DNA of 64,000 nt from Sideroxydans sp. (GTDB lineage: Bacteria > Pseudomonadota > Gammaproteobacteria > Burkholderiales > Gallionellaceae), in NCBI GenBank assembly GCA_024636935.1, contig JAGXGC010000035.1, forward strand, positions 1 to 64,000, given 5' to 3'. The position numbers and the translations under genes are program-made. The notes under the pieces were generated by a model. The model searched no databases. It was not told the DNA's origin and was given only the letters and a program-made list of their open reading frames with translations. Of this stretch, positions 1 to 64,000 are shown one piece after another (positions within the stretch are counted from its first letter, which is position 1; each line of letters opens with the position of its first letter).

Positions 1-179
1 TTAACCGGAGAATCGATGCGAAAAACCAAAAAAACTTGACCCAACGTGAACACTTGAAGTAAAAACCAAACACCAGCACAACACGCCGTTCCGGCGTTCA
101 CGTTCGAGCAGAATCACTGTTCACGTTCATCAGAATACGCATGTTTAAAACACCAGATTTGTTAATAGGAGGATTTACC

Positions 180-617
180 ATGGCTAACATTGCCTCAGTA
201 ATGAAGGATGAGATTTCACGATTATCTCGAAAGGAGATCAAAAGTGAGGTTTCAACTTTAAGAAAAGCATCATCACAATACAGATCAGACATTGCAGCAT
301 TGAAGCGCCGAGTCGCTACTCTAGAGCAACAATTATCTCGCGTACTCAAGTCTTCGACTGTGAAGTCTGATGCCGAAGTACCTGCAGAAGCAAAGTCCAA
401 ACAACGCTTCACAGCGAAGGGATTCAAGTCGCTTAGAAGTAGACTGGGCTTGAGTGCTGAATCTGCTGGCGTCCTGATTGGTGTCGCGCCCCAAACCATC
501 TACAACTGGGAAGCCGGCAAATCGAGTCCACGCGAATCTCAACTAGAGCGAATCGTTCATCTCAGAGGCATGGGTAAACGTGATGTGGCGGCTGTCCTAA
601 ACCGGCAGGCTAATTAA
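180..617 (+). CDS. Coiled-coil / XRE-type helix-turn-helix regulator
   Basis: 145 residues. The ATG at 180 is chosen over the in-frame ATG at 141 because a perfect AGGAGG (167-172) sits 7 bases upstream. Residues about 10-60 are heptad-rich and charged (a likely coiled coil). Residues about 80-140 form an XRE-like HTH: the segment GVAPQTIYNWEAGKSSPR has the recognition-helix pattern of Cro/CI-type repressors. It is probably a small DNA-binding regulator of the island. Its target is not evident, because the next 550 bases carry no convincing gene. Family assignment is by motif only. Confidence 0.7.
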   Translation: MANIASVMKDEISRLSRKEIKSEVSTLRKASSQYRSDIAALKRRVATLEQQLSRVLKSSTVKSDAEVPAEAKSKQRFTAKGFKSLRSRLGLSAESAGVLIGVAPQTIYNWEAGKSSPRESQLERIVHLRGMGKRDVAAVLNRQAN

Positions 618-1167
618 GATTCCGATACATGATGGATTGTCCGCTTTGGCCGAGAAACAGCTTGTCGCATCCTCAGGCAATTACTGATAAGTGACTTCAT
701 TAATCCTTGTCTGAGGAGTGAGATGGTGGGTAGAGTGGGGGCAATTTGATACTCTCGATATCATGATGGATGAAGCAGGTGAGTTAAGTTGCAAACGTCT
801 GGTGGCGCGCGCACGAAAACTGGTGTCGTCTGTTCAGGCGTGGACTTGTAAAACCATCTGCAACTATCTGAATTTTAACGACCACAAGTGCAGTAAAATG
901 CGCCTATTTTTAGGGCTTTCTTGAGTTTAATGTGATGAATAATAAGGAAAAAGTTAGCGTTATTTTTATCTGCATGGGCAATATCTGGCTTAGTACTGAA
1001 GGGGTTGCGCCGTCTATAGGTGTGACAAGTCAAACTTTGTAATATCGCAATAAGCTCAGCCCAACGGTTAGAGGCGCCATGGTCAGTCCAAGCATAACGA
1101 ACACTGCTGTTACTTTACGAAGATAGTGGTAATTCACAGAAATCCCCTTTCTAAGTTTGAACGTCTT
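618..1167. other. Gene-poor stretch, no supported feature
   Basis: About 550 bases between the first HTH gene and a minus-strand membrane-protein gene. The only open frame of note (718-924, GTG start) encodes a 68-residue peptide with no recognisable motif and no codon pattern resembling its neighbours. I see no tRNA, no strong terminator and no repeat here. It is typical of decayed island DNA. Confidence 0.5.
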
Positions 1168-1773
1168 TCACAATCTCCGAATCCCGCTTCTACGCAGAGC
1201 TCGAACCAGTTCATCTTCTCGCTCTTTGGACTCGGCGACTTCTTGGTAAATCTTTCTCCAGTCGCCAGGCTTGAGGTTTCTGGACATCTCGGCAGAGCGT
1301 CGAGATGCACGTTCAGTTGATGGAAGCCACCAAAAGTGTAGCCAGACCAAAACAACCCCGGTGATCGCCAACACCCCCACGGGATTGATCCAGACCAGCA
1401 CAAGTGGAAAAACCAGCAAGGGTAGGCTGCTTGTTAAACACAACATCACATCATGGATGTATTGCTTTACTGGATGGTCCATGTACACCACCGTGGCGTA
1501 GTTATGTTTATCTGCGGCCTGAATATCGCCGTAATGCGGAAGGAACCCCAAAAGCCAAGTACGGCCCGAGTAATGTGGAATGTCTTCCCATTGTGAAAGT
1601 TTCTTGTCGAGGTATTCTTCGCTCCGGCCCACTCTCAACAAAGTTCCCGGCCCATAGGGCTTGAATAGCTTAGCCGCCTGCTCGAAAACCCAAGACAGAA
1701 CCGATACGGCACCTATTGCGCACACCACCAACACGATGACTCCGAGAGCAATTGTCATTGCTGTTATCTCCAT
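1168..1773 (-). CDS. Hypothetical membrane protein with three hydrophobic segments
   Basis: 201 residues from the ATG at 1773. An in-frame ATG at 1758 (MTIALGVIVL...) is preceded by GGAG at a good distance and may be the true start. One hydrophobic helix lies at about residues 5-30. Two more lie close together at about 110-150 (LPLLVFPLVLVWINPVGV and the following segment). The C-terminal 50 residues are strongly charged and helical, probably cytoplasmic. No family recognised. It is divergent from the HTH gene starting at 1853; the 79-base gap could hold a shared operator, so the two may be a regulated pair. Role unknown. Confidence 0.6.
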   Translation of the reverse strand: MEITAMTIALGVIVLVVCAIGAVSVLSWVFEQAAKLFKPYGPGTLLRVGRSEEYLDKKLSQWEDIPHYSGRTWLLGFLPHYGDIQAADKHNYATVVYMDHPVKQYIHDVMLCLTSSLPLLVFPLVLVWINPVGVLAITGVVLVWLHFWWLPSTERASRRSAEMSRNLKPGDWRKIYQEVAESKEREDELVRALRRSGIRRL

Positions 1774-1852
1774 TTCTGCGATGCTTCAATTTACCACGAA
1801 TGAGAAGCAAACTCCGTGGAAACAAACGCCGCAAGCACGGATTCTTAGCGGC

Positions 1853-2110
1853 ATGGCAAAACGTATAGCAGTCAATGTTGGGAAATCCTCAGAGGAGCAA
1901 GATCTGCGGAGCATCCTTGCGCAGAATGTTCGGCGCATTCGGCGTGAGCAGTCTCTTTCGCAGGAAGACTTGGCGTTCAGATGTGACTTGGACCGAACCT
2001 ATATTTCTGCGGTCGAACGTTGCATCTGGAATGTGTCACTAGGGAACATTGGGAAGATTGCCGCAGCGCTTCAGGTTGAGCCTTGGCAGTTGCTCATGCC
2101 GGAGAAGTAG
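1853..2110 (+). CDS. XRE-family helix-turn-helix regulator
   Basis: 85 residues from the ATG at 1853. The open frame extends upstream to 1661, but that part overlaps the divergent gene and reads as low-complexity, non-protein-like sequence. The protein is essentially one HTH_3 domain: LAQNVRRIRREQSLSQEDLA is helix 1-2 and CDLDRTYISAVERCIWNVSL is the recognition region with the typical R-T-Y-I-S pattern. Size and form match phage Cro/CI-like and restriction controller-type regulators. No restriction gene is visible beside it. It probably controls itself and the divergent membrane-protein gene. Confidence 0.75.
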   Translation: MAKRIAVNVGKSSEEQDLRSILAQNVRRIRREQSLSQEDLAFRCDLDRTYISAVERCIWNVSLGNIGKIAAALQVEPWQLLMPEK

Positions 2111-2185
2111 TCGGTGGATCGAGAGGCGAGCAAAGGTTGTCGGAGGGGGGGGCTGAGAATCCAGGCGAACCTGCAAACACATCAA

Positions 2186-2216
2186 GCACAGAACCCCGCT
2201 AAGCGGGGTTCTGTGC
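2186..2216. terminator. Bidirectional hairpin terminator
   Basis: A perfect 14-bp stem (GCACAGAACCCCGC paired with its complement) with a 3-base loop, followed on the plus strand by TTCT. It lies between two convergent genes, the HTH gene ending at 2110 and the small minus-strand gene ending at 2225. It is therefore placed to stop transcription from both sides, although the T-tract is poor. Confidence 0.7.
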
Positions 2217-2224
2217 TTCTACAT

Positions 2225-2362
2225 TTACTTCTTCTTCGGTGCTGAAGGTGGATTCCGCTTGATCGTCTCCACCACAGTAGTGGTGGGGCGACGTTGAGCA
2301 TCCTTCACGGGGATGAACTTGCCTGTATCGGCCTCGCGACCGATTTTCATGGTTTTGGCCAT
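2225..2362 (-). CDS. Small basic protein, MAKTMKIGREA type, function unknown
   Basis: 45 residues. The start at 2362 (MAKTMKIGREADTGKFIPV) has an AAGGAG Shine-Dalgarno just upstream; the frame continues to 2413 but without one. The body ends in VVETIKRNPPSAPKKK, giving a very basic tail. Short proteins with this K-I-G-R-x-x-x-T-G-x-F-I-P-V opening recur in proteobacteria and are usually left as hypothetical. I recall this pattern but cannot verify it here. It could be a small nucleic-acid-binding or antitoxin-like protein; nothing in the sequence decides. Confidence 0.65.
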   Translation of the reverse strand: MAKTMKIGREADTGKFIPVKDAQRRPTTTVVETIKRNPPSAPKKK

Positions 2363-2832
2363 GTTGCTCTCCTTACTTGTGCGTCCCGAAGGTGTTATTG
2401 ACGCTGCCGTCAAGATGTAGCACCATTCGGTCGCTGGTTTAACTAACGGTTGAATTGGCCCATCGGCTCGTTACTGGATGCTCCCGCCAAGGTTCTCCAG
2501 TCTCGGGCCGTTGTTTTTGCTCTCACAGGGGCGGGCAAGCCGGGCTGCAAGAGCTCAATCTCTTCTCATGATGCACTCCTTCATTAATCCTGCAAAAACA
2601 CTACATCTAGTGGTCTGGCATTCGAATTGAGGCTAATTCTAGTAGCCGATGGAATTAATGCAAGCGGAAATTTGGCCTATATGTTTTCATATCTGACCAT
2701 CTCCCGCCGTTGCGCGGATGAGCGGTCAAGCATGCTGAAATAATGTTTCCAATCGAACATCTGGCGAGGGTCGGTTATGCGTCCGATTGGGATGGCGGCA
2801 TGTAAGGTGATGGGGTTAGCCGCCCGAGAATC
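2363..2832. other. Non-coding stretch between small gene and integrase
   Basis: About 470 bases without a credible gene on either strand. It lies downstream of the minus-strand integrase and upstream of the minus-strand small gene, so it must contain that small gene's promoter. No repeat, tRNA or strong hairpin was recognised. Leftover island DNA is the simplest reading. Confidence 0.45.
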
Positions 2833-3852
2833 TCACCCTAGTTTTTTCAGAATGTTTCTGGGCTCAAGATGAGTGTACTTCCGCAGTTCGCTCAGTGTCT
2901 TGTGCCCTGTAATTGATTGAACCTCAAACACGTTCAGCCCCTTCTCAAACAGTCTGGAAGTGCCTTCGTGACGCAAGTCATGGAAGTGGAGATCCGGAGC
3001 ATCTATGTCTGCACGAGCCTCTTCCCAGACTCTTCGGAGCTGAGACTCGGTAATCGTCCAGACTTCACCTTTCGATTTCCAATCCAAATTCAAATCTTGC
3101 AGTGCCTTCATGGCTGCGGCTGAGAATAGGGTGGTGCGTGTCTCGCCGTTCTTCGTGTCACGCAAGACGGCTGAGCAAGTCTTTTTGTTGATATTCTCCC
3201 TGCGCAAATTGAAGATCTCTGATCTGCGCATGGCGGTCTCTACGGCGATGATAACGAACGCCTTGGCCTCACCCATTAACGCTTTCATCAAAGCCTCGTA
3301 TTCACCCTTGTGGAGCCGTCTCTCGCGGGGTTTGCCATTGCTCGGCAAGTCGATCTGGCCACTGACGGGGTTTGTGACTGGCAATCGCCACTTTCGAATA
3401 GCGGTTCGGTAGAGGTGGCTGATGATTGAAGCGTACTTGCGCTTGTTGTTCTCGCTGCCGCCGATCTCTTCAAGGTAGGCCAGAACGTCATCCGGTGTGA
3501 TGCCGTGCATGGGCTTCTTTGCAAGCTTGGTTCGTTTGGCTTTGCCAATCCTGAATTCTTCGGTTGATGCACCTTTTTTAGTTGGGGTGACCTCAAGCAA
3601 GTAGCGATCAAGCGCATCGCCGACAGACAGGCTCTTGATAGTCTGCTTCTTGATTCGCGATTCGATGATGGCGCTTTCGTGAACATCCAATGACTGGGAG
3701 AGCTTATGTGAATCACGATAGACACGGGCTTCTGTTAGACTATCCAGAGTCTTGTCTAGCTTGTGGCCGTTCACCATCATGCGGACTCGGAATGAGTGCG
3801 TGCCTTCTTGGTATATGCCTTTTTCGACCTTTTTCCACATGATGATGCCCAT
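2833..3852 (-). CDS. Tyrosine recombinase / phage-type integrase
   Basis: 339 residues. The N-terminus is an arm-binding/core-binding region. The C-terminal catalytic domain shows the family residues: an Arg in VETAMRRSEIFNLR, the H-x-x-R box in LHFHDLRHEGTSR, the second His in SITGHKTLSELRKY and the nucleophilic Tyr of that segment. It catalyses site-specific integration and excision through a covalent 3'-phosphotyrosine. It reads away from the adjacent tRNA-Leu scar at 3938-3994, the expected target. Start: ATG 3852 or ATG 3840 (MWKKVEK); neither has a clear Shine-Dalgarno. Looks intact. Confidence 0.9.
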   Translation of the reverse strand: MGIIMWKKVEKGIYQEGTHSFRVRMMVNGHKLDKTLDSLTEARVYRDSHKLSQSLDVHESAIIESRIKKQTIKSLSVGDALDRYLLEVTPTKKGASTEEFRIGKAKRTKLAKKPMHGITPDDVLAYLEEIGGSENNKRKYASIISHLYRTAIRKWRLPVTNPVSGQIDLPSNGKPRERRLHKGEYEALMKALMGEAKAFVIIAVETAMRRSEIFNLRRENINKKTCSAVLRDTKNGETRTTLFSAAAMKALQDLNLDWKSKGEVWTITESQLRRVWEEARADIDAPDLHFHDLRHEGTSRLFEKGLNVFEVQSITGHKTLSELRKYTHLEPRNILKKLG

Positions 3853-3937
3853 GAGTGATTTGCCGGATTTTGCCGGACAATTATTCGCTAATCAAGCTAA
3901 AACAGCGTAGGCAATGGGTTTGGTGTGATTTAATCTG

Positions 3938-3994
3938 TGGATTTAGGTTCCAGCGCCGCAAGGCGTGAGAGTTCGAGTCTCTCCTTTCGCACCA
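3938..3994 (+). repeat. attR-like 3' fragment of tRNA-Leu(UAG)
   Basis: The sequence reads as the 3' two-thirds of a tRNA-Leu: the anticodon arm with loop TTTAGGT (anticodon TAG), a class II variable arm (GCGCCGCAAGGCGT), the T arm GAGAGTTCGAGTCTCTC and the end TTTCGCACCA. The bases before it do not supply an acceptor 5' strand or D arm. It is therefore not a functional tRNA but the right-hand direct repeat of the integrated element. The intact copy should lie to the left, outside this window. Confidence 0.8.
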
Positions 3995-4082
3995 GTCATA
4001 CCCCTTGTTTTCCATCTGGTATTCATACGTTCACATTGTCCTGATAGCCCATAACGGCTATATTGCGGCACAGGAGCGATAA

Positions 4083-6254
4083 ATGTCGAACGAAAGCCAG
4101 AATAAGCGCGCCGTAATAGAAGCGCGTCACCATGACCCTTTTTCCTATTTGGGGTTGCATCAATCCAAATCCGAATACGTATTTCGAGTGTTCCAGCCTT
4201 ATGCCACCGAAGTATCGGTGTTCGATGGTAAGGCTTGGCAACAACTTGAAAGTATCGATGCGGCCGGATTATTTGTGTGGCATGGAAAACAAGCCTTGCC
4301 GACGCCTTGTCGCCTGCGTCTGAACTATTTCAATCATTTGCTGGAAGTGCATGATGCCTTTACTTTTGGCAGTAGCATCAGCGAACACGATCTGCATTTG
4401 TTTTCCGAAGGCAGGTTGCAGCAAGCCTATCGCATGCTTGGTTCGCATCATAGGGAGCAGCAGGGGGTTTGGGGTGTGCGCTTTGCTGTTTGGGCGCCGA
4501 ATGCTGAGCGCGTCAGCGTAGTAGGTGATTTCAATGGCTGGGATGGGCGCGTGCATCCGATGCGTTCGCTGGGTAGTAGTGGTGTGTGGGAGATATTCAT
4601 CCCCGACATCGGTCTGGGTGAGTTGTACAAGTTCGAGATACGCAGCCGTCATAACGGTGCGTTGCTGACCAAGACAGACCCCTATGGTTTTAGTTTCGAG
4701 ATGCGTCCGGGCACGGCATCACGCGTGGTCTCATTGGCGAACCATGATTGGCGCGACGAGACGTGGATGAAGCATCGCGCGGAGAGCGACTGGCAACATC
4801 AGCCGCTCAATGTGTACGAGGTACACGCCGGCTCTTGGAGGCGTCACTGGGATGGTCGTTTCTATAATTTCCGCGAACTGGCAGATAGTCTGGTGCCTTA
4901 CGTACAGGAGATGGGTTTCACGCACATCGAACTGATGCCGGTCAGTGAACACCCGCTGGATGAATCCTGGGGTTATCAGACCACCGGATATTTTGGTGTG
5001 ACCTGCCGGTTCGGCACACCTGACGACTTCCGATATTTTGTTGATTGCTGCCATCTGGCCGGCATAGGCGTGATTCTCGATTGGGTGCCAGCGCACTTTC
5101 CTAAAGACAGCTGGGCGCTGGCGCATTTTGACGGGACAGCCTTGTATGAACATGAAGACCCGCGTCTGGGGGAGCATCAGGACTGGGGTACGCTGATCTT
5201 CAACTATGGCCGCAACGAAGTACGGAACTTCCTGTTGGCTAACGCGCATTTCTGGATGCAGGAATTCCATATCGACGGTCTGCGTGTGGATGCCGTGGCC
5301 TCTATGATTTATCTGGATTACTCGCGTGAGGCCGGGCAGTGGCTGCCGAACAAATACGGTGGGCGCGAGAACATCGAAGCGGTGGATTTCCTGCGTCAGC
5401 TCAATGTGATGACGCACGAGGATTTCCCCGGCACGCTGACACTCGCCGAGGAATCCACCTCGTGGCCAATGGTGTCGCGCCCGACCTATCTGGGCGGACT
5501 AGGGTTCTCCATGAAATGGAACATGGGCTGGATGAACGACACGCTGGCTTATATCAAGCATGATCCGGTGCATCGCCGTTATCACCAGAACATGCTGACC
5601 TTCGGCCAGCTCTATGCTTATACCGAGAATTTTGTGCTGCCTTTCTCGCACGACGAAGTGGTACATGGCAAACGTTCATTGCTGGACAAGATGCCGGGAG
5701 ACGGCTGGCAGAAGTTCGCCAACCTGCGCCTGTTGTTCACTTACCAGATGACGATCTCGGGCAAGAAGCTCAACTTCATGGGTAACGAGTTTGCGCAGGG
5801 GCAGGAATGGAAGGTCGGCGCAGAGCTTGACTGGTTCCTGCTGGATCGCGCCGAGCATGCGGGCATGAAGGCGCTGCTGCGAGATCTGAATATGTTGTAT
5901 CGCGATGTACCGGCACTGCATGAGCTGGATTTCTCGCATGATGGTTTCGCATGGGTCGACTGTGACAACGCCGACCAGTCGGTGCTGGTCTATCGCCGCA
6001 TCGCACGCGATGGCGCCGAAGTTATCGTGGCGCTGAACTTCACCCCGGTGCCGCGCGAGAACTACCGTATCGGTGTACCGAAAAAAGGCGGCTATCGCGA
6101 AGTGTTCAATAGTGATTCGCATTTTTATGGCGGCAGCAATATGGGCAATGGCTATGGCATGTATTCGAACGATGTTGAATGCAATGGCTTGGAGCAGTCC
6201 ATTGAGGTCACCTTGCCGCCCATGGCTGGCGTCGTATTGCAGCGGATGGCTTGA
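4083..6254 (+). CDS. glgB: 1,4-alpha-glucan branching enzyme
   Basis: 723 residues, the normal size for bacterial GlgB. It cuts alpha-1,4-glucan and rejoins it through alpha-1,6 bonds, making glycogen branches. An N-terminal CBM48-like module (about 20-215, with [20 protein letters not shown]) precedes a GH13 barrel. The catalytic residues are visible: nucleophile Asp403 in GLRVDAV, acid/base Glu456 in [10 protein letters not shown], and Asp524 in [15 protein letters not shown] precedes the ATG. First gene of a co-oriented glycogen block, 49 bases before pgi, and also the first gene right of the tRNA-Leu scar. Confidence 0.97.
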
Positions 6255-6303
6255 TGCAGGATAGGCTAGAGTCGATATAACAAAAGCAGGCAGGATTTAG
6301 GAT

Positions 6304-7956
6304 ATGTCGCAATTAACACAATCTTCCGCATGGCAGGCGCTGCAAAAGCATCGATCATCGTTACAGGATTTTTCATTGCGTCAGGCTTTTTCGGCCGATG
6401 CAAAACGTTTCGAGAACTTCTCGCTGCGTTTCGATGACCTATTGCTGGATTACTCCAAGAACTTGATCACAGGCGAGACCATGTCCCACCTGATGACATT
6501 GGCTCACCAAGTTGATGTGGAGGGCATGCGTGAGCGCATGTTCACCGGTGACAAGATCAATTTCACCGAAGGCCGCGCCGTGTTGCATACTGCTTTGCGC
6601 GGGGCCACTGTCGCGGATCATGTGCCGGTCATGGTGGATGGCAAGGATGTGTTGCCGGCCGTTCGTTATGTGATGGAGAAGATGCGCCTATTCAGCAATA
6701 GCGTGCGTAACGGCGTATGGCGCGGCTATAGCGGCAAGCCCATCACCGATATAGTGAATATCGGCATCGGTGGTTCCTACTTGGGGCCGTTGATGGTGTG
6801 CCAAGCTTTGCAACCCTATGCATCTCCTGAGCTACGTGCGCATTTCGTGTCCAACGTGGATGGTGCGGATATCGCCACCAAGCTGGCTACGCTGAATCCC
6901 GAGACCACGCTGTTCATCGTCGCTTCCAAGACCTTCACCACTCAAGAAACGCTGATGAATGCCCGTTCGGCGCGCGACTGGCTGTTGGCCAGTGCGGTTG
7001 AAGAAGCGCATGTCGCCAAACATTTTGTGGCGCTGTCTACCAACGCGGCGGCAGTCAAAGCGTTCGGTATCGATCCCAACAATATGTTCGAGTTCTCTGA
7101 CTGGGTCGGCGGACGTTACTCGTTGTGGTCTGCTATCGGCCTGTCCATCGCGTTGTATGTCGGTATGGATTGCTTTGAGGAATTGTTGCTGGGCGGCAAC
7201 GACATGGACGAGCATTTCTGTACAGCACCGCTGGAGCAGAACATGCCGGTGATTCTGGCGATGCTGGGCGTGTGGTATCGCAATTTCCATGATGCGGCTT
7301 CCATCGCCATGCTGCCCTACGATCAGTCGCTGGAATATTTCACCGCCTATTTCCAGCAGGCCGATATGGAAAGTAACGGCAAGCGCGTGGACCGTCAGGG
7401 CAATGCCGTGGATTACGCGACCGGTCCGATCCTGTGGGGCGGCACCGGCACCAACGGGCAGCATGCTTACTACCAGCTGATCCATCAGGGTACACAAATG
7501 ATCCCGGCGGATTTCATTGCGCCGGCCAACAGCCAATATCCGCTCGGCGAACATCACGCGACCTTGCTGTCCAATTATTTTGCACAGACCGAGGCATTGA
7601 TGAAGGGCAAGAACGAGGCCGAGGCACGTGCCGAGCTTGAAGCGACTGGCATGGCGGCGGCAGATATCGAGATGCTGCTGCCGCACAAAGTGTTCACCGG
7701 TAACAAGCCGACCAACTCCATCATGTTCGAGCGCCTCACACCGAGAACGTTGGGGCGTTTGATCGCTTTGTACGAGCACAAGATATTCGTGCAGAGCGTG
7801 ATCTGGAACGTGAACTCCTACGACCAGTGGGGCGTGGAGTTAGGCAAACAATTGGCCTCGCATATCTTGCCGGAATTGCGCGATGCGCAGCCGGTGAGTT
7901 CGCACGATGCGTCGACCAACGGGCTGATCAACCATTACAAATCAATCAGGCAATAA
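6304..7956 (+). CDS. pgi: Glucose-6-phosphate isomerase
   Basis: 550 residues, matching the E. coli-type enzyme. It interconverts glucose-6-phosphate and fructose-6-phosphate in the cytoplasm. Family hallmarks are seen: [24 protein letters not shown], the region around [11 protein letters not shown], and [17 protein letters not shown] close to the second PGI signature. It sits between glgB and glgA, only 4 bases before the latter. This suggests that flux between fructose-6-phosphate (gluconeogenesis) and glucose units for glycogen is co-expressed with polymer synthesis. Confidence 0.97.
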
Positions 7957-7960
7957 ACCC

Positions 7961-9409
7961 ATGCGTATCCTGTTCGCCACTTCCGAAATGCATCCGCTGA
8001 TCAAGACCGGCGGGCTGGCCGATGTCAGCGCATCGCTACCGGCTGCCTTGCAGGCGCTGGGTCAGGACGTGCGCGTGCTGTTGCCGGGCTATACACAAGT
8101 GCTGGACGCGCTTAAGGGCAAGAAGGTGGTCGCAACTTTCAAGCCGTTCGAGGATCAGGCTGAGGTGCGCTTGCTGAGCGCTAAGATGCCCGGGACCGAT
8201 GTTCCTTTGTATGTGCTGGATGCGCCGCATTACTACTGTCGTGTGGGCGGTCCCTACCAGTATTACTTGGGGGGAGACTGGCCGGACAATCCGATGCGTT
8301 TCGGCATTCTGTCGCGCGTGGCCGCCATGTTGGGCAGTAGCTCATCACCGGTGAACTGGCAGGCAGAGCTTGTTCATTGCAATGATTGGCAGACAGGGCT
8401 TGTGCCCGCATATCTGCATCTGGAAGCGGAGCCTCATGCGAAGACTGTGATGGCGATCCATAACATCGCCTTCCAGGGTAACTTTGACCGTGAATGGACT
8501 AAGCATCTGCATCTGCCGCAATCGCTGTATCACATGCACGGTGTGGAATTTCACGGCCTGCTGTCCTTTCTCAAGGCCGGGCTGCAATACGCGGATCGCA
8601 TCGTCACTGTTAGTCCGACCTATGCCCACGAGATACAGGCGACAGAGATGGGCTATGGCATGCAGGGATTGCTGAAGGTACGCACTGAGCATGTCAGCGG
8701 CATCCTTAACGGCATTGATGAGAACGAATGGAATCCCGCGGCCGACCCACATCTGCCTGCGCACTACGATGCGCAGGATCTCGCTGCCAAAGCGCAGGTT
8801 AAGCAAGCTTTGCAGCAACGCTTGGGGCTTGAGGTGAATGCGCAAGCGCCATTGCTGGGCGTGGTCAGTCGCCTGACATATCAGAAGGGATTGGATCTGT
8901 TGCTTGAATGTCTGCCAACCTTGTTGGACGGTGGCGCACAGCTGGTGGTGCTGGGTAGTGGTGATGCTGAGTTCGAGCGGCGGTACAAGCTACTGGCGCA
9001 ACGTTATGCCGGCCGCGTGTCGGTCACCACACGCTTCGATGAACCCTTGTCACACCAAATCATGGCAGGGGCGGATATCTTTCTGATGCCTTCTCGCTTC
9101 GAGCCGTGTGGTTTGAACCAGATGTACGGCATGCGCTATGGCACACCACCGGTGGTGCGCCGTACCGGAGGATTGGCCGATTCGGTGACGAATGCCAGCC
9201 TAGAAGGCGGCACCGGTTTTGTGTTCGACGATCCCGGCGTGGCTGCTTTGCAACAAACCATCAAATGGGCGATCGAGTGTTATAACGATGCACCGACGTT
9301 CCGTCGCATACAACTTAATGGCATGAAGAAAGACGTCAGCTGGCATCACAGCGCACAGCTTTATTTTGATCTATACAGAACAGCATTGCAAAGCAGCACA
9401 AATAAATAG
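7961..9409 (+). CDS. glgA: Glycogen synthase (ADP-glucose)
   Basis: 482 residues, GT5 family. It transfers glucose from ADP-glucose to the non-reducing end of alpha-1,4-glucan. The N-terminal ADP-glucose binding motif KTGGLADV is at about residues 15-22. The second Rossmann domain has VVSRLTYQKGLDLLL and the nucleotide-binding FLMPSRFEPCGLNQMYGMRYG with the family's conserved glutamate. The gene starts 4 bases after pgi with little Shine-Dalgarno of its own, so translation is probably coupled. glgC follows after 12 bases. It is intact and unexceptional. Confidence 0.97.
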   Translation: MRILFATSEMHPLIKTGGLADVSASLPAALQALGQDVRVLLPGYTQVLDALKGKKVVATFKPFEDQAEVRLLSAKMPGTDVPLYVLDAPHYYCRVGGPYQYYLGGDWPDNPMRFGILSRVAAMLGSSSSPVNWQAELVHCNDWQTGLVPAYLHLEAEPHAKTVMAIHNIAFQGNFDREWTKHLHLPQSLYHMHGVEFHGLLSFLKAGLQYADRIVTVSPTYAHEIQATEMGYGMQGLLKVRTEHVSGILNGIDENEWNPAADPHLPAHYDAQDLAAKAQVKQALQQRLGLEVNAQAPLLGVVSRLTYQKGLDLLLECLPTLLDGGAQLVVLGSGDAEFERRYKLLAQRYAGRVSVTTRFDEPLSHQIMAGADIFLMPSRFEPCGLNQMYGMRYGTPPVVRRTGGLADSVTNASLEGGTGFVFDDPGVAALQQTIKWAIECYNDAPTFRRIQLNGMKKDVSWHHSAQLYFDLYRTALQSSTNK

Positions 9410-9421
9410 AGGGAGAGCAAC

Positions 9422-10705
9422 ATGGCACATGATACGCAATCACCACGCTTCATCAGCGCGCTCACTAAGAATACCGTTGCGTTGATTCTGGCGGGCGGGC
9501 GGGGTAGTCGCCTGCATAACATGACTGACTGGAATGCCAAGCCGGCTGTTCAATTTGGCGGCAAGTTCCGCATCATCGACTTTCCGCTATCCAACTGCAT
9601 CAACTCAGGCATCCGCCGTGTCGGCGTAGTCACTCAGTACAAGGCGCATACCCTGATTGAACATATTCAGAAAGGTTGGGGTTTTCTGCGTGGTGAATTC
9701 AACGAATTCGTCGCCTTGCTGCCGGCGCAGCAGCGCATTCAGGAAGAGTGGTATCGCGGTACGGCTGATGCGGTGTTTCAGAACATCGATATTCTGCGCG
9801 GCTATAACCCAGAATACATCGTCATTCTGGCAGGCGATCACATCTACAAGATGGACTACGGTGAGATGCTGGCTGCGCATGTACAGAGCGAAGCCGATAT
9901 GACGGTTGGCTGTATCGAAGTGCCGGTGGCAGAGGCAAGTAGCTTCGGCGTGATGACAGTGGGTGATGAAGATCGAGTCATCAAATTCGACGAGAAACCA
10001 GCCAATCCGACCGAGGTCCCCGGCAAGCCAGGGCGCGCACTGGCCAGCATGGGTATCTATGTATTCAACGCCAAGTTCTTATACGAACAACTGGTGCGCG
10101 ATGCGGATACTAAGTCCTCTACCCATGACTTTGGCCATGACATCATCCCTTATCTGATAGAACGTTATCGTGTGTATGCCCACCGTTTTGAGAAAAGTTG
10201 CGTGGGCATGACTGAATCTGGCGGCGCTTACTGGCGTGACGTGGGAACCATCGATGCTTATTGGGAAGCCAATATGGAGATGGTCGATGTGGTGCCGGAC
10301 CTCGATCTGTATGACAAGACATGGCCGATCTGGACCTATCAGGAGCAATTGCCGCCCGCCAAGTTCGTGTTCAACGACGAAGGGCGGCGAGGCGAGGCCA
10401 TCGATTCCATGGTGTCAGGAGGCGACATCATCAGCGGTGCACGGGTATTTCATGCTGTGTTGTTCTCGGATGTACGTGTCGGAGAACGTAGTGAAGTAAC
10501 AGACTCCGTGATCCTTTCAGGATGCCGTATTGGACAGGATGTGAAGCTGAATCGTGTTGTACTTGATAATCGCTGCGAGATCCCGGACGGCATGCAAATC
10601 GGTTTCAATCGAGAGGAAGACGCGAAGCGATTCCATGTCTCAAAGGGTGGCATCACATTGGTCACGCCGGACATGCTGGGGCAGTCCATCCATCACGTAA
10701 GATAA
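9422..10705 (+). CDS. glgC: Glucose-1-phosphate adenylyltransferase (ADP-glucose pyrophosphorylase)
   Basis: 427 residues. It makes ADP-glucose from glucose-1-phosphate and ATP, the committed and usually allosterically controlled step of glycogen synthesis. The nucleotidyltransferase signature [11 protein letters not shown] is near residues 21-31. Also present are [31 protein letters not shown], the catalytic-site region [10 protein letters not shown] and IKFDEKP. The C-terminal part (about 330-427) is the left-handed beta-helix that carries allosteric sites. A GGGAG Shine-Dalgarno precedes the ATG. Confidence 0.97.
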
Positions 10706-10729
10706 TTCGAAAAAGAACTGAAGCTACTT

Positions 10730-12469
10730 ATGGCGCAAAGCAAGAAGAAAAACGAAAAGAAATTGAAGCTGGTGTTCTGTTGGCACATGCATCAGCCGGA
10801 TTATCGCGATTACCTCACGGGAGAATTCACCCTGCCGTGGACCTATTTGCACGCCACGAAGGATTACACCGATATGGCATATCACCTAGAGCAGCATCCG
10901 AAGATGCGTGCCGTGGTGAACTTCGTGCCCATCCTGGTCGAGCAGTTGCAGGACTATGAGCAACAATTCCAGACAGGCGAGATACGCGATGCACTGCTCA
11001 AGATGTTGTGTTGCGAGGACTTGGATGCATTGGGTGACGAGGAGCGCTTGCATATTCTCGATAGTTGCTTCAAGAGTAACCATACAAAGATGTTGCAGCC
11101 TTATCGCGCTTACCAGCATTTGTTCGACCTACAGAAGATGGTGGAAGAACGCGGGCGCGAGAGCGTGACCTATCTCTCTGGTCAATATTTGGCCGATCTG
11201 CTGGTGTGGTACCACTTGGTGTGGACGGGTGAGAGCGTGCGACGCGAAAACGAAGTGGTGGCGAGATTGATGACCAAGGGCGCACAGTTCACTTTTGAAG
11301 AGCGCATGGAGTTGTTCACGCTGATCGGTGAGATGATCGCTGGCATCATTCCGCGTTACCGTGCGTTGTCCGAGAGCGGACAGGTCGAGATATCGACCAC
11401 GCCATACAATCACCCCATCCTGCCGTTGCTGCTCGATTTTAAAGCGACACGCGAGAGCGAACCGAATGCGCCGTTGCCGCAGGGTGCCAACAATTACCCC
11501 GGCGGCTTGCGTCGTGCACAAGCACATTTGAACAAGGCGGTGGAAAGTCATCAACAGAACTTCGGCAGCAAGCCGAGCGGCATGTGGCCTTCTGAGGGAA
11601 GTCTTTCGCGGGCCACGGTGAAGTTGCTGGGCGAGCATGGCTGCCACTGGACGGCGACAGGGCAGGCAGTGTTGGCACATAGTCTTCAAAGAGAATTAAA
11701 CGACAATCCGTTGCCGGATAAATCGGAATATCTATACCAGCCTTATGTGTTGGAGGATACGGGTAAGCCGGTATATTGCTTCTTCCGCGACGATCATCTT
11801 TCCGACCGTATCGGTTTTGAATATGCGAAGTGGAAAGGTGATGATGCGGCAGCTGATTTCGTGCATCAACTGGAAGAAATCTATAAGCATTCTCATGGTG
11901 ATCATGATCCCGTCGTATCCGTGATCTTGGATGGTGAGAACGCATGGGAGTACTACCCGTATAACGGCTATTACTTCCTGTCAGAACTCTATGCGCTGTT
12001 GGAAGATCACCCATTCATCAGTAGTACGACTTTCAATGATGTGTCGCACGGTCTCGAGCAAGGCAACAGCCGCAGCAGGTGTGGCAAGCTGAAACAGATG
12101 GTCGCAGGTAGCTGGGTATATGGCACGTTCAGTACCTGGATCGGGTCGCCGGATAAGAATCGTGGTTGGGATCTGTTGTGCGAGGCAAAACGTAGTTATG
12201 ACATCGTTGCCAATAGTGGCCGCCTGAATGCTGAAGAGCTTAAGTTGGCGACTGATCAGTTGGCTGATTGTGAAGGTTCGGACTGGTTCTGGTGGTTCGG
12301 CGATTACAACTCGGCACAAAGCGTCTCTTCGTTCGATGTGCTATTTCGCAAGAATCTGAGCAACCTCTACCGACTGCTAAAGTTGAAACCGCCGGTCGAT
12401 CTGGAGCGTGTTATCAGCATCGGCGGCGGTGCTCCAGCAGCAGGCGGCACTATGCGCCGCTCCGAATAA
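10730..12469 (+). CDS. Glycoside hydrolase family 57 alpha-glucan enzyme
   Basis: 579 residues. The opening LVFCWHMHQPDYRDY is the GH57 motif (H-x-H-Q-P). SGMWPSEGSLS carries the probable catalytic nucleophile Glu. SVILDGENAWEYYP has the Asp expected as acid/base, and WFWWFGDYNSAQS is a further family block. GH57 members act on alpha-1,4-glucans as amylases, amylopullulanases or 4-alpha-glucanotransferases. There is no signal peptide, so it acts in the cytoplasm. Lying between glgC and glgP, it probably trims or rearranges glycogen. No glgX debranching gene is present in the window, and this protein may fill part of that role (inference). Confidence 0.88.
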   Translation: MAQSKKKNEKKLKLVFCWHMHQPDYRDYLTGEFTLPWTYLHATKDYTDMAYHLEQHPKMRAVVNFVPILVEQLQDYEQQFQTGEIRDALLKMLCCEDLDALGDEERLHILDSCFKSNHTKMLQPYRAYQHLFDLQKMVEERGRESVTYLSGQYLADLLVWYHLVWTGESVRRENEVVARLMTKGAQFTFEERMELFTLIGEMIAGIIPRYRALSESGQVEISTTPYNHPILPLLLDFKATRESEPNAPLPQGANNYPGGLRRAQAHLNKAVESHQQNFGSKPSGMWPSEGSLSRATVKLLGEHGCHWTATGQAVLAHSLQRELNDNPLPDKSEYLYQPYVLEDTGKPVYCFFRDDHLSDRIGFEYAKWKGDDAAADFVHQLEEIYKHSHGDHDPVVSVILDGENAWEYYPYNGYYFLSELYALLEDHPFISSTTFNDVSHGLEQGNSRSRCGKLKQMVAGSWVYGTFSTWIGSPDKNRGWDLLCEAKRSYDIVANSGRLNAEELKLATDQLADCEGSDWFWWFGDYNSAQSVSSFDVLFRKNLSNLYRLLKLKPPVDLERVISIGGGAPAAGGTMRRSE

Positions 12470-12568
12470 GGCTTTTGATTCAATCCAATACTGTTGCAAG
12501 GGGGGTAGGGGGTGGTGATTTGATAGAATCCCCACTTCTTGCAACGCTCAAATCTCAGGTAATAGATC

Positions 12569-15073
12569 GTGAATACTCCTAACAAACCCTTCATCCAAAA
12601 ACATCACAGCATCATGGCGATGCCCCCTATGGGCACCGATGCGATCAGCGTCATGGAAGATTTTCGTCGCTACTTTAGTCATACCTTGGGTTGGAGCAAG
12701 GATATGGTTTCGGGCCATCCTGTCTATTCCTCGCTGGCTCACGCGTTACGTGATCGTTTGATCGAGCGCTGGCGTCATACGCAACGCGCGCATGATGAAT
12801 CGGATTGCAAGCAAGCTTATTACCTGTCGTTGGAATTTCTGATGGGCCGAGCCATGGGTAATGCCATGCTGAATATGGACATGTCGCAAGAGACGGCCGA
12901 TGCGATGCGCAATTTTGGTGTGGAGCTGGAAGATATTCAGGAGCAGGAAAGTGATGCGGGTCTGGGCAATGGCGGCTTAGGGCGTCTGGCCGCCTGTTTC
13001 CTCGATAGCTGCGCCACCCTGCAATTGCCTGTGACCGGCTATGGCTTGCGTTATGAGTACGGCATGTTCCGCCAGCGCTTGGAGCACGGTAAGCAAGTGG
13101 AAGATCCGGATCACTGGTTGCGCAACGGCAACCCTTGGGAAGTGGAACGTCCAGAGCATGCGGTGCGCGTCAAGTTCGGCGGACGCAGTGAGATGTTCAC
13201 CGATGCGACAGGCAAGTTGCATGTGCGCTGGGTAGATACGCAGGATGTGATGGCCTTGCCGTTCGACATGCCTATCCCCGGTTATCAGAACGGAACCGTG
13301 AACACCTTGCGCCTGTGGAAATCCACAGCGACCGAAGAGTTCAATCTGGAAGAATTCAATGCTGGCAGTTACACCGAAGCAGTGGCAGCCAAGAACGCGG
13401 CAGAGCACATCACCATGGTGCTGTACCCCAACGATGCCAGTGAGAACGGCAAAGAGCTGCGTTTGCGCCAGCAATACTTTCTGGCCTCGGCCAGCTTGCA
13501 GGACATCATTAATCGTTGGGTGCGCAGGAACGGTCAGGATTTCAAACAGTTCGCCGAGAAGAATGCATTCCAGCTGAACGATACCCATCCGACTTGTGCA
13601 GTCGCTGAGCTGATGCGTCTGTTGATGGATGAGCATGGACAGTCTTGGAGCGAGGCATGGCAGATCACCACCAAGACCATGGCTTACACCAACCATACCC
13701 TGCTGCCTGAGGCTTTGGAGAAATGGTCGGTCGGCATGTTCGGACGTCTGTTGCCGCGTCTGATGGAAATCATCTATGAGATCAATGCACGCTTCATGGA
13801 GCAAGTCTCACTGCGTTGGCCGGGTGATGTGTCGCGTCAGCGCCGCATGTCCATCATCGAAGAAGGCGATGTGCCGCATGTGCGCATGGCGTATCTGGCT
13901 GTGGTGGCCTGTCACTCGGTGAACGGTGTGGCCGCGCTGCACTCTGCGCTGCTGCAGCAACAACTGTTCCATGACTTCTTTGAGATGTGGCCGGAGAAAT
14001 TCAACAACAAGACCAACGGCGTGACACCGCGTCGTTGGATGGCTTCCAGTAATCCGGAATTGAGCGAACTGATCGACAACACCATCGGAGACGAATGGCG
14101 CACCGACTTGTCGCAACTGAAAGGCTTGCTGGATCATGTAGAAGACAAGGCCTTCCGTACCAAATGGCGCAGCATCAAGCATAACAACAAGCAGCGTCTG
14201 GCGGAGATGGTGTTGCGCGACTGCGGAATCGAGTTCGATACCTCCGCGCTGTTCGACGTGCAGGTCAAGCGTATCCATGAATACAAGCGCCAATTACTCA
14301 ATGTGCTGCACGTCATCCACCTGTATGACCGCATCAAGAATGGTGATACCAAGGACTGGACACCCCGCTGTGTGCTGATCGGAGGCAAGGCCGCGCCGGG
14401 TTATGCGATGGCCAAGCAGACCATCCATCTGGTCAGTGCCGTAGCTGAAGTGATCAATCAGGACCCGGATACTAAAGGCCTGCTGCAACTGGTGTTCTTG
14501 CCAGACTATCGCGTATCGGCGATGGAGGTGATTTGTCCTGCGGCCGAACTGTCCGAGCAGATATCGACTGCTGGTAAAGAAGCATCCGGCACCGGCAACA
14601 TGAAGTTCATGATGAACGGCGCACTGACCATCGGCACGCTGGATGGTGCCAACATCGAGATCCGTGAAGAGGCGGGTGACGACAACTTCTTCCTGTTTGG
14701 CCTGACCGCTGAAGAGGTTGATGCAACACGCGGTCACTATGACCCGTCTGCAATCGTGGCGGCTGACAAGGATCTGCAACGTGTGGTCGAGTTGCTGCGC
14801 TGCAACCATTTCAATCTGTTCGCACCTGGATTGTTCCAGCCCATCCTTGATTCAATCCTCAATCCGCATGATCCTTGGCTGACCGTTGCCGATTTCCGTG
14901 GCTATGTGGATGCTCAGGAGCGTGTGTCGCAGGCTTACCGCGATCAGGATAACTGGACCCGTATGAGCATCATCAATACGGCAACCAGCGGCAAGTTCTC
15001 CAGTGACCGCACCATCATGGAATATAACCGTGATGTATGGGGGCTGTCGCACATCCCGCCGCATGAGGCCTGA
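12569..15073 (+). CDS. glgP: Glycogen/maltodextrin phosphorylase
   Basis: 834 residues with the GTG at 12569; an ATG at 12614 (MAMPPMGTDAISVME) is an alternative and fits where similarity to the family would begin. It releases glucose-1-phosphate from glycogen with inorganic phosphate. Hallmarks: LGNGGLGRLAACFLDS, FQLNDTHPTCAVAELMR, FDVQVKRIHEYKRQLLN, and the pyridoxal-phosphate site EASGTGNMKFMMNGALTIG with the Schiff-base lysine near residue 679. Last gene of the glycogen block, about 100 bases after the GH57 gene, so it may also have its own promoter. Confidence 0.97.
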   Translation: MNTPNKPFIQKHHSIMAMPPMGTDAISVMEDFRRYFSHTLGWSKDMVSGHPVYSSLAHALRDRLIERWRHTQRAHDESDCKQAYYLSLEFLMGRAMGNAMLNMDMSQETADAMRNFGVELEDIQEQESDAGLGNGGLGRLAACFLDSCATLQLPVTGYGLRYEYGMFRQRLEHGKQVEDPDHWLRNGNPWEVERPEHAVRVKFGGRSEMFTDATGKLHVRWVDTQDVMALPFDMPIPGYQNGTVNTLRLWKSTATEEFNLEEFNAGSYTEAVAAKNAAEHITMVLYPNDASENGKELRLRQQYFLASASLQDIINRWVRRNGQDFKQFAEKNAFQLNDTHPTCAVAELMRLLMDEHGQSWSEAWQITTKTMAYTNHTLLPEALEKWSVGMFGRLLPRLMEIIYEINARFMEQVSLRWPGDVSRQRRMSIIEEGDVPHVRMAYLAVVACHSVNGVAALHSALLQQQLFHDFFEMWPEKFNNKTNGVTPRRWMASSNPELSELIDNTIGDEWRTDLSQLKGLLDHVEDKAFRTKWRSIKHNNKQRLAEMVLRDCGIEFDTSALFDVQVKRIHEYKRQLLNVLHVIHLYDRIKNGDTKDWTPRCVLIGGKAAPGYAMAKQTIHLVSAVAEVINQDPDTKGLLQLVFLPDYRVSAMEVICPAAELSEQISTAGKEASGTGNMKFMMNGALTIGTLDGANIEIREEAGDDNFFLFGLTAEEVDATRGHYDPSAIVAADKDLQRVVELLRCNHFNLFAPGLFQPILDSILNPHDPWLTVADFRGYVDAQERVSQAYRDQDNWTRMSIINTATSGKFSSDRTIMEYNRDVWGLSHIPPHEA

Positions 15074-15170
15074 TGCTGGGCAAGCAGCCTGCTAAGGTCG
15101 TTTTATCCGCTTTGATGTATCATTCGCAGCGACTCACGTCGCATGTCACCCTATATTCGAAGGAATCAGT

Positions 15171-16472
15171 ATGTCTAACGTAGAAACTCTGACTGGCCTG
15201 CAGCGCCGTCTGACCGCAACTATCCCGCAACAACAGATCCGTACCGAGGTCGAGAGCCGCTTGAAGCGCCTTGGTCGCACTGCCAAAGTCTCCGGCTTCC
15301 GTCCCGGCAAAGCACCGATCAAGGTGCTGGAGCAACAATATGGTGATTCTGTGCAGCAAGAAGTGTTGGGGGAATCTTTGCAGCGCTCGTTCGCTGAAGC
15401 CGCTATCGCCAACAAGCTGGATGTAGCTGGTTATCCCCAGTTCGAGATCAAGACCACCGACCTGAAAGCACCCGAGATCGAGTTCAGTGCGACTTTTGAG
15501 GTCTATCCTCAAGTTGTAATCGGTGACATCTCCGGCGAAAGCCTTACTCGCGTTGCGTTCACGTTGAGCGAGGACGACGTAGAAGAGACGGTCAGCACTC
15601 TGCGCAAGCAGCGTGCTGTTTACAAAGCAGTGGATCGTGCCGCAAAGAACGACGATCAATTGCTAATCGATTTCACCGGCACTTTGGGGGGTGAGCCGTT
15701 TGAAGGTGGATCGGCCAAAGATTTCAAGGTGTTGCTGGGCTCTGGCCGCATGCTAGCCGACTTTGAGAATGCCCTCATCGGTTGCAAGACTGGCGAGACA
15801 AAATCCTTCAACATGACTTTCCCGGAGGATTATCACGGCAAGGATGTGGCGGGCAAAGAAGTCATTTTCACCATTACGGTGCATAAAGTGGAAGAGCCAG
15901 AGCTGCCTGCAGTCGATGCAGACTTCGTCAAATCGGTCGGTGTGGCTGATGGCGATGTGGAGAAGTTCCGACAAGAGATTCGCGACAATGTCAGTCGTGA
16001 AGCACAGCGTCGTGTCAAAGTGCGCAACAAGGAAAGCGTGATGGCAGTGCTGCTCAAAGTGGCGGAGTTGGAAGTGCCGACTTCCTTGCTGCAAGGCGAA
16101 GCACAGCGTTTGATGGAGCAGTCCATGCGCGATATGGAAGCCCGCGGCATGAAGATTCCCAAGGGTATGAAGCTGCCGGTTGAGATGTTCCTGGAGCGTG
16201 CAGAGTCCCGTGTGAAGCTTGGCTTGATTCTTGCTGAACTTGTGAAGCAACAAGACCTTAAAGCCAAGCCGGAGCAGGTCGAAGCCTTGATCGAAGAATA
16301 TGCGCAAAGCTTCGAGCATCCGGACCAAGTGCGTAAATGGTATCGCTCCGAACCGGCCCGCATGCAGGAGATCGAGAACCTGGCTCTGGAAGACAATGTG
16401 GTCGCTTGGGTGATAGCGGGTGCCAAAGTGGCCGATCAAGAAGTAAAACTGAACGAACTGATGGGGAACTGA
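15171..16472 (+). CDS. tig: Trigger factor, ribosome-associated chaperone
   Basis: 433 residues, the standard length. It binds the ribosome exit tunnel and shields nascent chains. The N-terminal ribosome-binding domain includes [18 protein letters not shown], close to the ribosome-docking signature. The FKBP-like prolyl isomerase domain (about 150-245) includes [17 protein letters not shown] and [14 protein letters not shown]. The remainder is the helical substrate-binding C-domain. It is followed by clpP after only 2 bases. The tig-clpP-clpX-lon order is the classical arrangement, pairing nascent-chain folding with degradation. Confidence 0.97.
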
Positions 16473-16474
16473 AA

Positions 16475-17101
16475 ATGACGTACGGCGCACTCAGCGACAT
16501 GATGGAACCGCAGGATTCGGGCATGGTCCCGATGGTCGTAGAGACCAGTGGTCGTGGCGAGCGCGCCTACGACATCTACTCGCGCCTGCTGAAAGAGCGA
16601 ATCATCTTCTTGGTCGGTCCGATCAACGATCATGTGGCGAATCTGGTGGTAGCGCAGTTGCTGTTCCTGGAGTCGGAGAATCCGGAAAAGGACATCCATC
16701 TTTACATCAACTCACCCGGCGGCTCTATCTCTGCCGGTATGGCGATCTACGACACGATGCAGTTCATCAAGCCGCAGGTTTCTACCATGTGTATCGGTAT
16801 GGCAGCTTCGATGGGTGCATTCCTGCTGCAGGCGGGTGAGAAGGGTAAACGTTTCGCTTTGCCAAATTCCACTGTGATGATCCATCAGCCGCTTGGTGGT
16901 TTCCAAGGGCAGGCGAGCGACATCGAGATCCATGCCAAGTACATCCTGAGTCTGCGTGAGAGCTTGTATGCGCTGATGGCAGAGCACACTGGACGCACGG
17001 TGGAGGAGATCGCACGCGATAGCGAGCGCGACAACTTCCTGCCTGCGAAAGCGGCGATGGAATATGGTTTGATCGATAAGGTGTTGGATAAACGGGCTTG
17101 A
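16475..17101 (+). CDS. clpP: ATP-dependent Clp protease proteolytic subunit
   Basis: 208 residues. The ATG at 16475, 2 bases after the tig stop, gives the normal size; the frame is open further upstream but overlaps tig. An ATG at 16499 is an alternative. It forms the double-heptamer serine protease chamber fed by ClpX. The catalytic triad is Ser112 ([11 protein letters not shown]), His137 ([12 protein letters not shown]) and Asp186 (ERDNFLPA). The first 15 or so residues are probably a processed propeptide. clpX follows after 43 bases. Confidence 0.97.
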
Positions 17102-17144
17102 TTAGAGTGGTTGACTGCCGAATGTCCGGCATGGAGGGATTAAG

Positions 17145-18404
17145 ATGACATCTGAAAAGAACAAGGGCGAGAAGCTGCTCTACTGCTCCTTCTGCGGCAA
17201 GAGTCAGCATGAGGTGAAGAAGCTGATCGCTGGACCGTCGGTGTTCGTCTGCGACGAGTGCATTGCGTTGTGTAACGACATCATCCGCGAGGAGACGCAG
17301 AATGCCATCGGCGGCGAGAATGCCGAAAAGAAAGACTTGCCGACGCCGCATGAGATATGCGCCAAACTGGACGAGTATGTCATCGGTCAGCCTACGGCGA
17401 AGAAGATCCTCTCGGTTGCTGTCTATAACCACTACAAACGTCTGAACCACAAGAACGATGATGACGGTGTCGAGCTGTCGAAGAGCAACATCTTGCTCAT
17501 CGGCCCGACCGGTTCCGGTAAGACCTTGCTGGCGCAGACACTGGCTCGCCTCTTGAATGTGCCATTCGTGATGGCCGATGCAACTACGTTGACTGAAGCG
17601 GGTTACGTCGGCGAAGACGTCGAGAACATCATCCAGAAATTGCTGCAAGCCTGTGAATACGATGTAGAGAAGGCACAGCGCGGTATCGTCTACATCGACG
17701 AGATCGATAAGATCTCGCGTAAGTCGGACAATCCGTCCATTACACGTGACGTGTCGGGCGAGGGCGTGCAGCAAGCTCTGCTCAAGCTGATTGAAGGTAC
17801 TAAGGCTTCGATACCTCCGCAGGGTGGGCGCAAGCATCCGAACACCGAGTTCCTGCAAGTGGACACTTCCAACATACTGTTCGTGTGTGGTGGGGCGTTC
17901 GACGGTCTGGAGAAGGTGATCCGCAACCGTTCCGAGAAAGCCGGTATTGGTTTCTCCGCTAACGTAGCCAAGCGCGACGACGAAAAGGATGTAGGCAAGA
18001 CATTCAGCATGGTCGAGCCGGAAGACTTGATCAAGTTCGGTCTGATCCCTGAGTTCGTCGGCCGTCTGCCGGTAGTGGCGACTTTGGAAGGGCTGGATGA
18101 AGCAGCGCTGATCAAGATCCTGTCCGAGCCGAAGAACGCCCTGACCAAACAGTATCAAAAACTGTTTGCAATGGAAGGTGTCGAGCTCGAATTCCGCGAA
18201 GGCGTGCTGAATGCCATCGCCAAGAAGGCGTTGGCGCGTAAGACCGGTGCTCGTGGCCTTCGTTCTATCTTGGAGCTGGCCCTGCTGGATACCATGTTCG
18301 ATCTACCAACTGCTGAGAATGTTGATAAAGTGGTGTTGGATGAGAATGGAGCTGGCGAGATACAGCCTATCGTGATGTACGCGGATACTCCCAAAGCCGC
18401 ATGA
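17145..18404 (+). CDS. clpX: ATP-dependent Clp protease ATP-binding subunit ClpX
   Basis: 419 residues. AAA+ hexamer that recognises, unfolds and feeds substrates to ClpP. The N-terminal zinc-binding domain has four cysteines, in LYCSFCGKS and [11 protein letters not shown]. Walker A is [14 protein letters not shown] and Walker B is [10 protein letters not shown]. The ClpP-contacting loop is the IGFSANV-like segment (IGF) around residue 268. A GGAGGG-rich leader lies just before the ATG. Intact, same operon as clpP. Confidence 0.97.
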
Positions 18405-18420
18405 AATCCATGTAATGGGA

Positions 18421-18441
18421 GGGGTTGATTTATTCAACCCC
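18421..18441 (+). other. Perfect hairpin in the clpX-lon gap
   Basis: GGGGTTGA and TCAACCCC form an 8-bp stem with a 5-base loop, 17 bases after the clpX stop. No T-run follows, so it is not a convincing intrinsic terminator. It may be a transcript-stabilising or attenuating hairpin, or part of the lon leader. It lies 45 bases before the preferred lon ATG. Confidence 0.45.
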
Positions 18442-18485
18442 GGCCCAATGTGGCGAACACAACCTTTTATAGCGAAGTGACTGCC

Positions 18486-20897
18486 ATGACCGAACTCGAA
18501 AACAAGCCTCCTTCAGATCAGTACCCGCTGTTGCCTTTGCGCGATGTAGTGGTTTTTCCGCACATGGTCATTCCCTTGTTCGTTGGTCGTGCCAAGTCCA
18601 TTAAGGCACTTGAGGCCGCGATGGAAGCAGGCAAGAGCATCGTGCTGGTCGCGCAGAAATCGGCCGCCAAGGACGAACCGGCCACCGAAGATATCTATCG
18701 CATCGGCAGCATCGCCAACATCCTGCAGATGCTCAAGCTGCCAGACGGCACCGTCAAAGTGCTGGTGGAAGGCACGCAGCGCGCCCGTGTGATCGACGTG
18801 TTCGATGACAAGTCGCATCTGGATGCCACCATCGAAGCCATCCCGGTCGATGAGCAGCCGGACAGCGAAGCCGAGGCGATGCGCCGCGCGCTGATCAGTC
18901 AGTTCGACCAATACGTGAAGTTGAACAAGAAGATCCCGCCCGAGATCCTGACCTCTCTGGCAGGCATCGACGATGCCGGTCGTCTGGCCGACACCATCGC
19001 AGCACACCTGCCGCTCAAGCTGGAGCAGAAGCAGGAAGTGTTGGAGATATTCGACGTGCGCAAGCGCCTAGAGCATCTGTTGGGTCTGCTGGAAGCCGAG
19101 CTGGACATCATGCAGGTCGAGAAGCGCATCCGTGGTCGCGTCAAGCGCCAGATGGAGAAGAGCCAGCGCGAGTACTACCTGAACGAGCAAGTCAAAGCCA
19201 TTCAGAAAGAACTGGGCGAGGGCGAGGACGGTGCCGACATCGAAGAGGTCGAGAAGAAGATCAAGGCTGCGCACATGCCCAAGGATGCCCGCGCTAAAGC
19301 AGAAGCCGAGTTGAAGAAGCTCAAGCTGATGTCGCCCATGTCAGCCGAAGCGACGGTGGTGCGCAACTACATCGACATTCTTATCGGTCTGCCCTGGAAG
19401 AAAAAGACCAAGATCGACACCGATCTCAAGCATGCTGAAGATATCCTTGAAGCGGATCACTATGGTCTAGACAAGGTAAAAGAACGCATCGTCGAATATC
19501 TGGCCGTGCAGCAGCGTGTGGACAAGATGAAGGCGCCTATCCTGTGTCTGGTCGGTCCTCCGGGCGTGGGTAAGACTTCGCTGGGTCAATCCATCGCGCG
19601 TGCCACCAACCGCAAGTTCGTGCGCATGTCGCTGGGTGGCGTGCGCGATGAATCCGAGATCCGTGGTCACCGTCGCACCTACATCGGTTCCATGCCGGGC
19701 AAGATCTTGCAGAACATGAGTAAGGTCGCGGTGAAGAATCCGCTGTTCCTGCTGGATGAAGTTGACAAGATGGGCATGGACTTCAGGGGCGATCCTTCGT
19801 CCGCCTTGCTAGAGGTGCTCGATCCCGAGCAGAACCATACTTTCGTCGACCACTATGTCGAGGTTGAGTACGACCTGTCTGACGTGATGTTCGTCGCGAC
19901 TTCCAACAGCATGAATATCCCGGGCCCGCTGCTGGATCGTATGGAAGTGATCCATGTCTCGAGCTACACGGAAGACGAGAAGGTCAACATCGCGATCCGT
20001 TATCTGTTGCCAAAAGCGATCAAGAACAGCGGTCTGAAACCGGAAGAGGCCAGCGTCTCTGAAAGTGCCATCCGCGACATCCTGCGTTATTACACACGCG
20101 AAGCGGGTGTGCGTGGATTGGAACGCGAGCTGTCCAAGATCTGCCGCAAGATCGTGAAGGCATTGCTGATCAAGGGCGAGGCGAAGAAGGTCACTGTCAC
20201 GGCTCGCAATCTGGACAAGTATCTTGGTGTCCGTCGCTATAGCTATGGCATTGCCGAGAAAAACAATCAGGTCGGTCAGGTCACCGGTCTGGCATGGACT
20301 GAAGTCGGCGGTGAGTTGTTGACCATTGAGACAGCTGTGCTGCCGGGCAAGGGCAAGACCACCACCACCGGCAAGCTGGGTGAAGTGATGCAGGAATCCA
20401 TCCAAGCCGCACTGAGTGTCGTACGTCGCCGTGCGCGAAGCCTAGGTATCGAGGACAACTTCTACGAGAAGAAGGACTTGCATATCCACCTGCCGGAAGG
20501 TGCGACGCCCAAGGATGGTCCCAGTGCCGGTATCGGCATCTGCACTGCCATGGTGTCTGCATTGACCGACATTCCAGTGCGCGCCGATGTGGCGATGACC
20601 GGTGAGATCACTTTGCGTGGCGAAGTGTTGCCCATCGGCGGCTTGAAAGAGAAGTTGCTGGCGGCACAGCGCGGCGGTATCAAGGTCGTGCTGATCCCAG
20701 AAGAGAATGTAAAGGACTTGGTAGAGATTCCAGACAATGTGAAGAACAAGCTAGATATCCATCCGGTGAAGTGGATCGAACAAGTGCTGGAGATCGCACT
20801 TGAGCGTAAGCCTGAACCGCTGCCAGAAGTGGCGGCTGATCCGGCTGCAGCATCAGCTGTAGTTGAAGCTGCTACGCCAGTCGCAGTCAAGCATTGA
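18486..20897 (+). CDS. lon: ATP-dependent Lon protease
   Basis: 803 residues from ATG 18486 ([20 protein letters not shown]). The frame opens at GTG 18450, but those 12 residues are not Lon-like. The LAN substrate-binding domain ([15 protein letters not shown] onward) is followed by an AAA+ module with Walker [14 protein letters not shown] and Walker [12 protein letters not shown]. The protease domain has the Ser680/Lys723 dyad in KDGPSAGIG and [10 protein letters not shown]. It degrades misfolded and regulatory proteins. The tail after about residue 770 is Ala/Val/Pro-rich and probably disordered. Confidence 0.96.
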
Positions 20898-20906
20898 TCT
20901 GACAAA

Positions 20907-20942
20907 TGCGTGGCGACGAGTAATCTTCGCCGCGCATTTTTT
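20907..20942 (+). terminator. Rho-independent terminator of lon
   Basis: A 10-bp stem (TGCGTGGCGA with TCGCCGCGCA, one wobble pair), a 10-base loop and six Ts. It lies 10 bases after the lon stop and ends the tig-clpP-clpX-lon cluster. Confidence 0.8.
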
Positions 20943-20981
20943 GTCTTCGCCAACCTAATGAAGTTTTTTTCAGCGGGGTCA

Positions 20982-21009
20982 TTGGCAAAGAGTAAAGTTT
21001 CTGTATAAT
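20982..21009 (+). promoter_or_regulatory. Sigma-70 promoter for tRNA-Val/tRNA-Asp
   Basis: TTGGCA (20982-20987) and a perfect TATAAT (21004-21009) are separated by 16 bases and lie 15 bases upstream of tRNA-Val. The spacing and near-consensus boxes suit a strong stable-RNA promoter driving both tRNAs. Confidence 0.8.
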
Positions 21010-21023
21010 GCGCCGCTTTCCGA

Positions 21024-21099
21024 GGGTGCTTAGCTCAGCTGGTAGAGCACCGCCCTTACAAGGCGATGGTCGGCGGTTCGAACCCGTCAGCACCCACCA
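21024..21099 (+). tRNA. tRNA-Val(UAC)
   Basis: 76 bases including encoded CCA. The acceptor stem GGGTGCT pairs with AGCACCC. The D arm contains AGCTCAGCTGGTAGAGC. The anticodon loop CTTACAA gives anticodon TAC (valine). The T arm contains GGTTCGAACCC. All arms fold normally. It is followed 35 bases later by tRNA-Asp, probably on the same transcript. Confidence 0.95.
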
Positions 21100-21134
21100 G
21101 TAAAAGGAAATTGCAGTAAGCAGTAAGAGTTTAT

Positions 21135-21211
21135 GGAGTGGTAGTTCAGTTGGTTAGAATACCGGCCTGTCACGCCGGGGGTCGCGGGTTCGAGTCCCGT
21201 CCACTCCGCCA
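21135..21211 (+). tRNA. tRNA-Asp(GUC), integration target
   Basis: 77 bases including CCA. The acceptor GGAGTGG pairs with CCACTCC. The anticodon loop CTGTCAC gives anticodon GTC (aspartate). The T arm is CGGGTTCGAGTCCCG. Its last 18 bases and one flanking A (21194-21212) recur exactly at 29861-29879, which marks it as the attachment site of the following mobile element. The tRNA is complete because the element supplies or retains the 3' end. Confidence 0.96.
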
Positions 21212-21212
21212 A
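21194..21212 (+). repeat. attL, 19-bp direct repeat
   Basis: GTCCCGTCCACTCCGCCAA, the T-arm end, acceptor strand and CCA of tRNA-Asp plus one A. Identical to 29861-29879. It is the left boundary of the mobile element, and the integrase ATG lies 89 bases further on. Confidence 0.92.
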
Positions 21213-21265
21213 TATATTGATTCGTAAGGGTTTTTAGCCATTTCGGGTCGGTAGTGATACAAAGT

Positions 21266-21295
21266 AGGGACACAACATAACTTGTTGCTGTCCCT
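21266..21295 (+). promoter_or_regulatory. Hairpin over the integrase ribosome-binding region
   Basis: AGGGACA-CAACA pairs with TGTTG-C-TGTCCCT (12 pairs, one bulged C, 5-base loop), and ends 5 bases before the integrase ATG at 21301. No free Shine-Dalgarno is seen in this gap, so the fold would occupy the region where the ribosome loads. It could limit integrase translation, particularly on read-through transcripts from the tRNA promoter. This is an inference from base pairing only. Confidence 0.45.
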
Positions 21296-21300
21296 TCTTT

Positions 21301-22710
21301 ATGCCCATAAATCTAGCGCATCACCTGAAAATCTCCCGTCACGGCGTTTTCTATTTCCGCATGGCAGTTCCTGCCGCATTGCGTCCATACATCGGCAAGC
21401 GTGAAATCATCAAGTCACTCAGAACCCGTGAACCAGCCGCCGCCAGAAAACTCGCTTATACTTTTGCCTCCCAAACATTCGCATGGTTTTCTACGATGGC
21501 TTATGACCCAAAGAGATTCAACCCGCTCGATGTCTCAACGTTCCCAACAGCCAAAGAGATTCGCCCATATGATATCGACTTGGCACGCGGCATCCTAAAA
21601 AGCGATGGGCCGGATGACCACGCCAGAATGATGGAAGCGCTGGCAATGATGAAATCCATGCCAGCATCACAGCCTGTAACGGCCCCAGCACCCGCGCAAT
21701 GGACTGAACCGACACCAGCCCATACCATGACCCTTTCTAAGGCGTTAGCGGCTTATCTGGCGACTATTCAAAACGATAAAACCAGAAACGCCACTGAGCG
21801 GGAAATCAAACGCTTCATAGAATGCTGTGGTGACGTCGAGATTCACAAAGTGAGTGGCGTTGATGTTGTGAACTGGAACGCAAAGTTATTGGCAGGTGAG
21901 CCAGACAAGAAAAGGAAAGCACAAGCTCCACGAACTGCCGACAACTCAATCCAGTTCCTACAAGGTTTGCTGAAATGGGCGCAAAGAAAAGAATACATAC
22001 ATCACAGCGCTAAGATTGTGACCGAGGGTAAAGCCAACCTAACTAAGAAGCAACGAACGAATGCCACCAAGGGCGCAGAAGCATTTAGCGCTGAGCAGCT
22101 CGTCAAGATTTTTGAGACTGAGATGTATAAGAGTTTCTACGGAGATAATCGTAGCCGCTATTGGTTTCCCTTGATAGCGCTATTCACAGGAATGCGAAAG
22201 GAAGAAATCGCTCAACTGACGCCCGCTGATATTAAGGCTGAGTACGGCAGCGGGGTTTACTACTTCGATATCAATCGAAACTGGGATAAGACTACGAAGA
22301 CAATCAACGCACTTCGCTATATTCCAATTCACGACACGCTGATGAAGCTTGGATTTATGGACTATGTGCTTAGCCGTAGAAGTGCGCCCACGCTATTTAG
22401 CGACACTGGCAATGCTGTGAGTCACGCATTTATTCGGTATCTCGAAAAAATCGGGGTGAAGGATAAGGACGATAAGCGCAGGATGGTGTTCCACTCATTC
22501 AGAGATACATTCAACAATGTATTAGCAACGCCAGCATTTAAAGTCCAAGAGCGTTTGCGCTATGCGCTGATGGGGCACTCAAAAGAGGGCGATACAAACG
22601 CCACAAACTACACGAAGCAAATCACGGTGAAAGAGAACAAGGAGTGTGGCATAGATTTCTTGGTTTTTGAGGAAACAGTGGCAGGTGTGACACACAGGCT
22701 GGATTTATAA
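21301..22710 (+). CDS. Tyrosine integrase with DUF6538-type N-terminus
   Basis: 469 residues. The N-terminal 60 residues (ISRHGVFYFRMAVPAALRPY and following) match the DUF6538 type found in tRNA-targeting island integrases. The catalytic domain has Arg in TGMRKEEIAQL, the H-x-x-R box in FHSFRDTFNN, the second His in LMGHSKEGD and the Tyr in NATNYTKQ. It recombines the 19-bp att repeats at the tRNA-Asp gene, which lies 89 bases upstream and reads in the same direction. The element may therefore use tRNA transcription for integrase expression. Intact. Confidence 0.93.
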   Translation: MPINLAHHLKISRHGVFYFRMAVPAALRPYIGKREIIKSLRTREPAAARKLAYTFASQTFAWFSTMAYDPKRFNPLDVSTFPTAKEIRPYDIDLARGILKSDGPDDHARMMEALAMMKSMPASQPVTAPAPAQWTEPTPAHTMTLSKALAAYLATIQNDKTRNATEREIKRFIECCGDVEIHKVSGVDVVNWNAKLLAGEPDKKRKAQAPRTADNSIQFLQGLLKWAQRKEYIHHSAKIVTEGKANLTKKQRTNATKGAEAFSAEQLVKIFETEMYKSFYGDNRSRYWFPLIALFTGMRKEEIAQLTPADIKAEYGSGVYYFDINRNWDKTTKTINALRYIPIHDTLMKLGFMDYVLSRRSAPTLFSDTGNAVSHAFIRYLEKIGVKDKDDKRRMVFHSFRDTFNNVLATPAFKVQERLRYALMGHSKEGDTNATNYTKQITVKENKECGIDFLVFEETVAGVTHRLDL

Positions 22711-22719
22711 GGAGCGAAC

Positions 22720-23397
22720 ATGGATAAAGTGTGTGCGATAGATTGGGGGCTGACTCTTGAATACATCAAGGTCGTGTTGAGTTGGCCACCAATGGCAGTA
22801 TTGATTGTCGCCGTAGTTATCGTCCGTTTTCAGAAGCCTTTGGAAGACCTGATAAATCGTATTGAGGAAGGCGATATTTTCGGTCAGACAATAAAAGCTC
22901 CACGGCCAGTTCAGCAGGTTGATAAGGTACAGGATAAGTTGGCTGAGGCGTCAAAAGGCCAAGCAGCCGAGGAAGCGGATGCCCCATTGCCGCCAGAACT
23001 ACTAGGTGACCCTAATGCTCATGCTGCGGTTGAGTGGGTTAAGAACAACCCTGCGCAAACTGTTATTGAGTATAAGAACTTAATGTTCAGCTATGGCGCA
23101 GAGAGGGTATTCAACCGTATTTATGGTACTCAGGTTGAGATGCTTGAATATCTGTCTCATTGTGAGAATCCTGTCACCTTAATGCAGCTCAATCCTTTTC
23201 ATGAGAGGCATCAGGCTATTGCTGGGAGCCATGAGTATTTGCTGAAAGATTATGTGGATTTCTTGGTGAACTTCTTGGTTGTTCAGCGCGAAGGTAGTGA
23301 AAATATCCAGCTCTATAAAATCACAGACCAAGGCATTGAGTTTCTTTCTTACATCAAGAAGCATTATCCGATGAACTGGAATCAGCGATTGTATTAA
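22720..23397 (+). CDS. Membrane-anchored protein with winged-helix-like C-terminus, unknown role
   Basis: 225 residues, AAGGAGCG Shine-Dalgarno, 9 bases after the integrase and so co-transcribed. One transmembrane helix (about 20-38, WPPMAVLIVAVVIVRF) is followed by a charged linker rich in Lys/Glu/Ala/Gln (about 60-95). The soluble C-terminal domain (about 110-225) ends NIQLYKITDQGIEFLSYIKKH, which resembles the wing and last helix of winged-helix DNA- or protein-binding modules. No family recognised. Position and anchor suggest a sensor or an element-maintenance factor, but nothing in the sequence proves either. Confidence 0.7.
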   Translation: MDKVCAIDWGLTLEYIKVVLSWPPMAVLIVAVVIVRFQKPLEDLINRIEEGDIFGQTIKAPRPVQQVDKVQDKLAEASKGQAAEEADAPLPPELLGDPNAHAAVEWVKNNPAQTVIEYKNLMFSYGAERVFNRIYGTQVEMLEYLSHCENPVTLMQLNPFHERHQAIAGSHEYLLKDYVDFLVNFLVVQREGSENIQLYKITDQGIEFLSYIKKHYPMNWNQRLY

Positions 23398-24034
23398 GAA
23401 AAGTTAAAAGTTTGACTTCCATAAGGATTCTGCTTCACTAGGGGTGTGGCGGGACAGAGAGAGGACGAGCGCTCTTTGATAAATGCGCGGGCGTGAGACC
23501 TAGCGGACAAGCCAGAACAACTCGGTGTTTTATGCGTCGCGTGAGTGTTGGGTGACCTTGTCCTTGACCCCTCCAACATTTGTAGCCTCGATTCGGGCAT
23601 CGGATTTTAGAGTTTGTGAGCGGTCAGAATGGAACGATACACAGCCGCATTGAGAGACTAGACGACAGACCAAGTATCGGGGGCGCTAATGTCCTGAACT
23701 GTTCGAGCCGGAGCGATTAGAACCGAACCGGTGCCAATATGTGGGTGGCCAAAGTCCAAACTTGTAAGCGAAATATTTTTTTCTCTTACATTTTTTGGGG
23801 AGACTTTGGCCGCACAGTGGGGGGCAAGAGACAAATCAAAGAGGGTCACCACGCCCATTATTCATAGTTGGGCAAGATTTATTCAGGATAGAGCAATACC
23901 CTCAGAAGTAAGGAACAGAAGAGCAAACCATAAGACGAGGCAAGAAAGCAAAACGCCCAAGCGCGTTCTAATCCATGCTTTACAACTTTCGCCCTACATA
24001 GCACCATGCGCCAGTTCATAAAACTGACCACGCA
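23398..24034. other. Non-coding stretch with a long imperfect inverted repeat
   Basis: About 640 bases without a credible gene; the open frames at 23394-23600, 23658-23858 and 23731-24021 lack start signals and protein character. The notable feature is 23747-23811: GGCCAAAGTC and GACTTTGGCC close a stem, CCAAA/TTTGG extends it past a small bulge, and TGTAAG/CTTACA forms an inner stem around an AT-rich loop. It may be a structured RNA or a protein-binding site ahead of the restriction enzyme. The ATG of that gene at 24035 has no Shine-Dalgarno. Confidence 0.5.
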
Positions 24035-26902
24035 ATGACACCACAACAGTTCATCAAAAAATGGAAAGATAGCCAACTCGGAGAGCGGGCAAGTTACCAA
24101 ATCCACTTTACTGACCTTTGCGCACTCGTTGGCGTTCCAGCTCCCACACCTGACAGCAAAGACACCTATTGCTATGAACGCGGAGCAACACGCACGGGAG
24201 CAGGTAGAGGCTGGGCTGATGTATGGAAGCAAGGACACTTCGCATTTGAGTACAAAGCCAGAGACCGAAACCTAGGTGATGCGTTAAAGCAGTTGATGAC
24301 ATACGCGCTTGCGTTGGAGAGTCCACCGCTGCTTGTCGTGTGCGATACACACATCATCGAAATCCACACGCATTTTACTAATGCCCCGTCCGAAGTTCAC
24401 ACCATCGCACTCGACGACATAGGCGAAACCTCTAACCTTGAAAAACTGCGCTGGCTGTTCAACTCGCCAGAGAAGTTCTACCCCAAACGCACAATCTCTC
24501 AAATCACAGAAGAAGCGGCGGGCAAGTTCGCCGCGCTTGCTCAATCCTTGAATAGCAGAGGACATAAGCCGCAAATCGTGGCGCACTTCCTTAATCAATG
24601 CCTGTTCTGTATGTTCTCCGAAGATGCGGGGTTGTTGCCTAAAAGGTTGTTTGAGCGCTTGCTGGATAAAAGTCAGACCGACCCCGACAAACTCTCGACA
24701 CGGCTTGAATCCTTATTTGTCTCGATGCGCAAAGGCGGCGACTTCGGCGCAGATGAAATCTCTTGGTTCAACGGTGGGCTATTCGAGAAGATAGAAGTCC
24801 TCCCGCTGACCACTGATGAAATCAAGATGCTCTTCGAAGCATCTAAGCTCGATTGGAGTGGGATTGAGCCATCCATATTCGGAACACTATTTGAGCGCGG
24901 CCTAGACCCTCAGAAACGCTCTCAACTTGGTGCGCACTACACTGACCAGCAATCAATCATGCGCATCATCAATCCTGTGATTGTTGAGCCTCTAACAAAA
25001 GAATGGGAAGCCGCACGCACTGAGATTGAGGGCAAGATAGCCAAGCGTAAGAAAAGCGGAGACAAGGCGGAGCGTGATGCTCGCGCCGTTTTCACCACCT
25101 ACCTTGAAAAGCTCCAAAACTTCAAAGTACTCGACCCTGCGTGCGGGAGCGGAAACTTCCTTTTCCTTGCCTTGCGTGCGTTGAAAGACCTCGAACACAA
25201 AGCCAACCTGGATGCGGAAGCCTTGGGGCTAAATCGGCAAATCAACATCGAAGTGTCGCCCGCCAATGTACTAGGGATTGAACTCAACTCATATGCCGCA
25301 GAACTTGCCCGCGTCACGGTGTGGATTGGTGAAATCCAGTGGATGCTCAAAAATGGCTACCCCATCCGCAAAAATCCTATTCTCCAATCGCTCGACCATA
25401 TCGAGAACCGTGATGCGGTGTTGAATGCCAACGGCACAGAAGCCAAGTGGCCTGTCGTCTATGCCATCATCGGCAACCCGCCGTTTTTGGGCGATAAGAA
25501 AATGCGCGGTGAGTTAGGCGATGACTATACCAATGCCCTGCGTAAGTGCTATGCCAGCCGCGTTGCGGGTGGTGCGGATTTGGTTGTTTATTGGTTTGAG
25601 AAATCACGAGCACACATTGAAGCAGGAAACTGTCAGCGAGCAGGGCTAGTGTCGACCAACTCCATTCGAGGAGGTGCTAACCAATCAACTTTGGCACGCA
25701 TTGGAGAAACAACTAAAATATTTAATGCGTGGAGTGATGAAGAATGGATTAACGAAGGCGCAGCCGTGCGTGTGTCGTTAGTTTGCTTTGGAGATGGAGG
25801 GGAAGCGAAACTGAATGGCATATCTGTTGATGCGATTCATGCCGATTTAACCGCCGGTGAAGGATTGAATCTCACACAAGCAAAGGTGCTTAAATCCAAT
25901 GCGGGAGTTGGATTTATTGGAACTCAAAAAAGCGGGGACTTCGACATTGATGGCAGTTTGGCTCGCACGTGGTTGAGACAGCCCAACCCGAATGGGAAGT
26001 CCAATAGCGATGTGGTTCGCCCTTGGGTCAATGGCATGGATATTACACGCCGCCCATCAGATACTTGGATTGTTGATTTTGGTGTCTCGTTAAGCGAACA
26101 AGCGGCTTCCCAATATGAAATCCCGTTTGAGCATATTTCTTCAGCAGTTCACACGCATCTCTTATCAAAGCGTGCTGAATGGCTCTCGCAGGGGAAGAAT
26201 ACCAAGCACCTTGATAAGCAAATCCAGACTTGGCATTTGCTGTGGTGTACACGTGAAGAGATGCGCAAAGCTTTGAATGGTAAACGTCGCTATATCGGGA
26301 CTCCCCGAAATGGTAAGTATCGTTTGTTTAAGTGGCTAGATATAACTGTTCTGCCTGATTGCCAAGTTGTGGCTATTGCTCGTGATGATGACATTAGCTT
26401 TGGTATCGTCCATTCGCGCTTTCACGAACAGTGGGCATTGCGAGTCTGTTCTTGGCTCGGAGTCGGTAATGACCCCCGATACACTCCAACAACTACGTTT
26501 GAAACCTTCCCCTTTCCAGAAGGGCTAACGCCAGACCTGCCAGAGGCGAGTTTTTCTAATCCAGCTGCTGAGGCAATAGCCACCGCAGCACAGGAGCTAA
26601 ACAAGCTGCGGGATAACTGGCTTAATCCTATCGAATGGGTAGATTGGGTGCGCACACCCGAAGAAGAAAAAGCGGGCTATCCCTTGCGCCCTGTTGCCAA
26701 AGTAGGACATGAGGCCGACTTAAAGAAGCGCACCCTCACCAATCTATACAATCTGCGCCCTGCGTGGCTGGACAATGCCCACAAGTTGCTAGATGCGGCA
26801 GTCGCCAAGGCTTACGGCTGGAACGACTACACACCAGAGATGCCCGATGAGGAAATCTTGCGCCGTTTGCTTGTTTTGAATCTGAAATCTGCCCACTCTT
26901 AG
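24035..26902 (+). CDS. MmeI-like type IIG/IIL restriction-modification enzyme
   Basis: 955 residues, one polypeptide with both activities. The N-terminal nuclease has a PD-(D/E)xK core: Asp62, then Glu72-Tyr-Lys74 in FAFEYKARDRN, followed by the family's QLMTYALALESPPLLVV. The gamma-class adenine methyltransferase has the SAM motif DPACGSGNF (367-375) and the catalytic motif NPPF (481-484). The C-terminal part (about 640-840) is the target-recognition region, including VRPWVNGMDITRRPSDTWI. It would methylate host DNA at its site and cut unmodified phage or plasmid DNA. No separate specificity or methylase gene is needed. It is the main cargo of the element and looks intact. Confidence 0.9.
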   Translation: MTPQQFIKKWKDSQLGERASYQIHFTDLCALVGVPAPTPDSKDTYCYERGATRTGAGRGWADVWKQGHFAFEYKARDRNLGDALKQLMTYALALESPPLLVVCDTHIIEIHTHFTNAPSEVHTIALDDIGETSNLEKLRWLFNSPEKFYPKRTISQITEEAAGKFAALAQSLNSRGHKPQIVAHFLNQCLFCMFSEDAGLLPKRLFERLLDKSQTDPDKLSTRLESLFVSMRKGGDFGADEISWFNGGLFEKIEVLPLTTDEIKMLFEASKLDWSGIEPSIFGTLFERGLDPQKRSQLGAHYTDQQSIMRIINPVIVEPLTKEWEAARTEIEGKIAKRKKSGDKAERDARAVFTTYLEKLQNFKVLDPACGSGNFLFLALRALKDLEHKANLDAEALGLNRQINIEVSPANVLGIELNSYAAELARVTVWIGEIQWMLKNGYPIRKNPILQSLDHIENRDAVLNANGTEAKWPVVYAIIGNPPFLGDKKMRGELGDDYTNALRKCYASRVAGGADLVVYWFEKSRAHIEAGNCQRAGLVSTNSIRGGANQSTLARIGETTKIFNAWSDEEWINEGAAVRVSLVCFGDGGEAKLNGISVDAIHADLTAGEGLNLTQAKVLKSNAGVGFIGTQKSGDFDIDGSLARTWLRQPNPNGKSNSDVVRPWVNGMDITRRPSDTWIVDFGVSLSEQAASQYEIPFEHISSAVHTHLLSKRAEWLSQGKNTKHLDKQIQTWHLLWCTREEMRKALNGKRRYIGTPRNGKYRLFKWLDITVLPDCQVVAIARDDDISFGIVHSRFHEQWALRVCSWLGVGNDPRYTPTTTFETFPFPEGLTPDLPEASFSNPAAEAIATAAQELNKLRDNWLNPIEWVDWVRTPEEEKAGYPLRPVAKVGHEADLKKRTLTNLYNLRPAWLDNAHKLLDAAVAKAYGWNDYTPEMPDEEILRRLLVLNLKSAHS

Positions 26903-27131
26903 GCAGAACCCCAAGTACCTTACAAAATAACTCGGGAATACTGCGACTATTGGTCGTTGTGTTCCTGTTTCTTGTCTCTGAATTGTTTGCTCCTTTCCAT
27001 ACCCCCATTTCATTGGCCTTTGTGTCAGTCATGAATTGAGGGATTTGAGCGTAAGTCATTGAAAGAGATGGACAAAATAGACATTTTTTGATATGATTCA
27101 TCCCTCAATAAAAACAAGGGAGGAACTAACA

Positions 27132-27665
27132 ATGAAAGGAAATAAGCGTTTAAATCAAAACCTCGTCAAGGCAGTCAAACAAGGGAATGTTGAGGAAGTT
27201 AGGCGATTGTTAGAGCGAGGGGCAAATGTCCTAGCAAGGTGTCACGATGGCCATTCAGTTCTTGAACACGCATTGTTTCATTTTGAGAACAAAGAAATAT
27301 CTGAGTTGCTATTACAGAATGGAGCTGACCCTGATGTTTTGATTGGGTGCAACAAAGATATTCCTGCCGTTTTATCGGCTGTTGCGTTCTGTGACGGCGA
27401 GGACCCATATGCTGCCCGAGCAGTGTACCTTTCATCAAGATTTACTAAACCAGAAGATAGGGTTTCAATGTTGATTCGGTATGGCGCAAATCCTTACCTT
27501 TTTGGAGGGCGCGAGAACAATGCGTTATATATCGCGCAGGAAAGTGGGCGAGAAGACCTCGTTGAGCTATTAGTGAACGGTAGAGCAGAAGTAGAAAAGA
27601 ACGCATTGGAAATGGTGCTGCCAGTATTGCCGGAGGTGGCTAGCCGTCCAAGGGCTCGTTTATGA
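27132..27665 (+). CDS. Ankyrin-repeat protein
   Basis: 177 residues. ATG 27132 is preferred to 27093 because GGGAGGA precedes it. Ankyrin units are visible: NLVKAVKQGNVEEVRRLLERGANV (about 9-32), a second at about 40-65 (SVLEHALFHFENKEISELLLQNGADP), a spacer, and units at about 110-160 (MLIRYGANPYLFGGRENNALY and SGREDLVELLVNG). Ankyrin repeats bind proteins; no enzymatic domain is present. It sits between the restriction enzyme and the mobilization genes. It could modulate the restriction enzyme or act as an inhibitor, but that is conjecture. Confidence 0.8.
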   Translation: MKGNKRLNQNLVKAVKQGNVEEVRRLLERGANVLARCHDGHSVLEHALFHFENKEISELLLQNGADPDVLIGCNKDIPAVLSAVAFCDGEDPYAARAVYLSSRFTKPEDRVSMLIRYGANPYLFGGRENNALYIAQESGREDLVELLVNGRAEVEKNALEMVLPVLPEVASRPRARL

Positions 27666-27670
27666 ACCAA

Positions 27671-28042
27671 CTAATCGCCCCTAGCTTCTGACTGTGTGAA
27701 GCCTTGGGCGGAGGCGCTTTCCTTTATCTCATGCCGCTGGGTCTTCAACAACCCAGCGCCGTAGCGCTCCCAGCCTTTCAGCTTGTCCGCTTCTTTCTCG
27801 TTGTGAATCTGTAACAACGCCCCCAGCAAAATCTCATCCGAAAGCATATTGCCCAACTTCTCTCGGGCGAGGATGACCAATCCGCCGAGGCGGTATTTTT
27901 CCCGCGCTAGTTCCTTGCGTTCTATCTCCCGCTCACGCGCAGAAATGGCCTTTTGTTTGCGTTGTAAGTCGGCAAGCTGCCTTTCCAACTTCTCCCGTTT
28001 TTGCTCAATCACATTGAGCCGTTGCGCATAGCTGTATCCCAT
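27671..28042 (-). CDS. TraD-like mobilization accessory protein
   Basis: 123 residues. The N-terminal half is a strong coiled coil (about 8-50, many Lys/Arg/Glu). It is followed by KYRLGGLVILAREKLGNMLSDEILLGALL, which matches the small conjugal transfer TraD type (R/K-x-L-G-G-L-V then L-L-G-A-L-L). These proteins accompany MobA/MobL relaxases and help assemble the relaxosome at oriT; they are unrelated to the TraD coupling ATPase of F. The gene diverges from the relaxase across a 185-base gap that holds the candidate oriT. It converges on the ankyrin gene with 5 bases between stops. Confidence 0.8.
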   Translation of the reverse strand: MGYSYAQRLNVIEQKREKLERQLADLQRKQKAISAREREIERKELAREKYRLGGLVILAREKLGNMLSDEILLGALLQIHNEKEADKLKGWERYGAGLLKTQRHEIKESASAQGFTQSEARGD

Positions 28043-28154
28043 AGGTTCTCCTTCTCAGTGGCTACCTCTTATCTGATAGCAGGTTTTTTTAATCGCGCAA
28101 CCCATTGACTTAATTAAATATTCAACTATGGATTGTAAGGCAGCACAAAACTAA

Positions 28155-28209
28155 CAGACGCACTTAGGCAACTCTTACGAGTAGCCGAGCGCCGAGGTTG
28201 AAGCCTCGG
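28155..28209 (-). other. Candidate origin of transfer (oriT) with MOBQ-like nic site
   Basis: In the gap between the divergent TraD-like and relaxase genes, the minus strand carries TAAGTGCG (28166 down to 28159). This matches the core of the nic region of RSF1010-type (MOBQ) plasmids, TAAGTGCG/CCCT. As in those plasmids a short inverted repeat lies on its 5' side (ACTC-GTAA-GAGT, 28171-28182). A second hairpin, CCGAGG/CCTCGG, occupies 28192-28209, ahead of the relaxase Shine-Dalgarno. Motif, flanking repeat and gene context agree; nicking is not shown. Confidence 0.6.
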
Positions 28210-28227
28210 AGAAAGGACAAAGCAGGT

Positions 28228-29457
28228 ATGGCGATATTCCACCTCCATATTGACAGCTATCGGCGCAGCCGAGGCCGCACCGCTATCGGTGGCGCAGCCT
28301 ATCGTCGTGGCTTGAAAGCATCCTGCCCCGTGTCGGGCAGACGCTTTAACTTTCGCACCAAGGAGGAGGTCGCATTCTCAGAGTTCATCCCCGCGCAAGA
28401 CGACCTCACCGATTACAGCCAGTTATCAAACTTGCTGAATCTCTACGAAGCAATCGAACGCGCAGAGAAACACCCTCGCGCAACGCTTGGCCGTGAGATT
28501 GAAGCAGCCTTGCCCCACGAGTTGGCCCTGCCGCAGCAAGTCGAACTTGTGCGGGCGTTTGTGGCAGAGGTGCGCCAACGCTTTGGCGCAGAGCGTGCCT
28601 TTTTTGATTTTTCTATCCATGACAAACAGAACAACGCGCACGCCCATATTTGCATGGCCGAGCGTGAACAGTCCGCGCCCTTCGTCTTCGAGAAGACCAA
28701 GAGGCGTGATTGGGACGGGGAATCGTTCGTCAGTGCTTGCCGAGAAATATGGCAAGCCCAAACAAACTCCGCGTTAGAGCAAGCAGGAATCAATCAGCAA
28801 GTGGATTGCCGCTCACATGCTGACCGAGGGATAAAGGTCTTGCCCTCGTTTCACGAAGGCAAAGCGGCCTATTTTAATAGCGAGGTGAAGAAGATGAACG
28901 ACATCATCCAACAGACGAACCAAGAGATAAAAGCGCGACTCATTATTCCTGAGGAAGTCATCGACATAGAAGAACTGCGAACGACCGAAACGCCTGCGGT
29001 CTGCTTCAATCCCGACGACATGAAAGTCGAGAGAGCGAAACTGGCTGGCTTTCCTTATAGGTTGGCGCGGAAGCAATACGAGGGATTCTCTATCCTTGGC
29101 CTTTCTTATATCAACTACAAGCACCCGAAGCGAATAACGCTCTGGTTCGACGACCGCGCAAGCGTGGTTGATATGGGGAGTCGCATCACGGCAAGCGGTG
29201 GAACGGCCAAGGCCAATGCTGAGCGGGTGGTCGAACTTGCCCGCATGAAAGGCTGGAAGCGCATCGTCTTTTCAGGGGATGAGGAATATTTGCGAGAGGC
29301 ATTTAGACAGGCACTAGCGAAGGGGCTTGAAATCGCCACGGATGGCGAGAGACAGCAAACACTGTTGAAAACGATACTGGCGGAGATTCAGCCACAGGCA
29401 GGGGCGCAGGTTCTACCGATACCGACCAATACACCAAGGAAAGGGATGAGGCTATGA
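28228..29457 (+). CDS. MobA/MobL-family relaxase
   Basis: 409 residues from ATG 28228 (MAIFHLHIDSYRRSRGRTA); an upstream TTG at 28198 is in frame but is not needed. The relaxase domain (1-230) has the N-terminal SRGRTAIGGAAYR block and the metal-binding HUH-type motif NNAHAHICMAE with His138 and His140. It nicks oriT and pilots single-stranded DNA. The C-terminal part (about 275-385: GFPYRLARKQYEGFSI then ITLWFDDRASVVDMG) resembles the LPD7-type domain found attached to relaxases and primases. The next gene overlaps by 4 bases. Confidence 0.9.
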   Translation: MAIFHLHIDSYRRSRGRTAIGGAAYRRGLKASCPVSGRRFNFRTKEEVAFSEFIPAQDDLTDYSQLSNLLNLYEAIERAEKHPRATLGREIEAALPHELALPQQVELVRAFVAEVRQRFGAERAFFDFSIHDKQNNAHAHICMAEREQSAPFVFEKTKRRDWDGESFVSACREIWQAQTNSALEQAGINQQVDCRSHADRGIKVLPSFHEGKAAYFNSEVKKMNDIIQQTNQEIKARLIIPEEVIDIEELRTTETPAVCFNPDDMKVERAKLAGFPYRLARKQYEGFSILGLSYINYKHPKRITLWFDDRASVVDMGSRITASGGTAKANAERVVELARMKGWKRIVFSGDEEYLREAFRQALAKGLEIATDGERQQTLLKTILAEIQPQAGAQVLPIPTNTPRKGMRL

Positions 29458-29696
29458 AGATACCAACGAAAGAAGAGATTGCCAGACGGTTAGAGCGTAA
29501 GCGACAAAAGAAAGAAGCAGCCCAAGGGGAGGGCGGTGGCTTTACATATATAGACGAGGAAGAAATCAACTCCTTACACAGCCTCAACCAACTGGCAGAG
29601 CTGGAATCTGTGAGAGAGGGAACGCGGCGGCTGGTGGGGGAGATAGCAAAGGCGGAGGCAGGATTGCGCAAAGTGTGTGGAGGAATGAAAGGCTGA
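29454..29696 (+). CDS. Small charged protein coupled to the relaxase
   Basis: 80 residues. The start overlaps the relaxase stop (ATGA), with GATGAGG just before it, so translation is coupled. The sequence is rich in Lys/Arg/Glu with probable helices at both ends ([16 protein letters not shown] and about 45-75). No family recognised. It is probably a relaxosome accessory, judged only from position and charge. Confidence 0.65.
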
Positions 29697-29860
29697 GCCC
29701 CATTCAAGTTCTGACTTGTGCGATAATGCGCGGCCTTTCGGTGAGGGGAAACAACCAAGGGATACAAAGAGGGGGTACAAACTTTGTATCAGTGGCTTTC
29801 CCACTTTCTGTAAGTTGTTGTATTGTTTGGCCTTGAAATTTAATGCGGAGGGATTTGGGT

Positions 29861-29879
29861 GTCCCGTCCACTCCGCCAA
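29861..29879 (+). repeat. attR, 19-bp direct repeat of tRNA-Asp 3' end
   Basis: Exact copy of 21194-21212. The bases before it do not extend the tRNA match (GGGTGTCCC here, CGAGTCCC in the tRNA), so the boundary is sharp. The original tRNA terminator follows within 5 bases. Confidence 0.92.
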
Positions 29880-29883
29880 ACAA

Positions 29884-29908
29884 AGGCGAACGAAAGTTCG
29901 CCTTTTTT
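29884..29908 (+). terminator. Displaced tRNA-Asp terminator
   Basis: AGGCGAAC-GAAA-GTTCGCCT followed by a T-run: an 8-bp stem with a stable GAAA tetraloop. It lies immediately after attR, exactly where the terminator of the tRNA-Val/Asp transcript would be before integration. The element has separated it from the tRNAs by 8.7 kb. Confidence 0.85.
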
Positions 29909-29955
29909 CTTATGTGGTGCACGTTTCGCATCAATCTTTTGACACAGGTGTTTCT

Positions 29956-31845
29956 ATGTTCAATTTTGTGCATGAAAGAAAGCGTGTAGTACAGGTCGTA
30001 CTGGCGCTCATCATTTTGCCTTTTGCATTTTGGGGCCTTGATTCGTATCAGAACTCTGGCGATGCCGGAGTGATGGCGACAGTGAACGGCACCAATATCG
30101 GTCAGGCTGAATTCGAGGATGCGCTCATGCAGCAGCGTCGTCGTATGCAAGAACTGGCTGGCGCGAATTTCGATCCAGAATTGTTCGATCGTCCTGAGAT
30201 CAAACGCTCCGTTTTGGAAGGCTTGGCAACACAGCATCTGATGCTCGCAACTGCCAAAGATGAAGGTTTGGCGGTGAGTGATGAGCAGATCGCCCAGATC
30301 ATCGCCAGCGTCGGCGCATTTCAGAAAGACGGTCGTTTCGACAAGCAGATGTATGAAGCTGCCCTGCGAGCCCAAGGAATGTCGCCAGAACTGTTCGAAT
30401 ATCGAGTTCGTCAGGACATCTTGAACCGTCAATTGACCGATGCCTATACACAGAACGGTTTTTCTGCCGAAACGACAGCAGAGAAATTGATCCGTCTCAA
30501 CGAGCAGCAGCGCGTGGTTTCAATCACGACGCTCGGCTTGAGCGACTTCCTGAAAAAGGCGGTCGTGGCTGATGCCGAGGTCAAGAAATATTACGAACAG
30601 AATTCGCAGCAATTCCAAGTGCCGGAACGTGCGCAAGTCGATTATCTGGTTTTTTCTGCCGATGCATTGGCAGAAAAGATCAATCCGACGGCTGCGGAGG
30701 TAAAGGGATACTACGACGAGCATCTGGGCGAATTTAGTACACAAGAGCAACGTCAGGCTTCCCACATTCTGATCTCGGTCGCAACACAAGCTAGCGATGC
30801 GGAAAAGCAGGCGGCCAAACAACAAGCTGAGCAACTGCTGGCAGATGTGAAGGCTGCGCCTTCCAAGTTCGCTGCTATAGCCAAAGAGAATTCACAAGAT
30901 CCCGGTTCGGCAGCGAACGGTGGTGATCTGGGTATGTTCGCTCGCGGCATGATGGTGAAGCAGTTCGATGAGGCGGTGTTCTCCATGAAGGTCGGTCAGA
31001 TCAGCGATCTGGTGCAGACTGATTTCGGATATCACATCATCAAGGTGACAGCAGTCAAAGCTTCCAAAGCGCAACCGCTGAAAGAAGTGAGTGCATTAAT
31101 CGAGCAACGTCTGCGTGCGCAACAATCGGCTGACAAGTTCGCTGAGCTCGCAGAGCGCTTCAACGATATCGTGTATGAGCAGAGTGATAGCCTGGCGCCG
31201 GCAGCCGAACTGGTGGGTGTCAAGGTGGTGTCCGGTACTTGGTTGAGTCGTGACCAGCAGCCGAACGAGCTGTGGACAGCGAAGGCTTTGGAAGCGGTCT
31301 TCTCCGAAGATGCGGTGAAGAACAAGCGCAATACCGCAGCGGTTGAAGTGAAGCCGAATACCTTGTTGGCTGCGCATGTCACGCAGCATCAGGAGGTGAC
31401 GGTGCGCCCTTATGAAGAAGTGGCCTCGGGTATCCGCAAGCTGTTGCAGCACAAAGCTGCGCTGATGGCTGTAGAAGAGCAAGGAAAAGCAACGCTGGCA
31501 GGACTGCAGGGTGGTGAAGCAAAGCGCTTGGTCTGGAAGACAGCGCTGAAGCTGTCGCGTGCTCAGCGTTCCGATCTTGAGCCGACACTGTTGCATCAGA
31601 TATTCCTCGCCGATACCAGAAAATTGCCAGCTTATGTGGGCGTGGTCGATGCGACGAGTGGATATGTCATCGCTCGCATAGACGCAGTAAAAGATGTGGC
31701 AAGCATCGATCCGGCCAAACGCGAGCGTTATGCTCAGCAGATGCGTCAGGTCACCGGAGAGGCATTGTTGGCTGCCTATCTGATGGATGCCAAAGCAGGT
31801 GCTGATATCTCGATTAAGGCTTTTGCTAACGAAAGCACCAAATAA
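29956..31845 (+). CDS. ppiD: PpiD-like periplasmic folding chaperone, SurA_N/parvulin type
   Basis: 629 residues (E. coli PpiD has 623). ATG 29956 ([13 protein letters not shown]) is chosen; the frame is open into the att region, but that part is not protein-like. One N-terminal membrane anchor (about 12-35, [15 protein letters not shown]), then a SurA_N-type chaperone region. One parvulin domain (about 262-360) runs from [12 protein letters not shown] to [11 protein letters not shown], and a C-terminal helical lobe follows. It is anchored in the inner membrane facing the periplasm and meets secreted proteins leaving SecYEG. It lies just right of the mobile element. Confidence 0.92.
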
Positions 31846-31866
31846 GCATATTTTTAGTATCAAGAA

Positions 31867-31893
31867 AACGCCGCTCATCGAGCGGCGTTTTTT
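31867..31893 (+). terminator. Terminator of ppiD
   Basis: AACGCCGCTC-ATC-GAGCGGCGTT, a perfect 10-bp stem with a 3-base loop, then TTTT. It lies 22 bases after the ppiD stop. Confidence 0.9.
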
Positions 31894-31954
31894 ATTGTAA
31901 AAAGCCTTTGGGAATGCCGGTCAAGGCGCATCGCATCGGGGTGTCGCTATCGTA

Positions 31955-31960
31955 TATAAT
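31955..31960 (+). promoter_or_regulatory. Possible -10 box of the ccm operon promoter
   Basis: A perfect TATAAT lies 39 bases before the ccmA ATG and downstream of the ppiD terminator, so a promoter is required here. No good -35 box is seen at 16-18 bases upstream, which suggests dependence on an activator or a weak promoter. Confidence 0.45.
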
Positions 31961-31998
31961 CCCGCGTTCTTTTTTACTGAGCCGAACCTGCAGAGTCT

Positions 31999-32628
31999 AT
32001 GCAAGCGTCCCCGAAACTGGAAGTGATCGATCTGGCCTGTGAGCGTGGCGACCAACGCCTGTTCAGCGGTCTCAGCTTCACGCTCTCCAGCGGCGAGCTG
32101 ATGCAAGTGCAGGGCGAGAACGGCAAAGGCAAGACCACGTTGTTGCGTGCACTGTGCGGCTTCGTGCAGCCGGTGGCCGGTGCGGTGCACTGGTGTGGAC
32201 GCAATGTCGAAGAATGGGACGAAGATTTTCACGCACAGACTTGCTACCTTGGTCACCTGAATGCGATCAAGGATGAATTGAGTGCACTGGAGAATCTGCT
32301 GCTGACTGCTGGCTTGGCCGGTGTTCAACTCAGCGAAAAAACAGCTCTGGAAGCGCTACGTCGCATGGGTTTGCGTCGCAAGGAACATCTGCCGGTGCGC
32401 GTGCTGTCGCAGGGGCAACGTCGTCGTGTCGCACTGAGTCGCTTGCTGGTTGTCGATGCCACGTTGTGGATATTGGACGAGCCTTTGACCGCACTTGATG
32501 TGGGGGCAGTTGACCTTATGCAGGAACTTATTGGAGAACATCTGTCGAACGGTGGCATGGCGATATTCACCACGCATCAACCTTTGCATGTGGCGGGTAT
32601 CGAAACGCGGGAATTGTTGCTGTCATGA
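31999..32628 (+). CDS. ccmA: Cytochrome c biogenesis ABC transporter ATP-binding protein
   Basis: 209 residues. ATPase of the CcmABCD complex that releases holo-CcmE after heme loading. Walker A is GENGKGKTTLLR (about 37-48), the signature is LSQGQRRRVALSRLL and Walker B is LWILDEPLTALD. The signature begins LSQGQ rather than LSGGQ, as is usual for CcmA. The stop overlaps ccmB by 4 bases. First gene of a complete nine-gene system I operon. Confidence 0.96.
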   Translation: MQASPKLEVIDLACERGDQRLFSGLSFTLSSGELMQVQGENGKGKTTLLRALCGFVQPVAGAVHWCGRNVEEWDEDFHAQTCYLGHLNAIKDELSALENLLLTAGLAGVQLSEKTALEALRRMGLRRKEHLPVRVLSQGQRRRVALSRLLVVDATLWILDEPLTALDVGAVDLMQELIGEHLSNGGMAIFTTHQPLHVAGIETRELLLS

Positions 32629-33308
32629 GCCGTCTTTCTGTGTTCGGTTTATTGGGTTTAGTGATCAAGCGTGATCTGTTGCTGGCGATGCGTCGCCGTG
32701 CGGACGTGCTGACCACACTGATATTTTTTGTGATGGTGGTCAGTCTGTTCCCGCTGGGTGTTGGGCCTGAGCCGGATATGTTGCGCAAGATGGCTGGTGG
32801 TGTGTTGTGGGTCGCCGCTTTGCTGTCATCGATGTTGTCGCTGCCGCGCATGTTCTCGGCAGACCATATCGACGGTACGCTGGAGCAGATGATGTTGGCA
32901 CCGCAATCGCTGACCGTGATGGTGTTGGGCAAGATCGTCGCACACTGGATGTTGTCCGGTCTGCCGCTGGTGTTGATCGCGCCGGTGCTGGGCTTGCAGT
33001 TCGACATGCCGGCAGACGCGATCGGTATATTGATGCTGGCGTTGTTGTTGGGTACGCCGGTGCTGAGCATGATCGGTGCAGTCGGCGCGGCGCTGACCTT
33101 GGGTTTGCGCGGTGGCGGTGTGCTGGTGTCATTGCTGGTGTTGCCGTTGACGATCCCTGTGCTGATCTTTGGCGCGGGGGCAGTCGAAGCAGTAAGTGGT
33201 GGTATGGACGCGGCATCCAATTTGTCGTTGTTGGGTGCGTTCTTGTTGTTTGCGCTGGTGTTCTCGCCCTTTGTGGCAGCCCAAGCGTTGCGAATTTCGA
33301 TGGAGTGA
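32625..33308 (+). CDS. ccmB: Heme exporter membrane protein CcmB
   Basis: 227 residues with six predicted transmembrane helices, almost wholly hydrophobic. The conserved N-terminal VIKRDLLLAMRRRADV and the segment FSADHIDGTLEQMMLAPQS are typical of CcmB. It pairs with CcmA as the ABC permease in the inner membrane. The ATG overlaps the ccmA stop. Intact. Confidence 0.95.
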   Translation: MSRLSVFGLLGLVIKRDLLLAMRRRADVLTTLIFFVMVVSLFPLGVGPEPDMLRKMAGGVLWVAALLSSMLSLPRMFSADHIDGTLEQMMLAPQSLTVMVLGKIVAHWMLSGLPLVLIAPVLGLQFDMPADAIGILMLALLLGTPVLSMIGAVGAALTLGLRGGGVLVSLLVLPLTIPVLIFGAGAVEAVSGGMDAASNLSLLGAFLLFALVFSPFVAAQALRISME

Positions 33309-33314
33309 TGAAGA

Positions 33315-34052
33315 TTGGCGATCAACTGGTTTAAATATTCTGCTCCCTCCACCTTCTACGGTTTGGCGGGAAAACTGACTCCTTGGTTCGCGTGGCCTGC
33401 AGCGTTGCTGTTCGCAGTCGGACTGTATATCGGCTTCTTCGTTGCGCCGACCGACGCGATTCAAAGTGAGGCCTACCGCATCATATTCATCCATGTGCCG
33501 GCCTCCATCCTGTCCATGTTCCTCTACCTCATCATGGCCGGCTATGCAGCTCTCGGTCTGATCTTCAAGACACGCCTCTCTTCCATGATGGCCTCCGCAC
33601 TGGCACCGACTGGTGCACTGTTCGCGCTCATCTCCTTGTGGACCGGCGCGCTGTGGGGCAAGCCGATGTGGGGTGCCTGGTGGGTGTGGGATGCACGCCT
33701 GACATCTGAACTGATCCTGCTGTTCCTCTATCTCGGCTTCATCGCCCTGCAGGCTTCCATCGAAGATCCGCGCCGTGCGGACAAGGCCAGCGCCTTGCTC
33801 GCCATCGTCGGCTCGGTGAACGTGCCCATCATCTATTACTCCGTGCAGTGGTGGAACACCCTGCATCAGGGCGCGACCATCAAGATGACCGGCACCAGCA
33901 TGCATGTCGCCATGCAGCAATCCATGTTCACCGTGCTGGTCGCTTGCTGGTTGTATGCCATCGCAATGGGGCTGTCGCGCGTACGCAGCATCATCCTCGA
34001 GCGTGAAGCGAATACGCAGTGGGTCAAGGAATTGCCGGAGGTGAAACAATGA
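33315..34052 (+). CDS. ccmC: Heme-handling membrane protein CcmC
   Basis: 245 residues. The TTG at 33315 is the likely start: it gives MAINWFKYSAPSTFYGLAGK, the normal CcmC beginning, and GGAG precedes it. Six transmembrane helices. The tryptophan-rich heme-binding WWD domain is WGKPMWGAWWVWDARLTSE, flanked by the histidines that ligate heme (FIHVPASI and the later MHVAMQQS). It attaches heme to CcmE. The stop overlaps the ccmD ATG. Confidence 0.95.
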   Translation: MAINWFKYSAPSTFYGLAGKLTPWFAWPAALLFAVGLYIGFFVAPTDAIQSEAYRIIFIHVPASILSMFLYLIMAGYAALGLIFKTRLSSMMASALAPTGALFALISLWTGALWGKPMWGAWWVWDARLTSELILLFLYLGFIALQASIEDPRRADKASALLAIVGSVNVPIIYYSVQWWNTLHQGATIKMTGTSMHVAMQQSMFTVLVACWLYAIAMGLSRVRSIILEREANTQWVKELPEVKQ

Positions 34053-34213
34053 GCATGTCCGAATTCTTTTACATGAACGGCTACGCGTTCTACGTGTGGG
34101 GCTCATATGGCCTGACACTGTTGGTGTTTCTGATCGAGGTTGCCATGGTCAGGCACAGAAGGCAGTTGGCATTGCGCCAGTTGCGATTGATGAACGAAAG
34201 CGGGGATGAGTGA
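34049..34213 (+). CDS. ccmD: Heme exporter small protein CcmD
   Basis: 54 residues. ATG 34049 overlaps the ccmC stop (ATGA). One transmembrane helix (about 15-33, WGSYGLTLLVFLIEVAMV) is followed by a basic tail RHRRQLALRQLRL, the usual CcmD plan. It helps holo-CcmE leave the CcmABC complex. The stop overlaps the ccmE start by one base. Confidence 0.9.
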   Translation: MSMSEFFYMNGYAFYVWGSYGLTLLVFLIEVAMVRHRRQLALRQLRLMNESGDE

Positions 34214-34680
34214 TGACACCGAGACAGAAACGACTTGCCTGGATATTGATAGGCGTGGGCCTCGTAGCGGCGGCGGTAGGGCTGGTGCTGTTCGCTTTGA
34301 AGAACAACGTCAGCCTATATTTCACCCCGACTCAGGTCTACAACAAGGAAGCGCCGCAAGCTCGCAACTTCCGCATCGGCGGCATGGTTGAGGAGGGTAG
34401 TGTGCAACGCCAGAAGGACGGACTGACCGTGCACTTCAAGATCACCGACACTGCGAATGCTATGGAAGTGGTATACAAAGGCATACTGCCCGACCTGTTC
34501 AAAGAAGGTAAGGGTGTGGTCGCACAAGGCAAGCTGAATTCAGAAAACATCTTCGAGGCCGAAGAAGTTCTGGCCAAGCATGACGAGAACTACATGCCAC
34601 CCGAGGCAATGGACGCGATCAAAAAAGCAGAAGACGCCAAGGCCGCATCCGGCAACGCAACACCCGCAGCCACCAAATAA
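34213..34680 (+). CDS. ccmE: Heme chaperone CcmE
   Basis: 155 residues. One N-terminal membrane anchor (about 10-28), then an OB-fold periplasmic domain. The heme-binding His123 lies in LAKHDENYMPPE, which matches the HxxxY form of CcmE. It carries heme covalently from CcmC to the CcmF/H ligase. The Lys/Ala-rich C-terminal tail is probably flexible. ATG 34213 overlaps the ccmD stop (TGATG). Confidence 0.96.
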   Translation: MTPRQKRLAWILIGVGLVAAAVGLVLFALKNNVSLYFTPTQVYNKEAPQARNFRIGGMVEEGSVQRQKDGLTVHFKITDTANAMEVVYKGILPDLFKEGKGVVAQGKLNSENIFEAEEVLAKHDENYMPPEAMDAIKKAEDAKAASGNATPAATK

Positions 34681-34698
34681 TTTTTAGAAAGTATCCGC

Positions 34699-36678
34699 AT
34701 GATTCCAGAGATCGGTAATTTCGCACTCGTTGTCGCACTGTTCATCGCCATCATTCAAGGTGTGTTGCCTATTTACGGCGCAGCGCGTGGAAACGAGGTT
34801 TTGATGGGGACTGCCCGCACGCTGGCGATAGGGCAGTTCTTGATTGTCGGCATTGCCTTTGCCTGCCTCACCTACTCTTTCATCATTAACGACTTCTCGG
34901 TGCTCTACGTCGCGCAGCATTCCAATTCGCAACTGCCGATCGCCTATCGTGTGGCGGCGGTTTGGGGTGGTCACGAAGGTTCTTTGTTGCTGTGGGCTTT
35001 CATCCTGACGCTGTGGACATTCTCCGTTGCCGTGTTCAGCAAACACTTGCCCCAAGAGATGGTGGCGCGTGTGCTCGGTGTGATGGGTCTGGTCTCGGTT
35101 GGTTTCCTGCTGTTCATGCTGTTCACTTCCGATCCCTTCGATCGTCTGCTGCCGGCCGCACTGGATGGTCGCGATCTGAATCCGCTGCTGCAAGACCCCG
35201 GTCTGGTGATCCATCCGCCGATGTTGTACATGGGTTACGTCGGCTTCTCCGTCGCGTTCGCTTTTGCGCTGTCCGCATTGCTGGGCGGCAAGCTGGATTC
35301 CACTTGGGCGCGCTGGTCGCGTCCGTGGACGACCATCGCTTGGGTGTTCATGACCATCGGTATCGCACTCGGAAGTTGGTGGGCGTATTACGAATTGGGC
35401 TGGGGCGGTTGGTGGTTCTGGGACCCGGTCGAGAACGCCTCCTTCATGCCCTGGTTGGTTGGCACTGCATTGATCCACTCGCTGGCCGTCACTGAAAAGC
35501 GCGGTGCATTCAAGAGCTGGACTGTGCTGCTCGCCATCGCCGCTTTCTCGCTGTCGCTGCTGGGCACCTTCCTCGTGCGTTCCGGCGTGCTGACTTCGGT
35601 GCACGCTTTCGCCACCGACCCCGAGCGCGGCGTGTTCATCCTGTCCTTCCTGGTCATCGTGATCGGCGCTTCGCTGCTGTTGTTCGCTTGGCGTGCGCCC
35701 AAGGTCGGTTTGGGTGGCAAGTTCGACATCATCTCGCGCGAATCCATGCTGCTGAGCAACAACGTATTGTTGTCTGTCGCTTCCGCATCGGTGTTCCTCG
35801 GTACGCTGTATCCCTTGTTCATGGATGCGCTTGGCTTTGGCAAGCTGTCGGTCGGCCCGCCTTACTTCAATACCGTTTTCGTACCGCTCATGGTGCCGCT
35901 GGTGATGATGATGGGTCTGGGCCCCGTGGCGCGCTGGAAGAAAGCTAGCCTGCCCGATATCTGGATCCGTGTGCGCTGGGCGCTGGCAGCAAGCATGGTG
36001 ATCGCCATCCTGTTGCCGCTGGTGATGGGTGAATGGACGCCGATTGTTGGTCTAGGCATTTTGCTGGCCGCTTGGGTCATCACCACCGGATTCCTCGATC
36101 TGAAACGACGCATGGGCAGCGAAGGCAGCTTCATGCAGCGTCTCAAGGTGCCGTCGCGCAGCTACTACGGCATGCAACTGGCCCACTTCGGCATCGCCGT
36201 GTTCATCATCGGCGTTACGCTGGTGAAGGGCTACGAGAGCGAGCGTGACGTGCGCATGGATGTTGGCGACACGCTCACCACCGGTGGTTACGTGTTCCGT
36301 TTCGACGGTGTGACCGAAGTAGAAGGCCCGAACTACGTTGCAGCGCGCGGTATCGTCAGCGTCAGCAAAGACGGCAAGCCGCTCACAGTGCTGCATCCAG
36401 AGAAACGCCAGTACAACGCATCCGGCATGCCCATGACTGAAGCTGCCATCGATACCGGCTTCCTGCGCGACCTGTATGTATCGCTTGGTGAGCCCATTCC
36501 CGATAGCGAAGCCTGGGCTGTGCGCATCTACCTCAAGCCCTTTGTCGATTGGATCTGGGCCGGCTGTTTGTTTATGGCACTGGGCGGTTTGCTCGCAGTG
36601 ACAGATCGTCGTTATCGCATCAAGGCACGCAAAGCTGAGACGACAACCCCGAAAACTCTGGAGGAGCAGACAGCATGA
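34699..36678 (+). CDS. ccmF: Cytochrome c heme lyase subunit CcmF
   Basis: 659 residues, a polytopic membrane protein with about 15 helices. The WWD heme-handling domain is visible as GWGGWWFWDPVENASFMPW, with the flanking WGGHEGSLLLW and LVIHPPMLYMGYVGFS blocks (His ligands). It reduces and attaches heme to apocytochrome c with CcmH/CcmI. Its length matches the family. The stop overlaps ccmG by 4 bases. Confidence 0.96.
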   Translation: MIPEIGNFALVVALFIAIIQGVLPIYGAARGNEVLMGTARTLAIGQFLIVGIAFACLTYSFIINDFSVLYVAQHSNSQLPIAYRVAAVWGGHEGSLLLWAFILTLWTFSVAVFSKHLPQEMVARVLGVMGLVSVGFLLFMLFTSDPFDRLLPAALDGRDLNPLLQDPGLVIHPPMLYMGYVGFSVAFAFALSALLGGKLDSTWARWSRPWTTIAWVFMTIGIALGSWWAYYELGWGGWWFWDPVENASFMPWLVGTALIHSLAVTEKRGAFKSWTVLLAIAAFSLSLLGTFLVRSGVLTSVHAFATDPERGVFILSFLVIVIGASLLLFAWRAPKVGLGGKFDIISRESMLLSNNVLLSVASASVFLGTLYPLFMDALGFGKLSVGPPYFNTVFVPLMVPLVMMMGLGPVARWKKASLPDIWIRVRWALAASMVIAILLPLVMGEWTPIVGLGILLAAWVITTGFLDLKRRMGSEGSFMQRLKVPSRSYYGMQLAHFGIAVFIIGVTLVKGYESERDVRMDVGDTLTTGGYVFRFDGVTEVEGPNYVAARGIVSVSKDGKPLTVLHPEKRQYNASGMPMTEAAIDTGFLRDLYVSLGEPIPDSEAWAVRIYLKPFVDWIWAGCLFMALGGLLAVTDRRYRIKARKAETTTPKTLEEQTA

Positions 36679-37202
36679 TGCGTTTCCTGTTACCACTGGT
36701 CATCTTCGTTGTACTCGCAGGTTTTCTGTTCGTCGGCCTCAGCCTGAACCCGCGTGAAGTACCGTCTCCGTTGATCGACAAACCTGCACCGGCTTTTACC
36801 CTGCCACAGTTGCATGAAGAGAAAAAACAATTCTCGCCAGCCGACATGAAAGGAAAAGTCTGGCTGCTCAACGTATGGGCCTCCTGGTGCGTATCCTGCC
36901 GTGAAGAGCATCCCGTGCTGATGGCCTTGTCGCAGCAGAACATCGTGCCGATCTACGGCCTCGACTACAAAGACAAACCCGAAGACGGCAAGATGTGGCT
37001 GGCGCGCGGTGGTGATCCCTACGTGCTGAGTGTGATGGATCGTGAAGGCCGCATCGGTATCGACTATGGCGTATATGGCGTGCCGGAAACCTACGTCATC
37101 GATAAACAAGGTGTCATCCGCTACAAACAGATCGGTCCTGTCAATCAGCAGAATCTGAGCGAGAAGATATTGCCTCTAGTCGCGGAGCTGCAAAAACAAT
37201 GA
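36675..37202 (+). CDS. ccmG: Thiol:disulfide oxidoreductase CcmG/DsbE
   Basis: 175 residues. An N-terminal anchor (about 1-22) precedes a thioredoxin fold. The redox motif is WASWCVSCREEHP with Cys72 and Cys75. The cis-proline region is YGVYGVPETYVID, and the GVYGVPE block is typical of CcmG. It keeps apocytochrome c or CcmH thiols reduced in the periplasm. The ATG overlaps the ccmF stop and its own stop overlaps ccmH. Confidence 0.95.
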   Translation: MMRFLLPLVIFVVLAGFLFVGLSLNPREVPSPLIDKPAPAFTLPQLHEEKKQFSPADMKGKVWLLNVWASWCVSCREEHPVLMALSQQNIVPIYGLDYKDKPEDGKMWLARGGDPYVLSVMDREGRIGIDYGVYGVPETYVIDKQGVIRYKQIGPVNQQNLSEKILPLVAELQKQ

Positions 37203-37660
37203 AAAAGATACTGATCCTCCTGTTCTGCCTGTTGCCTACCTTCTCCTTCGCCGGTGAAGCGCAGGACATGGCCGAAAATCCGGAACTGGAAAAACGCATG
37301 ATCGTGCTGGCCGAAAAGCTGCGCTGTCTGGTGTGCCAAAACGAATCACTCGCAAGCTCGCATGCCGATCTGGCTGAAGACCTGCGCCGCGAAGTGCGTG
37401 AGTTGATGCAAAAAGGGATGAGCGACGATGAGGTCGTCGACTATCTGGTCTCGCGTTATGGTGATTTCGTGCTGTACGACCCGCCGGTGAAGAGCTACAC
37501 CATGTTGTTGTGGTTCGGTCCGTTCGCCCTGTTGCTGGTCGCCGGACTCGGTCTGTTCTTCCAGTTGCGCAAGCGTCGTGAGACCGTGCCCGAAGCCAAC
37601 CTGACTCCTGAAGCGCATCAGCGCGCCGAAGCCCTACTTAAGGAAGAAGAAAAATCATGA
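37199..37660 (+). CDS. ccmH: Cytochrome c maturation protein CcmH (CcmL type)
   Basis: 153 residues. Signal peptide (about 1-17), then the conserved LRCLVCQNESLASSHADLA with Cys43 and Cys46, the thiol pair acting on apocytochrome c. A C-terminal transmembrane helix lies at about 100-122 (LLWFGPFALLLVAGLGLFF). It is the short form; the TPR part is the separate ccmI gene that follows with a 4-base overlap. Confidence 0.94.
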   Translation: MKKILILLFCLLPTFSFAGEAQDMAENPELEKRMIVLAEKLRCLVCQNESLASSHADLAEDLRREVRELMQKGMSDDEVVDYLVSRYGDFVLYDPPVKSYTMLLWFGPFALLLVAGLGLFFQLRKRRETVPEANLTPEAHQRAEALLKEEEKS

Positions 37661-38916
37661 TCCTGTTCTGGTTCCTCAGCGCGGCGCTGGTCGCCCTCGC
37701 CATCGTATTCATCGTCTACCCGCTGTGGCGTGGCGCTCCCAAGAGCAACGCAGTGGCGCGTCATGCCGCCAACCTCGAGATTCTGCGTGACCAGATATCC
37801 GAGATGGATGCCGACCTGAAAAACGGCCTGCTTACTCCCGAGCTCTATGAACAAGGCAAACGTGAACTCGAAACTCGCGTGCTGGAAGAAGTCGTACCTG
37901 AAACTGCGCCAGTGACGGCAGGCTCCAACAAGACGCTTGCCATCGTGCTTGCTGTGCTGCTGCCTATCTTCTCCGTCGGCACCTACTTCCTAGTGGGCGA
38001 ACCCAATGCTATGTCACCAGCCAATCCGCATGCAGGGATGAATAGCATGGGTGGCGCGATGCTTACCGATAACGGTATCAGCGGATTGGAGAAGCGTGTC
38101 GAAGCCAACGATCAGGACGGCGAAGCCTTAGTGATGTTGGCGCGCAGTTATATGGAAGTAGATCGTTTCGCTGATGCCTCCAAGATGTATGAAAAACTCA
38201 CCAAGCTGGTCGGTGACGAAGCTTGGGTATGGGCCGACTACGCCGATGCAAAAGCGATGGCTATCGGTCAAACCCTGCGCGGTAAGCCCACCGAGTACAT
38301 CAACAAGGCACTCCAACTCGACCCGAACCATATGAAGGCGCTGGCACTGGCCGGTTCCGCCGCCATGGAGCGCGGTGACTTTGCTGTCGCCATTAAGCAC
38401 TGGGAGAAGCTGCTCAAACAGCTGCCGCCGGGTGGAGAAGATTCGATGGCGATCCAAGCGGGTCTGAATGAAGCACGCCAGTTGCTGTCGCACATGAAGA
38501 GTGGCGGCAAGACACCGCCGATGCTGGAACAGATCGCACCGCCTGAACAGATGGCAAGCGCCGCACCCGGAAAAGAACGTATCACCGGCCGCGTCACACT
38601 CGATCCAAAGCTGAAGGGTAAATACAGCCCGGACGACACTTTGTTCGTGTTGGCCCGTGCCGCACAAGGTCCTAAGATGCCGCTCGCCATCGTGCGCATG
38701 CAAGTGAGCGACCTGCCGCTGGACTTTGAACTTGACGATAGCATGGCCATGGCACCGCAGATGAAACTCTCCAACTTCGACGAAGTCGTGGTGGTGGGGC
38801 GTATCTCCAAATCCGGTACCGCCATGCCGCAAGCAGGTGATGCCGAAGGCTTCAGCATCACCGTGAAGCCAGGCACCAAGAACGTGAAGTTCAAGATCGA
38901 TCATATCGTGGAGTAA
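37657..38916 (+). CDS. ccmI: Cytochrome c maturation protein CcmI, TPR apocytochrome chaperone
   Basis: 419 residues. Two N-terminal membrane helices (about 1-24 and 90-110) flank a cytoplasmic coiled segment. A periplasmic TPR region (about 145-270, with LVMLARSYMEVDRFADASKMYEKL and later repeats) binds the apocytochrome C-terminus. The C-terminal domain (about 300-419) is the beta-rich part seen in long CcmI forms (ITGRVTLDPKLKGKYSPDDTLFVLAR). Last gene of the operon, followed by a strong terminator. Confidence 0.9.
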   Translation: MILFWFLSAALVALAIVFIVYPLWRGAPKSNAVARHAANLEILRDQISEMDADLKNGLLTPELYEQGKRELETRVLEEVVPETAPVTAGSNKTLAIVLAVLLPIFSVGTYFLVGEPNAMSPANPHAGMNSMGGAMLTDNGISGLEKRVEANDQDGEALVMLARSYMEVDRFADASKMYEKLTKLVGDEAWVWADYADAKAMAIGQTLRGKPTEYINKALQLDPNHMKALALAGSAAMERGDFAVAIKHWEKLLKQLPPGGEDSMAIQAGLNEARQLLSHMKSGGKTPPMLEQIAPPEQMASAAPGKERITGRVTLDPKLKGKYSPDDTLFVLARAAQGPKMPLAIVRMQVSDLPLDFELDDSMAMAPQMKLSNFDEVVVVGRISKSGTAMPQAGDAEGFSITVKPGTKNVKFKIDHIVE

Positions 38917-38930
38917 ATCTGCAATATGAC

Positions 38931-38966
38931 AAAAAAGCCGCACTGAGAGATCAGTGCGGCTTTTTT
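38931..38966. terminator. Terminator after the ccm operon
   Basis: GCCGCACTGA-GAGA-TCAGTGCGGC: a perfect 10-bp stem with a GAGA loop, flanked by A6 and T6, so it could act in both directions. It lies 15 bases after the ccmI stop. Confidence 0.92.
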
Positions 38967-39021
38967 ATTCTTTCTGTTATGTTGTATCGACTCACGCTGT
39001 GAGCATGACGAAGGAAGAGAT

Positions 39022-39603
39022 ATGCATAACCCAAAGATCGTGAAGTGGCTGTGGTCAATCATGTTCGCATCGTGTGCAGCCACAGCCGCCCCCTTGCCAA
39101 CCGTGGAACAAGTCGACCTGAAACGCTATCTTGGCAAGTGGTATGAGATCGCCAGTATTCCGCAGTTCTTTCAGCGGCAGTGTGTGAGTGACGCGATGGC
39201 CGAGTACGCGATGGACGGCGCGGATATCGCAGTCACTAACAGCTGCATGACAGAGAGTGGTGAACGCTCGGTGGCGCAAGGGCGCGCCAGAGTGGTCGAT
39301 GAGATCAGCCGCGCCAAACTGGAAGTGACTTTCGTCAAACTATTTGGCTGGCTGTACTTTCTTGGAGGTGATTACTGGGTGATCGACTTGGCACCGGACT
39401 ATCGCTACGCAGTCGTCGGCCATCCGGACAGAACCTATGCGTGGATATTGGCAAGACAGACTGCGCTTTCCAAGACTGATTTGATTGCGATCGAAAGCCG
39501 CCTGCGTGAGAACGGTTACGACACCTGTGCACTATTGACGACCGTGCAGACGGGAGGCTTGCAGATCAGGCAACCATTGTGTGAAGTCGTCAAAGCGGAA
39601 TAG
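39022..39603 (+). CDS. Lipocalin (Blc-like)
   Basis: 193 residues. N-terminal signal peptide to about residue 24 (CAATAAP); no clear lipobox, so probably periplasmic rather than a lipoprotein. The lipocalin signature is LKRYLGKWYEIASIPQFFQRQC (G-x-W-Y-E-I). Further strands include YWVIDLAPDYRYAVVGHP and RTYAWILAR, both typical of bacterial Blc. It would bind lipids or other hydrophobic ligands in membrane maintenance. Its stop is 5 bases before the next gene, so the two are likely co-expressed. Confidence 0.9.
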   Translation: MHNPKIVKWLWSIMFASCAATAAPLPTVEQVDLKRYLGKWYEIASIPQFFQRQCVSDAMAEYAMDGADIAVTNSCMTESGERSVAQGRARVVDEISRAKLEVTFVKLFGWLYFLGGDYWVIDLAPDYRYAVVGHPDRTYAWILARQTALSKTDLIAIESRLRENGYDTCALLTTVQTGGLQIRQPLCEVVKAE

Positions 39604-39608
39604 CAAAC

Positions 39609-40148
39609 ATGCCGACTGATGCGGAAGCCGCGGGGCTGGCCTCATTTCTGATCGATGACCGATCCAGTGATTCACTCGTGACGGCAGACGGTCGTGTCTG
39701 GCGCATCGTCACCGATACCGTGATGGGCGGTGTTTCCTCAGCCACGCTGGAGCCGACATTGACGCAAGGCAAGCCATGCCTGCGCATGAGAGGTGAGGTC
39801 TCGCTTGAGAACCGCGGTGGATTCGTTCAGGCGACGATCGATCTGGAGCAGAGCGGATTCCTCGATGCCAGCGCCTATCGCGGGATTGAGATCGAGGTGT
39901 GTGGTAACGGTGAGTCATACAACCTGCATCTGCGTACGCAAGACACTTGTATCGTTTGGCAGTCCTATCGGATCGAATTCGTTGCCAGTGATCAATGGCA
40001 GACGTTAAGGCTGCCATTCGAATCATTTCGCCCACATCGCATCGACACTCCATTGAATACTCGGCATCTGCGCAGGCTGGGTGTGGTCGCGATCGGTCGC
40101 GAGATGCAGGCTGACCTTAGCTTTGCTCGACTGTCGTTGTACCAATGA
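39609..40148 (+). CDS. CIA30-family protein
   Basis: 179 residues, no signal peptide. WRIVTDTVMGGVSSATLE (about 35-52) is the conserved CIA30 opening. ENRGGFVQATIDL and the later GNGESYNLHLRTQD and DQWQTLRLPFESFRP also fit this galactose-binding-like fold. The eukaryotic relative helps assemble complex I; bacterial members have unknown roles and are often near lipid or sterol-related genes. It lies 5 bases after the lipocalin gene and converges with the next gene, 8 bases apart. Confidence 0.85.
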   Translation: MPTDAEAAGLASFLIDDRSSDSLVTADGRVWRIVTDTVMGGVSSATLEPTLTQGKPCLRMRGEVSLENRGGFVQATIDLEQSGFLDASAYRGIEIEVCGNGESYNLHLRTQDTCIVWQSYRIEFVASDQWQTLRLPFESFRPHRIDTPLNTRHLRRLGVVAIGREMQADLSFARLSLYQ

Positions 40149-40156
40149 AAGTGAAG

Positions 40157-41944
40157 TCAGAGGTGTTTTGGATCGACGTTCAGTTGCAGCCAATATTCCA
40201 GCAGAGCCAGATGCCATAGCTTGCTGCCATTGAGGCGCGTAAAGTGAGACTCAGGTTCTGCGAGGAGTTTTTCTACGTAGGCTTTATTGAATAGGCCGCG
40301 TTTCTGGCAAGTTTCCGATAGCAATATCTCGCGCATGAATTCCAAGAATTCACCGCGCACGTATTTCAATGCGGGGACGGGGAAGTAGCCTTTGGGGCGG
40401 TCGATCACGCTGTCGGGGATGAGACCGCGCGCGATGGCTTTGAGGGGGAACTTGCCACCTTCTTTCAAGCGCAGTGAGGGCGGCATCTTGGCGGCGAGTT
40501 CGACCAGCTCGTGATCGAGGAAGGGCACGCGTGCTTCCAAACCCCAAGCCATACTCTGGTTGTCCATGCGCTTCACCGGATCATCCACCACCAGCGTGCT
40601 TACGTCGAAGCGCAGCACTTGGTCTAAGAATTCATCGGCGTTCGGTTTCGATAGTTCGTTGGCGACCAGTTCGCTGGTGACATCCTCGGTGTGGAAAGCC
40701 TCGCTCACAGTTTCAAGATACTCGGCGTGGTCGCGGTCGAAGTAGTTGTTGCGGAATTTTTCCAGCGGATCGCCTTCTGCCGCATCCATCTTCGGATACC
40801 AGAAGTAGCCCGCGAACACTTCATCCGCGCCTTGTCCGGCCAGCACCACTTTCACATCTTTCGATACTTGCTCAGCCAGCAGATAGAACGCGATGTTGTC
40901 CTGGCTCACCATCGGCTCGGACATGCTGCGCACGGCCTCCGGCAGGCGCTTCAATACTTCGCTGTTAGGGATGAGCATCTTGTGATGTTGCGTGTCATAA
41001 CGCGCCACCACCTGATCGGAATATTCGAACTCGTTACCTTTCTCTGCATCGCCGCCGATGTCTTCGAATCCGATGGAGAAGGTGCGCAGGTCGGGTACGT
41101 GGTCGGCCAGCAGTGCGACGATCAAGCTGGAATCGAGTCCGCCCGAGAGCAGCACGCCCACCGGCACATCGGCCGCCAGACGATGACGCTCCACAACTTT
41201 CTTGAATACATGGCGCGTGGCGTTCAGCCAGTCCTGCTCGCTCAGGCCAATATCGGGACGCGTCGCATCCAGCTCCCAGTAGCGCTTGAGTTCGATGTCA
41301 CCCTTCGCCGAGATGCGCATCCAGTGCGCTTGAGGCAGCTTGCGGATGCCGTTCAGCAGGGTGCGCGGAGCGGGGACAGAAGAGTGCAGCGTGAGGTGAT
41401 GATGCAAGGCAATCGGGTCGATGCTGGTATCAATGCCGCCGCCAGCCAGCAGTGATTGCGTGCTGGATGCAAAGCGCAGCGATGCACCGTCCAGCGAGTA
41501 ATAGAAGGGCTTGATACCGAATCGGTCGCGCGCCATGAACAATGTTTGGTCGCGCTGGTCCCAGATGGCGAAGGCGAACATGCCGTAGAAGTGCGTCACG
41601 CAATGCTCGCCCCATGCGTGATACGCCTTGAGGATGACTTCGCTGTCGCCGTCGGAGAAGAACTCATATTCCATCTCTTGCAGTTCGGCGCGCAGTTCGC
41701 GGTAGTTGTAGATGGTGCCGTTGAACACCAGCGTCAGATGTAACGTCTCGTCCACCATCGGTTGGCGCGAACGATCAGACAGGTCGATGATGGACAGGCG
41801 ACGATGACCAAAGGCGAGCGGGCCGTCGGCATAGACGCCGGAAGCATCCGGGCCGCGCCGCACCAGTGCATCGGTCATGCGCATCAGTCGGTCGTGGTCG
41901 GGAGTTTGTTTATCGAAGCGTAGTTCGCCGCAGAGACCGCACAT
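40157..41944 (-). CDS. Asparagine synthase-family amidotransferase, possibly N-acetylglutaminylglutamine amide-forming
   Basis: 595 residues. The N-terminal class II glutaminase starts MCGLCGEL with nucleophile Cys2, and RRGPDASG and FNGTIYNYREL follow. The synthetase half has the PP-loop LLSGGLDSSLIVALLAD and the AsnB block GQGADEVFAGY. Length and the segment LTLHSSVPAPRTLLNGIRKLP fit the TIGR03104-like amidotransferase that works with N-acetylglutaminylglutamine synthase to make the osmolyte NAGGN. That partner is not in the window, so the specific substrate is uncertain and plain asparagine synthesis remains possible. An exported-protein gene lies 12 bases upstream on the same strand. Confidence 0.82.
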   Translation of the reverse strand: MCGLCGELRFDKQTPDHDRLMRMTDALVRRGPDASGVYADGPLAFGHRRLSIIDLSDRSRQPMVDETLHLTLVFNGTIYNYRELRAELQEMEYEFFSDGDSEVILKAYHAWGEHCVTHFYGMFAFAIWDQRDQTLFMARDRFGIKPFYYSLDGASLRFASSTQSLLAGGGIDTSIDPIALHHHLTLHSSVPAPRTLLNGIRKLPQAHWMRISAKGDIELKRYWELDATRPDIGLSEQDWLNATRHVFKKVVERHRLAADVPVGVLLSGGLDSSLIVALLADHVPDLRTFSIGFEDIGGDAEKGNEFEYSDQVVARYDTQHHKMLIPNSEVLKRLPEAVRSMSEPMVSQDNIAFYLLAEQVSKDVKVVLAGQGADEVFAGYFWYPKMDAAEGDPLEKFRNNYFDRDHAEYLETVSEAFHTEDVTSELVANELSKPNADEFLDQVLRFDVSTLVVDDPVKRMDNQSMAWGLEARVPFLDHELVELAAKMPPSLRLKEGGKFPLKAIARGLIPDSVIDRPKGYFPVPALKYVRGEFLEFMREILLSETCQKRGLFNKAYVEKLLAEPESHFTRLNGSKLWHLALLEYWLQLNVDPKHL

Positions 41945-41956
41945 AGTTTTTGATCT

Positions 41957-42874
41957 TTAGATTTCGATGGAGGGGCGGATCACGAACGTCAGCGTATTAC
42001 CACCTGTGTTGTGCAGACTGCCGGAATACTCGCCGGGGCTAGCCAAGATGAAACCGGCGCTGAGCATCGGGATGAGGCGCTTTTCACGTAGCGGCAGTTT
42101 CTTGCCGGCGATGAACTCTACGCGCACCAGCTTGCCGGTCTGTTGCAGGAAGTGCATTTTGAAATCGAAGGTGGTGTTATCCAGCCAGTCGCGGCCGGGG
42201 GAATGCAGCTCGGTGTTGTTGCGCATCAGAGCGATGTAATACACATCGTTGATCTCGATGTTGTTGTGGAATTTGGCACCGCCGCGGAAACTCCAGGACA
42301 ACTTCTTGTGGGTGTAATCGAGTTGGCCTTTGATCTTCCATTCCATCTCGAACCAGTGATCCTCCACCAAGAGGTTGTCCTTGATATGTTTCTCACCGAC
42401 GCTGAACAGATAGCCGGTATAGCCGTAGTTGTTGCCGACGCGCGTTTCACCCGGACGTTTCAGCTTCGCCACGTTGCCGAAGAACATCGACAATGCCCAA
42501 GGCTCCTGGAAGCCGGCGGTCAGCGATTCGATCATGTTGAAGTTATTGCCTATCGCCCCGCTATCGTAGAAACCGCGATGGTGGGTCTTCAGCCAAGTGC
42601 CGAGCATCGGCATCGGATACATACTGGCTTCCAGCGTCATGTAGCGCGGGATGACCGAGTCTTTGATCAGCTCGCGGTAGATCACCGCTTCGCTGCCGGA
42701 TTCGATGGTGGGGATGGGTTTGTCCGTAAGCGGAATGTTGTAACCCACGTTGGTGTAGTAGGGATCGATCTCGTAGACGAACTCTGCTTGTGCTGCCTCT
42801 TCCTGCGCCTGTGCCGTCCCGAATGCCAGAGCGGCGAGGGCTGCAAACAGGAAAGGGCGCATGGAAAATGACAT
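41957..42874 (-). CDS. Conserved exported protein, probably outer-membrane or periplasmic, function unknown
   Basis: 305 residues from ATG 42874 (MSFSMRPFLFAALAAL); ATG 42862 (MRPFLF) is equally possible. The open frame runs upstream to 43318, but that part is antisense to the cupin gene. Signal peptide cleaved after AQA (about residue 24). The mature part is rich in aromatic residues and alternating strands (for example YGYTGYLFSVGEK, KKLSWSFRGGAKFHNNIEI) and ends in VIRPSIEI, compatible with a beta-structured envelope protein. No family recognised. Twelve bases separate it from the amidotransferase gene, so they probably form one operon. Confidence 0.75.
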   Translation of the reverse strand: MSFSMRPFLFAALAALAFGTAQAQEEAAQAEFVYEIDPYYTNVGYNIPLTDKPIPTIESGSEAVIYRELIKDSVIPRYMTLEASMYPMPMLGTWLKTHHRGFYDSGAIGNNFNMIESLTAGFQEPWALSMFFGNVAKLKRPGETRVGNNYGYTGYLFSVGEKHIKDNLLVEDHWFEMEWKIKGQLDYTHKKLSWSFRGGAKFHNNIEINDVYYIALMRNNTELHSPGRDWLDNTTFDFKMHFLQQTGKLVRVEFIAGKKLPLREKRLIPMLSAGFILASPGEYSGSLHNTGGNTLTFVIRPSIEI

Positions 42875-42970
42875 TGCATGGATTCTATAGGTAGAAGCGC
42901 CAGCCTCAAAGCAAAGCCTACTGCGCTGAAGGGTTTCGGTAGAATGTGCCATCACAAACAGGAGCGAACC

Positions 42971-43432
42971 TTGAAACGAATCACTACCCACAACCTGACC
43001 GATCTTGGTCAACTTGCGCAGCAATCGCCGCGCCTGCGCATGAATAGCAACCTGCATACTGATCTTGCCGACCCCATCCAGCGCCTCGCCATCGCCATGG
43101 AACCGGACACCCTCATCATGCCTCACCGCCACCAACAAACTTGGGAAGTGCTGACCGCACTCAAAGGGCGTTTCACAGTGTTGTTGTTCGACGATGCAGG
43201 TACTGTCATCGAACGTGCAGAGCTGGGCGAAGACAGCAGCGTGCTCGAGATCCCCACCGGCGGCTGGCATGCCGTGTTGTCGCGCGATGCCGGTGCGGTC
43301 ATCTTTGAAGTGAAACACGGTCCATATGCGCCCATCGCAGATGCTGACATAGCGGATTGGGGAAAAGGTCGCAACGCCGCTGAACTGAATGCCTGGTATG
43401 CCGTGGCACAGGTGGGCGAGCGTCTCGCCTGA
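42971..43432 (+). CDS. WbuC-like cupin metalloprotein
   Basis: 153 residues. The TTG at 42971 (MKRITTHNLTDLG) is preferred because AGGAG lies 6 bases upstream; ATG 42944 is the alternative. A single cupin: metal-ligand histidines and glutamate in MPHRHQQTWEVLTALKG (H-x-H-x4-E-like) and a later His in PTGGWHAVLS. WbuC-type proteins accompany O-antigen gene clusters, but none are here. Catalysis is unknown. It diverges from the exported-protein gene. Confidence 0.8.
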   Translation: MKRITTHNLTDLGQLAQQSPRLRMNSNLHTDLADPIQRLAIAMEPDTLIMPHRHQQTWEVLTALKGRFTVLLFDDAGTVIERAELGEDSSVLEIPTGGWHAVLSRDAGAVIFEVKHGPYAPIADADIADWGKGRNAAELNAWYAVAQVGERLA

Positions 43433-43496
43433 TCCTACTCATGTGCGCCTATACTGACCCCATATCGCGTGAACTTCAGAGTGCAGAGGTGAAAAG

Positions 43497-44612
43497 ATGA
43501 AAGTCGGCGTACCCAAAGAGATCAAGACCAATGAGAACCGCGTATCGCTGGTGCCTGCCGGTGTCGAGGCACTGGTCACCGCCGGACACACCGTGCTGGT
43601 GGAAACCGGCGCGGGTAGCGGTAGCGGTTTCGACGACACAGCCTATCTGGCAGCAGGCGCGCAGATCGCGGCAGATGCCGATGCCGTATGGGCAGCCGCC
43701 GAGTTGATCGTGAAGGTAAAAGAGCCAATCGAATCGGAATGGAAACGCATCCGTGCCGGACAGATCATCTTCACCTATTTCCATTTCGCGGCCAGTGAAC
43801 GTCTCACGCAGGCGCACCTCGCATCCGGTGCCATCTGCATCGCTTACGAGACCGTAGAACTTCCTTCGCGCGAGCTGCCTTTGCTGACACCGATGTCAGA
43901 AGTCGCTGGACGCATGGCGGCACAAGAAGGTGCCAAATATCTGGAGAAATTGCATGGCGGTCGCGGCATCCTGCTGGGCGGTGTGCCGGGTGTCGCACCC
44001 GCCAAAGTAGTGGTGCTCGGCGCCGGTGTGGTCGGCGTCAACGCTGCCAAGATCGCGGCCGGCATGGGTGCGAATGTGGTCATGCTCGATGTCTCACTGG
44101 AGCGTCTGCGCTACCTGAGTGATGTCATGCCCGCCAACGTGCAATTGTTATTCTCCGACCGACATCAGGTATTGGCGCAGATCGCCAATGCCGATCTGGT
44201 TATCGGTGCCGTGCTGATCCCCGGTGCCATCGCACCGAAATTGATCCGCATCGAAGACCTCAAGCTGATGCGTAAAGGCGCGGTGATCGTCGATGTCGCG
44301 GTCGATCAGGGCGGCTGCATAGAAACCACGCGCCCGACCACGCATGAGAACCCGACCTATATCGTGGATGGTGTGGTGCACTATGCCGTGGCCAACATGC
44401 CCGGTGGTGTGCCGATCACATCCACGCTGGCGTTGACCAATGCCACTTTGCCCTATGTGTTGCAGCTGGCGAACAAGGGATACCGCACCGCGCTGAAACA
44501 ATCGCCCGCTTTGTTCAACGGACTGAACATCATCGCGGGCAAGGTCACCCACCGCAAAGTCGCCGAAGCCTTCGGTATGGAATACCATCCGGCAGAATCA
44601 TTACTCGAATAA
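43497..44612 (+). CDS. ald: Alanine dehydrogenase
   Basis: 371 residues, the usual length. It oxidises L-alanine to pyruvate and ammonia with NAD+, reversibly. The N-terminal signature [23 protein letters not shown] is present. The Rossmann motif [28 protein letters not shown] is at about 170-200. [22 protein letters not shown] and [23 protein letters not shown] are further family blocks. GAGGTGA precedes the ATG. The Lon-like gene follows after 12 bases. Confidence 0.96.
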
Positions 44613-44624
44613 GAAAAGAACCGT

Positions 44625-47033
44625 ATGCCGACACCCAGCCTCACGCCCGCCGAACTTCGTCTTTCCATCCAACCCGACTCACTCGGTTTCGCCGATACCA
44701 CTGAGTTGCTCGACTTGCCCTTACCTTGGATCGGACAAGAGCGCGCCGAGATGGCTGCGCAGTTCGGCTTGCAGATGGAGCAGCCGGACTACAACTTGTT
44801 CGTGCTGGGTGAGGTCGGCAGTGGCCGCGCCTCTTTGCTCAAGCGCGCGATGGAGAAGGCTGCTGCCACCCGTCCCGTACCGCCAGACCTGTGCTATCTG
44901 CATAACTTCGATGTACCGGAACGTCCACTCGCCTTGCGCCTGCCTGCCGGACAGGGAAGGCAACTGCGCCAGATGATGGTGCAGCTGGTGAAGACATTGA
45001 TCAAAGAGATCCCGCTACGTCTGAATGGCCAAGACTTCAAGACCGAGAGCGATCGCATCGAGAGCGAATACAAAACGGAAGAAGCCAAGGAATATGCGGC
45101 CCTTGATGCCTCAGCCGAGAAACGCAGCTTCACCCTGCATCGCGAGAGCGGGCACATGGTGTTCACCTATCGCAATGCCAAAGGCAAAGCGCTGACCGAA
45201 GACGAGATGCTGGCGCTGCCCAAAGAGACACGCGCCAAGATCGACCAAGCCGAAGTGGATCTGCGTGCCGAGATCAGCCTGTATTTCGACAAGACCCTCG
45301 CCATGGGGCGCAAGAAAGACGATGCGCTGTCCGCGCTGCGGCGACAGGTGGTGAAGCCCTTGCTGGATCACGAACTGCAAGAGATACGCGCCGCGCTGCG
45401 TAAGCAGATCAAAGACTCGGTCAAACTCAGCACCTATCTGGAGCAAGTCTCGCGCGACGTGCTGGACAGGCTGGAACTGTTCGAGCCATTGCCCAGTGAC
45501 GACGACATCCGCGTGGAAGCGCTCACCAAAGTGCTCTCACGTTACCGCGTAAATCTGGTGGTGGACAACGACGGCCTCAGCGGCGCACCGGTTATCGTCG
45601 AAGACAACCCCATGCATCGCGTGCTGTTCGGCAGTATCGAATACCAGACCGAGAACGACGTGCTGATGACCGACTTCGCGCGTATCCGTGCGGGCAGTCT
45701 GCACAAGGCACATGGCGGCTTCCTCATGCTGCATCTGCGCGACCTGCTGGTAGATGGCTTGGTATGGGAAAAGCTGCGCCGCCTGTTGCGCAGCGGACGT
45801 TTGCAGATAGAAGAGCCGGGCACATCTTTCACACCTATCGCCACCGTCTCGCTGGAACCGGAAGCGGTGGATGTGGACATCAAGATCGTCCTCATCGGTT
45901 CGCGTGATCAGTACTACGAAATGCAAGACAACGACCCTGAGTTCGCGCGCCACTTCCAGGTCAAAGTGGACTTCGCCGGAAGTTTCTACGCCAATGCCGA
46001 GACACGTCATGCAACAGCCATCTTCGTCGCCGATTCTTGCAAGCAGCGCGGCCTGCCGCATTTCGCTGCCTCCGCCATGGCGCGCCTGCTGGAAGATGCG
46101 CACCGCGCCGTGGACGACCAATCGCGCCAGAGCGCGAACTTCGCGCGCATCGAAACCTTGGTGGTGGAAAGTGCGTTGATGTGTACCGCCAGAAGCGGGC
46201 GATTGGTCGAAGCGGCCGATGTCGATGCCGCACTGGCCGCCCGCATCAAGCGCCACGACTATCCCGAGCAGCGCATGCACGAAGCATTTGTTGAGGGCGA
46301 CATACTGGTCGATGTGCACGGTGCCAAGGTCGGGCAGATGAACGCGCTGACGCAGATCGATCTGGGCGAATACCGTTTCGGATTTCCGGTGCGACTCACC
46401 GCGCGCACCTTTGCCGGTGAAGACGGACTGGTCAATATCGAACGCGAAGTGGAACTGTCCGGCCCAATCCACGACAAGGGTGTGTTCATCCTGCAGCACT
46501 ATCTGTCCGCGTTGTTCGCACACAACGCGCCGCTCAACTTCAATGCATCCATCGTGTTCGAACAGGAATACAACGGTGTGGAAGGTGACTCCGCATCATG
46601 TGCCGAGCTTTACACCTTGCTGTCCTCGCTATCCGGTCTGCCTATCAAGCAAGGCATCGCCGTTACCGGCGCAGTGAACCAACACGGCGAGATATTGCCG
46701 GTGGGTGGCTTGAACGAAAAGATAGAGGGTTACTTTCAGGTTTGCGTCTCGGCAGGCTTGGATGGCAGCCAAGGTGTTTTGATTCCGCACCGCAATAAAC
46801 GCCACCTGATGCTGTCACGCAAAGTGATCGAAGCGGTCGATCAAGGCATGTTCCACATCTACACGGCAGAGCATGTGAGCGAGGGTATCGAATTGCTCAT
46901 CGGCCTACCGGCTGGCGTGGCAGACGAAGAGGGCGAATATCCGCACGGCAGCGTGCTGGGCCACGCCCAGCAGACCCTGATGGATTTTCATCACGCGTGT
47001 CAGGAATCAGGGCACCACAAGAAAGACGACTAG
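44625..47033 (+). CDS. LonB-like ATP-dependent protease (AAA + Lon_C)
   Basis: 802 residues. The N-terminal AAA region has FVLGEVGSGRASLLKRAM in the Walker A position; its GEVGSGRAS lacks the usual GK[ST], replaced by GR-A-S, as in the YcbZ/LonB-related group. A long charged coiled coil inserted at about 120-260 is typical of that group. The C-terminal Lon protease domain has the Ser656/Lys699 dyad in EGDSASCAEL and GGLNEKIEGYF. It is distinct from the true Lon at 18486-20897. It probably acts in quality control; substrate unknown. Confidence 0.88.
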   Translation: MPTPSLTPAELRLSIQPDSLGFADTTELLDLPLPWIGQERAEMAAQFGLQMEQPDYNLFVLGEVGSGRASLLKRAMEKAAATRPVPPDLCYLHNFDVPERPLALRLPAGQGRQLRQMMVQLVKTLIKEIPLRLNGQDFKTESDRIESEYKTEEAKEYAALDASAEKRSFTLHRESGHMVFTYRNAKGKALTEDEMLALPKETRAKIDQAEVDLRAEISLYFDKTLAMGRKKDDALSALRRQVVKPLLDHELQEIRAALRKQIKDSVKLSTYLEQVSRDVLDRLELFEPLPSDDDIRVEALTKVLSRYRVNLVVDNDGLSGAPVIVEDNPMHRVLFGSIEYQTENDVLMTDFARIRAGSLHKAHGGFLMLHLRDLLVDGLVWEKLRRLLRSGRLQIEEPGTSFTPIATVSLEPEAVDVDIKIVLIGSRDQYYEMQDNDPEFARHFQVKVDFAGSFYANAETRHATAIFVADSCKQRGLPHFAASAMARLLEDAHRAVDDQSRQSANFARIETLVVESALMCTARSGRLVEAADVDAALAARIKRHDYPEQRMHEAFVEGDILVDVHGAKVGQMNALTQIDLGEYRFGFPVRLTARTFAGEDGLVNIEREVELSGPIHDKGVFILQHYLSALFAHNAPLNFNASIVFEQEYNGVEGDSASCAELYTLLSSLSGLPIKQGIAVTGAVNQHGEILPVGGLNEKIEGYFQVCVSAGLDGSQGVLIPHRNKRHLMLSRKVIEAVDQGMFHIYTAEHVSEGIELLIGLPAGVADEEGEYPHGSVLGHAQQTLMDFHHACQESGHHKKDD

Positions 47034-47039
47034 GGAAGT

Positions 47040-47175
47040 TCGGATTTAGCCGTCACACCGGCGAAGGCCGGTGTCCAGTTGATAGAACAAACAGTGCAAC
47101 GCACTGACATAACGTCATATTCAATAAAATCGCTGGATACCGGCTTTCGCCGGCATGACGGCCTAATGGATCCGA
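47040..47175. repeat. REP/REPIN-type palindromic repeat element
   Basis: Two short palindromes (ACACCGGC-GAAG-GCCGGTGT at 47055-47074 and CCGGCTTTCGCCGG near 47141-47154) in inverted orientation, enclosed by matching ends: TCGGATTTAGCCGTC on the left, and on the right the complement of TCGGATCCATTAGGCCGTC. The same family occurs at 59216-59496. Such paired REP units spread through genomes with the help of RAYT transposases; no such transposase is in the window. Confidence 0.8.
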
Positions 47176-47188
47176 CCTACGAAGCCGT

Positions 47189-47683
47189 TCAGCGCGACCA
47201 GCTCACCCGCAACAGGTTCTGGTCAGGGTTGTAGCGGTACTCCAGATCGCCTTGATAGGCCTTATGCAGCGCCTCGCCGATGCCCCGTGCCAGATGCATG
47301 TCGGTTGTGGTCACCATCAAACCGTCAGCGGTGTCCTCGATGTCCATGATGCGCTGCAAAGGGTATTGGGATTTTTCTTTACTTTCATGGTTGCTGATCA
47401 GTTGCCGGATCTCATCCTCGTGTTCCGCTAGGAAATCACCGCTTAAAGCAAGAAAACCCGCAGGGAATTCGTCGCGAATGCGCATGCAGGCCGGGCACAC
47501 CACTTCTTGAGCGCCTGCTGGGGCATCCATCCATTGCCAGCCACCGCCATGGAACACTGCTCCGCAATCAGGGCAACGTGCTGGCTCAGCTGGTTTGCCT
47601 TTGCTCTGATAGCTGTCGTGTACGGCTTCCTGCATGAGTTGATCGCGCCGGACGAGCTTGAAGCCGGGTGGGTGCTTGGACAT
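47189..47683 (-). CDS. BCAM0308-family zinc-ribbon protein
   Basis: 164 residues. The N-terminal MSKHPPGFKLVRRDQLMQE matches the BCAM0308 type. A zinc ribbon is formed by CPDCGAVFHGGGW and CPACMRIRDEFPAG (two Cys-x2-Cys pairs, about 37-40 and 63-66). The C-terminal half (LMVTTTDMHLARGIGEALHKAY and following) resembles an NMD3-like/KH-type fold. Cytoplasmic, function unknown. It is followed on the same strand side by the SAP-type small gene, 15 bases upstream, so the two probably form an operon. Confidence 0.8.
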   Translation of the reverse strand: MSKHPPGFKLVRRDQLMQEAVHDSYQSKGKPAEPARCPDCGAVFHGGGWQWMDAPAGAQEVVCPACMRIRDEFPAGFLALSGDFLAEHEDEIRQLISNHESKEKSQYPLQRIMDIEDTADGLMVTTTDMHLARGIGEALHKAYQGDLEYRYNPDQNLLRVSWSR

Positions 47684-47698
47684 GACGATCTCCTTCGT

Positions 47699-47896
47699 TT
47701 AGTTGCGGGTGGAAGTCTGGAGGCAATCCTGTCGCCAACTGCACATGGTTTGGTCGCACTGTCCATTTTTGGCACTAGCAAAACAGTCGAAATTACCTTC
47801 GGCGTGCTGGATGGTGCGAACCAGTTCGATCTTGTACATGTGATCAGGTTTGATGCCGCGTGACTTGGCGATGTGGTGTATCTCTTGCATGTTCAT
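47699..47896 (-). CDS. Small SAP-like cysteine-rich protein
   Basis: 65 residues. ATG 47896 (MNMQEIHHIAKSRGIKP) is preceded by AAGGAGG at a good distance. The first 40 residues have the SAP helix-extended loop-helix pattern (IAKSRGIKPDHMYKIELVRTIQ), often a nucleic-acid-binding module. The tail has four cysteines, in NFDCFASAKNGQCDQTMCSW and RQDCL, suggesting metal binding. This two-part small protein recurs in betaproteobacteria. Function unknown. Confidence 0.78.
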   Translation of the reverse strand: MNMQEIHHIAKSRGIKPDHMYKIELVRTIQHAEGNFDCFASAKNGQCDQTMCSWRQDCLQTSTRN

Positions 47897-48131
47897 GACA
47901 CCCTCCTTGTTGGAAAGATTACGGTCATAAAACGGCACACTCAGTGAATACGAGTGCGATGGGGAAGGGTACTTTTATACCTATGACAATACGATTGCAA
48001 TGACTATATTTGGATCTTATACATGGCGGGCGTTACAAGGCAGGCAGAGCCTCAAAGTGATCTTTTTGCTGGGGTGATTTGCCCCATCAGAAGAGCGATG
48101 TGGAGATGGAAAGCTGTTGCTGCCTAGAAGG

Positions 48132-48776
48132 CTAGGTAGCGGTGCGCAAAGTCAGTTTGAATAAGGCGCCGCCATCCGGTGCATTGGCTAGCGAGACATC
48201 GCCGCCGCCGTGTGCTTCAGCCACCGCCTTGCACAAGGCCACACCCACACCGGTCGAGGGTGTGTTGTCGGAGGGATGGCCCAGTCCGGGGCCGTCGTCC
48301 TGCACACAGAACGTCACCGTGTCCGCGTCTTGCTCGAACCACAGCTTCACATTCCCTGCGGCATAACGCACGGCGTTGTTCAGCGCTGATTCGATGGCCA
48401 TGCTGGTCAGGTACTCATCGAGTTGTACCGTGCCGCCATGCTTCACATCAGGTGCGATGCGGATGCGTGATTCATCCAGTTCCATCTCGAACGCATGGCC
48501 ATGCTTGCCGCTGGCGGAAGGGCTGACATCCAGCGTGTCTTGCAGTAATTCAGACAGATCGACTTCCACCAGATTCGGCTTGAGTCCGAACTGTTCGTAT
48601 TTGTAGAGCGTGAGGAAAGAGACCAGCCGCTGTTTTAGTTCTACACAGCGCTGGTAAGCCTTCTGCGCTTCTTCCGGCATGCCCTTGTGATGGTTGAGCT
48701 GCTCCAGATCGGCTTCCAACAAGGCCAGCGAGTTCTTGATGTCGTGAATCACTAAGGTCGATAGCGCTTGTTGCAT
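48132..48776 (-). CDS. Soluble histidine kinase without sensor domain
   Basis: 214 residues, only the transmitter core. The H-box is LVIHDIKNSLALLEADLEQL with the phospho-accepting His near residue 11. ATPase motifs: N-box ESALNNAVRYA, G1 VQDDGPGLG, and G2-like GVGVALCKAVAEAHGGG. There is no membrane segment and no PAS or GAF domain. It starts 8 bases after the receiver-TPR gene on the same strand, so that protein, or its TPR part, is the obvious partner and may supply the signal input. Confidence 0.88.
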   Translation of the reverse strand: MQQALSTLVIHDIKNSLALLEADLEQLNHHKGMPEEAQKAYQRCVELKQRLVSFLTLYKYEQFGLKPNLVEVDLSELLQDTLDVSPSASGKHGHAFEMELDESRIRIAPDVKHGGTVQLDEYLTSMAIESALNNAVRYAAGNVKLWFEQDADTVTFCVQDDGPGLGHPSDNTPSTGVGVALCKAVAEAHGGGDVSLANAPDGGALFKLTLRTAT

Positions 48777-48784
48777 GAGGGTGC

Positions 48785-50458
48785 CTATAGCTGGTTATAG
48801 AAGCGATAGAAGGCCATCACTTTTTCGTTGTGCGGCACCAGTTTGTCCAGCGTCGCCAGATACTGTTTCGCGCGTTCGTCTCTCTCTTCATCCATACCTT
48901 CACGCTTCAGCCACAGCAGATGCAACTGCGCCGCAGCCAACAAGGCCTCGATGTTCTCGTCGTGGATCGCCAGCGCTTCGTTGACCTTCACCAATGCCTG
49001 CTCGAAATGCGCCTCGCGCATCTGTTTGTGTGCTTCATCCACCAGCGTCAATATCTTGCGTTGCCCCGCATCGATCACGTCATCCACCTGGTCGTGCCGG
49101 CCGGTGTCCTGCATTGACTTGGCCACATGGCGCGCGATGCGATGGCGCTCCTTGCCGCTGGATTGCACCGCTTGCGTCATCAACTTCAAGCCGAGGATAT
49201 CGTCGCCCAGTTTCAGCGCCGCCTTGCCGACCCGGTTCATCGCCGCACTGGTGTTGTTGTCTGCGGTGATCAAGCGCTGTGATCGTTCCAGCAATCGCTT
49301 CGCCGCCGCCTCGTCGCCGCTGTCGAAATAGGCCTGCGCCAGGATCGCATTCTTTGAGATGCCGAATTCATCACGCTCTGCATATTTGCGCGCACTCTTC
49401 TCGAGCGTGTGGATCGCACCCAGCGGATCGCCAAGGTCGGTCTGAATCTGCGCCAGCTCCAGATAGTCCTCCGGTTTTTCCGTGATGGAGCCGGTGGAAA
49501 GCTTGATAGCCGATTCGGAGAACTGTTTCGCGTCATCCAGCTTGCCTAGCAGGAATGCAGATTCGGCAGTGGTGCGGAAGCGCTTCGCTGTGGGCAATAT
49601 CTCGGCGGCGCGTGCCGCCATCTCGTGTGCACCTTCCTCGTCGTGCAGCTCCAAGCGTATCTTAGCCAGCAACTCGTATGCCGCCACATAACTCGGATGG
49701 CTGGCGATGATCTCGCGTGCAGACTTCTCGGCCGCTTCCAGATCGCCGGACATATGCTGTGCCCGTGCAAAACCGATCTTCACCCAAGGCACGCTGTCAT
49801 TCATCGCGAGTGCCTGCTGGTAGGTTTTGAGCATGTTTTCCACATCGTTCAGCACATGCAGTGCCTCGGCCTTCAGGCGCAAGGCCGCCATCTGCCAACG
49901 GTCGTTGCTTTCCAAGGCCAGCAGCTTGTCGCATTCGCTCACCACCTGTGCATAGTTTTGCGCATCCATCGCGATCAGCGCGGGCATCAGGAAGTTGCGG
50001 CGGTCGAACAGGCGCTCAAGGCGGGCGCGTAGTTTTTTCTCGGGGCAGGGCTTGAGGATGTAATCGTCCGGCGCGAATTCCGCCGCATTCGCCACATAGG
50101 CGTATTCCGCCTCGGCGGTCACCATCACGAAGATGGTCATCGCACTCAGCTTGTGCTCATTACGCAGGAATTCGAGAAAGTGCTGGCCGGAGCTGGCGCG
50201 GTTCAGGTTGTAGTCACACAGAATCAGATCGAACTGGCGTATCTCAAGCTGGCGCAACGCCTCCTCGGCATTGGCTGCACACTTTGTCGAATTGATGCCC
50301 ATCCATTCCAGTTGCGAACGCAGTGCATGGCGCATCGCGCCCATGTCGTCGATCACCAAAGCGCTGAATTTATCGAACTGGAGGAACTCACCCTCGACGG
50401 CCGGTTTCTTGCCGCCGATGATGTCGGCCATCGAGTTCGCGCCTGTTTTGTTCTGCAT
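48785..50458 (-). CDS. Receiver-TPR response regulator
   Basis: 557 residues from ATG 50458, preceded by AAGGGG; the frame extends to 50542 without a ribosome site. The receiver domain (about 30-150) has acidic pocket Asp37/Asp38, phospho-acceptor Asp82 (LILCDYNLN), Thr104 and Lys126 (YILKP). The rest (about 160-557) is a series of TPR-like helical repeats with no DNA-binding or enzymatic output domain. Output is therefore through protein-protein contact. It is paired with the sensor-less kinase that follows. Divergent from ettA. Confidence 0.88.
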   Translation of the reverse strand: MQNKTGANSMADIIGGKKPAVEGEFLQFDKFSALVIDDMGAMRHALRSQLEWMGINSTKCAANAEEALRQLEIRQFDLILCDYNLNRASSGQHFLEFLRNEHKLSAMTIFVMVTAEAEYAYVANAAEFAPDDYILKPCPEKKLRARLERLFDRRNFLMPALIAMDAQNYAQVVSECDKLLALESNDRWQMAALRLKAEALHVLNDVENMLKTYQQALAMNDSVPWVKIGFARAQHMSGDLEAAEKSAREIIASHPSYVAAYELLAKIRLELHDEEGAHEMAARAAEILPTAKRFRTTAESAFLLGKLDDAKQFSESAIKLSTGSITEKPEDYLELAQIQTDLGDPLGAIHTLEKSARKYAERDEFGISKNAILAQAYFDSGDEAAAKRLLERSQRLITADNNTSAAMNRVGKAALKLGDDILGLKLMTQAVQSSGKERHRIARHVAKSMQDTGRHDQVDDVIDAGQRKILTLVDEAHKQMREAHFEQALVKVNEALAIHDENIEALLAAAQLHLLWLKREGMDEERDERAKQYLATLDKLVPHNEKVMAFYRFYNQL

Positions 50459-50629
50459 CGAATTACGCCCCTTTGATCGCATTTGAAGTTCCGCAACGTA
50501 CATAGCGTCGCAGTAACGGCTGAATAATAACGAAAAACACATGGCCTGAAGGGTTTTTCTCGGTGAATCAAAACACGCTTTACGGTAAGCTACGCGCCTT
50601 CAGTCCCACACCCAAGAAAGCGCAATTAA

Positions 50630-52300
50630 ATGGCACAAGGTCAATATGTAATGTCCATGCTCCGCGTGAGCAAGATCGTTCCCCCCAAGCGTCAGATCAT
50701 CAAAGACATCTCCCTCAGCTTCTTCCCCGGCGCCAAGATCGGCCTGCTGGGTCTGAACGGCTCGGGTAAATCCACCGTGTTGCGCATCATGGCGCAGCAG
50801 GACAAAGAATACGACGGCGAGGTGCAGCACCTGCCCAACATGAAGATCGGTTACCTGCCGCAGGAACCGGTGCTCGACCCCACCATGACCGTGCGCCAAG
50901 AAGTCGAATCCGCCCTCGGCGAAGTGATGGAAGCGCAAGCCAAGCTGGACGCCGTGTACGCCGCCTATGCCGAAGAAGATGCAGACTTCGACGCACTCGC
51001 CGCCGAGCAAGCGCGTCTGGAGAACATCCTCGCCGCTTCCGGCAGCGATACCGAACACCAGATGGAGATCGCCGCCGACGCGCTGCGTCTGCCCGAGTGG
51101 GATGCGGTGATCGGAAAACTTTCCGGTGGTGAAAAGCGCCGCGTCGCGCTGTGCAAACTGCTGCTGGAAAAACCGGACATGTTACTGCTCGACGAACCCA
51201 CCAACCACCTCGATGCAGAATCGGTGGAATGGCTGGAACAATTCCTCGTGCGCTTCCCCGGCACCGTAGTCGCCGTCACCCACGATCGTTACTTCCTCGA
51301 CAACGCCGCCGAATGGATCTTGGAACTAGACTGTGGCCACGGCATCCCGTGGAAGGGCAACTACTCCAGCTGGCTGGAGCAGAAGGGCGAGCGACTGGCA
51401 CAAGAACAGAAGCAACTCGACGCGCATTCGAAAGCGATGAAGCAAGAATTGGAATGGGTACGTCAGAACCCCAAAGCGCGTCAGGCCAAATCCAAAGCAC
51501 GTATCGCACGCTTCGAAGAACTGAACTCGCAAGAACACCAAGCGCGTAACGAAACGCAAGAAATCTTCATCCCCGTCGGCGAACGTCTGGGTAACGAAGT
51601 CATCGAATTCGAGAACGTCAGCAAAGCCTACGGCGACCGTCTGCTCATCGACGACCTCAGCTTCAAGATCCCGCCCGGCGCCATCGTCGGCATCATCGGC
51701 CCCAACGGTGCCGGTAAATCCACACTGTTCCGCATGATCACCGGCAAAGAGACACCGGACAGCGGCACCGTCAAGATCGGCCAGACCGTGAAGATCGCCC
51801 ACGTAGACCAAGCGCGTGATTCACTCGAAAGCGACAAGACCGTGTTCGACGCCATCTCCGGCGGCAACGACATCTTGACCGTGGGCAAATACGAAACCCC
51901 GGCGCGCGCCTACATCGGTCGCTTCAACTTCAAAGGTGGCGACCAAGCAAAACTCGTCGGCCAACTATCCGGTGGTGAACGCGGCCGTCTGCACTTGGCG
52001 CAAACACTCATCGCAGGCGGCAACGTACTGCTGCTAGACGAACCCTCCAACGACCTCGACGTGGAAACCCTGCGCGCACTGGAAGATGCCTTGCTGGAGT
52101 TCGCCGGCTGCGTCGCCGTCATCTCCCACGACCGCTGGTTCCTAGACCGTATCGCCACCCACATCCTCGCCTGCGAAGGTGATTCCAAGTGGACGTTCTT
52201 TGATGGTAACTATCAGGAATATGAAGCGGACAAGCGCAAGCGTTTGGGTGAAGAAGGCGCGAAGCCTAAGAGGATTCGGTATAAGCCGATTAGCCGGTGA
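50630..52300 (+). CDS. ettA: Energy-dependent translational throttle protein EttA
   Basis: 556 residues, ABC-F type: two ATPase domains and no membrane part. Walker A motifs are GLNGSGKSTVLR and GPNGAGKSTLFR, and signatures are LSGGEKRRVALCKLLL and LSGGERGRLHLAQTLI. The Walker B motifs are LLLDEPTNHLD and LLLDEPSNDLD. The linker between the domains is the charged PtIM (about 240-320). It binds the ribosomal E site and gates the first elongation step according to the ATP/ADP ratio. ATG 50630; starts at MAQGQYVMSMLRVSK as in the family. Confidence 0.96.
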   Translation: MAQGQYVMSMLRVSKIVPPKRQIIKDISLSFFPGAKIGLLGLNGSGKSTVLRIMAQQDKEYDGEVQHLPNMKIGYLPQEPVLDPTMTVRQEVESALGEVMEAQAKLDAVYAAYAEEDADFDALAAEQARLENILAASGSDTEHQMEIAADALRLPEWDAVIGKLSGGEKRRVALCKLLLEKPDMLLLDEPTNHLDAESVEWLEQFLVRFPGTVVAVTHDRYFLDNAAEWILELDCGHGIPWKGNYSSWLEQKGERLAQEQKQLDAHSKAMKQELEWVRQNPKARQAKSKARIARFEELNSQEHQARNETQEIFIPVGERLGNEVIEFENVSKAYGDRLLIDDLSFKIPPGAIVGIIGPNGAGKSTLFRMITGKETPDSGTVKIGQTVKIAHVDQARDSLESDKTVFDAISGGNDILTVGKYETPARAYIGRFNFKGGDQAKLVGQLSGGERGRLHLAQTLIAGGNVLLLDEPSNDLDVETLRALEDALLEFAGCVAVISHDRWFLDRIATHILACEGDSKWTFFDGNYQEYEADKRKRLGEEGAKPKRIRYKPISR

Positions 52301-52314
52301 TGAGAGATGATGAA

Positions 52315-52348
52315 GCGCTGTTTACTTCAGTTAATTTGTAAACGGCGC
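52315..52348 (+). other. Imperfect hairpin between ettA and the DUF5677 gene
   Basis: GCGCTGTTTAC pairs with GTAAACGGCGC (11 bp, one G-U pair) around a 12-base loop. It starts 15 bases after the ettA stop and ends 10 bases before the next ATG. No T-run, so a weak terminator or a leader hairpin. Confidence 0.4.
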
Positions 52349-52358
52349 GAGTTTAATT

Positions 52359-53174
52359 ATGAGCGACCTATCCGATAAATCCAGCGCATCCTTTAAGGAT
52401 AGTGGCTACTTGTCAGATATGGAGTCTTGGCGCTCAAGAATCAGAGTGAATCATCCACTCTGGTTTGCACTAGTACAAGAAATTAGTAGCGCAGGGATGA
52501 ACATTCTTCAAGATGCTCGTCCATCGAAGACCGATGATCAACAACTCTTAGTCGTATTGCTTCATGCACGCGCATTGCAGTCGTTTCAGGCTAGTTTATT
52601 GCTGGCAGAGCGAGGGTTGATTTCAGATGCTCGGACGTTATCTAGGTGTGTTTGGGAAGATGCCTTTTGCATTGGGGCTTTATGTGAAAAGCAGCAAGAG
52701 TATTTAGGTAAATTTGAAACTAAGCATCAAAAACATCGGCACGGGGTCGCCAATGCATTTCTTAATAAAGATAACTTGCGCAACGGACTCTCGGTCGAGA
52801 GTATTGAAAAGCTTCACAAGGTTGTAGACGAGACAAAGGATGCAAAAGATAGTTGGAAGTGGGACCAAGTCGCTCACGATGCAGGGATGGGCGCACTCTA
52901 TGACACTCACTACCGGAATTTATCGAGCGATGCCGCGCACCCCACACTCGAATCGTTAACACGCCATGTCGAAACTGACATTGAAGGAAATATTACCCAA
53001 ATGAGCTGGCTGCCGAACGAGACAGACTTGGACGACACACTCGCTGTCGCTTGCGCGGCCTATCTTTGTGCTGCCGTACGCACAGCAGAGCTATTTCACT
53101 TTTCTGATATTGAGGAAAAATTACAACAATTGACTAGAAGGTATGTGGAATTATCAAAAGGGTCTTTGACGTAG
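52359..53174 (+). CDS. DUF5677-type protein
   Basis: 271 residues, all helical, no signal peptide. The block LLVVLLHARALQSFQASLLLAERGLISDARTLSRCVWED (about 65-105) matches DUF5677 proteins, which are of unknown function and often found in accessory or defence-associated DNA. Codon use is more AT-rich than ettA before it. It stands alone. A decayed 3' copy of the exchanger gene follows at once, which suggests it was brought in by the events that built this mosaic region. Confidence 0.7.
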   Translation: MSDLSDKSSASFKDSGYLSDMESWRSRIRVNHPLWFALVQEISSAGMNILQDARPSKTDDQQLLVVLLHARALQSFQASLLLAERGLISDARTLSRCVWEDAFCIGALCEKQQEYLGKFETKHQKHRHGVANAFLNKDNLRNGLSVESIEKLHKVVDETKDAKDSWKWDQVAHDAGMGALYDTHYRNLSSDAAHPTLESLTRHVETDIEGNITQMSWLPNETDLDDTLAVACAAYLCAAVRTAELFHFSDIEEKLQQLTRRYVELSKGSLT

Positions 53175-53528
53175 AGTTAAATTAACAAATAGGCGCTGTA
53201 TCGCAATAGCTTCAAAACATCGCCCGCAAGGGCGATGTTTGTTTTCAGTCTAACGAAATCACTTACTGAATTAGCCCCGTGTACAGAAATCATCTGTACG
53301 CTGCGTCGAGGACAGCATCGTCAAGGCGCGGGTTGCGCAGCATCCAGATGCTGAGAATTTCTTTATGGTCATGGCTTGAAAGCCTTTATGTAATGAGAGT
53401 GAAGGAATTATTGGAGTGATATGGGGTCAGCATCGCATTACCTTCTCAGCCTTATCCACAAAAAAACAATTCGATGCTGTCCTCTTTGATTTTCTTGACC
53501 GAAAAAAAAGCGTCTGCGGGCGCTTTTT
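53175..53528. other. Gene-free stretch with the oldest exchanger-end copy
   Basis: About 350 bases. It contains hairpin CATCGCCC-GCAA-GGGCGATG (53218-53237) followed by TTTGTTTT, a terminator for the DUF5677 transcript. After this comes a decayed copy of the exchanger 3' end (separate entry). At 53424 the phrase GGGGTCAGCATCGCA recurs in near-identical form at about 54076 and 58080. Near 53501-53530 an A7/T7-flanked GCG hairpin probably ends the RNase H gene. Confidence 0.6.
53263..53320 (-). pseudogene. Decayed 3' fragment of exchanger gene, copy 1
   Basis: Read on the minus strand and up to the stop at 53263-53265 it gives AYR*FLYTGLIQ*, against ASYGYFLYAGLIQ* at the end of the intact exchanger at 58155. 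The internal stop and further divergence show decay. The downstream hairpin is also conserved, in the same relative position. Shorter and more diverged than copy 2. Confidence 0.65.
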
Positions 53529-53978
53529 TTATTTCCGCTTGCGGGGTTTTTCGGGAGTTCGCGTAGGCAGCCCAAAGGCGCTGCGGGAAAGATAGTCTGC
53601 CTCTGTATTGCGGTGCTGCGGAATCCAGCGTAACTCGAATTGGTCAAAACACTTTATCTGCGAGCGGATTTCGGCGAATAAGGGGGCGAGGCGGGCAGCT
53701 TCGGTGCTACTGGCATTTTGCGCGAGGCGCACGACGACGTCGCTATCGCAGTGAATGAGCAAGGCGCTGGCTTGCAGTGTACGTGCCAGTTGCAGGGCGG
53801 CCAGCAGGGCGCGGGCTTCGGCTTCGTTGTTGCAGCCGCTGTGCGGGCTGCGTTGCGAGAGTTCGTGGCGGCTACCATCCGGCCCCAGCAGGAGGGCTCC
53901 GAGGCCGATATGGCCGGGGTTAGGGCGGGCGCAGCCATCGCACCAAGCTTGCCAGAGATGCTCTTCGTTCATGCCCAC
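53529..53978 (-). CDS. Ribonuclease HI-family protein
   Basis: 149 residues (ATG 53978; ATG 53972 also possible). The RNase H fold has its acidic residues: Asp in WCDGCARPNPG, Glu in NNEAEARALLAAL, Asp in IHCDSDVVVRLAQN and Asp in HRNTEADYLSRSA. It would cut RNA in RNA-DNA hybrids. Sequence style is that of the short RnhA-like group rather than housekeeping RnhA, ending in a basic tail TPEKPRKRK. It lies between two broken exchanger copies, so it may be mobile or duplicated DNA. Confidence 0.85.
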   Translation of the reverse strand: MGMNEEHLWQAWCDGCARPNPGHIGLGALLLGPDGSRHELSQRSPHSGCNNEAEARALLAALQLARTLQASALLIHCDSDVVVRLAQNASSTEAARLAPLFAEIRSQIKCFDQFELRWIPQHRNTEADYLSRSAFGLPTRTPEKPRKRK

Positions 53979-54319
53979 ATGGTAGCGAGCAAGGCGGTGT
54001 TTGTGCTGATTTTGTGCTGATAAAAAGGAATCAAAAAATTAAAGGGGGCAGGTTCGAATTGATTTCAGAATCAATGGGGCCAGCATCGCAATAGTTTTCC
54101 AAACATCGCCCGCAAGGGCGATGTTCGTTTCTAGGCCAACGATCTCGCTTACTGGATGAGTCCGGCGTACAGGAAGTAGCCGTAGCTAGCGACGCGTGCG
54201 CCACCACCGATGCGCGGGATACGCCCGAGGATGCCGATGGAGAGGAAGTGCACCAGCCCGGCCCCAAGGATGATGTGGGTGGGAACCGAGGTCTGTTCCC
54301 CACTATTTACACTACTGAT
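53979..54319. other. Gene-free stretch with the second exchanger-end copy
   Basis: About 340 bases without a real gene. From 54075 it holds CAGCATCGCAATAG and the hairpin CATCGCCC-GCAA-GGGCGATG (54104-54123), then the exchanger fragment. The 90-residue minus-strand frame at 54031-54303 is a frame-shifted reading of that fragment. Confidence 0.6.
54149..54283 (-). pseudogene. 3' fragment of exchanger gene, copy 2
   Basis: The minus strand encodes LGAGLVHFLSIGILGRIPRI and continues to FLYAGLIQ*, nearly identical to the last 45 residues of the intact exchanger at 58155-59150. Similarity stops abruptly near 54283. There is no start and no upstream body, so this is a broken copy. At DNA level the match with 58155-58290 continues through the 3' hairpin. 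Confidence 0.88.
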
Positions 54320-55348
54320 TTACATCAGCCAGCGTTTTTTCATCATTAGGTAAGAAAGATAAAGCAGCAGCGTTCCCAACAGAATCAGGTAGCTCCAGTC
54401 AAAAAACATATTCGTCCATTGGCCGTCTTCAAGCAGTATCTTTTGAAGCGGGTCATAAAGTTGGTAGGACGGCAGGAAGGGGGCGATGGAGGATAGTTTT
54501 TGCGAGACATCGGACATCGCTGTCGGCAGCAAGTGTGGCAAATAAAAGATAACGCCCAATGTTCTTGCGCTGGCCTGATTGCGGCACAGAAAACCCAGGA
54601 ATATCCCGTAGGCGCTGAAACAAAAACTGCCTGCGAGGATGAAGGCGACATAGTCGGTGAGGGGTACCGGGCCGAATTGCCCCAGCATATGGAGAAACAG
54701 CAGCGCGATGATGGTCAGGGACATGCCCAGAATCAATTTGGCGATCAGCCATTGAATCTCGGTTATCGGGGTCTGGAGCAGCGCTAAAAGCAATTTCTTT
54801 TCTTTTTCCTCGGCGACTTGCGCAGGAAGAATGATGAAGCCGACGAGCAGAACCAGCATCATGATCCAGGTCGGCAAAGTCTGTCGTTGAAAGCCACCTT
54901 CGTGCAGTGAGTTGATTTCGGTGATCCAATCCGGCCCACTTCGTTCGGCCGCTTTTTGCAAGGCCGAGAAACTCCGCACCACGGCTATGGTATGCAGGGA
55001 GTCCTTTTTCAAGACCAGAAGTGCAAGGCCGCCGTTTACTTTTTCATTTCCCGTCAGCATCCCGTCTATCTTTCGGCCTTTCAGCAGACCGACGCCTTCG
55101 TCTTCGTTTTGCACCCATGTCACTTCAATGAGTTTTGTTGCCTTGATGCTGCCGGTGATCTCGGGTGAATAGGCGTAATTCTGTATGAGTCCGATTTTTA
55201 TTTTGCTTGCTTCCGCATTGGTTCCGTCTATCAGGTTTAAGGATGCGAATATGAATAGTGGAATAAACAGGATCAGAAAGAAGGTCTTGTTTTTGTATGC
55301 GATGGCGAGGTCGTTGAATACCAGTACCAGAATATTTTTCATCATCAT
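54320..55348 (-). CDS. ABC-2 type transporter permease
   Basis: 342 residues. One N-terminal helix (about 18-38), a periplasmic domain of about 130 residues, then five to six helices (about 165-335), the plan of ABC-2/NatB-like exporters. VGFIILPAQVAEEKEKKLLLALLQTPI is the typical cytoplasmic coupling segment (E-K-E-x-x-T/L). The ATP-binding gene precedes it with a 4-base overlap. Substrate unknown. The base composition and position between exchanger copies suggest acquisition. Confidence 0.85.
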   Translation of the reverse strand: MMMKNILVLVFNDLAIAYKNKTFFLILFIPLFIFASLNLIDGTNAEASKIKIGLIQNYAYSPEITGSIKATKLIEVTWVQNEDEGVGLLKGRKIDGMLTGNEKVNGGLALLVLKKDSLHTIAVVRSFSALQKAAERSGPDWITEINSLHEGGFQRQTLPTWIMMLVLLVGFIILPAQVAEEKEKKLLLALLQTPITEIQWLIAKLILGMSLTIIALLFLHMLGQFGPVPLTDYVAFILAGSFCFSAYGIFLGFLCRNQASARTLGVIFYLPHLLPTAMSDVSQKLSSIAPFLPSYQLYDPLQKILLEDGQWTNMFFDWSYLILLGTLLLYLSYLMMKKRWLM

Positions 55349-56025
55349 GAGTACAGCTCTTGATGGATATCAGATTGAAAATATTCCTGTGGTGATCCGT
55401 CGAAGATCAGGCAGCCTTCGTGCAGCACAAGGATGCGCGTCGCGAGGTTTCTGATCTCTTCAGGACGATGGGAGGTGAAGATGATGGTTTTTCCTGCGTC
55501 ATGCATCTTGTTCAGCAGGTGGTAGATCTCGCGGGTCATCTCGAAGTCCAGGCCGGATGTTGGCTCGTCCAGAATGAGCACCTCAGGATCCGACAATAGC
55601 GCGCGACCGATGTTCACCCTTTGCTTCAATCCTTTTGAGAGTGTCTGTACTTTGCTTTTTCGAAATGGCTGCAGATCGAATTCGCTCAGAATCTCTTCTA
55701 CCCGCAGAAAAGGGATTCGAGAAAGGAGGGCGAAGAGTTTGAGGTTATAAGCAACGGAGAAGAAGTCGAACAGGTTGGGGTCTTCCGGAATGAAGCCCAC
55801 GCTCCTGACAACCGCTGCCCGGTTCTTCAGATCAATACCGTCGATCATGACGTGACCGCCGTCCGGAAGTATCCAGTTCGCCAGCATTTTCAGCAGGGTG
55901 GACTTACCGGCACCGTTATGTCCGACAATGGCGATCAATTCGCCTTTGTCTACATCAAAGCTGGTCGGCTTAAGGCCTCGTTTTTGATCATAGAGTTTTG
56001 CAATATTGCGAATTTCAAGCTGCAT
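55345..56025 (-). CDS. ABC transporter ATP-binding protein
   Basis: 226 residues. Walker A is GHNGAGKSTLLKML, the signature LSKGLKQRVNIGRALL and Walker B VLILDEPTSGLD, with the switch His in TSHRPEE. It energises the permease encoded by the overlapping gene, forming an exporter of two half-modules. No accessory periplasmic protein is adjacent. The 18-residue peptide gene lies 72 bases upstream on the same strand and could share the transcript. Confidence 0.9.
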   Translation of the reverse strand: MQLEIRNIAKLYDQKRGLKPTSFDVDKGELIAIVGHNGAGKSTLLKMLANWILPDGGHVMIDGIDLKNRAAVVRSVGFIPEDPNLFDFFSVAYNLKLFALLSRIPFLRVEEILSEFDLQPFRKSKVQTLSKGLKQRVNIGRALLSDPEVLILDEPTSGLDFEMTREIYHLLNKMHDAGKTIIFTSHRPEEIRNLATRILVLHEGCLIFDGSPQEYFQSDIHQELYS

Positions 56026-56097
56026 AAGTTGTCGCTCTATCGTTGATAGTATTTTCGTGCGCGTCAGTTGTGCAGCTCAATCCATATTCTCGGGACG

Positions 56098-56154
56098 CTA
56101 TACAACCCTGAGTATCAGGACAACGAGAAGCACGACTAGTAATAGTTCAAGCAT
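56098..56154 (-). CDS. 18-residue hydrophobic micropeptide
   Basis: MLELLLVVLLVVLILRVV, then TAG. It is preceded by a perfect AAGGAGG five bases before the ATG, stronger than most Shine-Dalgarno sequences in the window. The peptide is one membrane-spanning helix with an acidic N-terminus and a single Arg. Position just upstream of the ABC genes, on the same strand, suggests a small membrane subunit, regulator or leader peptide. Whether it is translated cannot be told from sequence alone, and no homologue is claimed. Confidence 0.5.
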   Translation of the reverse strand: MLELLLVVLLVVLILRVV

Positions 56155-56556
56155 GATTACCTCCTTGAGTATGGGGACGATCTGATGAAAGCCCCCTGAT
56201 TCGATTTCAATTCAAAATGTGCATCAGATATGCAACATAGGTTCTTCAACGCCAGAGTTCTGTGCGCAAACGTACGGAGTGTCATAAATAGTAGAGAACA
56301 TACTGTGAGCTAACCCGCGTTTCCCGGACGGTTTGATTGGATACATCTGTTTGCGCCTCAGGTTCAGCCGGACTGAGATGGCCCAAGAACGTTCAGGGTC
56401 GGGTCTTGTGTTATGACATGCGAGAGCTAAAGGGCTCCGACGTCCCCCATCTTTAATAGTGCATGACATGGGAGTCCAATCTACTGAATTGTCATCCGCA
56501 TGCGTCTGGCATTATGAATTTCGCGGTTTGTGCCGCATCTCCACAAGGGCCGAATC
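56155..56556. other. Gap between divergent micropeptide and AsmA genes
   Basis: About 400 bases that must hold promoters in both directions. GCTAACCCGCGTTTCCCGG (near 56309-56327) recurs in diverged form near 58036-58054 (GCTAACCCGTCTTTCCCAG), so short repeats flank the AsmA gene. No gene, tRNA or terminator was recognised. Confidence 0.5.
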
Positions 56557-57987
56557 ATGCCAATGTCGAAATCGAAAAAGATCATTCTGTTTTCCATCGG
56601 CGGCATCTTGGTGCTGCTCGTCCTCATCGCAGTGACCTTGAGATATTTTGTGGATGCCGATGCCTACAAGCCCCGCTTGCAAGCGGCTGCCGCGGAGGCA
56701 CTGGGTATGGATGTCAGCATCGACGGGCGGCTGGGCATCGGCTTCTTTCCGGGCATGCAGCTCACCATGAATGATGTGCACATTCGAAACCAGGGCAAAG
56801 AGCTGGTTGTCGCAAAAGAAGTCAGGCTCGGAATGGAGCTTATGCCGCTATTCCAGGATGAATACCGCATCACGAATATCTCACTGATCAATCCCTCTAT
56901 CAGCATTGAGCTGGGCACTGACGGCAAGTACAACTTCGAGAAACCGCAGGCGGCCGGAACAAAATTACCCGCCGTGGACTTGGCAGAGATCGTTTTATCA
57001 GACGCGACGATCCTCTATGGGGATAAGCAAGCCGGAGGAGGTTTCGACGCAGGAGATTGCCAGCTGAGCCTGCAGCATCTGCTGCTTGCAGGCGGTGGCA
57101 CGGACATCATGAAGGATGTCTCTTTCAATGCGGAACTAAGCTGCGGCAAGATCCAGTCAAAGGACTACGCGGTGACCGATGTGAAACTCTCGGCCATAGC
57201 GAAAAGTGGCACCTTCGATTTCAAGTTGGATACGCCGGGGATCTTCGGTGGACAAGGTTCGGGGAACCTGCGGGTGGAATATTCCGGCGCAGAGCCGGTT
57301 TACCACGTTCGCTATTCTCTGCAGCAGTTCCGCATCGAGGAGCTGCTCAAAGCCCAATCACCGGAAACGATCGCGGAAGGGCCTATGGATTTCTCAATGG
57401 ATCTGAAGATGCAGGGCAGGACAGGGCAGGAGATGAAGCAGAGCGCGACCGGAGATGCCTCACTTCGGGGTGCAAACCTCACGCTCAACGGCCACGATCT
57501 CAATCTGGAGTTCAGCCGGTTTGAATCCAGCCAAAACTTCGACCTAGTGGATGTGGGCGCCTATTTCTTTGCTGGGCCTCTTGGCCTGGCGGTTACCAAA
57601 GGGTACGACTTTGCAAAGCTCCTTAAAGGTTCGGGCGGCGTCAGTCACATCCCCACGTTCGTCTCCCAATGGAAAGTTGAAAAAGGCGTGATGCATGCGC
57701 AGGATGTGGCGATGGCCACAAACAAGTATCGGATGGCACTCTTGGGTGGGCTCGACATCGCCAATGCACGTTTTGTTGACGTGTCGCTGGTGCTGCTGAA
57801 TCAAAAGGGCTGCGCCGTAGTGGAACAAAAGATCAAAGGCCCCTTTGAGAAACCGGTGGTGGAGCAACCGAATATTTTCACATCCCTCGCCGGACCGGCG
57901 ATCAAGCTGCTCAAAAAGGGAAGCAAACTTTTGCAAGGCGAAGAGTGCAAGGAGATCTACACCGGCACGGTGGCATCGCCGCGTTGA
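56557..57987 (+). CDS. AsmA-family protein
   Basis: 476 residues from ATG 56557; GTG 56530 and ATG 56563 are in frame. One N-terminal membrane helix (about 8-28, IILFSIGGILVLLVLIAVTL). Then the AsmA N-terminal block RPRLQAAAAEALGMDVSIDGR-like (here KPRLQAAAAEALGMDVSIDG) and a repetitive beta-rich body. AsmA relatives bridge inner and outer membranes and are linked to lipid or outer-membrane homeostasis. It is divergent from the ABC exporter. Shorter than E. coli AsmA (617), with no obvious C-terminal loss. Confidence 0.85.
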   Translation: MPMSKSKKIILFSIGGILVLLVLIAVTLRYFVDADAYKPRLQAAAAEALGMDVSIDGRLGIGFFPGMQLTMNDVHIRNQGKELVVAKEVRLGMELMPLFQDEYRITNISLINPSISIELGTDGKYNFEKPQAAGTKLPAVDLAEIVLSDATILYGDKQAGGGFDAGDCQLSLQHLLLAGGGTDIMKDVSFNAELSCGKIQSKDYAVTDVKLSAIAKSGTFDFKLDTPGIFGGQGSGNLRVEYSGAEPVYHVRYSLQQFRIEELLKAQSPETIAEGPMDFSMDLKMQGRTGQEMKQSATGDASLRGANLTLNGHDLNLEFSRFESSQNFDLVDVGAYFFAGPLGLAVTKGYDFAKLLKGSGGVSHIPTFVSQWKVEKGVMHAQDVAMATNKYRMALLGGLDIANARFVDVSLVLLNQKGCAVVEQKIKGPFEKPVVEQPNIFTSLAGPAIKLLKKGSKLLQGEECKEIYTGTVASPR

Positions 57988-58109
57988 TCGGTGGGATTAA
58001 AGAGGCCTGGCTGCGAAACGATAGGTGACAGACTGCGCTAACCCGTCTTTCCCAGACAGTTCAATTCAGTGAACAATGGAGTCAGCTCAGCATCGCAACA
58101 CTTCCTACT

Positions 58110-58129
58110 CATCGCCCGCAAGGGCGATG
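58110..58129. terminator. Hairpin after the exchanger gene, copy 3
   Basis: CATCGCCC-GCAA-GGGCGATG, identical to 53218-53237 and 54104-54123. It is 25 bases beyond the exchanger stop on the minus strand. T-rich sequence lies on its plus-strand 3' side (TTCGTTTT), so it terminates plus-strand transcripts better than the exchanger's own. Confidence 0.6.
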
Positions 58130-58154
58130 TTCGTTTTGAGGCCGACGATCTCGC

Positions 58155-59150
58155 TTACTGGATGAGTCCGGCGTACAGGAAATAGCCGTAGCTGGCGACG
58201 AGTGCGCCGCCACCGATGCGCGGGATGCGCCCGAGGATGCCGATGGAGAGGAAGTGCACCAGTCCGGCCCCAAGGATGAGGTAAGTGCCCATCAGAAAGG
58301 AGTCGGGCAGCTGGATGGGGTTGATGAGGGCGAACAGGCCGATGCACATGGGGATGCAGATGTGGCTATCGCCGATCTGCGAGCTGACGACGATATCCGT
58401 GCGGCCGATATGCGCGTAGTAGAGCGCGATGAAAGCATTGGGCAGCACCATGAGGATGCCGCTGAACCAGCCGATATTGGCGAAGCTGACGAGGGGGCTT
58501 TCGGCGGCGCTTACCCAGTTGATAAGGTGGTCGACGGAGTAGTAGATGCCATAGGCGGCGAGGCCGATGAGCGCGAGGTCGATGACGATGGACCAGTGGG
58601 TGCTGCGGTTCTTGCGGATGTTGTCTTTCAGCACTTCGAACACGTGCAGGATCTGCCAGAACACGAACAGGGCGACCAGGATGATCCCGTCGTAGAAGTT
58701 CAGTTCGCCGTCCTTTCCCAGTGCCCACAGCGTGCCGGTGAACAGGAACAGGGCGATGAGGGTGACGAGCAGGTTGAGGCGGTTGATACGGGCGAACTCC
58801 GCCTGCTTCTGTTTGTTCTTTTCCTTGGTCGCTGCGGCGGCTGCGCCGAACAGGGCGGTGAGGCCGAGGATGAGGGTGAGGTTGGTGACGTTGTTGACCA
58901 GACTGTTCTCGATGACTGCCCCGCCATTGCTGGCGGATTTGCTCATGATCAGCGCGAACATCAGGTTCGCGAAGCCGGAGCAGTAGGGCATGATGAGGGT
59001 GCCGAGCACGGTGCCTTCGAATCCCTTACTTTCCATGACATGCAGCCGCCAGATCATCAATGCATTCGCCAGCGCGAAGATGAGCAGCAGAGACAGCGGA
59101 TGGTTTATGTAGGGGAGGGCGGTGGCCAGGCTCGGGAGTTCGTTTGGCAC
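58155..59150 (-). CDS. CaCA-like cation exchanger, atypical
   Basis: 331 residues, about ten membrane helices, arranged as two similar halves around a charged loop (EKNKQKQAEFARI, about 110-125). The alpha-repeat positions read PYCSGFANLMFALIMSKSASN and LPNAFIALYYAHIGRTDIVV. They keep the G-F/N-x-A shape of Na+/Ca2+ exchangers, but the paired acidic residue of the G-x-x-x-PE motif is not seen in either half. Ion selectivity is therefore uncertain. Its 3' end is copied twice to the left (53263 and 54149). Confidence 0.7.
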   Translation of the reverse strand: MPNELPSLATALPYINHPLSLLLIFALANALMIWRLHVMESKGFEGTVLGTLIMPYCSGFANLMFALIMSKSASNGGAVIENSLVNNVTNLTLILGLTALFGAAAAATKEKNKQKQAEFARINRLNLLVTLIALFLFTGTLWALGKDGELNFYDGIILVALFVFWQILHVFEVLKDNIRKNRSTHWSIVIDLALIGLAAYGIYYSVDHLINWVSAAESPLVSFANIGWFSGILMVLPNAFIALYYAHIGRTDIVVSSQIGDSHICIPMCIGLFALINPIQLPDSFLMGTYLILGAGLVHFLSIGILGRIPRIGGGALVASYGYFLYAGLIQ

Positions 59151-59215
59151 GTTCGGCAGTCGGAAATTTTGTGCGCGGGATTATGGTGGCGTGGCCGGTC
59201 GCCGTCAATTTAGCT

Positions 59216-59496
59216 CGGATCGTCCATTAGGCCGTCATACCGGCGAAGGCCGGTATCCAGCAATAGAAGATCCACCGCGAAGCGGACAGAACCATGATGT
59301 CGTCCCACTTGCGTGGGGAATCTCTAAGGAAACGCGGATCTATTCGGTTTTGTCGTTTCGGCTCAGGCCGGAACCCTTTTCAATAAAGGCACTGGATACC
59401 GGCCTTCGCCGGTATGACGAATTAATCAGCGCTTCCCTGATCATCTGGATTCCGGCCTTCGCCGGAATGACGCGGTTTTTCCTAATGGACGATCTG
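59216..59496. repeat. REPIN/MITE-like palindrome cluster with inverted ends
   Basis: Ends CGGATCGTCCATTAGG (59216) and CCTAATGGACGATCTG (59481) are inverted copies differing at one base. Inside are three REP palindromes: ACCGGCGAAGGCCGGT (about 59241), ACCGGCCTTCGCCGGT (about 59399) and TTCCGGCCTTCGCCGGAA (about 59450). Same family as 47040-47175 but longer. It lies between the exchanger and the next gene and has no coding capacity. Confidence 0.8.
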
Positions 59497-59591
59497 GGTT
59501 TACGGAAAGTGCCGCTAGGTGGCCGCTTTGCTTTGGCGTATCCAAGGCGGTTTCGGTACACTGCAAACCTTCAGGAAAAGGATGCATTTAG

Positions 59592-60152
59592 ATGAACAAT
59601 ACAGCCACACAGGCGAAGCATGACGCCGAGGCCGCAAACGCAGCAGCTCAGCGCATCGTGCGACATTTTCAGAGCAAGGGCTTCACCCGCATCACGGAGG
59701 CGCTCATCCTTCACATCCGACACATCGCGGGTGACCGCGCGGAAGTGGATAAGGCTTTCGAAGCGACCCATAAGCAGGGACGGGTGCCGCCGCTGAGCAT
59801 GTATTTCACCATCCACCCTTATGCACACTATTCCGAATTCCGTAGTTTCGAGGAGGCCAAGGCCGCCCTAGGCAACGATTTCACCCTGACGCTGATCTAT
59901 GACATCCCGCAGGTGTTCTTCGACCCGGCACCGGTACTGGGCGACGATCCGCTGGCGACCGGTGCGAAATACGATGTGATCATGAAGGTCTGGGATAACG
60001 AAGAGGATTGTGCGATCGCCATCCTGCTGAACGATCCCGATGCGTCGTTCGTCGATTACATCGGCACCCATCCCGGCGCGGATTGGCAAAAGATCATGGG
60101 CGATTTCAAAGTGGCATCGACATCACTGAATGATGCTTTTACGTTGGAGTGA
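59592..60152 (+). CDS. Hypothetical cytoplasmic protein
   Basis: 186 residues, AAGGA Shine-Dalgarno. No signal peptide or membrane segment; acidic overall. Possible helical N-terminus (about 5-35) and a mixed alpha/beta body with FTLTLIYDIPQVFFDPAPVLGDD and YDVIMKVWDNEEDCAIAILLN. No family recognised and no catalytic motif seen. The genes around it are unrelated. Confidence 0.7.
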   Translation: MNNTATQAKHDAEAANAAAQRIVRHFQSKGFTRITEALILHIRHIAGDRAEVDKAFEATHKQGRVPPLSMYFTIHPYAHYSEFRSFEEAKAALGNDFTLTLIYDIPQVFFDPAPVLGDDPLATGAKYDVIMKVWDNEEDCAIAILLNDPDASFVDYIGTHPGADWQKIMGDFKVASTSLNDAFTLE

Positions 60153-60301
60153 ATGGCGCTGTATCACTTTCATGTAATGTTTAACAGGATGAATCAGATG
60201 CGCTGTATCGATATGCATCAAGTGTTATCCAGTGTCGTCCACTCTGAGGGGGCGAAGGGCGTTAGTGGGGTAAAGATCCCCTATAACTTCTGGAGGTGCA
60301 T

Positions 60302-61054
60302 ATGAAACGTTATCTGCAATGCGTCATGCTTGCATTCGCTCTGGCATCTATCTCTGCGCCAGCTTTCTCCGATTCATCAACCGTCATCAAAAAACCAGCC
60401 AAGGTCATGAACGATCTCGATCCAAAGAAACTTGTCTTCGAGCGGCAGCTGATCGTGTTCGAAGGCAAGGATTGTGTGTATTGCCGCCAGTTCAAAGCGG
60501 AGGTGATGGATGACTGGAAATCTCCGGTAGCCATTTCGCGCACGCTGGCTTCCAGCCCGCCTGCCGGTTGGAAGCTGGAAAAACCTATGTTTGCAACGCC
60601 GACTATCGTGCTGTTCGAGAAGGGCAGGGAGGTTTCCCGCTATACCGGATACAACGGTGAGAAGGCGCGCTTCTGGCAATGGCTGGGTTATCAGTTGCTG
60701 ACACCTGCGCAGCAGAAGATCGCATTCGAGCAGGGCACGGAGCGCGCCTTCACCGGTTCCAATCTGGACGAGAAGCGCGCTGGCACCTTCGTCGATCCGA
60801 TCACCGGCGCAGCGCTTTTCCGTAGCGATACCAAGTTCGAGAGCGGTACAGGGTGGCCGAGCTTTTTCAATCCGCTGCCGGGTTCGATCACGCTGCACGA
60901 GGACGATGCGTTAGGCATGAAGCGGGTGGAGGTGCGCAGCGCCAGTTCCGGCATCCACCTCGGCCATGTTTTCGACGACGGCCCTCCGCCAACCCACAAA
61001 CGCTATTGCATCAATGGTAATGTGCTGAAATTCGTGCCCGATGCGGGGCAGTGA
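60302..61054 (+). CDS. Exported thioredoxin-like / MsrB fusion protein
   Basis: 250 residues; ATG 60302 follows a TGGAGG. Signal peptide to about residue 23 (ISAPAFS). Residues about 45-130 are a thioredoxin-like module with Cys58-Val-Tyr-Cys61 in FEGKDCVYCRQF and a cis-Pro region MFATPTIVLFEKG. Residues about 150-250 are methionine-(R)-sulfoxide reductase: SGTGWPSFF, LGHVFDDGPPPTHKRYCING with catalytic Cys236. The four zinc cysteines of standard MsrB are absent (DPITG and SASS replace the CxxC pairs), and the usual resolving Cys position is Thr (SGTGWPS). The fused thioredoxin module may therefore reduce Cys236 directly (inference). Periplasmic methionine repair is likely. Confidence 0.85.
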   Translation: MKRYLQCVMLAFALASISAPAFSDSSTVIKKPAKVMNDLDPKKLVFERQLIVFEGKDCVYCRQFKAEVMDDWKSPVAISRTLASSPPAGWKLEKPMFATPTIVLFEKGREVSRYTGYNGEKARFWQWLGYQLLTPAQQKIAFEQGTERAFTGSNLDEKRAGTFVDPITGAALFRSDTKFESGTGWPSFFNPLPGSITLHEDDALGMKRVEVRSASSGIHLGHVFDDGPPPTHKRYCINGNVLKFVPDAGQ

Positions 61055-61071
61055 TTGGAAATGTGATTCAT

Positions 61072-62160
61072 ATGCACCGAATAAATATTGCTAACTTTCT
61101 ATCCAGTGGCGTCCAATTCGAAGAGGCGGAAGAGGATCTGGCGTTCCGCGTGCGGTTCTTGAACGGTCTGATATTGATCGCTATCACGTCGGCATTGTTG
61201 TTTGTAACGCTGGACTTCTTTGGCGTGAATATGCTGGGCGATTGGCAGTTGGTGTTCACTGAGCTTCATGCGCTGGTCGGCGCTCTGGTGGCGATATGGT
61301 TGCGTGGGCGCAAGCAGGTTTACACGGCGGCGGCCTGGGTCATTTTGATCTCGGCTTTTCTGGTGTTCAGTTCTGCGCTGATGCTGGTGTTGTCGGACGA
61401 GTTTCGCCTCATCTGGTATTTCATTATGGTGGTGGCAGCTTATGTGCTGCTGGGGAACTGGGCTGGCATAGCGGCGACAGTAGGCCCGATCATGATGGTG
61501 GCGGTTGCAAAGTTCAATTTTGGCATTCCTATCTCGGATAATGCATTCACCACTTTTATTCTGAGCCTGTTGGTCACCAGCGGTATCGCATTTTCCTATA
61601 CCCGTTTGTCGAACTCTTATTTCGAGCGCATGACCGCGAACGTGAACAAGTTGCGTGAGCTTGCCACCAAAGATCCGCTCACCGGCTTGTGGAATGCGCG
61701 TGCGTTCTACGATATGTCTAACCGCATGATGAGCCTGGGGCAGCGCAGCACTTCACCGCATTGCACGCTATTCATCGATCTTGATCATTTCAAATCGATC
61801 AATGACCGATTCGGTCATGCGACAGGCGACACGGTGTTGCGCGCAGTGGCAGATTGCATTGCGGACAGCTGCCGCGAAAGCGATATCGTGGGGCGCATCG
61901 GTGGTGAGGAGTTCGTGGTGTTCTTGCCGAATACCGATGCCAACGGAGCGATGCAACTTGCGGAAAAGATCCGTCAAAACGTGGAAGCCTTGCAGCACAC
62001 CACACCAGACAACGAGCCCTACAAGATCACGCTGAGCATAGGCGTGGCCCACAAATCTCCTTCCGACCATTCTATTGCTGATATCCAGCGACGCGCTGAC
62101 GTCGCGATGTACGAAGCCAAAAAACAAGGCAGGAACCGTGTTGTTCTGTCGGCTGCCTGA
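61072..62160 (+). CDS. Membrane GGDEF protein, probable diguanylate cyclase
   Basis: 362 residues from ATG 61072; the GTG at 61051 overlaps the previous stop and is also possible. Five to six membrane helices (about 35-185), then a GGDEF domain (about 200-362). The active-site motif is RIGGEEFVVFLPN (GGEEF, catalytically competent). Metal and substrate residues are in LFIDLDHFKSINDRFGHATGD. No RxxD inhibitory site was seen five residues upstream of the motif. It would make cyclic di-GMP from two GTP in response to a membrane signal. Confidence 0.93.
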   Translation: MHRINIANFLSSGVQFEEAEEDLAFRVRFLNGLILIAITSALLFVTLDFFGVNMLGDWQLVFTELHALVGALVAIWLRGRKQVYTAAAWVILISAFLVFSSALMLVLSDEFRLIWYFIMVVAAYVLLGNWAGIAATVGPIMMVAVAKFNFGIPISDNAFTTFILSLLVTSGIAFSYTRLSNSYFERMTANVNKLRELATKDPLTGLWNARAFYDMSNRMMSLGQRSTSPHCTLFIDLDHFKSINDRFGHATGDTVLRAVADCIADSCRESDIVGRIGGEEFVVFLPNTDANGAMQLAEKIRQNVEALQHTTPDNEPYKITLSIGVAHKSPSDHSIADIQRRADVAMYEAKKQGRNRVVLSAA

Positions 62161-62223
62161 GTCCAATTAAAGAATGTGGGATGGCTCCCATGTTTTCGGC
62201 GCCCCGTCCTCTTAGGATAGAAC

Positions 62224-62868
62224 ATGGACACACCTGAAACCGCCTTAACGCCACGTAGCCGCTTTTGGTTTGGTTTGTCCTTTGTCTTGATGGGCATCAT
62301 GCCGTTGTTGGCATCTTTCGATATCGGCCTGTTAAGTACTGATGACATCCATGGCCCACCTTGGTTGGGCTTTGCGGCTGGGGGTGTTTTTGTGGGCGCT
62401 GGACTGTCGGTGATGGCCGGCCCGAATCGGCCCGTGCTAAGCAGCATTCTCGTTATTCTCGTACTGGCTGGCTTGGCATCCGTTGGTAACTGGATCGCTT
62501 TTGGGGTGGGCGAGCGCGTATGCGGCGGGACGATCTTGTTTTGGCAAGGCGAGTCTTTGGGGCTTGGCTGCCGCATCCCATTCGGTATCGGCGCAATGAT
62601 CACCAATGCTATTCTGGTGTTGATGCTGGTCGGTGCGCTGCAAAAGATGTTCGGCGATTCGCCGCGTCTCGCTCGGCTACATAGATGGGCAGAGAATCTG
62701 CTGTGGCTGACCTTGTCGCCTATCCTGCTGCCGATGGTGTTGATTCTGATCGTGCAGAGCGCTCTACAGGTCATCAAAGATAGGCTGGAGACAGGGGAGT
62801 GGCCGCGTAACGAATCATTCATTGCGAGGATGAAAGCCAAAAGAGCGCGCAACAAAGATTCGAAGTGA
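62224..62868 (+). CDS. Hypothetical membrane protein
   Basis: 214 residues with about five hydrophobic helices (around 15-35, 50-68, 75-95, 120-138, 160-178) and a basic cytoplasmic tail (FIARMKAKRARNKDSK). No known family or motif recognised. GGATAG precedes the ATG. It stands alone between the GGDEF gene and an exported-protein gene. Confidence 0.7.
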   Translation: MDTPETALTPRSRFWFGLSFVLMGIMPLLASFDIGLLSTDDIHGPPWLGFAAGGVFVGAGLSVMAGPNRPVLSSILVILVLAGLASVGNWIAFGVGERVCGGTILFWQGESLGLGCRIPFGIGAMITNAILVLMLVGALQKMFGDSPRLARLHRWAENLLWLTLSPILLPMVLILIVQSALQVIKDRLETGEWPRNESFIARMKAKRARNKDSK

Positions 62869-62933
62869 TGGATCGTTAATCAATAGCAGCAACTTCTCTT
62901 TTGTTTTGAATTGAATTTCTATGGAGTCTTAAC

Positions 62934-63713
62934 ATGCTAAAGAAATTGTTGTTCCCCGCCGCGTTGTTGATTGTCTTTGCGCCCTACGCTGTTGCGGCAG
63001 AGCAGGCGAACAATTGCAGGCTCAAGGGTGGTTCGATGGTGTTGCTTGAGGCCGGGGCTTGCGTGATGGAGGGCGGTGTGGCCGTCACGAAAGCTGCAGC
63101 GCCTGTGGTTCCCGCTGTCAGCCTTCAGTTATCTGCCAACCCTCAGTTGGCTAGCGCACAACGGGCGGTGGCTGAGCTGCTGCTGAAACCAGTGGTGGAT
63201 AAGAACCTGAACAAAAGAACGCCGGAGGAGATCAGCCGGACGGTGAAGTTCGATGGTTGCCGTTTGCTGGTGGATGAAGATATGTTCGTCGAATACGGCA
63301 ATGCACTTTCTGCGCGCAAGCATTTCAAGATCAGCTCGATGGTGGATATGGGCAAGGTCAGTCGCTCTGCCTTTGGTGAGTTGGGCAAGGTGACTTCTTA
63401 TGGTGGCGGCATTGAGACCTATGCCACTTACTTTGAGGAGCGCAAGGAGCGTGATGGCAACAACATCTCGATCTCGATTCAGTTGGAAAGAGAGGGCCAC
63501 CTAAGCAGTTTCAAGGCGAGGTCTTCTGGTAGCTACTGGGATGCGCAGAATGATGATCTTTGGTTGGTGGATGAATATGGTTATCCAAAAGCTCTCATCG
63601 AGTCTGGTGCGGCGACCGACAAGGTCAGACTACTGTTTCTGATGAACACGCCTGAAGATGCCACAGCGCTGAACAAAGCTTTGGGCGATGTGCATGCGCT
63701 GTGTCAGCCTTAG
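62934..63713 (+). CDS. Hypothetical exported protein
   Basis: 259 residues. Signal peptide (MLKKLLFPAALLIVFAPYAVAA, about 1-22). Three cysteines near the mature N-terminus, in NNCRLKGG and GACVMEGG. The body has VKFDGCRLLVDEDMF and a C-terminal LCQP, so disulfides are possible. Predominantly beta-like with short helices. No family recognised. Probably periplasmic. Confidence 0.75.
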   Translation: MLKKLLFPAALLIVFAPYAVAAEQANNCRLKGGSMVLLEAGACVMEGGVAVTKAAAPVVPAVSLQLSANPQLASAQRAVAELLLKPVVDKNLNKRTPEEISRTVKFDGCRLLVDEDMFVEYGNALSARKHFKISSMVDMGKVSRSAFGELGKVTSYGGGIETYATYFEERKERDGNNISISIQLEREGHLSSFKARSSGSYWDAQNDDLWLVDEYGYPKALIESGAATDKVRLLFLMNTPEDATALNKALGDVHALCQP

Positions 63714-63735
63714 TGAGCCTAACGATAGAGGGGCG

Positions 63736-63757
63736 GGGACAATAATCATCTGTCCCT
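63736..63757. other. Short hairpin before the last gene
   Basis: GGGACA and TGTCCC pair around an AT-rich loop about 40 bases before the ATG at 63790. It may be a weak terminator of the preceding gene; a related GGGACA/TGTCCC stem occurs at 21266-21295. Confidence 0.35.
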
Positions 63758-63789
63758 TGTTTTGATGATCAACCCGGTACACGATCACG

Positions 63790-64000
63790 ATGAACACTAG
63801 TCTGCAAGAATCCATTGAACGTCAGCGCAAGATACTGAAAGGCTGGCTCTCTTCTTCGCTCTCCATCCTTGCGGAGGACTGCATGCAGGTGTGGCCGCAG
63901 CGCGAGGCACTGGAGGCCCGACTGGTGCAAGGCATGACCGAGCTGCCTTACTGCAAGTATCTGTACTTGCTGGATACCAAGGCGAAGCAGATCACTTCCA
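63790..64000 (+). CDS. Gene cut by the window edge, probable sensor N-terminus
   Basis: ATG 63790; 70 codons open to the end of the window, starting MNTSLQESIERQRKILKGW. The first part is an amphipathic helical region. YCKYLYLLDTKAKQITS at the end resembles the first strand of a PDC/Cache-type sensor domain. No signal peptide or membrane segment is seen yet. The family cannot be fixed from 70 residues; it may be a cyclic di-GMP or two-component signalling protein, like the GGDEF gene nearby. Confidence 0.6.
   Translation, partial: MNTSLQESIERQRKILKGWLSSSLSILAEDCMQVWPQREALEARLVQGMTELPYCKYLYLLDTKAKQITS

Follow-up and report, generated by a model that had tools for sequence, protein, structure and literature searches.

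A probable 8.7-kb integrative mobilizable element in tRNA-Asp of Sideroxydans sp., with a restriction-modification cargo and a conserved folded noncoding block

Integrative mobilizable elements (IMEs) that encode their own relaxase and no T4SS protein are the canonical kind in the parts of PMC5704250 available to us, which name type II restriction-modification (R-M) systems as possible IME maintenance systems and, among the IMEs of Proteobacteria described by 2017, give none of the canonical kind. The element described here resembles canonical IMEs in having an integrase, att repeats, a relaxase and an accessory protein but no coupling or mating-pore protein; it differs from the proteobacterial IMEs in those parts of the review in being canonical, with a MOBQ-type relaxase, and we claim no priority for this. 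With the MOBQ plasmids (MOBQ4, RSF1010/R1162), as the available portion of PMC6856555 describes them, it shares a relaxase of the MobA/NES kind and an accessory gene beside oriT that is transcribed away from the relaxase gene. Unlike those plasmids, the element is integrated, and a replication gene was not recognised in the scanned ORFs. Its R-M enzyme has the nuclease, spacer, methylase and target-recognition domains of MmeI (PDB 5hr4) in the same order, with aligned nuclease and methylase motifs, but is carried on an IME. We conclude, with a probability of about 0.88, that the locus is a complete IME with a transfer module and an R-M cargo.

The window, that is, the whole 64-kb stretch of a Sideroxydans sp. 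contig that was analysed, contains the element at positions 21194–29879, and the two repeats that bound it lie 8,667 bp apart from start to start. The ends, the site and the integrase are as follows.

21135–21211, plus strand: tRNA-Asp (GTC), the integration site, whole beside attL (ARAGORN, Rfam)
21194–21212, plus strand: attL, 19-bp direct repeat, exact copy of attR
21256–21264, plus strand: GATACAAAG, candidate integrase arm site, a word also present in the G118 scar described below
21301–22710, plus strand: tyrosine integrase, 469 aa (DUF6538, Phage_integrase and PHROG matches)
29761–29790, no strand assigned: two copies of GATACAAAG in inverted order, candidate arm sites from the word count
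29861–29879, plus strand: attR, 19-bp direct repeat, exact copy of attL

The initial annotation had taken exact 19-bp direct repeats as the bounds of the element, and this was borne out: the repeats are identical and are the sole matches in the window allowing up to 3 mismatches, and two such matches arose in 0 of 100 shuffles. When the 97-nt stretch from the start of tRNA-Asp was compared with the next 20 kb, the longest exact word that recurred was 19 nt, against a maximum of 14 nt in 200 base-composition shuffles. The 19-bp core is shared with the 3' end of tRNA-Asp, and the tRNA therefore stays whole. The GC content is 0.492 inside the element, 0.535 in the left flank and 0.553 in the right flank. 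The joined flanks, as predicted for an empty tRNA-Asp site in close relatives, align as a single stretch in 23 of the 33 other genomes of the genus (best 96%); three further congeners match from tRNA-Asp onward, among them the ambiguous G155, whose contigs break at tRNA-Asp, and the junction is not visible in the remaining seven. Base-level alignment of one empty site (G132) showed the core present once and joined to the right flank. The prediction thus passed the test that could have refuted it.

The integrase matches DUF6538 (5e-16) and a PHROG integrase (4.4e-26), with Phage_integrase below cut-off (5e-5). Residues R299, K333, H398, R401, H426 and Y437, which we take to be catalytic, are invariant in six aligned sequences. 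The enzyme would recombine the 19-bp core common to the element and the tRNA-Asp 3' end, and could excise a circle of ~8.67 kb. Its candidate arm-site word occurs three times in the window, always close to the element ends (0.33 expected; at least 3 copies in 1 of 100 shuffles). A scan of genome contigs for the integrase gave five pattern matches and no confirmed one. The partner genes of the best relative (G078) are unseen because the contig ends 0.7 kb beyond that integrase, and that genome lacks any match to the oriT pattern. No relative was seen to carry this integrase and this relaxase together; relatives of each were found apart, and within the contigs examined the two do not appear as a conserved pair.

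The transfer genes lie at the right end of the element.

27671–28042, minus strand: TraD-like mobilization accessory protein, 123 aa (PF06412, 2.9e-9)
28156–28209, plus strand: candidate oriT, from conservation, between the TraD-like and relaxase genes
28228–29457, plus strand: MOBQ-type relaxase with a C-terminal LPD7 domain, 409 aa (PF03389, PF18821; frame open from TTG 28198)
29454–29696, plus strand: orf80, 80 aa, overlapping the relaxase end, 65% identical to L090:11266–11508

These features replace the "relaxase pair" of the initial annotation with one relaxase, an opposite-strand accessory gene and the 80-aa ORF. The relaxase has the MobA/MobL domain (PF03389, 7.6e-36) and the LPD7 domain (PF18821, 6.6e-11), and matches structures of the MobA/NES kind (4ht4, 1.1e-8; 2ns6, 4.7e-7). 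The Y, E and H catalytic residues expected of MOBQ relaxases are present, and Y25, E90, E92, H131, H138 and H140 are invariant in four elements; the last histidine triad is more tightly spaced, by one residue, than that of R1162 MobA, for which the roles of the corresponding residues are given in the accessible part of PMC6856555. Its score against NCBIfam MobQ was 127 bits, under the curated cut-off of 200, and we therefore call it MOBQ-type. The oriT-like block, a candidate oriT recognised by its conservation, begins at 28156 with AGACGCACTTAnGCA, invariant in the four elements, and ends in a hairpin (CCGAGG/CCTCGG, 28192–28209) of which both sides are changed, with compensation, in L090. 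An oriT-pattern match in genome G099 was rejected as chance, as it lay inside a housekeeping ORF, presumably hisS as judged by eye, with no module gene nearby.

Coupling and mating-pore families were absent among nine ORFs compared with Pfam and seven compared with NCBIfam. In the host assembly (94.9% complete) no VirB4-type gene turned up, VirB4 being the only T4SS family searched for; this fits the helper dependence proposed at the outset. The relaxase and its TraD-like helper would nick the oriT block between their genes, and one strand would then be led into a recipient through the conjugation machine of another element.

The putative relaxase-TraD-oriT module was found in three other Gallionellaceae elements (three of eight loci from the genome-contig scan), whose relaxases are 72, 54 and 50% identical to the one here and whose TraD-like proteins are 77, 59 and 63% identical. 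In each, the integrase differs and so does the R-M system (a IIG other than this one, a type I and a type III), with the R-M genes adjoining the module in all three. Comparison of the four elements thus shows that relatives retain the predicted module but have swapped integrase, site and R-M type; this recurrence with R-M swapping is new here. The only repeat found in genome G069 is 11 bp long. The relaxase matched 16 of 300 order genomes at E 1e-3, the close matches being only the window's own genome and G069, and two of 369 class genomes at E 1e-30 (the window's own and G561). All 4,091 plasmid records matched at less than 60% identity, none covering 80% of the relaxase, and the best of those listed were ~30–35% identical; viral contigs searched with the four-relaxase alignment gave 175 pattern matches and none confirmed.

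Could the locus instead be a decayed ICE or an integrated plasmid, the immobile remnant of a larger conjugative element whose mating genes have been lost? The missing VirB4-type gene would agree with this, and a close relative (G118) holds a scar in which tRNA-Asp is followed by integrase codons 1–37 and then truncation, so such elements do decay. We consider it very improbable for this locus. The att repeats are exact, and the catalytic residues of the integrase, relaxase and R-M nuclease are present. The initial annotation saw no degenerate genes, and indeed the main genes are open and no interrupted genes were seen inside. Moreover, the compact form recurs, since L090 carries the same module in a still smaller element of 6.8 kb between 19-bp repeats. 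The complete IME remains our reading, and its remaining genes are listed here.

22720–23397, plus strand: orf2, 225 aa, without a Pfam match above cut-off (weak winged-helix hints below cut-off)
23440–23860, plus strand: conserved structured noncoding block, best conserved at 23457–23844
24035–26902, plus strand: MmeI-like type IIG R-M enzyme, 955 aa (MmeI domains, PADLOC, 5hr4)
27093–27665, plus strand: ankyrin-repeat protein (Ank families about 1e-12; alternative start ATG 27132)

The integrase, R-M enzyme and ankyrin protein of the initial annotation were confirmed, but its "membrane protein" (orf2) was not: the N-terminal stretch looks hydrophobic by eye only, the predicted structure is uninformative (pLDDT 34), and relatives were found neither in plasmids nor in the 155 other family genomes. 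The main cargo is a predicted single-chain MmeI-like type IIG R-M enzyme (PADLOC IIG, 1.2e-278; MmeI 5hr4, 2.9e-44, with the nuclease D and E-x-K aligned). Its domains are the MmeI set and its nuclease and methylase motifs are in place, although the model for the C-terminal domain, taken by itself, scores below cut-off; the target-recognition part is unlike that of the nine relatives compared. From R-M biology, the enzyme would mark and guard host and element, and would probably penalise loss of the element or exclude competitors.

The conserved noncoding block (23440–23860, best conserved at 23457–23844) was absent from the initial annotation. It spans ~420 nt of the apparently empty 637-bp gap preceding the R-M gene, is 77% identical to L090:6550–6956, and adjoins the cargo gene upstream in both copies. 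Without gaps, 317 of 415 positions are identical (76%), which is above the neutral level, as the module genes common to both elements agree at 56% of their third codon positions; the mean column identity of 91% in alignment A7 is not a pairwise identity. The consensus fold keeps 102 of 102 pairs, with nine two-sided changes and none broken, and 0 of 500 shuffles were as good. Mismatches fall 33/35/30 by phase, both copies have stops in every one of the six frames, and some gaps break the frame, on which grounds a coding origin was rejected; so was a repeated miniature element, given one copy in its own genome and presence in two of 158 genomes. Those two family genomes, found by DNA and by model R1, are the window's and G119; R1 found only the window's own among 349 order genomes, and G119 lies outside that draw because the family search does find it. 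Nothing in Rfam reached its gathering score in the block (lowest E-values 4.3 and 4.9), and plasmids and phages gave no match; in viral contigs, a 16-mer of the block occurred in 35 without extended similarity and two 18-mers in none. Judged from these comparisons, a folded noncoding block shared by two elements is new here.

A neutral leftover, such as a decayed gene or island end inherited by both elements with pairing as a by-product, might be suspected from the two known copies and from the single sequence, which folds just mildly better than shuffles (z -2.0 on the plus strand, equalled by 4 of 100 shuffles; z -2.4 on the minus strand, equalled by 0 of 100). The excess identity over third codon positions, the two-sided changes without a broken pair and the noncoding character make this unlikely. 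With low confidence, we favour a role at entry, either as an RNA leader or as a folded single-stranded-DNA element, in which the block may time R-M expression. The latter would resemble Frpo, the single-stranded promoters of plasmid leading regions, in idea only, as a folded strand acting on entry, and by description alone. That the block works single-stranded as DNA and not as RNA, as a single-strand origin or as a promoter for the R-M gene right after entry, is quite possible, at somewhat less than even odds. The element should travel as one strand, and in both copies the block stands immediately upstream of the cargo gene. Neither promoter nor terminator scans were informative, and they gave no sign of an RNA unit. 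Over the whole length the minus strand beats its own shuffles (z -3.1), and in local windows, where the signal lies in the 3' part, it exceeds the plus strand (z -5.5 and -5.8 versus -4.1 and -4.2). However, the whole-length plus fold is stronger (z -4.1), and the nine pairs that vary on one side only are all allowed on the plus strand through pairs that include G-U.

As an IME the element is ordinary, and R-M swapping and the folded block deserve follow-up; in the sources partly available to us, little is in print on Gallionellaceae together with restriction-modification. A bolder and rather doubtful proposal is that these elements form a new betaproteobacterial minimal-IME family with an interchangeable R-M slot, in which the ~420-nt structured module before the type IIG gene, as an RNA leader or a single-stranded-DNA promoter or origin, would time methylation and restriction in a naive cell. 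The family is a clean case of relaxase and candidate oriT being retained as integrase, site and restriction system are exchanged. A long-standing question is what keeps a newly arrived restriction system from cutting the DNA of its host before that DNA is methylated. A compact element that should enter as one strand, with a one-gene R-M system and, immediately upstream of it, a folded block that is conserved, makes this question testable.

An 8.7-kb mobilizable element at tRNA-Asp (21194-29879), bounded by 19-bp direct repeats, had been proposed in the initial annotation; the finding proved real and correctly read as an integrative mobilizable element (IME). Its features are as follows.

21135-21211: tRNA-Asp
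21194-21212 and 29861-29879: the exact 19-bp repeat
21301-22710: integrase (DUF6538, 5e-16; PHROG integrase, 4.4e-26; Phage_integrase weak, below cut-off)
22720-23397: orf2 (no family over the cut-off)
23440-23860: noncoding folded block
24035-26902: restriction-modification (R-M) enzyme with MmeI domains (type IIG model, 1.2e-278)
27093-27665: ankyrin protein
27671-28042, minus strand: TraD-like gene
28228-29457: relaxase with MobA/MobL and LPD7 domains
29454-29696: orf80, an ORF common to this element and L090, a related locus

The repeat copies are spaced 8,667 bp apart. Even with up to 3 mismatches allowed, the window has no third copy; two copies arose in 0/100 shuffles. The repeat comprises the 3' end of tRNA-Asp plus one base, and the longest word of the tRNA-Asp stretch recurring in the 20 kb downstream was 19 nt (maximum 14 in 200 base-composition shuffles).

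We joined the 213 nt preceding and the 181 nt following the element and searched this query across the genus. A one-piece match beginning upstream of tRNA-Asp spanned the junction in 23 of the 33 other genus genomes, bearing out the predicted empty site in close relatives. In the best match, G132, the joined 394 nt matched at 96%, the flanks met as predicted and the 19-mer was present once in the 6 kb fetched. The element is thus an insertion that is missing from its best-matching relative. In three genomes (G127, G129 and G155) the match began only inside tRNA-Asp or close to it. The G155 contigs L084 and L085 both break exactly at tRNA-Asp and each carries a copy, which could mean that the site is occupied or that the assembly overlaps there. 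Seven genomes (G126, G133, G139, G142, G143, G150 and G153) did not show the junction.

The tyrosine-recombinase positions of the integrase (R, K, HxxR, H and Y) were invariant across six aligned sequences. The integrase matched in 9/158 family genomes, its own included, and its best full-length relative (53%, G078) lies beside tRNA-Ser. In G118 (L074:3843-4203), tRNA-Asp and 277 nt matched at 83% identity, taking in the attL side and integrase codons 1-37, after which the frame is truncated; this is a scar left by a close relative at the same tRNA-Asp site. GATACAAAG, expected 0.33 times in the window, occurs there at 21256, at 29761 and inverted at 29782, all near the element's two ends (at least three copies in 1/100 shuffles), and once in the G118 scar; the copies are candidate arm sites. 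Distant integrases (about 33%) stand beside tRNA-Asp in G041 (L077) and G057 (L076), which belong to another genus and carry them at the same tRNA-Val/tRNA-Asp site beside lon; the site is an insertion hotspot. Lower GC than in most of the window (0.49 to 0.50) was seen at 52001-53000 and 55001-57000, possibly further islands.

Relatives of orf2 were found neither in plasmids nor in 155 other family genomes, and a T4SS search limited to the VirB4 family gave no match in the host assembly. The relaxase scores below the NCBIfam MobQ cut-off and is therefore named MOBQ-type. PMC6856555 names Y25, two E and three H of R1162 MobA; their counterparts in the relaxase are Y25, E90, E92, H131, H138 and H140, invariant in four elements.

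The three elements other than the window's emerged when a two-relaxase alignment was scanned against genome contigs. Of the 8 loci obtained, these three showed 72, 54 and 50% identity across 383 or more of the 409 residues, and five were partial at about 30%; in L093 and L094, both among the latter, the relaxase alone matched window proteins. In G430 (L089:43-3255), a distant integrase resembling that of the window lies no more than about 1 kb after the C-terminal part of a relaxase. The TraD-like proteins of the three relatives, whose genome assignments were verified by sequence, were 77, 59 and 63% identical to the window's. The block between the TraD-like gene and the relaxase aligns across all four elements with AGACGCACTTAnGCA invariant, and its hairpin stem is altered on both sides in L090. 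AGACGCACTTANGCANNTC occurs in 5/158 family genomes, one copy each (reversed control without match): the four elements and G099, whose match is a chance hit.

R-M cargo and site of the four elements
Window element: MmeI-like type IIG; tRNA-Asp
L090 (G119, Gallionellaceae GS36 111): type IIG of the N6_Mtase + Methylase_S kind; tRNA-Arg(CCT), a 6.8-kb element between 19-bp repeats at 5221 and 11990
L091 (G012, Ferriphaselus R-1): type I restriction, modification and specificity genes; no tRNA in the 21-kb locus
L092 (G069, Gallionella STB_51): type III mod + res; beside tRNA-Arg(CCT), only an 11-bp repeat

R-M genes are thus present in 4/4 elements, a small number of which the first was selected for having R-M. 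The search for the same integrase-relaxase pair in other Gallionellaceae, suggested initially, turned out otherwise: similarity to the window integrase was undetectable in the L090 integrase, and the R-1 and STB_51 loci gave no match to it. The L090 and STB_51 integrases are 35% identical, and the R-1 locus has its own Phage_integrase gene; the window integrase does have a distant counterpart (about 30%) elsewhere in R-1, beside tRNA-Ser on another contig. On the relaxase's other side from the type I genes, R-1 carries a PDC-S60 candidate defence gene (L091:11462-14581) beside the relaxase, whose 1040-aa product combines a metallophosphatase part with a STAND NTPase part; the product meant is that of the defence gene. 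In GS36 111, an FRG-domain gene (PDC-S15, a candidate defence family; L090:4241-4924) stands outside the element, some 300 bp from its left repeat.

The alignment of the window R-M enzyme with the MmeI structure (2.9e-44) includes the nuclease D and E-x-K. The enzyme has relatives at E 1e-50 in 27/158 family genomes, its own included. STB_51 has one on a contig other than the module's. The host encodes a second MmeI-like type IIG enzyme near an end of contig C31 (L040:727-3726, minus strand), which is 69% identical and differs in its target-recognition part; the element's other proteins had no match in the surrounding 20 kb. In a comparison with nine relatives (this copy plus the 8 best full-length matches), identity was 33-68% in the target-recognition parts, 581-700 and 701-830, and 59-90% elsewhere, as is usual where specificity changes.

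The 637-bp gap preceding the R-M gene contains a conserved stretch, 23457-23844, with a 77% match to L090:6550-6956. This block directly precedes the type IIG gene in both elements, its left neighbours are unrelated (orf2 in the window, integrase in L090), and similarity between the two IIG enzymes is confined to a short methylase-motif match (E 0.006). Ungapped block identity was 317/415 (76%). For third codon positions in the relaxase, TraD and orf80 genes of the same two elements it was lower, 343/612 (56%), which points to constraint on the block. A coding sequence was rejected. The two-sequence consensus fold had an energy of -105.4 against -79.2 (sd 6.4) for column shuffles (z -4.1, 0/200; minus strand z -3.1, 0/200). 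All 102 pairs were standard in both copies with 9 two-sided changes, matched in 0/500 shuffles, a control biased in the fold's favour since the fold was derived from the same two sequences; slid versions paired in 37-49% of cells. The window copy folded alone was mildly better than shuffles (z -2.0, 4/100 as good; minus strand z -2.4, 0/100). In 140-column windows, plus-strand z fell below -2 only from column 200 onward, and the minus strand was stronger in the last two (-5.5 and -5.8 versus -4.1 and -4.2); that a structure exists is therefore better established than its strand or its long-range pairing. Searches with the block gave no match to any Rfam family or to records of plasmids and phages, and none in further genomes among 158 of the family and 349 of the order.

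According to PMC5704250, no canonical IME, one that encodes its own relaxase but no T4SS protein, was on record for Proteobacteria as of 2017, and IMEs can carry type II R-M, which may serve for their maintenance; PMC11389934 discusses defence systems on helper-dependent elements. Among the open-licence PMC papers that our searches listed, judged by title and abstract opening, none dealt with an IME family whose R-M types are exchanged or with a folded block of this sort. By itself the element is a member of the established IME class. It stands apart from ordinary IMEs because its module recurs with exchanged R-M types and a folded block is conserved before the type IIG gene, and it is this combination that is worth testing.
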